From Porphyromonas cangingivalis (GTDB lineage: Bacteria > Bacteroidota > Bacteroidia > Bacteroidales > Porphyromonadaceae), in the NCBI RefSeq assembly GCF_900638305.1, contig NZ_LR134506.1:2370001-2404857 (forward strand): a DNA stretch of 34,857 nucleotides. Reading direction: 5' to 3'. Made by a program: the position numbers and the translations under genes. Within the stretch, counting starts at the first letter, position 1. Every line of letters starts with the position of its first letter. Positions 1-34,857 of this stretch are shown piece after piece. A model generated the notes under the pieces. That model was not told the DNA's origin, searched no databases, and saw only the letters and a list, made by a program, of their open reading frames with translations.

Positions 1-38
1 GATGGTACTACGCAAGTGGGAGAGTAGGTAGCCGCCAC
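1..38 (+). rRNA. rrf: 5S ribosomal RNA, 3' end only (partial)
   Basis: The first bases match the conserved 3' part of bacterial 5S rRNA (GATGGTACT followed by GTGGGAGAGTAGGT and GCCGCC). The rest of the gene, and presumably a 16S-23S-5S operon, lies to the left of the window. The exact 3' end is an estimate because the pairing 5' end is missing. A strong terminator follows within about 10 nt, as expected at the end of an rRNA operon. Confidence 0.85.
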
Positions 39-48
39 TTTTACAGTC

Positions 49-92
49 GAGAGAGCTTTGGAGACAGATGTCTTCGAAGCTCTCTCTTTTTT
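49..92 (+). terminator. Intrinsic terminator of the rRNA operon
   Basis: A 10-bp stem (GAGAGAGCTT at 49-58 with AAGCTCTCTC at 77-86) encloses a partly self-complementary loop and is followed directly by six T residues. It lies just behind the 5S rRNA end. Confidence 0.85.
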
Positions 93-245
93 GTTGTTTA
101 GTTCCCTGCCGATCCGATCGCCCCTTGATCACCCTCTTTCTACTCATTCGACTTTAATCGATGATAATCGACGGGATAGGACTGCAATCGACGATAATCG
201 ACTCGGGGGCTTGAGTCTCATCATATCTTTGCGGTTGTAAAATAA
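93..245. other. Intergenic stretch with TAATCGAC repeats
   Basis: There is no convincing gene here; the short reading frame across it has no recognisable product and runs through the terminator. It carries a repeat motif: AATCGATGATAATCGAC at 156-172 and AATCGACGATAATCGAC at 186-202. A longer 27-nt form (146-172) matches 23 of 27 positions of the minus strand at 19470-19496. Confidence 0.5.
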
Positions 246-247
246 AG

Positions 248-281
248 ATCCCCGAAAGCAGTTCAGTTTGCTTTCAGGGAT
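248..281 (-). terminator. Intrinsic terminator downstream of ddh
   Basis: Arms at 248-260 and 269-281 pair with one mismatch around a short loop. On the minus strand the hairpin is followed by a T-rich stretch. It lies about 30 nt beyond the ddh stop codon. Confidence 0.65.
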
Positions 282-309
282 TTAATGTCAACATGTAAAA
301 CTTTTATCA

Positions 310-1212
310 TCAGACAAGTTTGCCGATCCACTCTTCTCTTTCTCCTGGTAGAAGATCTATTGGGGGAACTTCGGGGAGGGTATAAGCACCTGGCATCTGA
401 CGCATTGTTGCACGTGCACAAGCTACAAGAATTTGAGCTGTGAGGGCCGGATTATTGATCTTCATATCAAAGTGCAGGAGCTGGTTGTGGGTCTTTCCAC
501 TAACTCCTTTTCTACTCATATTGACGCCATGCCCCACATCTTTCAGATCATTGATGGAGTTGACTTGGATGACGTGTGTCTCGTCATGAGAGAAATAGTC
601 ATCGGCCTTGAGGCGTGCGGATACATCCTCAAGTGTATAGCCTTCTTTGAGCTGTACATAGACCATACGGCGATGGATGGATGTCCCTACAGGTATGGTC
701 ATAGATAGAGCGTCTGCCACGCCTTCGATGGCTCTGGCAGCAACGCTGTGCCCCATACTCATACCAGGTCCGAAGTCGGTGTAAGTGATCCCTTGAGGTA
801 CCATAGCCTGCATAAGTGTCCTTATGACCGAGTCACTACCGGGATCCCAACCTGCGGCAAGTATCGCTTTTGTCCCATTGGCTTTGGCAACTGCATCCAA
901 ATTGCGACGTAGAGATACGATTTCACCGTGAATGTCAAAACTGTCGACTGTGTTTATACCTTTGGCAAGGATGCTTGAAGCAACTTCGGGTACAGCTCGT
1001 GTGGGCTGAGATATGATGGCTACATCAACTTTACCCAATTCGGATATGTCTGTGACTTGTGTGTACTTTTGATATTGTGGGGGAAGTTCTGTAACCGATC
1101 GTCTTACGATCCCAACGAGCTCACAGTCTTGTGAGGCTTCGATGGCTTCGATGGCATAACGCCCGATATTACCAAGCCCAACAACGGCTATCCGTATCTT
1201 TTGAATTGTCAT
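310..1212 (-). CDS. ddh: meso-Diaminopimelate D-dehydrogenase
   Basis: This 300-aa protein is an NADP-dependent dehydrogenase that makes meso-diaminopimelate from tetrahydrodipicolinate in one step (EC 1.4.1.16), supplying lysine and peptidoglycan. The N-terminus has a dinucleotide-binding loop, VVGLGNIGRYA, near residues 10-20. VRRS follows strand 2, AGWDPGSDSVIR lies mid-protein, and the substrate domain contains GPGMSMGHS. The pattern and length fit the Ddh family well. The frame is open for 54 more codons upstream, but I choose the ATG at 1212 because family homology starts there and a candidate promoter (TACCTTTG on the minus strand, 1262-1255) falls inside the longer frame. The gene is transcribed alone, divergent from tgt. 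Bacteroidetes often use Ddh instead of the succinylase route. Confidence 0.93.
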   Translation of the reverse strand: MTIQKIRIAVVGLGNIGRYAIEAIEASQDCELVGIVRRSVTELPPQYQKYTQVTDISELGKVDVAIISQPTRAVPEVASSILAKGINTVDSFDIHGEIVSLRRNLDAVAKANGTKAILAAGWDPGSDSVIRTLMQAMVPQGITYTDFGPGMSMGHSVAARAIEGVADALSMTIPVGTSIHRRMVYVQLKEGYTLEDVSARLKADDYFSHDETHVIQVNSINDLKDVGHGVNMSRKGVSGKTHNQLLHFDMKINNPALTAQILVACARATMRQMPGAYTLPEVPPIDLLPGEREEWIGKLV

Positions 1213-1254
1213 ATTAATTGTTTTTGTTTGGGAGATATTATTTAAATGGTGGTA

Positions 1255-1262
1255 CAAAGGTA
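1255..1262 (-). promoter_or_regulatory. Candidate ddh promoter -7 element
   Basis: TACCTTTG on the minus strand fits the Bacteroidetes -7 consensus TAnnTTTG and is 43 nt upstream of the ddh ATG. No clear -33 TTTG is seen. It lies directly beside one arm of the 26-nt inverted repeat. Confidence 0.5.
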
Positions 1263-1263
1263 C

Positions 1264-1515
1264 ATATTTAACGCCAGTTCGATATAAGGAAATACTCCAC
1301 AAAACGAGTAAACACGTGTAAATCAAGCTGTTTTTACGCTCTATTTCAATAGGATAATCGCAAAGAAGAGCCAACAGATAAGTCTTTGGGGCTCAGACAC
1401 AAATGAAAAGACATCTGAACGCAATATAAGCACATAAAAATCCTTCATGAAAAACTAAACATTTTTATAATCAACACATTATATCTCCTCCTTATATCGA
1501 ACTGACGTTATTTAT
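1264..1515. repeat. 26-nt inverted repeat arms in the ddh-tgt intergenic region
   Basis: The arm at 1264-1289 and the reverse complement of 1490-1515 agree at 23 of 26 positions; the shared core is CCTTATATCGAACTG then CGTTA. The 200 bp between them are AT-rich and hold no gene. The layout resembles a small non-autonomous element or a duplicated regulator site. I see no clear target-site duplication. The rest of the 1213-1650 intergenic stretch holds only the two divergent promoters. Confidence 0.6.
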
Positions 1516-1613
1516 CTTTTCTCTTGAGGATATCGATGATTTCCAATAAAATCGAAAGATTTTTTAGAGATGTGTTGATACAGAAATGCTCTCCTTGTCA
1601 TGATTTCTTGTAC

Positions 1614-1644
1614 TTGTGATATCTCTCAAATGTGTGTAAATTTG
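1614..1644 (+). promoter_or_regulatory. Candidate tgt promoter, implying a leaderless or very short leader
   Basis: TTG at 1614-1616 (-33) is followed after 20 nt by TAAATTTG at 1637-1644 (-7), a good match to the Bacteroidetes promoter. The -7 element ends 6 nt before the tgt ATG at 1651, so transcription would start at or next to the start codon. Confidence 0.6.
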
Positions 1645-1650
1645 TAGACT

Positions 1651-2781
1651 ATGAAATTTGATATAGAAGCAACAGATAGCCGCTCGTCGGCACGTGCCGG
1701 GGTCTTGCATACAGATCACGGAGATATACATACCCCTATATTCATGCCTGTGGGTACGGTAGGATCGGTCAAGGCTGTACATATGCATGAGGTTAAGGAT
1801 GATATCGGTGCAGAGATTATTCTCGGCAATACGTATCATCTATATCTCAGGCCGGGTGTGGATGTCCTCAAGAGTGCAGGTGGTCTCCATCGTTTTAATA
1901 GTTGGAATCGTCCTATCCTTACAGATAGTGGCGGTTTTCAAGTTTTTTCGCTCACGCATAGGCGTAAGATGAGTGAAGAAGGGGTTGTTTTCAGGTCACA
2001 TATTGATGGCTCGAAGCATCTCTTTTCGCCAGAGAGGGTCATGGATATCGAGCGTGCGATAGGGGCTGATATCATGATGGCTTTCGACGAGTGTACTCCG
2101 GGAGATGCAGATTATAGGTATGCCAAGGAGTCGCTTGCTCTTACCGAGCGTTGGTTGGATCGTTGTTTCAAGAGATTTAACGAGACCGAACCTTTATATG
2201 GGCACAGTCAGTCTCTCTTTCCTATCGTTCAGGGCTGTGTCTATCCAGACCTCAGGCGTCAAGCAGCAGAAAAGGTGGCAGAGTACGGTGCGGACGGTAA
2301 TGCCATAGGGGGACTCTCTGTAGGTGAGCCCACTGAGGCCATGTACGATATGATAGAGGTCGTGAACGAAGTCCTCCCGAAAGATAAGCCTCGTTATCTC
2401 ATGGGTGTGGGTACCCCGGCCAATATCTTGGAGGGGATCGAGCGTGGTGTGGATATGTTTGACTGCATCATGCCTACACGTAACGGTCGTAATGGCCAAC
2501 TCTTTACTTGGCAGGGTACGATGAATATGCGCAATGCAAAGTGGGCTAACGACCACTCTCCCCTTGATCCCCAAGGGACTTCTTTTGTCGATCATACTTA
2601 CAGCCGTGCTTACGTGAGACATCTCATGGTGTCGCAGGAGATATTGGCACTTCAGATTGCATCGATACACAACCTTGCATTCTATCTTGATCTTGTACGC
2701 ACTGCACGTCAACACATTATACAGGGTGACTTCACTCAGTGGAAAGCCTCCGTCCTTCCTGCTTTGTCCCAACGCCTTTAG
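1651..2781 (+). CDS. tgt: Queuine/preQ1 tRNA-guanine transglycosylase
   Basis: This 376-aa enzyme exchanges guanine-34 of GUN-anticodon tRNAs for preQ1 during queuosine synthesis. Visible landmarks are TDSGGFQVFSL with the proton-acceptor Asp92, the substrate pocket GGLSVGEP, and FDCIMPTRNGR with nucleophile Asp271. Length and order fit the family. Where the usual zinc site CxCxxC would lie, residues 309, 311 and 314 are Gly, Ser and Asp; only His340 (IASIHN) of the four ligands remains. I recall the same loss in other Bacteroidetes Tgt proteins but cannot check it. It heads a likely operon with the permease gene 6 nt downstream. Confidence 0.95.
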   Translation: MKFDIEATDSRSSARAGVLHTDHGDIHTPIFMPVGTVGSVKAVHMHEVKDDIGAEIILGNTYHLYLRPGVDVLKSAGGLHRFNSWNRPILTDSGGFQVFSLTHRRKMSEEGVVFRSHIDGSKHLFSPERVMDIERAIGADIMMAFDECTPGDADYRYAKESLALTERWLDRCFKRFNETEPLYGHSQSLFPIVQGCVYPDLRRQAAEKVAEYGADGNAIGGLSVGEPTEAMYDMIEVVNEVLPKDKPRYLMGVGTPANILEGIERGVDMFDCIMPTRNGRNGQLFTWQGTMNMRNAKWANDHSPLDPQGTSFVDHTYSRAYVRHLMVSQEILALQIASIHNLAFYLDLVRTARQHIIQGDFTQWKASVLPALSQRL

Positions 2782-2787
2782 TCCGAG

Positions 2788-3906
2788 ATGAATATGAAAT
2801 TGAAGCTGACTAAGATGTACGAATACTTGGGGATCATCCGTATCGACAGATATATCATCAGTCGATTTTTGGGAACGTTCATGTTCATCCTCATGCTGAT
2901 TATGGCGATCATTGTCGTCATCGATGTACAGGAGAACCTATCCGATCTTCTGAAGCCCGAAGTGCCTTTGAGTGAGATTATTTTTAGCTATTACTTGGCA
3001 TTGGTACCGTACTTTGCCAATCTTCTTGCACCTCTCTTCATCTTCATCACGGTCATCTTCTTTACTTCCAAACTTGCCGCTCGTTCGGAAATTATCGCCA
3101 TACAAGCAGCAGGGATGAGTTTCACTCGTTTGTTGAAGCCTTATATGATTTCGGCAGCGATCATCAGTTTGGTTTCTTTTTCGTTCAGCAGTGTCATTCT
3201 GCCGAAACTCAACAAAACCCGAATAGGATTTCAGTACAAGTACATCAAGGACAAGAAGGTGGTCGTCGATGATAACCTTCAAGTGGAAGTGGCGCCGAAT
3301 GTATTTGCTTTCTTCGGGTCGTTTGATTCGCGCTCGAATGAGGGACAAAACTTCTCCATGGAGCGGTTTGAAGGGCGTAGCCTTGTCTCTCGTCTCACTG
3401 CCGACAGGATCATCTACAATGGCGACAATAGTTGGACCATCAAGGACTATCGCATTCGAAACTTTGAGGGTTTGTACGAGCACACTGAAGATGGTGCTGA
3501 GTTGGACACAATTATGGTACTCAGACCTGCGGACTTGCTTATCTCTGAAGGGGATAATGAGCTCCTCACGACTTACCAATTACACCAATACATTGAGAGT
3601 CAAAAGAAGAGAGGTCTTGGCAATATCAAGAATTTTCAAGTCGAGTATCATAGACGGTTTGCATCGATGTTGGCAGCCTTCATCCTTACCCTCATCGGGG
3701 TATCTCTGTCTGCACGCAAGGTGAAGGGAGGGATGGGATTCAATATCGCTCTCGGTCTGGCTCTCGCCTTCTCGTACATCTTGCTGTTTACGATATCGAG
3801 TACCTATGCCATTAGTGGGGCTATGTCACCTTTTGTCGCGGCATGGATGCCGAATGCCCTTTATGTCCCCATAGCTTTATTCTTCTATTATAGAGCTAAG
3901 AAGTAA
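2788..3906 (+). CDS. LptF/LptG (YjgP/YjgQ) family lipopolysaccharide export permease
   Basis: A 372-aa inner-membrane protein with the LptF/LptG layout: a hydrophobic N-terminal part (helices around residues 30-50, 65-110 and 120-145), a hydrophilic periplasmic beta-rich domain at about 150-280, and two or three C-terminal helices from about residue 290 on. Such permeases work with the LptB ATPase to pull lipopolysaccharide out of the inner membrane. LptF and LptG cannot be told apart here, so no symbol is given. It sits 6 nt after tgt and 16 nt before priA, so co-transcription is likely. ATGs at 2788, 2794 and 2815 are all possible starts; the first is used. Confidence 0.85.
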   Translation: MNMKLKLTKMYEYLGIIRIDRYIISRFLGTFMFILMLIMAIIVVIDVQENLSDLLKPEVPLSEIIFSYYLALVPYFANLLAPLFIFITVIFFTSKLAARSEIIAIQAAGMSFTRLLKPYMISAAIISLVSFSFSSVILPKLNKTRIGFQYKYIKDKKVVVDDNLQVEVAPNVFAFFGSFDSRSNEGQNFSMERFEGRSLVSRLTADRIIYNGDNSWTIKDYRIRNFEGLYEHTEDGAELDTIMVLRPADLLISEGDNELLTTYQLHQYIESQKKRGLGNIKNFQVEYHRRFASMLAAFILTLIGVSLSARKVKGGMGFNIALGLALAFSYILLFTISSTYAISGAMSPFVAAWMPNALYVPIALFFYYRAKK

Positions 3907-3922
3907 GCTTTTTTCCAACCTC

Positions 3923-6340
3923 ATGTCCCCGGTCTATGTAGAAGTCCTCTTGCCCTTACCGACGCAAAAGTGTAGGTACACTTATGCTGTACCTGTGGGT
4001 ATGCAGTCCACAGAACTTCTTTATAAGCTCGTTTGTGTCAGCTTCGGGCATGGTAAAGTTTATTCCGGGGTTGTCGTAGGAGTCTTGTCTGTCCCTCCCG
4101 ATCCTTCGATAAACTACAAGTCTATCATAGAGATTTATCCCTATCCGCCTCTGCCGACCTTTTCAATCTCCCTCCTCGAATGGGTCGCAGAGTACTATAT
4201 GTGCAGTCAGGGTGAAGTCCTCAAGGCAATGATCCCTGCGGCTTATCGTCCTGATGGAGAAGCTCATTATGGGGTTGATGAAGAGCGACTTGAAGCCAGT
4301 GGGGACGACAACTTGCTCAGAACCTTGAGTGCACTTCCCAAACGTTTTACCCTAAAGCAGTTCAAACAAACTTATCCCGAGACGACATTCAAGCTGTTAC
4401 TCGAACTCCTTCACCAAGGGATCATCATCCTAAGCGACGAGCAGGGTATGGCTCCGAGACCTAAGGTTGTCAAAGGTTGGGGGGTATCTTCATCTTTTCT
4501 GTCAGACTCCTCCAAGTTGGATCATGCACGTGAGATGCTCAAACGCAGCCGTGGTGCGATCCGAGTCTTTGAGCAGATTGTGTCGGTGCACGATGCTCGT
4601 CTCAAATCCCGAGATCGTGATGCTGATTCACCTTTGCTTCCTGTCGCATTGATCTCCCTTGCCGAGAGATATGGGGTCGGTATAGCGGTGATCAAAAAAC
4701 TCAGAGATCTGGGGGTCTTTGAGGAACAGGAAGTCCTTCTTGATATACAACAACACAGGCAGATACAAGAGCCTCTCGTGGAGGACGCCCTATCCTCATC
4801 GCTCAAAGTGCAATACCCCGATGCTCCGATTGTGTTGGCTCATATTGAAGCCTCAAGTCTGAGTCAAAGAGTTCCTTATGCTCTCATCTCCGAAGCCATG
4901 AGGGCTGGTGGCCAAGTCTTGTTGCTCTGCCCAACTCAGGAGGCTTTGCACGAACTTGAACCTCTCCTCATCTCTTACTATTCCGAGCACTCGCTCTTTC
5001 CTTTTCACTCAAACATCCCACCATACAAACGTAACAACACATGGTACGAAGCACTTCAAGGTGCTTCGGGCCTTTATGTGGGCTTACGCAAGGCGGTATG
5101 GCTGCCGTTTCGGGCTCTGAAGACCGTCATTATCCTTGATGAAGAGCACGTTGGTTATCGCCAGTTTGAACCTGCACCGAGATTCAACGCCCTCAATGTC
5201 TCCCTTGTGCTTGCCAAGTATTGCAGAGCACAAGCAATCATGACCACGGCTTCGCCTTCGGTGGAGCGACAGCTTCTTGCTCACGAGGGGCGTTATGCCT
5301 ATCTGAACCTACCCTCCCGAGAGCCTGATAACAACTCTGCTACGCTCCAACTCATATCGCTCAAAGACTCTTTCAAGAAAAATAAAGTTCGTGGTCGTCT
5401 CCTCTCCTTCGAGGTCTTGGATGCACTACGTGAAAACATACAAGCGGGAGGAAAGGCACTTCTTCTCCTACATCGCAAAGGCTATGCCCGATATGTCACT
5501 TGCGAAGACTGTGGTATGACGCTCGAATGCCCCCAATGCAATGTGACCTATCGCTACTTTGAAAACAACAAAAATATCGTCTGTCCTCTTTGCGGACATC
5601 ACGATGCCGTCCCACACTCTTGTCCCGATTGTGGACAGACCTCTCTTACGTTTGGAGGAACAGGCATCGAGAGGCTCGCTCAGGAAGTGCGCTATATCTA
5701 TCCGGAAGTTTCCACGACCGTCATTGGAGAAGAGAGCGAAGCCGAGGGTATGGCGTCGGATATCCTACTCTCCTCGGATTATGAGATCCCCCGGAAGATA
5801 TTACGCGCCCTTTCGCTCATTGTCATTGTCCAGTTTGATCTGCTCACCATGAAGCATGACTTCAGGGCAAACGAAAGGGCTTATCGACTTCTCTGTCATT
5901 GTCAGAACGAGGCACCCAAGCTCCGAAAATTCATCATTCAGTATCTTTCAGAGCACCAAAATGCACTTCTTGCTTTTCAGGCAAAGGACTATAACCTTCT
6001 CTTCGAGCATGAGCTCCAACAACGTGCCTTGGTCAAGTATCCCCCTTTCTCTCGAATGATAGATGCCTATGTCGAGTCTTCGGACAAGCGACAGGCTTAC
6101 GACTTGGCCACTCTCTTCGTTGATCGAGCTCAGCAACTCACCGAACTCAGTGTCTTCGGTCCTGCCCCCCTGCCTGTCCGGAAGAAATGGGTCGAAGCAG
6201 GATACAAGCTTACCTTCATGATCCCTATCGACGAAGATCTTCGAGCGATGCGGAGATATTTGGAAGACCTTGCCGGAGAGATTCTTGCTGATAAGGCGGC
6301 GAGAGCTACACGTATCTATTTCGACGTTGATCCGCTATAA
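3923..6340 (+). CDS. priA: PriA-family primosomal protein N' with degenerate helicase motifs
   Basis: An 805-aa PriA relative, the protein that reloads the replication machinery at stalled forks. The N-terminal DNA-binding part (LPLPTQKCRYTYAVP) and the four zinc CxxC pairs are intact (Cys527/530, 536/539, 554/557, 567/570). DEEH is kept at 406-409, as are GGTGIERL and DFRANER. The ATPase motifs are damaged. Where GVTGSGKT should be, residues 308-315 read IEASSLSQ; GTRSA has become GLRKA; the TQMIAKG region reads SSDYEIP; and GRAGR has become NEAPK near 662-666. The frame is open throughout, so this is not a simple frameshift. It probably keeps structural or DNA-binding roles with little or no helicase activity; a second PriA elsewhere cannot be excluded. 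Confidence 0.85.
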   Translation: MSPVYVEVLLPLPTQKCRYTYAVPVGMQSTELLYKLVCVSFGHGKVYSGVVVGVLSVPPDPSINYKSIIEIYPYPPLPTFSISLLEWVAEYYMCSQGEVLKAMIPAAYRPDGEAHYGVDEERLEASGDDNLLRTLSALPKRFTLKQFKQTYPETTFKLLLELLHQGIIILSDEQGMAPRPKVVKGWGVSSSFLSDSSKLDHAREMLKRSRGAIRVFEQIVSVHDARLKSRDRDADSPLLPVALISLAERYGVGIAVIKKLRDLGVFEEQEVLLDIQQHRQIQEPLVEDALSSSLKVQYPDAPIVLAHIEASSLSQRVPYALISEAMRAGGQVLLLCPTQEALHELEPLLISYYSEHSLFPFHSNIPPYKRNNTWYEALQGASGLYVGLRKAVWLPFRALKTVIILDEEHVGYRQFEPAPRFNALNVSLVLAKYCRAQAIMTTASPSVERQLLAHEGRYAYLNLPSREPDNNSATLQLISLKDSFKKNKVRGRLLSFEVLDALRENIQAGGKALLLLHRKGYARYVTCEDCGMTLECPQCNVTYRYFENNKNIVCPLCGHHDAVPHSCPDCGQTSLTFGGTGIERLAQEVRYIYPEVSTTVIGEESEAEGMASDILLSSDYEIPRKILRALSLIVIVQFDLLTMKHDFRANERAYRLLCHCQNEAPKLRKFIIQYLSEHQNALLAFQAKDYNLLFEHELQQRALVKYPPFSRMIDAYVESSDKRQAYDLATLFVDRAQQLTELSVFGPAPLPVRKKWVEAGYKLTFMIPIDEDLRAMRRYLEDLAGEILADKAARATRIYFDVDPL

Positions 6341-6378
6341 AAACAAATCAATCACCAATAAAAACTTTTTCCAAATTT

Positions 6379-6855
6379 ATGAATCTCAAATACAAAATAC
6401 TCTTTGTTTGTCTTGGCAACATCTGTCGTTCGCCCATGGCCGAGGCTGTGGCAGACAAGTTGATCAAGTCTCAAGGATTGGAGCATCTCGAAGTGGACTC
6501 TGCCGGCATCATGGGTTATCACGAGGGAGACAAGGCTGATCCTCGTATGCGCAAGCACGGTGGCGAACGAGGTTATGCCGTGACCTCAATCTCTCGTCCC
6601 GTGACCTACCAAGACTTCGAGGACTTTGATCTCATTGTCGGTATGGATGACAGTAATATCCGTGCCCTGTACGACAAAGCTCCAAGTGTCGAAGCCTCTC
6701 GGAAGATCGTCCGTATGGCGGACTACCTCACCTCGCATCCTGATTACGATCACATCCCGGATCCCTATTACGGTGGAGCTAAGGGGTTCGACCTCGTGAT
6801 CGATCTTTTGGAAGACGGAGTGACCAATCTTCTCAAGCAACTCCCTAAAAAATAA
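6379..6855 (+). CDS. Low-molecular-weight protein-tyrosine phosphatase
   Basis: A 158-aa cytoplasmic phosphatase. The N-terminal P-loop CLGNICRS has nucleophile Cys11 and phosphate-binding Arg17 (CX5R). The catalytic acid is in DPYYGG toward the C-terminus. Length is typical of the family. In P. gingivalis the related Ltp1 takes part in exopolysaccharide control and community formation; whether this protein does the same is inference. It follows priA by 38 nt and no terminator separates them, so it may end the tgt operon. Confidence 0.93.
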   Translation: MNLKYKILFVCLGNICRSPMAEAVADKLIKSQGLEHLEVDSAGIMGYHEGDKADPRMRKHGGERGYAVTSISRPVTYQDFEDFDLIVGMDDSNIRALYDKAPSVEASRKIVRMADYLTSHPDYDHIPDPYYGGAKGFDLVIDLLEDGVTNLLKQLPKK

Positions 6856-6891
6856 TCCACAACACAGACAAAACTTAGACAACAGATTCTA

Positions 6892-6909
6892 TTCTATCTC
6901 GAGATAGAA
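6892..6909. promoter_or_regulatory. 18-nt perfect palindrome, possible operator
   Basis: TTCTATCTC followed directly by its reverse complement GAGATAGAA. It has no loop and no T-run, so it is not a terminator. It lies about 100 nt upstream of the nuclease lipoprotein ATG. A second, looser inverted repeat (CATTCT near 6912, AGAATG near 6928) follows. A protein binding site is a guess. Confidence 0.3.
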
Positions 6910-7006
6910 CGCATTCTCTCGTCTGAAAGAATGTACAAGAGTGTGTTTACTGTCTAAAAAGAGGTCTCTCTTCAAACGTTTGTGTCTCTTCACTTGTTTT
7001 ACTTGT

Positions 7007-8173
7007 ATGAAAAGGAATATAAATATACTCGCCATGGCATCCCTTGTGATGCTGCTGTTTTTGCAATGCTCAAGTTGCGACCACAAACCACCCCAACCGG
7101 AGGATGAGAGCTCTGTTGCATTCGATCCTCGGTTCGTGAATGGTAACAAGGTCGGATTTCAAGAAACTCAGATCTTTGTCAACATCGCCACAAATCATGG
7201 CTGGACGCTCACGCTGTCTTCAGACCAAGACTTTGTCGAAGCAGATGTTTTGTCCGGTAATGGAAACAGTTCGATCACTCTATTCATCCGACGCAATGAG
7301 GGTGCTGAACGCAGGGCGGAGATCAAAGTCGATTTTTCAAACGGTCTCACAAAGACTTTGACGCTTGTTCAGCTCAAAGCCAACGAGATTACGCCTGATC
7401 CTGCCCTCGCTTCTCGCCTTGAGATACCGAAACTCTCGGGAGATGCCGACTCTCGCTTCGTCGCGCACTATGCCCGTACCACAGCCGGTAAGGAAGTGAT
7501 GAACTACTGTCTTGAATTTGTCTTGTCCAAGCATCAGAGCCGTTGGGTGGCTTTCCGATTTGATGACGAAACCCGTCCTAAGAATGTCAAAAGACAAGAT
7601 ACTTGGAGTGATGATCCGAAGCTCTTAGGGCTCACGGCTATGGGGACTTATCCTTATTTTCAAGGCATTGATATGGATCGTGGGCACATGGTGGCAAGCA
7701 ACGACCGAGTCTTTAGTAAAGAGGCGAATGACCAGACCTTCTATTATTCAAATATTGCTCCTCAGATAGGTAAAAAGTTCAATCAATATATTTGGCAAGA
7801 GCTGGAGAATAAAGTCGCCAACTGGGGGCGTAGCTCCAACCTCGCTGACACACTGTACGTCGTCAAAGGGATCACTATAGACAAGCCTTCGGACATCATC
7901 GGGTATATCACCTCGAAAGGAAACAAGGTCACTGTACCGGTCGCAAAGAAGTGGTACATGGCACTCCTCAAGATAAAGGATGGTAAGTATTCGGCCATTG
8001 GTTTTATCTTTGATCATAAGGAATATACCAGTACTGCGATCCTTCCTGCTTATCGCCGTACGATCAAAGAGTTGCAGGATGAGGTCGGTGTCGACTTCTT
8101 CCACCTTCTGCCCGATGATGTCGAGAACGAGGTGGAGCGCACCGTCACCATAAAGCATTGGCCCGGCATATAA
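7007..8173 (+). CDS. Lipoprotein with BACON-like domain and DNA/RNA non-specific endonuclease domain
   Basis: A 388-aa exported protein. A hydrophobic signal ends in a lipobox (LFLQC, lipid Cys at residue 21; a second Cys pair follows). Residues ~35-125 look like a BACON domain: GWTLTLSS, SGNGNSSITLFIRRNE and a closing LTLVQ strand. The C-terminal ~230 residues are a beta-beta-alpha-metal nuclease with DRGHM (catalytic His), FYYSNIAPQ and FNQYIWQELE. The enzyme would cut DNA or RNA at the cell surface, for nucleotide scavenging or degradation of extracellular DNA. The frame is open to an ATG at 6941, but only the start at 7007 gives a proper signal peptide. There is no terminator between it and the next gene. 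Confidence 0.88.
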   Translation: MKRNINILAMASLVMLLFLQCSSCDHKPPQPEDESSVAFDPRFVNGNKVGFQETQIFVNIATNHGWTLTLSSDQDFVEADVLSGNGNSSITLFIRRNEGAERRAEIKVDFSNGLTKTLTLVQLKANEITPDPALASRLEIPKLSGDADSRFVAHYARTTAGKEVMNYCLEFVLSKHQSRWVAFRFDDETRPKNVKRQDTWSDDPKLLGLTAMGTYPYFQGIDMDRGHMVASNDRVFSKEANDQTFYYSNIAPQIGKKFNQYIWQELENKVANWGRSSNLADTLYVVKGITIDKPSDIIGYITSKGNKVTVPVAKKWYMALLKIKDGKYSAIGFIFDHKEYTSTAILPAYRRTIKELQDEVGVDFFHLLPDDVENEVERTVTIKHWPGI

Positions 8174-8201
8174 GAGGTATTACTGACCAACTGACTGTAC
8201 T

Positions 8202-9053
8202 ATGAAGAAAGAAAGACTGACACTCGTGCCCGTCGGTGGACTGACAGACCGTCTCAAGGTGATAGCCTCGGCCATCTCGATGGCACTTGAGGCAGAGCGA
8301 GAGATGGAGATCATCTGGTTTTCCAACGAAAGGTTGTACTGCCCATCTTATCGACTATTCACCCTTGCACCGGTCATCAAGGAGGCAGGGATTTCGATAC
8401 GTGAGGCGACAGCCAAAGACTGGTTTTTCAATGACCGTCCTCATACGGGCAATGGTTATCTGTCCTATCCTTTTGTGTTCTTTCGGTACGATAGGTGTAT
8501 CTCTCCCAAAGAGATTGAGACGGTAAGCAGGACTGCTTCGGGGCGTCTCAAAGAGTACTTCCGAGGTGGGGAGCGTATCTTGTTGACTTCTGCCACTTCT
8601 TTCGGTGATCACAGTCAGATGTTTAAGGATTTGGAGGCGACTGTGGAGGTGAAGAATGCTTTTCGCTCGAACCTCTCCGGTTGGACAGACAACGTCATCG
8701 GTGTCCATCTCGATGGCAATCAGCAACAGGAGCGACAGAACCATAGTCCGATCGAGCTATTTATCAAGCGGATGCAGGCGATGATCGAGGATGATCCGAG
8801 TGTGTCTTTTTTCATCGCTTCGGATATGGTGGAAGAGCGCGAACGACTGTCGGTGATCTTTTCGGGACGAATCTTGATGCCTCACACGCTGTCGTCCATG
8901 GATACGCCCAAAGGGTGTATCAATGCTTTTGGCGAACTTTTAGCTTTGGCGCAGACGAAGCGTATCCTTTCGACCAAAGGGGGATCCTTTGCCCAGGTTG
9001 CTTCACTCATTGGAGAGGTCCCGCTCGAAACGCTCTCAATATATTCTGAGTAA
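8202..9053 (+). CDS. Uncharacterised protein resembling NodZ/FUT8-type fucosyltransferases
   Basis: A 283-aa soluble protein without signal peptide. The N-terminus has GGLTDRLKVIASAI, similar to the GGxxNRxxxIxS motif of Bacteroidetes sugar-transferase-like proteins. The second half has IGVHLDGNQ, FFIASDMVEE and a closing block with INAFGELLALAQTKRIL and KGGSFAQVASL. This order (VHxR-like, xxSD, dA...la...i..s..SSFs..a) resembles the nucleotide-sugar-binding half of GT-B fucosyltransferases. The usual HxRR is HLDG here, so activity is uncertain. It follows the nuclease gene by 28 nt and is closed by a bidirectional terminator. The assignment is inference from motif order only. Confidence 0.6.
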   Translation: MKKERLTLVPVGGLTDRLKVIASAISMALEAEREMEIIWFSNERLYCPSYRLFTLAPVIKEAGISIREATAKDWFFNDRPHTGNGYLSYPFVFFRYDRCISPKEIETVSRTASGRLKEYFRGGERILLTSATSFGDHSQMFKDLEATVEVKNAFRSNLSGWTDNVIGVHLDGNQQQERQNHSPIELFIKRMQAMIEDDPSVSFFIASDMVEERERLSVIFSGRILMPHTLSSMDTPKGCINAFGELLALAQTKRILSTKGGSFAQVASLIGEVPLETLSIYSE

Positions 9054-9083
9054 CAACGGACACCTATAGCTCGTAATATGAGT

Positions 9084-9133
9084 AAAAAAGAAGTCGTTTG
9101 ACTTAATATATTAAGTCAAACGACTTCTTTTTT
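9084..9133. terminator. Bidirectional intrinsic terminator (50-nt perfect palindrome)
   Basis: The 50-nt stretch is a perfect palindrome centred between 9108 and 9109. It has an A-run at its left end and a T-run at its right end, so it terminates in both directions. It separates the plus-strand gene ending at 9053 from radA ending at 9198. Confidence 0.9.
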
Positions 9134-9197
9134 TGTTTCGGATGATTCGATTTATTGTCTTTTACAACTTTTGGTGATCCTTCCGGAGGCTTGTGGG

Positions 9198-10577
9198 TCA
9201 GGCTTCTTTGAAGAGAAATCTGAAGGCTTCGTCGACTCGAGACACCGGTACCACTCGGATACCGACGCCGGAGAAGTCCATACCCTTGGTGTTGTCCTTA
9301 GGAATGACGATGGTCGAGAAACCGATTTTTTTTGCTTCGCTGATGCGTTGATCGATACGTGAGACCGCTCTCACTTCACCACTCAGACCGACTTCTCCCG
9401 TTACACAGACATGTCGAGGGATGGGCAGGTCAAGGTTGGAGGAGAGGACCGAAGCCAATATCGAAAGGTCGAGTGCCGGGTCTGAGATACGTAGTCCTCC
9501 GGCTATGTTGAGGAAGACATCCTTCTGGATGAGCTTAAATCCCGCACGCTTTTCGAGCACTGCGAGCAACATATTCATACGACGGATATCAGCACCCGTC
9601 GCAGAGCGTTGGGGTGTACCATATATGGCCGAGCTGACCAGGGCTTGTACCTCGATGAGGAGAGGGCGTACACCTTCGATGGTGGCCGCGATGCAGACAC
9701 CGCTGAGGGTGTCATCAGATCCCGTGAGTAGTAGTTCGGACGGGTTGGATACTTCCCTCAGTCCCTCCGATCTCATCTCGTAGATGCCTATCTCGGAAGT
9801 GTTCCCAAAGCGGTTTTTCAGACTACGTAAGATGCGGTACTGGTGGTTCTGATCACCCTCGAAGCGTAGGACGGTATCCACAAGGTGCTCCATGATCTTT
9901 GGACCTGCAAGGTTGCCATCCTTGGTGATGTGTCCGATGATGAGGATGGGTATATTGTACTCTTTGGCAAAGGCAAGAAGGGCAGATGTACATTCTTTGA
10001 CCTGCGTGAGGCTGCCTGCCGATGAGTCCGCAGAGGCCGTCTGCATGGTCTGTATGGAGTCGATGACCAAGAGGTCGGGTTGCTCATTGATGGCTGTCTG
10101 TATGATGAGATCGAGATCAGTCTCACTGAAGAGTTTGCATTGGTTGCACTGCTCAGTATCGATCAGTCTGTCTGCACGGAGTTTGATCTGTCCCGGGCTC
10201 TCTTCGCCTGAGACATAGAGAGTGTTGAGACTGTTGTGTCGGACAACGGACTGAAGGACAAGGGTACTTTTGCCGATTCCCGGCTCTCCTCCGATAAGTA
10301 CGAGAGAACCCTTGACGAGCCCCCCACCCAGCACTCGGTTGAGCTCACCGTCCAACATGTCTACCCTCGGAGCCTCCTCGCCCGAGACCTCATTGAGTGG
10401 TATAGGTCGTCTGTCCAAAAGATCTGTCACAGCACGATTCTTCGTTGACTCCGGACGGACAGTGTACTCCTTGAGGGTATTCCATGCTCCGCAAGATGGG
10501 CACTTGCCTACCCATTTGGGGAAGTCATCACCACACGAAGAGCATAGGTAGACGATCTTGTTGTCCTTCTTTGCCAT
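9198..10577 (-). CDS. radA: DNA repair protein RadA (Sms)
   Basis: A 459-aa RecA-like ATPase that drives branch migration and processing of recombination intermediates. In order: a zinc finger with Cys12/15/26/29 (CSSC, CPSC), Walker A GGEPGIGKST near residues 95-103, Walker B LLVIDSIQT, the family hallmark SLKNRFG near 255-260, and a C-terminal Lon-protease-like domain with GEVGLSGEVRAV. Length is typical. The ATG at 10577 is only 8 nt downstream of the amidinotransferase stop codon, so the two are probably co-transcribed. Confidence 0.97.
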   Translation of the reverse strand: MAKKDNKIVYLCSSCGDDFPKWVGKCPSCGAWNTLKEYTVRPESTKNRAVTDLLDRRPIPLNEVSGEEAPRVDMLDGELNRVLGGGLVKGSLVLIGGEPGIGKSTLVLQSVVRHNSLNTLYVSGEESPGQIKLRADRLIDTEQCNQCKLFSETDLDLIIQTAINEQPDLLVIDSIQTMQTASADSSAGSLTQVKECTSALLAFAKEYNIPILIIGHITKDGNLAGPKIMEHLVDTVLRFEGDQNHQYRILRSLKNRFGNTSEIGIYEMRSEGLREVSNPSELLLTGSDDTLSGVCIAATIEGVRPLLIEVQALVSSAIYGTPQRSATGADIRRMNMLLAVLEKRAGFKLIQKDVFLNIAGGLRISDPALDLSILASVLSSNLDLPIPRHVCVTGEVGLSGEVRAVSRIDQRISEAKKIGFSTIVIPKDNTKGMDFSGVGIRVVPVSRVDEAFRFLFKEA

Positions 10578-10585
10578 GGAGGGGG

Positions 10586-11506
10586 TTACTTGTATTCTCT
10601 ACGTAGGGGGAGGGTCGTGCAGCGGAGCAGACCACCGAGCTTGGATACCTCTCTGTATGCTACTTCGACGGTCTCTATGCCACGAGCGTTGAGCCAGCCT
10701 TTGAGACGAGTGAAGGTGCTGTCGATGACGACCTTTGTGGGCGAAAGGCTGAAGACATTGGGGTTCATCTGGAACATCTCCTCACGAGTGATGATGAACG
10801 TGTTTTCGACCCCGAAGAGTTCGACCAAGTACTCCCAATCCTCTCTGTGACGGAACCCTCCGGGGAAGAGGATACACTTGTCTCCTCCGATGGGTTGGAA
10901 ACAACAGTCAAGGTGTAGCACCCCTGTGTAAGGATCGGTGTCGTGCTTGACCAATTCCAAAGGGATGATCTCCTTATGTGGGAAAAGATCCTTGAGGAAG
11001 CCTATGGCATACTTGTTGGTCCTCGCCATCTTGTATTGGGAGTAGTTGGGCGATAGGTAAGTGCCGAGGAAAATCTTGTCAAAATACAAGAGGACGTCTC
11101 CGCCTTCGATGTGTACGTGTGAGGGAGGGGTGATGACCTTGGCCGGATCGATGTCTGCAAAGATCTTGTCATAGGCTTGTAGTTCCGCCGCACGATCGGA
11201 TATGATATTGGCACGGATGATCTTATCTTCAATGACAAATGCCACATCACGAGCAAAGATCTGATTGCAGTCGTGGATGCTTTCGGGGCGAAGGACCTCT
11301 ATCCCCTGAGCTGTAAGAGTCTCTGCAAGACCCTTAACTTCACGTTCGAGAGCGTCGTCAGAAGGGTATATATTTTGGATGAGGGAGTTGTAAGACTTCG
11401 CATCATAGGCCTCTGTCAGAGTAGGGCGTCTGCCGGGCTCTGTGCCCAGCCCCACGACCACGGTCTTGAGTGTCCCGCATTCGTCATGTACATTTAGTTG
11501 GATCAT
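10586..11506 (-). CDS. Amidinotransferase / arginine deiminase family protein
   Basis: A 306-aa protein of the guanidino-modifying superfamily (arginine deiminase, dimethylarginine hydrolase, amidinotransferase). The five-fold propeller landmarks are present: FARDV near 87, HIEGGDV near 132, GVLHLDCCF near 195 with the catalytic His, and a closing GGLLRCTTLPL with presumed nucleophile Cys296. The substrate (arginine, methylated arginine, citrulline or similar) cannot be read from sequence. It is cytoplasmic, with no signal peptide, and is distinct from the secreted peptidyl-arginine deiminase of P. gingivalis. A terminator lies between it and the upstream reductase gene, while radA follows after 8 nt. 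Confidence 0.85.
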   Translation of the reverse strand: MIQLNVHDECGTLKTVVVGLGTEPGRRPTLTEAYDAKSYNSLIQNIYPSDDALEREVKGLAETLTAQGIEVLRPESIHDCNQIFARDVAFVIEDKIIRANIISDRAAELQAYDKIFADIDPAKVITPPSHVHIEGGDVLLYFDKIFLGTYLSPNYSQYKMARTNKYAIGFLKDLFPHKEIIPLELVKHDTDPYTGVLHLDCCFQPIGGDKCILFPGGFRHREDWEYLVELFGVENTFIITREEMFQMNPNVFSLSPTKVVIDSTFTRLKGWLNARGIETVEVAYREVSKLGGLLRCTTLPLRREYK

Positions 11507-11538
11507 AAGAAATGTTGTTTTTATTATGTTTTGCTCAA

Positions 11539-11556
11539 AAAAGAGTCGGCTCTTTT
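11539..11556 (-). terminator. Intrinsic terminator downstream of the quinone reductase gene
   Basis: AAAAGAG (11539-11545) pairs with CTCTTTT (11550-11556) around a 4-nt loop. Read on the minus strand, the hairpin ends in a T-run. It lies 8 nt beyond the reductase stop codon. Confidence 0.6.
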
Positions 11557-11563
11557 GGGCGAA

Positions 11564-12097
11564 TTATTTCTTGGTCACAAAGTCGATGTAGTCCTTGACA
11601 TTCTTTTCGATACGGCTGTCCACATCCGGCATGCCTGCGCCGTAGAATGCAAAGACTCCGCCAGCTTTGGCACGCACGAAGCCTGCACTACCTATCACGA
11701 ATGACATATATTTTTCGAGCGAAATGTTGCCCGGAGTCTTTTCGTCGAAGACAAAGTCCGGAGCACCACAGGATACTGCCACCTCGATGATCTTGCCCTC
11801 CATGTGCACTCCGCCGTCACCATAGCACCATCCTTCGGCCCATACCGTGTCCATCCATTCCTTCATGATCCCCGGTACCATGTACCAATAGAGTGGAAAC
11901 TGTAGGATGATGCGATCGTATTGTGCCAAGAGTGCTTGCTCACTCGCCAGATCGAAACTTTTGTCCGCCCTGATCACATCCGTGAGGATGTGGATGCGGA
12001 GGTCTTCCCCCTCGTAAGGCCTGAGCCCCTTGACCCAGCTTCGGTTGATCTTTGATTTAGAGAGATTTGGGTGTCCTACGACAACTAATGTCTTCAT
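11564..12097 (-). CDS. NAD(P)H-dependent flavodoxin-fold oxidoreductase (quinone reductase family)
   Basis: A 177-aa protein of the Flavodoxin_2 (NQO/MdaB/KefF) family. The first strand and loop VVVGHPNLSKSKINR bind the FMN/FAD phosphate, LQFPLYWYMVPGIMKEWMD is the family signature, and FAFYGAG lies near the C-terminus. It probably reduces quinones with two electrons for redox protection. The frame is open 24 codons upstream, but the flavin-binding strand begins at the ATG at 12097, and a TAnnTTTG element at 12166-12159 places transcription start near 12153. Confidence 0.88.
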   Translation of the reverse strand: MKTLVVVGHPNLSKSKINRSWVKGLRPYEGEDLRIHILTDVIRADKSFDLASEQALLAQYDRIILQFPLYWYMVPGIMKEWMDTVWAEGWCYGDGGVHMEGKIIEVAVSCGAPDFVFDEKTPGNISLEKYMSFVIGSAGFVRAKAGGVFAFYGAGMPDVDSRIEKNVKDYIDFVTKK

Positions 12098-12137
12098 ATT
12101 TATATGCTTAATGTCTGATATGGTTGGTAGAAAAAAT

Positions 12138-12166
12138 AGCTCCATAAGGAGCTTCACACAAAAATA
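12138..12166 (-). promoter_or_regulatory. Candidate promoter plus terminator-like leader hairpin for the quinone reductase
   Basis: On the minus strand TATTTTTG (12166-12159) matches the -7 consensus. It is followed at the expected start of transcription by the stem AGCTCC/GGAGCT (12153-12138, 4-nt loop) and then, after one A-T pair, six T residues. The hairpin could act as an early attenuator or 5'-stabilising element, or be fortuitous. Confidence 0.4.
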
Positions 12167-12169
12167 CAA

Positions 12170-12539
12170 GAATTTGATGAGAGAGCGAAACTCGCCTTCT
12201 TTTTATTTTTTTCGATGATACTGACCGGTGACATACTCCCTGAAGAGTTGTTCATTCAGGCGACAGAAGATGTTCTGTCGGGCGTCGGAAAGTCTTCTGT
12301 CAGAGCCTGTGAAATGCCCATGTAGGCACATGGTGCCCTTTCCACCGAGGTGGCCTATCGTCTCGACAGAGGTTGTTTCTCTTTGCCAAGTTCTTATGCA
12401 CTTTACTATTATTGAGTGGGGAAGGTTTTAAATCATACCGGAACTTACAGGGGGAGTATGAATGTTAGGAACTGTTTTGATTGCAGAAAAATGAACCAAA
12501 AGGGGGGAAATAGTGTTTATAAAGGGTGAAAAATAAAAG
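12170..12539. other. Intergenic stretch with a dispersed hairpin repeat
   Basis: No gene is supported here; the short frame at 12228-12431 has no recognisable content. A 40-nt element at 12262-12301 (CAGAA-N4-TTCTG, then CGGAAA, then TTCTGTC) resembles 28909-28948 (27 of 40 positions identical). Both sit in intergenic regions. Confidence 0.4.
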
Positions 12540-13190
12540 ATGCTGAGTATGGAGTCTTTGCCCTTTATCGAATGGTGTCTGGAGCACCTCAACTACTTCA
12601 CGATCACTCTCTTGATGACGATAGAGAGTTCGTTCATCCCATTCCCTTCGGAAGTGGTGATCCCGCCGGCAGCCTATATGGCAGCTTCATCGGGTGACCT
12701 AAATGTATATCTGGTGGTCTTCTTCGGGACGCTGGGTGCCGTTTTCGGGGCTTTGATCAATTATGGCTTGGCGATGTGGCTGGGGCGACCTCTCATCTAT
12801 CGATTTGCCAACAGCAGGTTGGGGGCGATCTGTCTGATCGACTCTGCCAAGGTGGAGAAGGCCGAGGGCTTCTTTGCCCGTAACGGTTCGATTTCCACTT
12901 TTGTCGGTCGTCTTATCCCCGGGATACGTCAGCTGATCTCTATACCTGCAGGCTTGGCTCGTATGTCGTTGTCGAAGTTTATCCTTTTTACCGCGCTTGG
13001 GGGTGGTATATGGAATGCTGTTTTGGCAGCCCTCGGGTACTACGCGGCTTCGATCGTACCTCGTGAGCAACTCATGGACTATATTCATCAGCACAGCAGG
13101 GAGGTGAGCTTGGTCATCGTGGCGGTGGTCGTCGTGGTGCTGGCTGTCTTCATATACAAAGCCATCAAGAAGCCTAAGGAAGTGGCTTGA
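12540..13190 (+). CDS. DedA family inner-membrane protein
   Basis: A 216-aa membrane protein with the DedA/VTT layout: ESSFIPFPSE near residue 29, a glycine-rich helix GTLGAVFGALINYGLA, FVGRLIPGIRQLISIPAG as the re-entrant loop with its conserved arginines, and C-terminal helices. DedA proteins act as phospholipid (undecaprenyl-phosphate or phosphatidylethanolamine) flippases or carriers and support membrane homeostasis and antimicrobial-peptide resistance; which lipid applies here is unknown. The ATG at 12549 is an alternative start. It appears to be transcribed alone. Confidence 0.93.
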   Translation: MLSMESLPFIEWCLEHLNYFTITLLMTIESSFIPFPSEVVIPPAAYMAASSGDLNVYLVVFFGTLGAVFGALINYGLAMWLGRPLIYRFANSRLGAICLIDSAKVEKAEGFFARNGSISTFVGRLIPGIRQLISIPAGLARMSLSKFILFTALGGGIWNAVLAALGYYAASIVPREQLMDYIHQHSREVSLVIVAVVVVVLAVFIYKAIKKPKEVA

Positions 13191-13259
13191 TGTTCACTTC
13201 TTCGGTCTTGAAAGAGAGAATTTTTACCAAACCATAACAGATAATAGACAAGATATATA

Positions 13260-13991
13260 ATGAAAAAGATGATCATCCACTACTGGAGTGACGTGATGTG
13301 CCCTTTCTGCTATCTCGGCGAGCACGTCCTTGAGAGGGCATTGGAGAGATTTGAGCATAGGGATGAGGTGCATGTCCGTTGGAAGAGCAATATCCTCCAT
13401 CCCGAGTTGGAGGTGGGGCAGAGTATTTCCTTCCTCGATCATATGCACCACTATGGCAATGACGGTGAACGGCTCGACAAAAAGATTGCCATCCTCAAGG
13501 AGATGGCAGAGAAGGAAGGGCTGATCTATGGGCTCGAAAAGGCGCGTATCGTCAACTCGACAGAGGTGGCTCGTGTGATGAAGTTGGCAACGGACAAGGA
13601 TCTTGTGCTGCCCGTCGCAAAGGCCTTCGGCAAGGGATACTTCACCGATGGTACGGACTTCTCCAAGACTTCGGAGATCGTGCGTGTGGCTGTCGAGGGT
13701 GGTCTCGATAAAGCTGATGTGGAACGCGTATTGGCCTCAAGTGAGTACATGGCAGATGTCGTGAATGATCAGGCGACGGCTTCGCAGGCTTGTCCGAGAT
13801 TTGTGCCTACGATGTACTTCAATCATGGTTTCATGATGGATGGGATCTTCGACGAGGATAAGATCGTCGAGACGCTCGGACGTGCTTACAAGCAATGGAA
13901 GGCCTTCACTCACCAGGTGATGACGATGGATCATGAGTCCATGGGACCCGACGAGTGTGCTGCCATCTGTGATATGCCCGCTCCGTATTGA
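13260..13991 (+). CDS. DsbA-family thioredoxin-fold oxidoreductase (FrnE-like)
   Basis: A 243-aa protein with a thioredoxin fold interrupted by a helical insert. CPFC at residues 14-17 directly after the first strand (HYWSDVMCPFC) is the redox motif. The central helical domain includes NSTEVARVMKLA and a GKGYFTDGTDF segment, and RFVPTMYFN carries the cis-proline opposite the active site. There is no signal peptide, so it is likely cytoplasmic. FrnE relatives act in disulfide exchange and oxidative-stress resistance. The family name DSBA-like polyketide or 2-hydroxychromene-carboxylate isomerase is sometimes applied to it and does not imply that activity. Confidence 0.87.
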   Translation: MKKMIIHYWSDVMCPFCYLGEHVLERALERFEHRDEVHVRWKSNILHPELEVGQSISFLDHMHHYGNDGERLDKKIAILKEMAEKEGLIYGLEKARIVNSTEVARVMKLATDKDLVLPVAKAFGKGYFTDGTDFSKTSEIVRVAVEGGLDKADVERVLASSEYMADVVNDQATASQACPRFVPTMYFNHGFMMDGIFDEDKIVETLGRAYKQWKAFTHQVMTMDHESMGPDECAAICDMPAPY

Positions 13992-14022
13992 TATCTTCCT
14001 CTCCTGATGATGGTAAGGGATA

Positions 14023-14061
14023 AAGAAAGGCGTGCAAGGTATTTTCTTGCAGGCCTTTCTT
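14023..14061 (+). terminator. Intrinsic terminator after the FrnE-like gene
   Basis: AAGAAAGGC (14023-14031) pairs with GCCTTTCTT (14053-14061), and the stem is extended by GCAAG/CTTGC with one bulge. A short T-rich stretch follows. It lies about 30 nt after the stop codon and ahead of the znuA promoter. Confidence 0.7.
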
Positions 14062-14096
14062 ATTCAGTTGTGTGGCTTGTGTTGCACAAAAATATG

Positions 14097-14104
14097 TATA
14101 TTTG
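14097..14104 (+). promoter_or_regulatory. Candidate znuA promoter -7 element
   Basis: TATATTTG matches TAnnTTTG, with a TTG 17 nt upstream at 14077-14079. It is 57 nt before the znuA ATG. No clear Zur-like palindrome was recognised. Confidence 0.5.
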
Positions 14105-14161
14105 TATAATATCCTGATTGTGGGATGTTGTTTTTTAGAACAAAAGTTGATTTGAATTGAT

Positions 14162-15037
14162 ATGAAAAGATTGTTGAAAGGGTTATTGTTTTTTCTTCCT
14201 CTTATGGCACTATTGATGACAGCTTGTACGGCAAAGAAGTCCGACAAGCCTGTGATCACCGTGAGCATCGCTCCCGAACGTTTCTTCGTCGGGCGTATAG
14301 CCGGTGAGGGTTATCAAGTGAATGTCCTTGTGCCTAAGGATGCAAATCCTGAAATGTACGATCCGACACCAAGGGATATAGCTGCCATCGCGCACTCTGA
14401 TCTTTATTTCTATATGGGTTCTTTGCCTTTCGAGCACATGTGGCTCACTGCAATCAAGGAACAAAATGCGGACATAAAGTGCATCGATATCTCCTCGCAT
14501 CTGCCTCTGAAAGAGCACTCTTGTGATCACTGTCATGATGGACATGTGCATGGGGATCCTCACTTCTGGTCTTCTATCACGGGAGCAAAGGCGATTGCCA
14601 AAGGAATATACGAGGGACTTGTGGAGATGTACCCCGGAGATGCCGACACATTTCATGCGAACTATGAGATCCTGATCCGGGACATCGAAGCTCTTGAAAG
14701 AGAGTGTCGTGAGCTCTTTGATGACCTTGAGCATCGTGCCTTTATCATCTATCATCCTTCGTTGAGTTATTTTGCGGATGAGTGGCATCTTGATCAGCGT
14801 GCCATCGAAAGAGAGGGAAAAGAGCCGACTCCTGCCCACTTGAGTGACTTGATTGGCAAGGCCAAGGCCGATGGTGTGCGATTGGTGTTTATCCAAGAAG
14901 AGTTTGACGTCAAGAATGCAGAGATTGTCGCAAAAGAGATCGGAGCAAAGACGGTCTTGATCCGTCCTCTCGATGAGGATTGGATGGGGCAGATCCGTCT
15001 GTTGATTGACGCTTTTGCTTCCCAAAAAGATGAATAA
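14162..15037 (+). CDS. znuA: Zinc (metal) ABC transporter substrate-binding lipoprotein
   Basis: A 291-aa cluster A-I solute-binding protein. The signal peptide ends with lipobox LMTAC (lipid Cys22). Metal ligands of the family are visible: a His in SLPFEHMW, a His/Cys-rich loop (HSCDHCHDGHVHGDPHFW region), IIYHPSLSYFADEW and a C-terminal acidic ligand region LIRPLDEDW. The His-rich loop points to zinc rather than manganese. It overlaps znuC by 8 nt, implying coupled translation. Expected partner ZnuB is not encoded next door. Confidence 0.92.
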   Translation: MKRLLKGLLFFLPLMALLMTACTAKKSDKPVITVSIAPERFFVGRIAGEGYQVNVLVPKDANPEMYDPTPRDIAAIAHSDLYFYMGSLPFEHMWLTAIKEQNADIKCIDISSHLPLKEHSCDHCHDGHVHGDPHFWSSITGAKAIAKGIYEGLVEMYPGDADTFHANYEILIRDIEALERECRELFDDLEHRAFIIYHPSLSYFADEWHLDQRAIEREGKEPTPAHLSDLIGKAKADGVRLVFIQEEFDVKNAEIVAKEIGAKTVLIRPLDEDWMGQIRLLIDAFASQKDE

Positions 15038-15773
15038 TACTTGTATAGATAAAAAAAACATCCTCGTAGCCCACGGTATTTCTGTGGGTTACGAGGATGC
15101 TCCTATCCTGAAGGATGTCTCTTTCAGCATCTATGACAAGGACTTTATCGGAGTGATAGGTCCCAATGGTGGAGGTAAGACGACGTTGATGAAGGCGGTA
15201 TTGGGGCTGATCGCCCCTTCCGCAGGACATATTGACTACTTTGATGCTCGGGGACATCGTGTATCCTCGCTCGGGATTGGCTATGTGCCACAGCAGAATG
15301 CGATAGACAAGGCCTTCCCTATATCGGTCGAACGTGTTGTCGGGTACGGCCTCATGAAGTCAGGAAAGATACATCTCTCGAAGGATGATAGACGGATGGT
15401 ACTGGAAACACTCGAAAGGGTCGGGATGATGGCATACGCTCGAAGTCCTATCGGAGAGCTTTCGGGCGGACAGTTGCAGAGAGTGTTGCTCGCCAGAGCT
15501 ATCGTGGCGATGCCTACGCTGCTGATCCTGGACGAGCCCAATACCTATGTGGATAAGCACTTCGAGTCTCAGCTCTATGAGCTTCTCCCGGAGATCAACA
15601 AGCATTCTGCAATCCTCATCGTTTCGCACGATGTGGGAGCAGTATGTAAGATGGTTCGGCGTCTCTTCTGTGTCAACCGGGATCTGCATATACATGAGGA
15701 TATCGATCTCTCTTGTGATGAGTGTAATGACTCTACATCGCTTAGGTATCTGTCTCTGTTAGAGTACAAATAG
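15030..15773 (+). CDS. znuC: Zinc (metal) ABC transporter ATP-binding protein
   Basis: A 247-aa ABC ATPase: Walker A GPNGGGKTT, Q-loop YVPQQ, signature LSGGQLQRVLLA, Walker B LLILDEP and H-loop IVSHD. It energises metal uptake by ZnuA plus a permease. I start it at the ATG at 15030, overlapping znuA (sequence ATGAATAA), rather than at the in-frame TTG at 15006. Codons 11-23 coincide with a 15-bp hairpin that forms a terminator on the opposite strand. No permease gene follows; the next gene is rprX, 103 nt on. In a few species such ATPases serve Mn or Fe, so metal choice follows ZnuA. Confidence 0.92.
   Translation: MNNTCIDKKNILVAHGISVGYEDAPILKDVSFSIYDKDFIGVIGPNGGGKTTLMKAVLGLIAPSAGHIDYFDARGHRVSSLGIGYVPQQNAIDKAFPISVERVVGYGLMKSGKIHLSKDDRRMVLETLERVGMMAYARSPIGELSGGQLQRVLLARAIVAMPTLLILDEPNTYVDKHFESQLYELLPEINKHSAILIVSHDVGAVCKMVRRLFCVNRDLHIHEDIDLSCDECNDSTSLRYLSLLEYK
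15051..15098 (-). terminator. Antisense-oriented intrinsic terminator within the start of znuC
   Basis: ATCCTCGTAGCCCAC (15060-15074) pairs over 15 bp, with one G-U pair in the RNA, with 15084-15098 around a 9-nt loop. On the minus strand the stem is followed, after one base, by eight T residues (15058-15051). It would stop antisense transcripts running toward znuA. On the plus strand there is no T-run, and the hairpin lies early in the znuC message. Confidence 0.6.
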
Positions 15774-15876
15774 AGAAAATAATCGAATAAAAAGAGAGTA
15801 AATATTAACAGATTAAACCTTAAAGATTAACAATTATTGTGTTAATTCGCGTCGGAAAAATGCGTAATTTGCGAGT

Positions 15877-17364
15877 ATGAGAAGGTCTACGATATGGTTG
15901 TTGATTATAGTGATGCTTTCTGCATTTGGCGGTCTGCTGTTCATGCAGATCAACTATATCAATGTCATGTATCAGTACCGAAATGAGCAGTTCAACGAGT
16001 CAGTCTACCTCGCTCTCTACCAAGTCAATACTTCCTTGGAGACTGACGAGATACATCGGTGGATCGATGATCAGATCAAGACTGATGTTGTCTATCCCAG
16101 TAAATTTGGGCGATACCCCGATCCTCTTAAGTATTCCGAAAGTTTTCAGTTGGATCAGTTGCCCATAGACCCACTCAATCCAAGGTCTAAAAGCAGTGAC
16201 CGATTTCTTGCGACTTCAAGTCTTATCCAAAATCAGTTGATCAGTCAGCTGGGGTATATCCAAGATAAGTTTAAGGAGTATGCCATAAAAATGGTGATGA
16301 AAGGTACTCCCACACCGTTTTATGACCGTGTGACCCAAAATCAGTTGGAGACCTACATGAGCGAGCATCTATCCAAGAGAGGGGTAGGGTTGCACTGCGT
16401 ATACGAAGTGGTCAATTACAGTAATCAGGTGTTTTTCTCGAATGGTCGAGTGCCTGCAAATAAGCCGGGTGAAGTGTATACTCAGGTTTTATTCCCTAAT
16501 GACAACCCCTCTGATCTGCATTTCCTGAAGGTTTACTTCCCCGGTAAACAGGATTATATCTCGGGACGAATGGATCTGATGATACCTTCGCTGATCTTCA
16601 CAACACTCCTGTTTATCTTCTCAGTCATCACCATTATCATCATCTTGCGTCAGAAGAAGTTGGCCGAACTGAAAGCCGATTTCATCAACAATATGACGCA
16701 CGAGCTCAAGACGCCGGTCTCGACCATCATCCTCGGTTCGCAAATGCTCCGAGATAGTGATGTGAGCAAGACCCCCGAGATGTCCAAGAATATCCTCAAC
16801 TCCATAGCCGACGAGGGTAAACGTCTCAACTTCCTCATCGAGAAAGTACTACAGATGTCTCTCTTCGACAAGGAGAAAATCGCTTTCAAATTCAAGGAAG
16901 TCGATATTCAAGAGCTACTTATGTCTGTCGTGAATACGTTCAGCATCAAGACCGAGAGCTACGGTGGTGGTATCGGCATCGAGCTTGATGCCACTGATAC
17001 AGATGTATATGTCGATGAGATGCATATCACCAATGTCCTCTTCAACCTTCTCGACAATGCCATCAAGTACCGTCGTCCTGATGTGCCCCCACAACTGACG
17101 GTCGGTACTTATAACGAAGGTAATAAGCTGTGTATCTACATCCAAGATAATGGTATAGGGATCAAAAAAGAATACTTGAAGAAGGTCTTCGATCGCTTTT
17201 TCCGAGTGCCTACGGGGAACGTCCATGACGTCAAGGGTTTTGGCCTCGGTCTGGCGTATGTGAGTAAGATCGTTCGTGATCATGGGGGCGATATCCGAGC
17301 GGAAAGTCAGCTCGGTAAGGGAACAAAGTTTATAATTATTTTGCCACTTATAAATACTAAGTAA
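15877..17364 (+). CDS. rprX: Sensor histidine kinase RprX-like
   Basis: A 495-aa membrane sensor kinase. One helix lies near residues 5-25, a periplasmic sensing region at about 26-230, and a second helix at about 232-255. The phospho-acceptor His275 is in MTHELKTP, the N-box is NVLFNLLDNAIKY, and the G-boxes are DNGIGIKKEY and GFGLGLAYV. No HAMP domain is evident between the second helix and the H-box. It precedes its response regulator by 3 nt, as in the Bacteroides fragilis RprX-RprY pair. The signal is not known from sequence. P. gingivalis, as I recall it, has RprY without this partner. Confidence 0.88.
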   Translation: MRRSTIWLLIIVMLSAFGGLLFMQINYINVMYQYRNEQFNESVYLALYQVNTSLETDEIHRWIDDQIKTDVVYPSKFGRYPDPLKYSESFQLDQLPIDPLNPRSKSSDRFLATSSLIQNQLISQLGYIQDKFKEYAIKMVMKGTPTPFYDRVTQNQLETYMSEHLSKRGVGLHCVYEVVNYSNQVFFSNGRVPANKPGEVYTQVLFPNDNPSDLHFLKVYFPGKQDYISGRMDLMIPSLIFTTLLFIFSVITIIIILRQKKLAELKADFINNMTHELKTPVSTIILGSQMLRDSDVSKTPEMSKNILNSIADEGKRLNFLIEKVLQMSLFDKEKIAFKFKEVDIQELLMSVVNTFSIKTESYGGGIGIELDATDTDVYVDEMHITNVLFNLLDNAIKYRRPDVPPQLTVGTYNEGNKLCIYIQDNGIGIKKEYLKKVFDRFFRVPTGNVHDVKGFGLGLAYVSKIVRDHGGDIRAESQLGKGTKFIIILPLINTK

Positions 17365-17367
17365 ATT

Positions 17368-18105
17368 ATGGAACAAAAAATGAGAGTCTTCTTTTGCGAA
17401 GATGACGAAAATCTGGGGATGTTGCTTCGTGAATATCTGGTAGCCAAGGGATATGATGCAGTTCTATTCACTGACGGTGAAGCCGGGTATAAAAACTTCG
17501 TCAAGGAATCGGATTCTTACGACATCTGTGTCCTCGACGTGATGATGCCTAAGAAAGACGGCTTCTCTCTTGCGGCAGACATCAAGGAGATCAATCCTGA
17601 TATGCCTATCATCTTCTTGACCGCAAAGACAATGAAAGAAGATGTGCTTGAGGGCTTCAAACTCGGTGCGGATGACTATCTCTCCAAGCCTTTCAGCATG
17701 GAAGAACTCATCTTCCGTATCGAGGCTGTCTTGCGCCGTGTCAAGGGTAAAAAGGCTAAGGAAGTGCCATTCTATAAGGTCGGCGAATTTCTCTTTGACA
17801 CTCAGAAGCAGACCTTGACCATAGGCGAAAAGGTGACCAAGTTGACCACAAAGGAGTGTGAGCTTCTCAATCTCCTTTGCGCTCACGCTAACGAAATCCT
17901 TGAGCGTAACTATGCCCTCAAGAGCATTTGGAACGAAGATTCATATTTCAATGCTCGCAGTATGGACGTCTACATTACCAAGCTTCGCAAGCTCCTCAAG
18001 GATGACCCACGTGTGGAGATCATCAATATCCACGGTAAGGGGTACAAACTCATCACGCCCGCTTCAGAGTATCCCATGAATGGGGATAATGTGCAAGTGA
18101 TTTAA
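17368..18105 (+). CDS. rprY: OmpR-type response regulator RprY
   Basis: A 245-aa response regulator. The receiver domain has the acidic pocket CEDDEN (residues 10-14), phospho-acceptor Asp57 in LDVMMPKKDG, FLTAKT and the conserved Lys in LSKPFSMEE. A winged-helix DNA-binding domain covers about residues 135-235, with LTTKECELLNLL and the recognition-helix stretch NARSMDVYITKLRK. It matches RprY of Bacteroides as I remember it very closely; that regulator is tied to redox and metabolic control in the family. It ends in a conserved terminator repeat. Confidence 0.92.
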   Translation: MEQKMRVFFCEDDENLGMLLREYLVAKGYDAVLFTDGEAGYKNFVKESDSYDICVLDVMMPKKDGFSLAADIKEINPDMPIIFLTAKTMKEDVLEGFKLGADDYLSKPFSMEELIFRIEAVLRRVKGKKAKEVPFYKVGEFLFDTQKQTLTIGEKVTKLTTKECELLNLLCAHANEILERNYALKSIWNEDSYFNARSMDVYITKLRKLLKDDPRVEIINIHGKGYKLITPASEYPMNGDNVQVI

Positions 18106-18163
18106 GCACGAGCTAAGGGCTTGTGTCACTCAAGGCGGAGAGTCCTATTATTCAGTATATGAC

Positions 18164-18203
18164 AATGGGGTTGTGTCAAAATCTGTTTTGACACAACCCC
18201 ATT
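18164..18203 (+). terminator. Terminator of rprXY; copy 1 of a repeated terminator family
   Basis: An 18-bp perfect stem (AATGGGGTTGTGTCAAAA paired with 18186-18203) with a 4-nt TCTG loop. The same element, with one compensatory base-pair change, lies after fabI at 33429-33465. It is about 60 nt after the rprY stop codon. The T-run is weak (ATTATTGT). Confidence 0.75.
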
Positions 18204-18472
18204 ATTGTATTATCAGTATGAGCAAATATAAGGCATGAAGCAGGGCAGAAAGGCCTGAGTGGCACTATGAGCTGCATACTGCCGCATATCTTTTATGGCG
18301 AGTGCTTTGGAGATAAGGTAGTCTCAGAGCCCGTGTGGCTTCTTTTCTTTTTAGATCAAGAGAAATGAGTGTCTCGGATTACGCTCTATTGGGATGAAAG
18401 GCAACTTTGTTATGGCAATAAATATGATGTCTCCTATGCCTTCTTAATTCCTATATTTTTTGAGTTCTTGAC
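18204..18472. other. Intergenic stretch, nothing recognised
   Basis: AT-rich with no supported gene, RNA or clear hairpin. It ends at the promoter for yceD. The whole gene-free gap is 18106-18520. Confidence 0.4.
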
Positions 18473-18503
18473 TTGTAAATCCGCTTATTTTAGTGTAACT
18501 TTG
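18473..18503 (+). promoter_or_regulatory. Candidate promoter of yceD-rpmF
   Basis: TTG (18473-18475) and TAACTTTG (18496-18503) are separated by 20 nt, the normal Bacteroidetes -33/-7 spacing. Transcription would start near 18509, leaving a leader of about 12 nt before the ATG at 18521. Confidence 0.65.
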
Positions 18504-18520
18504 CACAGTTTTACTGTATC

Positions 18521-19045
18521 ATGGATCGTAGAGAAACGTACATATTAGACTTCACTCATCCGATTAAATCGCCCAAAACGATTGACTTCCAACTCGATCA
18601 AGAGTATTGGGCAATGATGAGCTCCGATAGCATCTCCAACGGCGATGTGTCGGCTACTGTGCTCATTGAGCCCGTACGTGATCTTTACAAAGTTACATTC
18701 TCCTTTGAGGGGACAGTGACTGTTCCATGTGACAGATGTTTGGCACCTGTTCGACTTGATGTAGATGTCGAAGAGGAGGTGTCCTTTGATTTGGGTGAAG
18801 AGTTGTGCGACGAAGATGATAAGACCATCATCCTTAATGCACAAGATCCCAAGTATGACATCTCCATGTTGATGTTTGAGATGATCGTTCTCTCATTGCC
18901 ATTGCAACGTATGCATGACATCGAAGACTGCGATCCCGAGATGGTAAAGTTCTTGGTCTCAAGCGCACCTGATGCCGATGAGCCTTCTCAAGAAGAAGAC
19001 CCGCTGTGGGCAGACCTCCGAAAGGCTGTTAGTAAGAAGAAGTAA
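18521..19045 (+). CDS. YceD/DUF177 family protein
   Basis: A 174-aa protein of the DUF177 (YceD) family. It shows the N-terminal strands with FQLDQEYWA, a CxxC pair VPCDRCLAPV near residues 70-73, and an acidic C-terminal half ending in PLWADLRKA. In nearly all bacteria this gene sits directly before rpmF, as here (22 nt), and the protein is linked to 23S rRNA processing or accumulation. It is probably soluble and cytoplasmic. The conserved CxxC suggests metal binding, which is inference. Confidence 0.9.
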   Translation: MDRRETYILDFTHPIKSPKTIDFQLDQEYWAMMSSDSISNGDVSATVLIEPVRDLYKVTFSFEGTVTVPCDRCLAPVRLDVDVEEEVSFDLGEELCDEDDKTIILNAQDPKYDISMLMFEMIVLSLPLQRMHDIEDCDPEMVKFLVSSAPDADEPSQEEDPLWADLRKAVSKKK

Positions 19046-19067
19046 TAACAATTAAAATAGATCAGAC

Positions 19068-19247
19068 ATGGCACATCCTAAAAGACGACAGTCAAAGACC
19101 AGAACAGCGAAGAGACGTTCGCACGATCACGCTACAGCTCCAACACTCGCACTTTGCCCCAACTGTGGTGCATGGCACGTATACCACACCATCTGTGGTG
19201 AATGTGGTTACTACAGAGGCAAGATTGCTATCCGCATGGAAGAGTAA
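19068..19247 (+). CDS. rpmF: Large-subunit ribosomal protein bL32
   Basis: A 59-aa protein beginning MAHPKRRQSKTRTAKRRS, a very basic N-terminus followed by two zinc CxxC pairs (Cys30/33 in CPNC and Cys43/46 in CGEC) and ending GKIAIRMEE. Length and pattern are typical of zinc-binding bL32. It lies 22 nt after the DUF177 gene with which it is normally co-transcribed. In several other bacteria fatty-acid synthesis genes follow; here a terminator ends the unit directly. Confidence 0.97.
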   Translation: MAHPKRRQSKTRTAKRRSHDHATAPTLALCPNCGAWHVYHTICGECGYYRGKIAIRMEE

Positions 19248-19286
19248 TTGCGAGTAGATCGAAAACACTCGGTCTTTATCACAAAT

Positions 19287-19323
19287 AAAAAGCACCTCCT
19301 ATCTGTTTTAGGAGGTGCTTTTT
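19287..19323 (+). terminator. Intrinsic terminator after rpmF
   Basis: AAAAAGCACCTCCT (19287-19300) pairs with 19310-19323 over 14 bp with a 9-nt loop; the right arm ends in a T-run. It is 40 nt after the rpmF stop. Confidence 0.9.
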
Positions 19324-19621
19324 GTGTTTCTGAAAAAGGGATATATAATGCCTCATCAATACTCAGACAGTATCCTATCATCTATACTCGATTATCCCAA
19401 GCTCCTCATCAAAATATCTATGAACGCTTTCGTTTGGTTGCAAAGATAATATGAGCTGCGCTCGTTCAAGTCGATTACAGTCGATTATAGTCGAATGTCG
19501 TTGATTATGATTGTGCATTCTCTCACGACCCTATCAACATCAATGGAAATTCTGAACATAATGGTATGCCTAAAGCATACCTACAAGCTTGAGGGGATAA
19601 AAGTAGGATTGAGGAGAACGT
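19324..19621. other. Intergenic boundary of the accessory island
   Basis: No gene is supported. It contains a minus-strand copy of the TAATCGAC repeat (19470-19496) and the perfect 7-bp hairpin GGTATGC/GCATACC (19563-19581) with no T-run. The GNAT gene ends at 19622. No attachment-site-like direct repeat or tRNA was recognised at this edge. Confidence 0.45.
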
Positions 19622-20176
19622 TTATCTGCCTTTCAGCCTTTTCCAATTTTCTAATGTGAGTTTCGTGAAATGTTCTGTGCGAAATTCATTCAATAATGGA
19701 ACTGCTTTGTCGTGTTCTGTGTGGCTGTAAGTAAATCCGCATTTCTCTTGTACACGCCTTGATTTTTCATTTCCATCAAAATAACCACACCAAACGGTAG
19801 TCTGCTTTAGGTCATCAAAAGCATATCGAAGTAGCTCATTTACAGCTTCGGGTATCAAACCCTGTCCCCAAAATGGCTCTCCGATCCAAAAGCCTATTTC
19901 GCACTCGGTATCTGCCATTTTTGCGGAGTAAGTTTCACTTCTTGCCGTCATTATTCCAACACTACCGATTGCTTCTCCTGTCGCTTTCAATACAACAGCA
20001 TAAGTTTCAGGAGTCGAAAGAACGCTCTTAATAATCTCACGACTATTCTCAATGCTCGTATGTGGCGGCCAACCGGCTATTGGACCAATATTAGGGTTTT
20101 GCGCATACTTGTAAAGTGCTTCGGCATCTTTCTCTAGCCATGGTCTCAAAATTAAACGTTCTGTTTGTAATTCCAT
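19622..20176 (-). CDS. GNAT family N-acetyltransferase (RimJ/RimL type)
   Basis: A 184-aa acetyltransferase. The start MELQTERLILRPW is the classic opening of the RimJ/RimL subgroup. GFWIGEPFWGQGLIPEAV holds the acetyl-CoA-binding loop, and NEKSRRVQEKCGF is the motif-B helix. The usual substrates are protein N-termini or small amines; none can be assigned. It is the last gene in the minus-strand island, 136 nt after the AlbA_2 gene, so it may or may not share that transcript. It is more AT-rich than flanking core genes. Confidence 0.9.
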   Translation of the reverse strand: MELQTERLILRPWLEKDAEALYKYAQNPNIGPIAGWPPHTSIENSREIIKSVLSTPETYAVVLKATGEAIGSVGIMTARSETYSAKMADTECEIGFWIGEPFWGQGLIPEAVNELLRYAFDDLKQTTVWCGYFDGNEKSRRVQEKCGFTYSHTEHDKAVPLLNEFRTEHFTKLTLENWKRLKGR

Positions 20177-20312
20177 ATTTTATTCAGATTAAATTTCTAC
20201 TCTACCATCTGGTTCGCTGTGTCTTTCCTACCTCTAACAATATAGAACTACACTAATAGCTACTCTAAAATACAATACACTGTTTTGCACTGCGCCACTC
20301 TATTCTCTTATT

Positions 20313-21752
20313 CTATTTGAGTATTATCCACTTTCCAGCCTTTGTAGAGCCTTCGTGCTTGATTACTCCTTCTTTAACCATCCTCCTAAGATAATAACGA
20401 ATACTGTCCTCCGTTCTGTTTAACCTTTTGGCTAAATCTTTCCTTGTAACTTGCGGAAAGTTTTTTATTTCATCTAATATTTCATCCTCTATATTTCTTG
20501 GGCTTTTCTTGGGTCTTTCTTGGGCTTTTCTTGGGCCTTTCTTGGACTTTTCTTCGGTAGTTTCTCCTCCAAAACCCTCTTCAAAATACTTTTGAGAAAC
20601 GTTCTCAACTACTCGAAAAGCTGTAATCAATGAAAAATCAAAAGAGGCTTGCCCATTACCGTTTTCTTCCAACTCCTTCTGAACTCGGTAGACTCCACGG
20701 CTGAATCGGTTTACATAGCCCAAAACTTTCATTGCTTCGGCAATAAAGGGATTCCGATAATCACTCACATTGGGGAAATTGTCGGGACTGACCTTGCCAT
20801 ATAATCCGCCAGGGTTTTGAATCTCGATACGGTCGTCATACTCATAAAACTGAATAGGTGCATTCCCTTCGTAATCCCTATGCATAATGGCATTCATCAA
20901 CAACTCTCGAGTAGCCCAGTATGGGTACTTAGAAACTGTTTCTTCCCGAAGTACACTCACGGGAATAGGACGCTTTTGAGAGATGCTTGTCTCGACAAAA
21001 GCATCAATCTTAGGCAATACCCTACAAAGATTTCCACTAAACTTATGCTCGTTGAGAATATCGCTCGCACGATCCTTACCCTTGAAGCGAACATATTGAA
21101 TATACGCCCCATGTACGTGTCGCTCAGGATTCTTTCCAAATAGGACAATAGCCCCATTAGTCGGACAGTTATAGCGCAAACCATATAAGCCAAGGGAGGA
21201 AAGTTGATCCGTGATATCTCGTTTGTCTTCACCGAGAACATCCTCTGCCACAGCCTTGGGCAAAAACTCCTTACGAATGAGAGATACATCTAAGTCGTCA
21301 ATGCTCGTTCCCAAACAAGGCATTGCGTTAAAGGTACGAACATTGGAGAGCCGTCTTTCAGTAAGTATCTTTTCTTCTGCCTCTGTTGCAGTGCTCTTCC
21401 GAGGACCGACACGTACCCAAACGCGCCCCCGATAACGTACAGGAGGAAATTCTGAAGGCTGGACTTCTGCCACCAATACATCCCCTTCATCAAAATGGAA
21501 CTTTTCTACTGTCATGATGGGCTGAGGGAGAATGTTGCCATCCGTCCGAATATTGGCAATCTGCAATAAGAGTTTATCATCAACCTGCAAACCTGACAAC
21601 TCTCCATTATCCTTTGCTCCAATAATGAGATAGCCATTCTTACCACTACCCGAAATATCATTTGAGAAAGCACATATAGCCTGACAAAACTTATCCATGT
21701 TGCCAGTTGATTCTGTTCTCTCAGTATTGTTGCTCTCCGTGTCTGAAAGCAT
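20313..21752 (-). CDS. AlbA_2 (Schlafen-like) ATP-binding protein with C-terminal helix-turn-helix
   Basis: A 479-aa protein. Residues ~10-140 form an AlbA_2 DNA-binding domain (TESTGNMDKFCQAICAFSND, GYLIIGAKDNGELSGL, YRGRVWVRVG). Residues ~240-370 are a GHKL-type ATP-binding domain (RELLMNAIMHRDYEG, RIEIQNPGG, NRFSRGVYRV). A basic linker (KSKKGPRKAQERPKKSPR) and a winged helix at ~425-479 (RKDLAKRLNRTEDSIRYYLRRM) follow. It is likely a transcription or defence regulator. The linker is encoded by five 11-nt tandem units whose copy number would change the frame. Family-like sequence continues eight codons upstream of this ATG to an ATA at 21776, so the normal start may have mutated. Confidence 0.85.
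   Translation of the reverse strand: MLSDTESNNTERTESTGNMDKFCQAICAFSNDISGSGKNGYLIIGAKDNGELSGLQVDDKLLLQIANIRTDGNILPQPIMTVEKFHFDEGDVLVAEVQPSEFPPVRYRGRVWVRVGPRKSTATEAEEKILTERRLSNVRTFNAMPCLGTSIDDLDVSLIRKEFLPKAVAEDVLGEDKRDITDQLSSLGLYGLRYNCPTNGAIVLFGKNPERHVHGAYIQYVRFKGKDRASDILNEHKFSGNLCRVLPKIDAFVETSISQKRPIPVSVLREETVSKYPYWATRELLMNAIMHRDYEGNAPIQFYEYDDRIEIQNPGGLYGKVSPDNFPNVSDYRNPFIAEAMKVLGYVNRFSRGVYRVQKELEENGNGQASFDFSLITAFRVVENVSQKYFEEGFGGETTEEKSKKGPRKAQERPKKSPRNIEDEILDEIKNFPQVTRKDLAKRLNRTEDSIRYYLRRMVKEGVIKHEGSTKAGKWIILK
20496..20550 (-). repeat. 11-nt tandem repeat, five units, inside the AlbA_2 gene
   Basis: Five consecutive 11-nt units on the plus strand: TCTTGGGCTTT, TCTTGGGTCTT, TCTTGGGCTTT, TCTTGGGCCTT and TCTTGGACTTT, with a sixth degraded unit after them. 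Eleven is not a multiple of three, so gain or loss of one unit shifts the frame between the ATPase domain and the C-terminal winged helix. Confidence 0.85.
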
Positions 21753-21822
21753 TTGTAGAAGTTCCTTTTTCGTTATCGTGACTTTTCCTTTGTTTTAATG
21801 TGCATCAGATAATCTTTACCTA

Positions 21823-23454
21823 TCATTGGCTTGAAAAAGATAACTCCCAACATCTACTCAATGCCTCGTAACATGTTTTCATTTCAGTTTCAAACTGTTC
21901 TTTTGTAATCTGATCTCCAACCCTCTTTGCTAGTTGTTTTTTCTTTTTGCCATTCATTGCATCGACTTCTGCCTGAGATTTACGCCAATTACCATCATTG
22001 GCATCGGGACAATCTGGGTAGCATTGCTCAATGTCTCTCTTGTTCAGAATAAAGATTTGATTATTCGTTACTAAAGATTTATATCTCCTTTGGAAATCCT
22101 GTACTCCACCTTCAGTTTGTCCACTTGGCAAATCCATCAAGATGACCAATCGCCCCCCGTAAATATTATTATTTAATGGAGTATAGGCTTTCTCAATCGC
22201 ATTTATTGTTCTTTCTGTCTGATCTATATCTCCATGTGCTTGAATAATTTGGATTGAAGGTTTGTCCCAGTAATGGCGTTTTATGACTCTTGTAAAGAAC
22301 TCAAATTCACTTTGCCCCTCCACGATGATAAAGTTATTTGGGAGTAATAGGTCGGCAGGACTTCCTCCTAATAAATCATAAATAACGTATGGTTTTTCTG
22401 AATCATCAACTATGCTAATCTCTGTTTTTCCACTTGTCTTTTCAACCTTAAACAGAGTTTGGTTAGGATGGTTTTCAGCAACAAATACCGAAGAATGAGT
22501 ATTTATAAACACTTGATCTGTCTCTTTTGAAAGCTCATATAGTACTTCTTTGAGCTTTCTTTGCGCCATGGGGTGAAGGTGTAATTCAGCTTCATCAATA
22601 AAGAAAATAAAAGATTTGCCAATGTCATCATTTTGCTTCCTAAAATCAGCATAAGCTTGTATGATGGACAACATTAAGGCTCTTTGCATTCCATCCCCTT
22701 TTTCTTCCGCTGAGGTCTCAATTCCATCGTCTATGTCGGTATTGAAGTTTTTGAGTAAGTCGTCAAAAGCTGGTGGGGTTACTTCAAAACGAACATTGGT
22801 AGTATCTGGGAATTGTTTTTCCAGATAAATTTTTACCTGATTTCCTATTCTATCGAATTCAGTCTTAATTTCAGATTCATCATCTTCAAATAGGGCTGAA
22901 AATTTCTCTTGAAATTCTTTATACTGTTGATTCGTTTGGAGGATTGTTGTTAATACATTCGATAGCATTACGCCCATTGGTGTATTCTTCGAGTATTTTG
23001 CAACAGAATCATAATACTGCTTTGTTGTTATGTATTCAAATTTTGGAAGAAAATCATTTAAAGCTGCATCAAAGCCCGTTCCTGGAGGTATTTCACTTCC
23101 CCTGATAAACATTTGTCGTTTCTTAGAATCTGAACTACATCTCCGAAAGCTAACAATATCTGCCTCTCCAAGCTTTGAGGATAGTGTAGTTTTATTCTTT
23201 TCATTCTGCATATTGTGCAAACCATCCTGCGCCCCACAGAATTCAACTTCGACAAACATTTCCAGTCCGTTGTCTCTTAAGTATTTCAGTTCTTGCAAGT
23301 TTCCCTTATAACCATTAAAGAAAAATTCCAATGCTTCAAAAAGATTTGTTTTCCCACAGTTATTCTGGCCAACAAAGATATTAAAGTCTGTCACCTCTAT
23401 TTCAGCCTTTTCAATAGATCTGAAGTTTTGAATTGTTATTTTGCTTATTTTCAT
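21823..23454 (-). CDS. OLD-family ATP-dependent endonuclease (ATPase plus TOPRIM)
   Basis: A 543-aa overcoming-lysogenization-defect type protein. The ABC-like ATPase has Walker A GQNNCGKT at 29-36, a signature-like EKGDGMQRALML, Walker B FFIDEAELHLHP and INTHS. A C-terminal TOPRIM-like domain follows, with IIVEGQSEFEFF and KRDIEQ. Its DxD position reads MDLPSG, so one acid is missing and catalysis is uncertain. Such proteins cut phage or plasmid DNA; Gabija GajA belongs to the same superfamily, but no UvrD-like partner is next to this gene. It follows the HNH nuclease gene by 40 nt on the same strand and precedes the AlbA_2 gene by about 70 nt. Confidence 0.85.
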   Translation of the reverse strand: MKISKITIQNFRSIEKAEIEVTDFNIFVGQNNCGKTNLFEALEFFFNGYKGNLQELKYLRDNGLEMFVEVEFCGAQDGLHNMQNEKNKTTLSSKLGEADIVSFRRCSSDSKKRQMFIRGSEIPPGTGFDAALNDFLPKFEYITTKQYYDSVAKYSKNTPMGVMLSNVLTTILQTNQQYKEFQEKFSALFEDDESEIKTEFDRIGNQVKIYLEKQFPDTTNVRFEVTPPAFDDLLKNFNTDIDDGIETSAEEKGDGMQRALMLSIIQAYADFRKQNDDIGKSFIFFIDEAELHLHPMAQRKLKEVLYELSKETDQVFINTHSSVFVAENHPNQTLFKVEKTSGKTEISIVDDSEKPYVIYDLLGGSPADLLLPNNFIIVEGQSEFEFFTRVIKRHYWDKPSIQIIQAHGDIDQTERTINAIEKAYTPLNNNIYGGRLVILMDLPSGQTEGGVQDFQRRYKSLVTNNQIFILNKRDIEQCYPDCPDANDGNWRKSQAEVDAMNGKKKKQLAKRVGDQITKEQFETEMKTCYEALSRCWELSFSSQ

Positions 23455-23494
23455 AATTAGATCATTGTTTATGAGTAGAATATTTTAATGGTCA

Positions 23495-24382
23495 CTAATC
23501 TGTTGAGGGAGTACAAATACCTAATTGCTCCAAGATATCTCTGCCGAACTTGCTAAGGGGCTGTTTGCTGAGATCTTCGACTTCTAAGTGATAGCCGAAG
23601 AGCATACGTTTTATTTCAGGCATGCTTAAAGATTTGTCCTTGAAGAATGTCTCTATTACACTATCATAGTACCCACCAAGATATCCCTGAGCTTTGAAGA
23701 TTAGGTCTTCTGCGAGGCTTGTTTGTTGAGCGTATAAAGGATTGATATAAAGGAGGTCTAGGTCGTTTTTGACTAAGGGGTTTTGGGTAGAACTGGGTGT
23801 TGTCGTTATATCAGGAATCTCTTGTCTAGTAATTACTGTTATTAGGTTATTAACTTTGAATAGAGGGAGATTCTCGAACCCTGATATGTATGGATTATGC
23901 GTTAATTTCCTTGTGCCCTTGATGCGATTACATGAGCTACAACTCGGGATTAAATTGTAGAAAGATAAAGCTAAGGCTGGGTAACTATCTTGGGAATAGA
24001 AGTGATCGAGTTGAGCCTCACGAGCTGTTGGGGTTCTAGAATCTCTTGTAAGTATGTAATTATGGTTACAGTAAGGACAGACTTGTATCCCTATTTTGTT
24101 TATTAGCCAATAAGCTAGCCTTTGCCCTTTATAATTAGGAATATTATACTTCTTCTTAATAAGTCTATATTGATAATTAAATATCTCCTTTATATCCTCT
24201 CTGCTCTTTTGATTTTCAAGATCATTATTTTTAGACACTAACTTATCTGCAGGACAAGTTAACATCTCCCTTATTTCTTTATGAGAGATTGTATTTTTTT
24301 TATTGGCTGGCCAATTTGACAAGAGTATATTTGCATATTCCTCGGCTATGTTGTCAAGATTCGGGGTATTTATTTTGATCAT
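23495..24382 (-). CDS. HNH endonuclease, PtuB-like
   Basis: A 295-aa nuclease. An N-terminal helical part (to ~95) precedes an HNH domain with two zinc CxxC pairs (Cys102/105 in CPYC; Cys148/151 in CSSC) and the catalytic set DH (Asp126, His127), Asn143 in FYNLIPSC and Asn152 in CNRIKG. The spacing CPYC...LDHF...YP...NLIPSC..CN matches PtuB of Septu and the HNH effectors of some retrons. Its start codon overlaps the stop of the ATPase gene (ATGA), as expected for a coupled pair. No reverse transcriptase or retron RNA was seen. The C-terminal ~130 residues are not recognised. Confidence 0.85.
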   Translation of the reverse strand: MIKINTPNLDNIAEEYANILLSNWPANKKNTISHKEIREMLTCPADKLVSKNNDLENQKSREDIKEIFNYQYRLIKKKYNIPNYKGQRLAYWLINKIGIQVCPYCNHNYILTRDSRTPTAREAQLDHFYSQDSYPALALSFYNLIPSCSSCNRIKGTRKLTHNPYISGFENLPLFKVNNLITVITRQEIPDITTTPSSTQNPLVKNDLDLLYINPLYAQQTSLAEDLIFKAQGYLGGYYDSVIETFFKDKSLSMPEIKRMLFGYHLEVEDLSKQPLSKFGRDILEQLGICTPSTD

Positions 24383-26643
24383 TGTCTATTTGCTTTCTTT
24401 TTAAGCTCTTCTAGCTTTTTCTTCTTTCTAAGTCCTTCCAGCTTTTTCTTCTTTCTAAGCTCTTCTAGCTTTTTCTTCTTTCTAAGTCCTTCCAGCTCTT
24501 TCTTCTTTTTAAGTTCTTCTAGCTCTTTCTTCTTTTTAAGTTCTTCTAGCTCTTTCTTCTTTTTAAGTTCTTCTAGCTCTTTCTTCTTTTTAAGTTCTTC
24601 TAGCTCTTTCTTCTTTTTAAGTTCTTCTAGCTCTTTCTTCTTTTTAAGTTCTTCTAGTTCTTTCTCTTTTTGCTTTATTTGAAGATCAATACTATAAGAT
24701 TCATTTAATAGATTCGTTAATTCTCTACGAATGATTGGTTCTCCTACGAGATTAATTTCTCTTTGTAGTTCATCATAGTCTTTCTTTTTCTCATTTATGT
24801 CAGTTAGAAGCCGTTCTATTTTCTTTTGTGCGAACTCTCCGATAGGCATATTTTCAATAAAGAATGAATCTTTTAGCATCGAATGAATATTGGCTCCGAA
24901 TGTCTCTTGTTTGAGCCCACTACTTGGGACACCCTCTTCTAGATATAGAACTTTACTTTGAGGAATGTCAGAAAGTATAAAAGGAGAATGAGTAGCCAAG
25001 AGGATATTGATACTATGTACTTCTTGGTAGCCCATCGTTCTGATGGCTTTAATCAACCTAAAGAGAAATTCTCGTTGGTATTCGGGGTGAAAATAAAGCT
25101 CAATTTCGTCAAGTATTATATTAATATTTTTGTACTTGACTAGAGTTGCATGAGTATCTGCAACAGAGTTTATATTACGTATATGGTAAAGAATGCAAGA
25201 TATTGTATACAGTAATTGTTTTTCTCCTGAACTCAATTGTGAAACAGAGTGTTCTCTGTCCTTTTCTCCCTCCTCTCGGCTCTTCTTTACGAGTATCTCT
25301 AAAGAAAAAATGGGAGGTGGTATTCTGTATATCTTGTCTTTATTTTTGTATTCATCTGAGACGGTGATGGATGAAAAATCATCAATTGTAACACTCTTAT
25401 TGCTTCTTCCGCCTATATCTTTATAAATCCTGCTGTTATGTCCACCCAAAAGATAATTTATCGTTTGGTGCAACTTGTTTGTAATATGACTGGTATCCTT
25501 TCTAATTTCTTCGATGAAATTTTTCCACTCATCATCTGTTGTTACATCTTTCCCTATCACTTTATTGATAAAACATTTCTCATATTTGTAAGCTATAGAT
25601 ATTGTTTTATAAATAAGATATGCAAAAGCATGCTCTAACTGATTACTTTCAAAGCTTATATTAGTATTTTGTCTGATTTTCCGTTGGCAATCTGCACCTA
25701 ATGCATTCTCCCAAGCCTTTCTTACTGATTCAATTTCTGTAAGTTGTTTCTTAGTCTTGCTCTTGTAAATGCTTTTCTCCTTCAGGTGGTCGAAGACTCT
25801 ATCTTCCAGAGCGTTTTTAGGACTTTTCCTTGATCCTAAAGCATTTTCTTTTTGACCTATCTTGATTTCGGTTACCTTATATTTACCATTTAGTTCTAAG
25901 AATGGGTTTTCTTTTGAATCTTTGTCTATGAAAAAGAGGGAGATAAGACGGTCTTTGGAAAGGGTATTTTCGACATTAATATCAAAACAACCCTCTGTTC
26001 GCATTGGATTCAATACAATAGGGGTTTGATAGCCATCATTCTTGTGAAAAAGGCCATTTAGCCAATGTTTTTTACTTTGGGGAGCCCCTTTTTCTTTCGC
26101 ATAGTCATTGGTGTTAAATGCATAAATGGAGTAATTCAAAAGAATTGTATAGAATAAGTATTCTTTTCCGTTACCATTATACTTTTCTATTATGTTCCCG
26201 TCCAATAGTACCTTGTTATCCTTATTTTGTTTGATTGAATATATAAAATTGTTGTAGGAAAAATATAGTTCTCCTCTTACCCCTTTGATCCAAATGATGT
26301 CTCCCCCTTTTTTGTCCTTATCATTAAAGTCACCAAGTAGAGCACATGCAAAATTATTAAGTAATCTGAGTATAAAGTCTATAAGAGCGCTTTTTCCACT
26401 ACCATTTTTTCCAACTATAGCATGGATACTTATAGTGGGACTCTTTGTATTCTCTTCCAATGAGTAAAAATTATCAGGAACAATTTTTGTGTCGCATTGA
26501 GGCTTATCATCTATGATTGTATATTCTTTATCGAAGATGTACCATATATCCGAAGACAGATTTTTACGGATGTATTCTGCACACTCGCTACCGATTTTGA
26601 CCGCAATAAGTTTTAGCCCCTTTGCTATTTCAGGAGATGCCAT
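24379..26643 (-). CDS. ABC-type (AAA) ATPase, PtuA-like, with a lysine/glutamate repeat tail
   Basis: A 754-aa SMC/ABC-fold ATPase. Walker A GKNGSGKS is at 78-85, signature QLSSGEKQLLY at ~500, Walker B NIILDEIELYFHPEYQ, and ATHSPFIL the switch. A long insert of unknown fold lies between (~100-480). From ~620 a coiled coil begins and becomes ten 9-residue units of the type KELEELKKK before ANRQ. Together with the overlapping HNH gene this resembles the PtuA-PtuB (Septu) defence pair, where the ATPase senses infection and controls the nuclease. The protein is longer than PtuA as I know it. A candidate promoter lies 39 nt upstream. Confidence 0.85.
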   Translation of the reverse strand: MASPEIAKGLKLIAVKIGSECAEYIRKNLSSDIWYIFDKEYTIIDDKPQCDTKIVPDNFYSLEENTKSPTISIHAIVGKNGSGKSALIDFILRLLNNFACALLGDFNDKDKKGGDIIWIKGVRGELYFSYNNFIYSIKQNKDNKVLLDGNIIEKYNGNGKEYLFYTILLNYSIYAFNTNDYAKEKGAPQSKKHWLNGLFHKNDGYQTPIVLNPMRTEGCFDINVENTLSKDRLISLFFIDKDSKENPFLELNGKYKVTEIKIGQKENALGSRKSPKNALEDRVFDHLKEKSIYKSKTKKQLTEIESVRKAWENALGADCQRKIRQNTNISFESNQLEHAFAYLIYKTISIAYKYEKCFINKVIGKDVTTDDEWKNFIEEIRKDTSHITNKLHQTINYLLGGHNSRIYKDIGGRSNKSVTIDDFSSITVSDEYKNKDKIYRIPPPIFSLEILVKKSREEGEKDREHSVSQLSSGEKQLLYTISCILYHIRNINSVADTHATLVKYKNINIILDEIELYFHPEYQREFLFRLIKAIRTMGYQEVHSINILLATHSPFILSDIPQSKVLYLEEGVPSSGLKQETFGANIHSMLKDSFFIENMPIGEFAQKKIERLLTDINEKKKDYDELQREINLVGEPIIRRELTNLLNESYSIDLQIKQKEKELEELKKKKELEELKKKKELEELKKKKELEELKKKKELEELKKKKELEELKKKKELEGLRKKKKLEELRKKKKLEGLRKKKKLEELKKKANRQ
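24394..24663 (-). repeat. 27-nt tandem repeat, ten units, at the ATPase 3' end
   Basis: Exactly 270 nt in ten units encoding KELEELKKK and variants (KELEGLRKK, KKLEELRKK). Six units at the 5' side of the gene encode identical residues and are nearly identical in bases, while the four nearest the stop codon have diverged. The unit keeps frame, so copy number would alter tail length only. The charge pattern predicts a rigid single alpha-helix. Confidence 0.95.
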
Positions 26644-26681
26644 TTTTTTATCCTTTTATTTATATGTTCTGTTATATGGCT

Positions 26682-26689
26682 CAAATCTA
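26682..26689 (-). promoter_or_regulatory. Candidate promoter of the ATPase-HNH-OLD operon
   Basis: TAGATTTG on the minus strand (26689-26682) fits TAnnTTTG and is 39 nt upstream of the ATPase ATG. It follows directly after the dnaK terminator, so the island is probably transcribed independently. No -33 TTG is obvious. Confidence 0.5.
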
Positions 26690-26715
26690 CATAAAAATAA
26701 CGTGTTAAAAAAAAT

Positions 26716-26749
26716 AACGCCCTGGGACGCATTTAGCTCCCAAGGCGTT
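26716..26749 (-). terminator. Intrinsic terminator of dnaK
   Basis: AACGCC with TGGGA pairs with TCCCA and GGCGTT, with a one-base mismatch on each side, around a 9-nt loop. On the minus strand it is followed by TTA and a long T-run. It is 27 nt past the dnaK stop codon. Confidence 0.85.
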
Positions 26750-26775
26750 GTGATATATGATTCTGATTTGAAAAC

Positions 26776-28677
26776 TCACTTCACTTCTTCGAAGTCGGCG
26801 TCTTGGACGTCGTCCTTGGATGAGGAGGACTGAGCACCTGCGTCGGGGCCTGGTTGGGCACCGCTCATGTCGGGGCCTTGCTGGCTGTACATCTCTTGTG
26901 ACATGGCTTGAAGGAGGGTGTTGAGCTCGTTCATCGCTGTGTCGATGGCTGAGATGTCTTGAGCCTTGTGGGCATCTTTGAGTTTGCCGAGAGCCGCTTC
27001 GATAGGAGCCTTCTTGTCGGCAGGGATCTTGTCGCCAAGTTCGCTGAGTTGCTTTTCTGTCTGGAAGATGACAGAGTCAGCTTGGTTGATCTTGTCGATG
27101 CGTTCCTTTTCCTTCTTGTCCGCTTCTGCGTTTGCTGCCGCTTCGTCCTTCATGCGCTTGATTTCTTCTTCGCTGAGACCGCTGGATGCTTCGATGCGGA
27201 TCTTTTGTTCCTTACCTGTGCCCTTGTCTCTTGCCGAAACGTTCACGATACCGTTTGCGTCGATGTCGAATGTCACTTCGATCTGAGGGACTCCACGTGC
27301 TGCAGCAGGGATGCCGTCGAGGTTGAAACGACCGAGAGACTTATTGTCTTTAGCGATAGGCCGCTCACCTTGGAGGACGTGAATCTCTACCGAAGGTTGG
27401 TTGTCCACAGCAGTCGTGAAGACTTCAGACTTCTTTGTCGGGATGGTTGTGTTCGCTTCGATGAGGCGAGTCATCACGCCACCCATGGTCTCGATACCGA
27501 GTGAAAGGGGTGTGACGTCGAGAAGGAGGACATCCTTGACATCTCCGCTGAGGACACCACCTTGGATCGCAGCACCGAGAGCCACGACTTCGTCAGGGTT
27601 GACACCCTTCGATGGTTGCTTGCCGAAGATCTTTGCCACGAGCTCCTGGATCGCTGGGATACGTGTCGAACCACCCACGAGGATGACTTCGTCGATCTCC
27701 GATGCCGATAGGCCTGCATCCTTGAGGGCTTGCTGACAAGGAGGTACACACGCTTGGATGTACTTGTCTGCGAGTTGCTCGAACTTAGCACGAGTAAGGG
27801 TCTTGACCAAGTGTTTGGGCATACCGTTGACAGGCATGATGTAAGGGAGGTTGATCTCTGTGCTCGTACTGCTTGATAGCTCGATCTTTGCCTTTTCGGC
27901 AGCTTCCTTGAGACGCTGGAGCGCCATAGGATCTTGGCGAAGGTCGAGGCCTTCGTCGCTCAAGAACTCTTCCGCCAACCAATCGATGATCACGTGGTCG
28001 AAGTCGTCACCACCGAGGTGAGTGTCACCGTTGGTAGACTTCACTTCGAAGACACCGTCGCCAAGCTCAAGGATGGAGATATCAAATGTACCACCACCAA
28101 GGTCGAAGACAGCGATCTTCATGTCCTTGTTGGCCTTGTCGAGACCGTAAGCAAGAGCGGCAGCCGTAGGTTCGTTGACGATACGCTGAACCTTGAGACC
28201 TGCGATCTCACCCGCTTCCTTTGTCGCCTGTCTCTGTGCGTCAGAGAAGTACGCAGGCACGGTGATGACAGCGTCTGTGACTTCTGCGCCGAGGTAGTCT
28301 TCTGCGGTCTTCTTCATCTTCTGAAGCACCATTGCAGAGATCTCCTGTGGAGAGTATAGACGACCATCGATGTCTACACGAGGGGTGTCGTTGTCGCCCT
28401 GTACCACCTTGTAAGGTAGGCGGTCAGCTTCGTTTTTGAGCTTAGAGTAACGCTCGCCCATAAATCTCTTGATAGAGTATATTGTCTTGACCGGGTTGGT
28501 GATCGCCTGACGCTTTGCAGGGTCACCTACCTTGCGTTCGCCACCATCGACAAATGCGATGACAGATGGGGTGGTGCGCTTGCCTTCGCTGTTCGCGATG
28601 ACGATTGGTTCGTTACCTTCGAGTACAGCGACACAAGAGTTTGTTGTTCCTAAGTCGATTCCGATTATTTTTCCCAT
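26776..28677 (-). CDS. dnaK: Molecular chaperone DnaK (Hsp70)
   Basis: A 633-aa Hsp70 with every landmark: [15 protein letters not shown] at the N-terminus, [42 protein letters not shown], the interdomain linker [15 protein letters not shown], and a lid ending in the acidic tail [11 protein letters not shown]. It binds unfolded proteins with DnaJ and GrpE, neither of which is in the window. A 12-nt palindrome (CACCCGCGGGTG at 28761-28772) lies about 85 nt upstream of its ATG; no HrcA-type CIRCE element was recognised. It appears to be monocistronic. Confidence 0.99.
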
Positions 28678-29108
28678 AATATATAATGTGTATTTGTTAT
28701 TTAATTCAACTTTTTGCGTTTACCTATAATTTGCAATACACGTGCCAAGGGTAACGCTGACACCCGCGGGTGACATCTCGTGCAGGCGGTATGACTAAAA
28801 TGGCGTTTGGGAACAAATAAATGTCAGCACGCCCTGCCACGAAAGCCGCGAAGGTGACATAAAGTAGTGACAGAGGGTGGACGTGAGTCAGACTCTTTTA
28901 TGTCGGGCAACAGAAAGCATTCTGCCCCGTGCCGGAAAACATTCTGTCGTTCGATAGATAGGTGAGCATTGTGTCGAGATGCATCGTGGGGCAGGGGTTG
29001 AGAGGGGATCCCCTGTCTCCCCACTCCTCGTCGTTCGTGCCGGAGGATATTCGTCAGGTATCGACAGTTTATTCGTGGGGATTCTCCCTCGGAGACGAAA
29101 GAATTTTG
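28678..29108. other. Divergent intergenic region between dnaK and the guanylyltransferase gene
   Basis: No gene is supported. It holds a 12-nt palindrome at 28761-28772 and a copy of the CAGAA-N4-TTCTG repeat at 28909-28948. A minus-strand frame (28824-29024) and the upstream extension of the plus-strand frame show no family-like sequence. Confidence 0.45.
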
Positions 29109-29116
29109 TACATTTG
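29109..29116 (+). promoter_or_regulatory. Candidate promoter of the guanylyltransferase gene
   Basis: TACATTTG fits TAnnTTTG. It rules out the far-upstream ATG at 28962 and supports a start at 29130 or 29151. No -33 TTG is clear. Confidence 0.5.
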
Positions 29117-29150
29117 CGAAGATAATCTTATGAACCTTAGACTACCGATA

Positions 29151-30266
29151 ATGGACAATAAATACTATTGCGTCATACTCGCAGGTGGGATTGGCAGTCG
29201 ATTTTGGCCTTACAGCCGTCGCTCTTATCCCAAGCAATTCTTAGACTTCTTCGGCACAGGAGAGAGTCTCATCCGGATGACTTATCGAAGATTTGCGATG
29301 GCGTTCGACCCTGAGCATATTATCGTTGTCACGAATACCATCTACAAAGATATCGTGCGTGAGCAGTTGCCAGAGCTCCCCGAGACGAATATCCTACAAG
29401 AACCCTGTTACCGTAATACGGCTTCGGCCATATCTTATGCCACCATGCACATCAAGGCCAAGTGCCCCGATGCCACTGTGGTATATGCCCCTTCGGATCA
29501 CATGGTACTCAAGGAGGATGTCTTCCGTGAGTACGTGAGGATGGCCCTCGATCACGCTGCCGAAAGTTCGTCAATGGTCACGCTGGGGATCCGTCCCACA
29601 CATCCGGAGACAGGCTACGGCTATATACAGATCGGCCAGGAGACCACCAATGGGGAGGTCTTCGATGCGCCCAAGGTCGGTGCGTTCTATCCCGTCAAGA
29701 CCTTTACCGAAAAGCCCAACAAACATATGTGTAAGGTACTCGTCGAGAGTGGCGAGTTTTTCTGGAACTCAGGGCTTTTCTTTGCCAACATCGGCTGTAT
29801 GACCAAGGCGATAGAGACCCATCTGCCCGAGGTGGCGGAGCGGCTCTTCGCTCATCCCGAATTTTACGGCACTGCTGACGAACAGAAGCATATCAATGAG
29901 GTTTTCCCTTATTCGCAGAACATCTCGTTCGACTACGGAGTGATGGAGAAGACGGACAATGTCCATATGTTGCTCTGTGACATGGGGTGGGCTGACCTCG
30001 GGACATGGAGTGCGATCTACAACATCGCAGCGAAGGACAAGAACCAAAATTCGTCGGTCGGCAAGGCAGACTTCATATTCAACGACAGTAACCAAAACAT
30101 GGTGGTGGTCGACAAGCCCGACACCCTCGTCCTGCTCCAAGGCATCAGCGACACGATCGTCGTGCAGCACGGCAATGTCCTCATGATCTGCCGAAAGGGG
30201 GAGGAGCATAAGCTCAAGCAGGGACTGATCGAGGCCGGATCCATCAACGAAATGTATGTGGAGTAG
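29151..30266 (+). CDS. manC: Mannose-1-phosphate guanylyltransferase
   Basis: A 371-aa nucleotidyltransferase making GDP-mannose, the precursor of mannose and fucose residues in glycans. The start YYCVILAGGIGSRFWPYSRRSYPKQFL holds the nucleotide-binding GGxGxRxxP motif and KQF. FTEKPN binds the sugar phosphate, and a beta-helix end with LVLLQGISDTIVV closes the protein. The C-terminal isomerase domain of bifunctional forms is absent. I prefer the ATG at 29151, where family similarity begins; 29130 is possible. A candidate promoter is just upstream. radC follows within about 30 nt. Confidence 0.92.
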   Translation: MDNKYYCVILAGGIGSRFWPYSRRSYPKQFLDFFGTGESLIRMTYRRFAMAFDPEHIIVVTNTIYKDIVREQLPELPETNILQEPCYRNTASAISYATMHIKAKCPDATVVYAPSDHMVLKEDVFREYVRMALDHAAESSSMVTLGIRPTHPETGYGYIQIGQETTNGEVFDAPKVGAFYPVKTFTEKPNKHMCKVLVESGEFFWNSGLFFANIGCMTKAIETHLPEVAERLFAHPEFYGTADEQKHINEVFPYSQNISFDYGVMEKTDNVHMLLCDMGWADLGTWSAIYNIAAKDKNQNSSVGKADFIFNDSNQNMVVVDKPDTLVLLQGISDTIVVQHGNVLMICRKGEEHKLKQGLIEAGSINEMYVE

Positions 30267-30296
30267 AGCACACAGGGATTGACTCGGGACGGTACG

Positions 30297-31022
30297 ATGG
30301 TCATGAAAGAGTGTACGAGCCGGAAGTCCCTTCGCATCCGAGAGATGAGTGAGGGTGACAGACCGCAGGAGAAGATGATCAAGTATGGGGCAAAAGCTCT
30401 ATCGGACACGGAGCTGATCGCTCTCATCCTCCGTACCGGCACTCAGAGTATGAACGTCGTCGAGGTCGCTCGGCAGCTACTCAGACAGCATGGGCAGAGC
30501 CTCTATACTTTGTATCAGAGTCTCTCGGCACAACTGGACTCGGAAGTCAAGGGTATCGGCACGACCAAGGCCGTGATGCTCATGGCAGCACTGGAGATGG
30601 GTGTCCGACTCAACCAAGAGATCTCCCTCCATGGTGTCGATCGTGTCCGTATCGACCGTTCGCAAGCGGTGTACGACTACATGCACCGTCATCTTTTCGG
30701 ATTGGCGACGGAGGAGCTTTGGGCACTTGCCGTCAATGCCGGTGGCTTCATCACCTCGACCAAATGTATCTCCAAGGGTGGAGTGAGTGAGACTGTCGCA
30801 GACCCCAAGCTCATACTGAGGTATGCCATACAGAGGGCCACGCCTGCGATCATCCTCATGCATAATCACCCCGGAGGGACATGTGCTCCGAGCCGCGAGG
30901 ATGATCTCTTGACGGAGAGGATAGGGGAGGCTTGCAGACTCGTGGATATCCGTCTGCTGGATCATATCATCTTCACAGACAGTGGTTATTATAGTTATGC
31001 CGACCACAATCGGATACTTTAG
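30297..31022 (+). CDS. radC: RadC-family JAMM-domain protein
   Basis: About 241 aa. A helix-hairpin-helix-like N-terminus (DRPQEKMIKYGAKALSDTELIALILRTGT, then VKGIGTTKAVML) precedes a JAMM metal-binding domain with HNHPGG and SREDDLLT, the HxH and Ser/Asp ligands. RadC was named for DNA repair, but its function is unsettled. The frame is open to a TTG at 30279; ATGs at 30297 and 30303 are better starts. It lies close behind the guanylyltransferase gene and is probably co-transcribed. Confidence 0.93.
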   Translation: MVMKECTSRKSLRIREMSEGDRPQEKMIKYGAKALSDTELIALILRTGTQSMNVVEVARQLLRQHGQSLYTLYQSLSAQLDSEVKGIGTTKAVMLMAALEMGVRLNQEISLHGVDRVRIDRSQAVYDYMHRHLFGLATEELWALAVNAGGFITSTKCISKGGVSETVADPKLILRYAIQRATPAIILMHNHPGGTCAPSREDDLLTERIGEACRLVDIRLLDHIIFTDSGYYSYADHNRIL

Positions 31023-31071
31023 TCACTTTCCAAAGAAACTTATCACGTTACATCAAACTCATATTTGTCTT

Positions 31072-32484
31072 ATGAACAAAACACTTCAACACGTACTCTT
31101 CGGCGCTGTCCTCATCGGGGGAATGCCCGTAGTGGCTTTGGCTCAGAATGCCAAAGGGGGCATATCGCCCGAAATGCTCCAACGCATCGAGGCCGCAACA
31201 CCCCAGACACCGGTGTCAAAGGCTCTCCAGAATGCCATCTCTGCCAATCAGATCAAGAAGCTCACGGTGAACAATGAGAATCGATTTATGTTTGACCGAG
31301 AGTTTTCGCACAGAGTACAGAGCAAAGGTATCACCGACCAAAAGTCGAGCGGACGTTGCTGGCTCTTCACCGGACTCAATGTCTATCGTGCCAAGGTGAT
31401 CCAGACCAATGACTTGTCGGACTTCAGATTTTCGCACGTTTATTCGTTTTTCTTCGATCAGTTGGAGAAGTCAAACCTTTTTCTTCAAGGGGTGATCGAT
31501 CACGTGGCGAAGCCTATGGATGACAAGATGGTGGAGTGGCTCTTCAAGCATCCTCTCAACGATGGTGGTCAGTACACCGGTGTCTCGGACATCTTGACCA
31601 AGTATGGGGTCGTCCCCACAGAGGCGATGCCGGAGACTTATAACAGTGAGAATACCGATGAGATGGGACGTATCCTAAGCACCAAGTTGCGCAGGGATGG
31701 TCTCCTCATCCGAGAAGCCTATGCAAGAGGTGCTAAGGCAAAGAAACTTCAGGAGATGAAGGAGACGACCCTTGCCGAGATCTACCGCATCCTCTGCTAC
31801 TGTCTCGGTACACCTCCGAAGAAGTTTGAGTACACGCTCCGCAACAGCAAGGGTGAGGTCATCAGCACAAAGGAATATACTCCCAAGAGCTTTTTTGCAG
31901 AGTTTATCGGTGACAATCTCGTGGACAACTATGTCATGCTCATGAACGACCCTTCGCGCCCTTATGGCAAACTGTACGAGATCGACTACGACAGACACTC
32001 TTATGATGGTCGCAACTGGACTTATGTCAACCTGCCTATAGAAGACATCAAGGAGATGGCCATCGCTTCGATCAAGGGCAACGATGCCATGTACTTCTCT
32101 TGCGATGTAGGTAAAGAGCTCAACTCCGATCACGGTACGCTCGACATGACCAACTATGAGATCGAAAATCTCTTCGGTATAGCTCTTCAGATGGACAAGA
32201 AGGATAGGATCCGTACGTTCACCAGTGGTTCGACTCATGCCATGACACTTGTGGCGGTAGATATCGATGCCAATGGCAAGCCTACCAAGTGGATGGTCGA
32301 AAACAGTTGGGGCGACCGCAAGGGCTACAAGGGGCACTTGATCATGACCGACAAGTGGTTCGATGAGTATATGTTCCGTCTCGTGGTCAACAAAAAGTAT
32401 ATCACTGCCAAGGTTGCAGAGATCCTCAAGACCAAGCCTACTCGTCTGCCTGCTTGGGACCCTATGTTTGCCGGGGATAAGTAA
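31072..32484 (+). CDS. Exported C1-family aminopeptidase/bleomycin hydrolase-like protease
   Basis: A 470-aa papain-fold protease of the PepC/bleomycin-hydrolase branch. The catalytic triad is Cys96 (DQKSSGRCWLF, preceded by the oxyanion Gln), His389 (GSTHAMTLVA) and Asn411 (VENSWGD). Unlike cytosolic PepC it begins with a Sec signal peptide, MNKTLQHVLFGAVLIGG followed by MPVVALA, likely cut after ALA, so it works in the periplasm or outside and fits peptide-fermenting growth. I choose the ATG at 31072 because the 30 upstream codons in the frame lack signal-peptide character and overlap radC. A near-consensus CATATTTG ends 4 nt before the ATG, possibly a leaderless transcript. Confidence 0.9.
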   Translation: MNKTLQHVLFGAVLIGGMPVVALAQNAKGGISPEMLQRIEAATPQTPVSKALQNAISANQIKKLTVNNENRFMFDREFSHRVQSKGITDQKSSGRCWLFTGLNVYRAKVIQTNDLSDFRFSHVYSFFFDQLEKSNLFLQGVIDHVAKPMDDKMVEWLFKHPLNDGGQYTGVSDILTKYGVVPTEAMPETYNSENTDEMGRILSTKLRRDGLLIREAYARGAKAKKLQEMKETTLAEIYRILCYCLGTPPKKFEYTLRNSKGEVISTKEYTPKSFFAEFIGDNLVDNYVMLMNDPSRPYGKLYEIDYDRHSYDGRNWTYVNLPIEDIKEMAIASIKGNDAMYFSCDVGKELNSDHGTLDMTNYEIENLFGIALQMDKKDRIRTFTSGSTHAMTLVAVDIDANGKPTKWMVENSWGDRKGYKGHLIMTDKWFDEYMFRLVVNKKYITAKVAEILKTKPTRLPAWDPMFAGDK

Positions 32485-32513
32485 AAGATATGCACACTTA
32501 TTGTATAATTGTG

Positions 32514-32521
32514 TATATTTG
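32514..32521 (+). promoter_or_regulatory. Candidate fabI promoter -7 element
   Basis: TATATTTG fits TAnnTTTG and lies 45 nt before the fabI ATG. The TTG at 32501 is too close to act as -33. Confidence 0.45.
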
Positions 32522-32566
32522 TAGCGAAATCAACGTAAAAAACAACCTAAGAAATAGTTTAGACTT

Positions 32567-33403
32567 ATGGCATACGGATTATTGAAAGGGAAGAGAGGTA
32601 TCATCTTCGGAGCCCTGAACGAACAGTCAATAGCTTGGAAAGTAGCACAGAAGGTCGTAGAGGAAGGTGCAACCATCACCTTGACCAACACCCCTCTTGC
32701 TCTACGTATGGGCGAACTCGATGCGCTTGCAAAGGAAACAGGTGCTGAGGTCATCCCTGCAGATGCAACCTCGATCGAAGATCTCGAAAATGTCTTCCGC
32801 CGCAGTATGGAGGTCCTCGGAGGGCCTATCGACTTCGTCCTCCACTCTATCGGCATGAGCCCCAATGTGCGTAAGAAGAGGGCTTACGACGACTTGGACT
32901 ACGGTATGTTGGAAAAGACTTTGGATATCTCTGCGGTGTCATTCCACAAGATGCTCCAGACCGCAAAGAAGCTCGATGCCGTCGCAGAGGGCGGATCTGT
33001 CCTTGCGCTCAGCTATATCGCAGCTCAGCGTACATTCTGTGGTTACAACGATATGGCAGATGCCAAGAGTCTTTTGGAGTCCATCGCTCGCAGTTTCGGA
33101 CTCATCTATGGCCACGAGAAGGGCGTGCGTATCAACACCATCTCTCAGTCTCCGACGGTGACCACTGCAGGTAGCGGTGTCGACGGTATGTCGAACCTCC
33201 TTCACTTTGCAGAGAAGATCGCTCCCCTCGGCAATGCTGATGCAGAAGAGTGTGCCAACTACTGTGTGGTGATGTTCTCAGACCTTACCCGTAAGGTGAC
33301 GATGCAGAATCTCTTCCACGATGGCGGATTCTCTACCACAGGTATGAGTGTCGAAGCCATGGAGCAGTACCTCAAGGGCGGTCTCGACGAGATCAAGAAG
33401 TAA
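32567..33403 (+). CDS. fabI: Enoyl-[acyl-carrier-protein] reductase, NADH-dependent
   Basis: A 278-aa short-chain-dehydrogenase-fold enzyme that completes each round of fatty-acid elongation. GKRGIIFGALNEQSIAW is the NAD-binding start, HSIGMSPN carries the cofactor loop, and the active site is Tyr150 (LSYIAAQR) and Tyr160-x6-Lys167 (YNDMADAK). GVRINTISQSP is the substrate-loop region. The FabI type is the target of triclosan, and the fold here looks complete. It has its own candidate promoter and a strong terminator. Confidence 0.95.
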   Translation: MAYGLLKGKRGIIFGALNEQSIAWKVAQKVVEEGATITLTNTPLALRMGELDALAKETGAEVIPADATSIEDLENVFRRSMEVLGGPIDFVLHSIGMSPNVRKKRAYDDLDYGMLEKTLDISAVSFHKMLQTAKKLDAVAEGGSVLALSYIAAQRTFCGYNDMADAKSLLESIARSFGLIYGHEKGVRINTISQSPTVTTAGSGVDGMSNLLHFAEKIAPLGNADAEECANYCVVMFSDLTRKVTMQNLFHDGGFSTTGMSVEAMEQYLKGGLDEIKK

Positions 33404-33428
33404 TCTCCTTTTAGGACAATGATAGCAC

Positions 33429-33465
33429 AGGGGCTGTGTCAAAATTTGTTTTTGACACAGCCCCT
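33429..33465 (+). terminator. Terminator of fabI; copy 2 of a repeated terminator family
   Basis: AGGGGCTGTGTCAAAA (33429-33444) pairs over 16 bp with 33450-33465 around a 5-nt loop, followed by a T-run. It matches the hairpin at 18164-18203 with a T-A pair replaced by C-G. Confidence 0.9.
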
Positions 33466-33602
33466 TTTTGTGTGTTCTGTATGCCCAAAGACGTGAGGTC
33501 AACGGGAGGGGGACTCTTTATGGGGCGGAGTGGCGATGGATGGGGGACATCGATGATCTCGGGGCTGCTTATTATATCCCTTATCCCGAAGGGGCAAAAA
33601 AG

Positions 33603-33654
33603 TCGTAGGACTCGATGATGAAAGTCTTACGACTTGTCGCATCAAGTCGTAAGA
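33603..33654. promoter_or_regulatory. Two mutually exclusive stem-loops upstream of tmRNA
   Basis: TCTTACGACTT (33625-33635) pairs perfectly with AAGTCGTAAGA (33644-33654, 8-nt loop). Its left arm can alternatively pair with TCGTAGGACT (33603-33612). No T-run follows on either strand. The rest of the 33404-33816 gap shows nothing else besides the fabI terminator and the ssrA promoter. Confidence 0.45.
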
Positions 33655-33770
33655 TTCGATTTCGAGGATCCTACTTTTGTTTCATTATGTCTTGATGATG
33701 ATGAGGGTCTTGTCTTCAAGAAGTCTGGGATAAGGTCAGGTCGGCTTGTCTTTGCGTGTCAGTCCACTTA

Positions 33771-33800
33771 TTGCCGAATGAATAATAATGCGTAACTTTG
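33771..33800 (+). promoter_or_regulatory. Candidate ssrA promoter
   Basis: TTG (33771-33773) and TAACTTTG (33793-33800) with a 19-nt spacer. Transcription would begin about 10 nt before the mature tmRNA 5' end, consistent with processing by RNase P. Confidence 0.7.
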
Positions 33801-33816
33801 TGCACAAGAAAATTAC

Positions 33817-34218
33817 GGGGATGACTGGATTTGACAGCATGTCGAAGTGGTCCGTAAGCACGTAGTGCATTGTAGCCTGGCACTTTAATCTCAGACTTCA
33901 GACCTTTTAAATGGCGAAAACAATTTTGCTCTCGCTGCGTAACCGAAGAATAGTAAGTTGACGCTTCATCGCTCGACACACTGAGCGACGAGACATCACC
34001 CGGATACTCTGTTCCCGAAGTGGTCCGAACCGGTGGTGCCGATATATCGGGAATGGCCAAGGGAGTGCCTCTATCCTGCGGCGACATTTCAGAGGATAAG
34101 CGTAGGGCCGGTTGCTTTGGCCATACCCCTATTGCCGACAAATGATGCAAAGCTAAACGTGTAGAAAGCTGATTAGTTCCGTGTTTGGACGAGGGTTCGA
34201 ACCCCTCCATCTCCACCA
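33817..34218 (+). ncRNA. ssrA: Transfer-messenger RNA (tmRNA)
   Basis: A 402-nt tmRNA that rescues stalled ribosomes and tags their peptides. The 5' GGGGATGACTGGATTTGACA and 3' GGTTCGAACCCCTCCATCTCC then ACCA form the tRNA-like end; GGGGATG pairs with CATCTCC (one G-U), and CCA is encoded. The mRNA-like part at 33913-33942 reads GENNFALAA-stop, with a preceding alanine coming from the charged tmRNA. P. gingivalis has, as I recall, GENNYALAA, so the tag differs by Tyr to Phe. The pseudoknot regions have not been folded here. It is one-piece, not permuted. Confidence 0.96.
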
Positions 34219-34271
34219 TTGGTTATGATTTTCCAAGGATTGAAAATCATGAACACGAAAGTGAATGCCAC

Positions 34272-34307
34272 AGAGCTCCGGAGTGCTTGTCCGGGGCTCT
34301 TTTTTTA
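34272..34307 (+). terminator. Intrinsic terminator of ssrA
   Basis: AGAGC-T-CCGG pairs with CCGG-GG-GCTCT (one base against two at the bulge) around a 9-nt loop, followed by a long T-run. It is about 55 nt past the tmRNA 3' end. Confidence 0.88.
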
Positions 34308-34812
34308 TTTCGCTGGTGCTGTCATTTATGCTTTGATGAAGTATCTGGGTGATGTTATCGTGCATTTGGGTGTCTCTTTGATTTCGTGTTTAGTTCAGGG
34401 ACTTTTAACGTGGTGATGTTTCTGTATTTACCTATTGATTGTGAGACGTCCATGATTCCATGGGGCGTTTGTCGTACTTATTAGGTAGTCCGCACACATT
34501 GACCATGTTAATAATCTATGGACGTGAAAATGGTCTCAAAATTAAAATAATAAAATAACTTTTGTTAACATAGTTGTTTTTATCTTCTAAAATCTTTGAG
34601 GGCCAGCTTGTTAGCGTTTGTGTGTTTTGTTAAGTCATTGTTTTATAGTGTTTTGTGTGTAAATGTTTGTTTTGTAGGGAGATTGAGATTTCCAAGAGAA
34701 ACGGCATTTTTTTTATTCAAAATGATTTGTAATCTTTGTAATCCGGTTCAGTAATGTGCCGTGGTAAAGAGAGAGATTTTTCGATACCATATCGATATAT
34801 AAACAGTGATAA
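34308..34812. other. AT-rich intergenic tail, nothing recognised
   Basis: About 500 nt with no supported gene or structural RNA. The short open frame at 34219-34416 runs through the tmRNA terminator and is not believed. Near 34730 there is a loose promoter-like stretch (AATCTTTG), not a full match. Confidence 0.4.
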
Positions 34813-34857
34813 ATGACACACAATAACAGCAACATACAACTGGATAAGGCTTGGAGC
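34813..34857 (+). CDS. Possible N-terminus of an unidentified protein (cut by the window end)
   Basis: An ATG opens a frame of 15 codons to the end of the window (MTHNNSNIQLDKAWS). The AT-rich region before it and the plausible hydrophilic start suggest a real gene, but too little is visible to name it. Confidence 0.4.
   Translation, partial: MTHNNSNIQLDKAWS

Follow-up and report, generated by a model that had tools for sequence, protein, structure and literature searches.

Five open reading frames, all on the minus strand, lie between the core genes rpmF and dnaK in a 34,857-nt stretch of the Porphyromonas cangingivalis genome (hereafter the window), and four of them resemble parts of known defence systems. 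The question is whether they make up one system or several. Defence genes can follow one another on a strand without forming a single system; what decides the matter is whether the same set turns up again elsewhere. We think it quite probable that the block is a defence island whose modules were acquired separately and gathered at an integration site linked to dnaK, and not one compound system. Its gene content, its intact motifs and the lack of conserved linkage among its parts are matters of direct observation, set out below.

A same-strand block between rpmF and dnaK

All five ORFs (19622-26643) were found at the positions and on the shared strand that a preliminary description of this DNA had given. 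The ATPase and HNH genes overlap by 4 nt, and gaps of 40 nt (HNH-OLD), 70 nt (OLD-AlbA_2) and 136 nt (AlbA_2-GNAT) separate the remaining genes (Table 1). The flanking yceD and rpmF (L32p) are on the plus strand and dnaK is on the minus strand; that the genes between them are an acquired accessory island, as first described, is supported. The block was also called AT-rich, which is correct relative to its flanks, but it is not uniform and falls into two composition classes: GC is 34-37% in the ATPase, HNH and OLD genes and 41-43% in the AlbA_2 and GNAT genes, against 46% in yceD and 54% in dnaK. Searching the block against plasmids and phages with blastn gave no match, and an origin from either by DNA similarity was rejected.

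Table 1. Coordinates of the genes, repeats and candidate sites of the block, numbered from the first nucleotide of the window
Feature	Position	Strand	Description
ATPase gene	24379..26643	-	AAA/ABC-type, 754 aa; PADLOC PDC-M62A, PtuA-like; Pfam AAA_21
HNH endonuclease gene	23495..24382	-	295 aa; PADLOC PDC-M62B, PtuB-like; Pfam HNH
OLD-family ATPase gene, Toprim-like C-terminus	21823..23454	-	543 aa; Pfam AAA_15/AAA_21
Schlafen-like (AlbA_2) gene	20313..21752	-	479 aa; SLFN_AlbA_2 + HATPase_c_4 + repeat linker + winged helix (HTH_24)
GNAT acetyltransferase gene	19622..20176	-	Pfam Acetyltransf_3, 3.7e-30
27-nt tandem array, 10.3 copies	24395..24671	-	TRF score 456; 3' end of ATPase gene
11-nt tandem array, 5.5 copies	20494..20558	-	TRF; AlbA_2 gene, linker preceding winged helix
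TAnnTTTG box TAGATTTG	26682..26689	-	upstream of ATPase; possible Bacteroidota-type promoter
dnaK 3' end, proposed integration site	26776..26793	-	counterpart repeated in L058

TAnnTTTG, a possible Bacteroidota-type promoter box, occurs four times on the minus strand within 19600-26800, and only once on that strand in the intergenic stretches of the island. The shared strand, gaps of at most 136 nt and this one intergenic promoter-like box suggest that the genes of the block may be co-transcribed.

The ATPase-HNH pair and the OLD protein

Judged by its sequence, the ATPase-HNH pair is intact and corresponds to the PADLOC candidate system PDC-M62, a Septu-like variant. The top-ranking PADLOC models for the two adjacent genes are PDC-M62A for the ATPase (1.4e-54) and PDC-M62B for the HNH protein (1.6e-48), whereas the best PtuA and PtuB models score below them (3.8e-15 and 2.8e-11). 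Among 12 aligned ATPases the Walker A residues G78-K84-S85, the signature residues S471-G473-E474, D512-E513 and H552 are conserved, and among 12 aligned HNH proteins C102, C105, D126, H127, N143 and C151 are invariant and C148 nearly so, with a Pfam HNH match of 21.8 bits against a cut-off of 21.4. These models and motifs bear out the earlier view of a Septu-like pair; they also give a name to part of a gene content for which the earlier description knew no named system. Defence by the Septu system EcB88 needs the ATPase Walker A/B and the HNH motifs, according to the part of PMC13096335 drawn on here, and the window's pair carries Walker A/B in its ATPase as well as an HNH motif. A published survey, in the portion available to us, treats PDC-M62 calls as DefenseFinder's Septu, and the two calls coincide.

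With Septu (PtuA-PtuB) the pair shares the side-by-side placing of an ATPase gene and an HNH gene, the ABC-type motifs of the ATPase and an HNH nuclease, and the ATPase family profile matches solved PtuA chains (retron Ec78, 9.5e-18; 8ee4, 1e-13). The differences are that the window's ATPase has 754 aa, against 436-550 aa in the PtuA models and chains listed; that the pair matches the PtuA and PtuB models weakly; that the tail of the protein, a (KELEELKKK)n repeat, is encoded by the 27-nt array, which the 11 aligned relatives lack; and that the HNH profile reaches a solved TIGR02646 HNH structure at an E value of only 0.003. The order ATPase then HNH is kept in 30 of 31 pair neighbourhoods, with L113 ending at a contig end, and among 12 genomes of the genus the pair is present in just one, the window's own. 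A retron was rejected as an alternative classification: none of the genes of the block encodes a reverse transcriptase, and an Rfam scan of the window matched nothing except a tmRNA. By analogy with Septu and retron relatives, the ATPase may sense infection and control the HNH nuclease, which would cut tRNA or DNA and halt phage growth.

The next gene encodes a predicted Class-1-like ATPase-Toprim protein, in keeping with the OLD family to which it had been assigned (PADLOC Old, 1.2e-60 over residues 1-408; Pfam AAA_15, 1.6e-37). Its N-terminal ATPase is clear, and its Toprim part, for which Pfam gives no Toprim match, is predicted from conserved acidic residues: E379, E383, D441 and E476 are present in all eight aligned proteins. 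As in the Class 1 proteins P2 Old and Thermus scotoductus OLD, the ATPase and the putative Toprim part are joined in a single protein, here of 543 aa; it matches TsOLD at 3.4e-10, and neither a UvrD-like helicase such as GajB (Class 2) nor a reverse transcriptase (Class 3) adjoins its gene. Class 1 OLDs are described as isolated single genes, whereas this one lies among other defence genes, with the HNH gene 40 nt upstream; a further difference is the Toprim acidic motif, which is DxP in seven and DxI in one of the eight aligned proteins and never DxD. Gabija was rejected on a GajA match worse than that to Old (4.5e-24 vs 1.2e-60) and the lack of an adjoining GajB. PARIS was likewise rejected: AriA matched the protein at 1.7e-37, but the ATPase and putative Toprim parts share one gene and no AriB adjoins it. 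The protein would act as a stand-alone ATPase-Toprim nuclease.

Recurrence of the gene set and the dnaK-linked site

The preliminary description had proposed a compound defence operon, and had itself named independent occurrence of the genes in other genomes as grounds for giving it up. On this proposal a single transcript would carry the pair, the OLD protein and the Schlafen-type protein, acting jointly as sensor, effectors and regulator. It accords with the common strand, the short gaps and the single promoter-like box upstream of the ATPase, and parts of the combination are seen elsewhere: an AlbA_2-HATPase gene lies directly upstream of the pair at one locus (L104), and an AlbA_2 gene shares a type III-like restriction operon with OLD at another (L190). 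The check named in that description nevertheless goes mostly against the proposal, and the full set was found at no other sampled locus. OLD is near none of 31 pair loci and AlbA_2 near one (L104), the HNH gene of the pair is near none of 7 OLD loci, and neither HNH nor OLD is near any of 16 AlbA_2 loci, several of these neighbourhoods ending early at contig ends; viral loci (L119-L126) were fetched and searched alongside. Two genomes (G062 and G144) carry both the pair and OLD, unlinked, and at L111 an AriA/AriB-like ATPase-Toprim pair lies close to the ATPase-HNH genes. The two halves of the block are unlike in GC, and the AlbA_2 and GNAT genes have other neighbours in G009 and G002. Because the gene set does not recur at the other loci sampled, we rejected the compound operon as the main reading and regard it as very unlikely.

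Comparison with a sister species favours separately acquired modules. By DNA identity, the Schlafen-like and GNAT genes are shown to have been transferred horizontally: identity between the window and that species (G009, locus L058) is 90.6% in the AlbA_2 gene and 93.0% in the GNAT gene, against 75.7% in dnaK. In that species the Schlafen gene sits inside an element with an integrase and a relaxase that adjoins dnaK, and the counterpart of the dnaK end is repeated 13.65 kb on, as a direct repeat on the far side of the integrase element. The window has a single copy of this proposed att site, with no second one found within 3 mismatches. An empty site was looked for in the nearest relative (G001), whose contigs break at the dnaK end, and was not seen. 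The insertion history that we infer is one in which modules would have gathered at the dnaK 3' end, used by a mobilizable element as its integration site in the sister species.

Another reading is an inert relic, in which the genes would be functionless leftovers of mobile elements. The block has no integrase and only the single att copy, and the start codon of its AlbA_2 gene is doubtful: the ATG of the G002 gene reads ACG in the window, where the ORF starts ten codons on at an internal ATG. The G002 copy is itself frame-broken, and a second of its shifts falls within the winged helix. The five window ORFs are nevertheless open over their full length and motifs are conserved in the three nuclease modules, and we give a functionless block very little credence. 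As an island of separate modules, the block is an unusually dense stack: its three nuclease modules, all of which have tRNA- or nucleic-acid-cutting relatives, look like independent known kinds gathered at one spot. The anti-phage activity and the targets of the modules are inferred.

The Schlafen-type protein and its repeat linker

The protein previously labelled an AlbA_2 regulator matches Pfam SLFN_AlbA_2 (1.5e-18), HATPase_c_4 (2e-16) and a winged helix (9.2e-8). It has a three-carboxylate triad of E6, E11 and D48 with spacings of 5 and 37 residues, against 5 and 38 in SLFN13, and each of the three is kept in 25 of 31 aligned rows, gaps being counted within the 31 and the window's own locus being one row. 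Because the spacing of the acidic triad is near that of SLFN13, and because of the HATPase_c_4/winged-helix architecture, we think it more probably a prokaryotic Schlafen, with a likely role as an RNase effector. Its domain order is that of the BREX-linked family (SLFN_AlbA_2, minimal histidine kinase, wHTH) in a survey (PMC12839542), which, in the sections used here, classes this architecture under RNases and has Schlafen-HK-wHTH and OLD/Toprim proteins as auxiliary effectors in BREX operons. The block likewise combines OLD and Schlafen proteins, as do BREX-type operons with backup effectors, but its ORFs include no restriction or BREX core genes; the Schlafen-type protein also differs from that family in its repeat-array linker and in adjoining OLD and the ATPase-HNH pair, outside a BREX operon.

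In the role first suggested, the protein would regulate transcription of the defence genes next to it, and its winged helix would bind their promoter. The winged helix itself is consistent with this, and AlbA_2 genes often adjoin defence genes: an AbiP2 reverse transcriptase in G002 and, at 4 of the 10 plasmid loci fetched for relatives, restriction or BREX genes. Against it stand the kept triad with its SLFN13-like spacing, the position of the gene downstream in the block, far from the promoter-like box, and the survey's placing of the architecture among RNases, and a regulator of this kind seems improbable. Under the Schlafen reading, the N-terminal domain is probably an RNase, and the HATPase and winged helix would be sensing or control parts. 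Enzyme and control roles may coexist in the protein. The GNAT, which matched none of the PADLOC models, is probably a passenger.

The repeat hinge of this protein is odd. Of 31 family loci, 27 have an array at the linker with a period of 11 or 12 nt, or multiples; among 620 shuffles there were 4 such arrays, and chance was rejected as their source. No array was found at the linker of L136, L139 and L140 within the family comparison, nor in three of six more distant chromosomal and five of ten fetched plasmid relatives. L127 is the only clean case of an AlbA_2 frame broken at the array, G002 carrying its second shift. DNA identity between sister species is 50% over the greater part of the winged helix, against 93-95% in its flanks. 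Our literature searches found no report of a Schlafen linker array or of winged-helix divergence.

We tentatively suggest, as a possibility with the odds against it, that the Schlafen-HATPase-wHTH family has a built-in variation device, in which the 11-/12-nt array changes frame or hinge and serves as an exchange point for the winged helix. A change in copy number of an 11-nt array would change the frame, and the winged helix could be lost; in a 12-nt array it would lengthen or shorten the hinge by four residues at a time. Crossing over at the array could exchange winged helices, leaving sister strains with the same RNase core but unlike recognition parts, comparable to the variation of repeat and specificity domains among type I restriction enzymes. 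If the linker of prokaryotic Schlafens does work as such a hinge or switch, differences in phage defence from strain to strain would have in it a common and testable source, and this side result may outweigh the question of a compound system.

Layout and occurrence of the ATPase-HNH pair

The gene layout of the preliminary description stands: five minus-strand open reading frames occupy the interval from rpmF to dnaK, and both the 4-nt overlap and the 40-nt gap were verified. The window is the terminal 34,857 bases of a genome that is a single contig of 2.40 Mb. What had been proposed as a compound defence operon is best read as a stack of module kinds that are already known, a real finding and mostly an ordinary one.

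Coordinates of features in the window and in two compared loci
Sequence	Feature	Coordinates	Strand
Window	GNAT acetyltransferase gene	19622-20176	-
Window	AlbA_2 (Schlafen-like) gene	20313-21752	-
Window	Winged helix of AlbA_2 gene	20313-20494	
Window	11-nt linker array of AlbA_2 gene	20494-20558	
Window	Stretch with ACG in place of the ATG start of G002's AlbA_2 gene	21753-21790	
Window	OLD gene	21823-23454	-
Window	HNH gene	23495-24382	-
Window	ATPase gene	24379-26643	-
Window	27-nt repeat, ten copies, in ATPase gene	24395-24671	
L058 (G009, sister species)	Mobilizable element at dnaK 3' end	2043-15713	
L058 (G009, sister species)	Winged helix of AlbA_2 gene	14720-14928	
L002 (Sphingobacterium cavernae)	DRT4-like reverse transcriptase and PDC-M62 pair	126-5210	

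The top PADLOC models for the pair are PDC-M62A (ATPase, 1.4e-54) and PDC-M62B (HNH, 1.6e-48), with weaker matches to PtuA (3.8e-15) and PtuB (2.8e-11); all NCBIfam matches (TIGR04435, a restriction system-associated ATPase; PtuA; TIGR02646; PtuB) are sub-threshold. A survey of Bacillus cereus lists 203 PDC-M62 calls as Septu duplicates. Among solved PtuA chains, the ATPase-family profile matches that of retron Ec78 at 9.5e-18 and the Septu-type 8ee4 at 1e-13, and the HNH profile matches a solved TIGR02646 protein with an E value of 0.003 at best. Motifs of both proteins are kept across 12 aligned sequences. The 27-nt repeat near the 3' end of the window's ATPase gene, just before the HNH start, encodes a tail rich in lysine and glutamate that is not present in the 11 aligned relatives.

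Counting the window's own genome, HNH was detected in 22 of the 395 phylum genomes sampled (E value 1e-3 or better, many matches weak), in 27 of 393 from the order (1e-10) and in 1 of 12 from the genus, namely that genome itself. We compared 31 pair neighbourhoods, several of them cut by contig ends (two loci of the first search, the nine best non-own phylum loci and 20 of the 28 non-own order matches). In 30 of them HNH is immediately preceded by the ATPase gene; the exception, L113, begins at a contig end. OLD accompanies the pair in none of the 31 and an AlbA_2 gene in one (L104). The neighbours differ from locus to locus: restriction genes found by search (L060, L061, L063, L102) or by reading of the sequences (L066, L068), DUF4238 (L003), an Aga_SIR2 protein (L102), an AriA/AriB-like pair (L111) and, in L002, a DRT4-like reverse transcriptase (6.1e-188) directly upstream of the pair, with a SIR2_2 protein following. 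By reading, the PDC-M62-like pairs of L111, L112 and L115 sit amid polysaccharide synthesis genes.

The OLD protein

The OLD protein matches PADLOC Old at 1.2e-60 and solved TsOLD at 3.4e-10. Relatives were found in 9 of 395 phylum genomes at 1e-30 (two-sequence profile, own genome counted) and in none of 294 other genomes of the order at 1e-40; a contig from a viral collection encodes one, 66% identical, beside McrB-like and McrC genes. Residues E379, E383, D441 and E476 are kept in all eight aligned OLD proteins, and at the Toprim motif, canonically DxD, seven read DxP, one DxI and none DxD. HNH is found in none of seven OLD neighbourhoods (L118, L188-L193), and an AlbA_2 gene in one, L190, where a type III restriction gene belongs to the same operon. 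The pair and OLD coexist in two genomes: in G062 some 0.93 Mb lies between them, and in G144 they are found on separate contigs. By reading, L157 and L191 are similar helicase-methyltransferase operons, one genome having the AlbA_2 gene and the other OLD, as if the two genes were exchangeable.

The Schlafen-like protein and its linker

The AlbA_2 protein, taken for a regulator in the preliminary description, contains SLFN_AlbA_2, HATPase_c_4 and HTH_24 domains. A published BREX survey describes a BREX-linked family with this domain order and groups it with RNases (PMC12839542). The triad reported for SLFN13 (E205, E210, D248) has counterparts here in E6, E11 and D48, and in an alignment of 31 loci, the window's included, these positions read E (25), G (1) or gap (5); E (25), D (1) or gap (5); and D (25), N (2), V (1) or gap (3). 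With such a triad, the protein is no less likely to be an RNase effector than a regulator. OLD and HNH are absent from all 16 neighbourhoods of close AlbA_2 relatives. The true start of the window's gene is uncertain, since it has ACG where the AlbA_2 gene of G002, another compared genome, has its ATG start.

Septu EcB88 and retron Eco7 PtuAB are reported to cut tRNA-Tyr and another Septu to act on DNA; retron Eco4 PtuAB is reported not to lower tRNA. P2 Old is said to cut host tRNA, and SLFN13 is reported to cut tRNA. With relatives of all three modules cutting tRNA or other nucleic acid, the window's modules may, by analogy, stop phage by attacking the infected cell's nucleic acids.

An 11-nt array separates HATPase from winged helix in the window. 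Across 31 family loci (the window, G009, G002 and 28 found by search, four further match rows having no locus of their own), Tandem Repeats Finder detected arrays within a 360-nt linker interval in 28 and within the core in two; for one of the latter, L144, the core stretch extended into an adjacent gene of the family. The main period is 11 nt in 9 loci, 12 in 17, 24 in one and 42 in one; when only periods of 11, 12 and their multiples are counted, arrays are seen in 27/31 loci versus 4/620 dinucleotide shuffles. Unit sequences vary among relatives (window, L048-L050, L127-L154). Linker arrays also occur in three of six distant chromosomal relatives and in five of the ten plasmid relatives fetched from 72 records. 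In L127, the reading frame of the core differs from that of an intact winged helix beyond the array; the G002 copy has two shifts, and L130 a break inside the core. The winged helices of the window and L058 form a mosaic, with 50% DNA identity over 123 nt between flanks at 93-95%: 50.4% over the first 123 nt, 93.2% over the last 59 nt and 94.7% over the core. The literature searched, which excluded most subscription papers, contained no earlier report of the linker arrays or mosaic.

Mobility at the dnaK site

In G009, the AlbA_2 gene is carried 3' of dnaK on a mobilizable element, preceded by a tyrosine integrase, a VapE-like protein and a relaxase. A copy of the final 19 bases of dnaK, differing at one position, is found 13.65 kb further along in G009, although short two-copy repeats can arise by chance. 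No second copy of the dnaK end lies within the window, so its own insertion history is one that we infer. Between window and G009, AlbA_2 and GNAT are 90.6% and 93.0% identical in DNA versus 75.7% for dnaK, and this difference is a sign of recent transfer of the two genes. An AlbA_2 gene likewise lies directly 3' of dnaK in a further genome, G619 (L156), and that of G002 stands beside an AbiP2 reverse transcriptase (1.2e-182).
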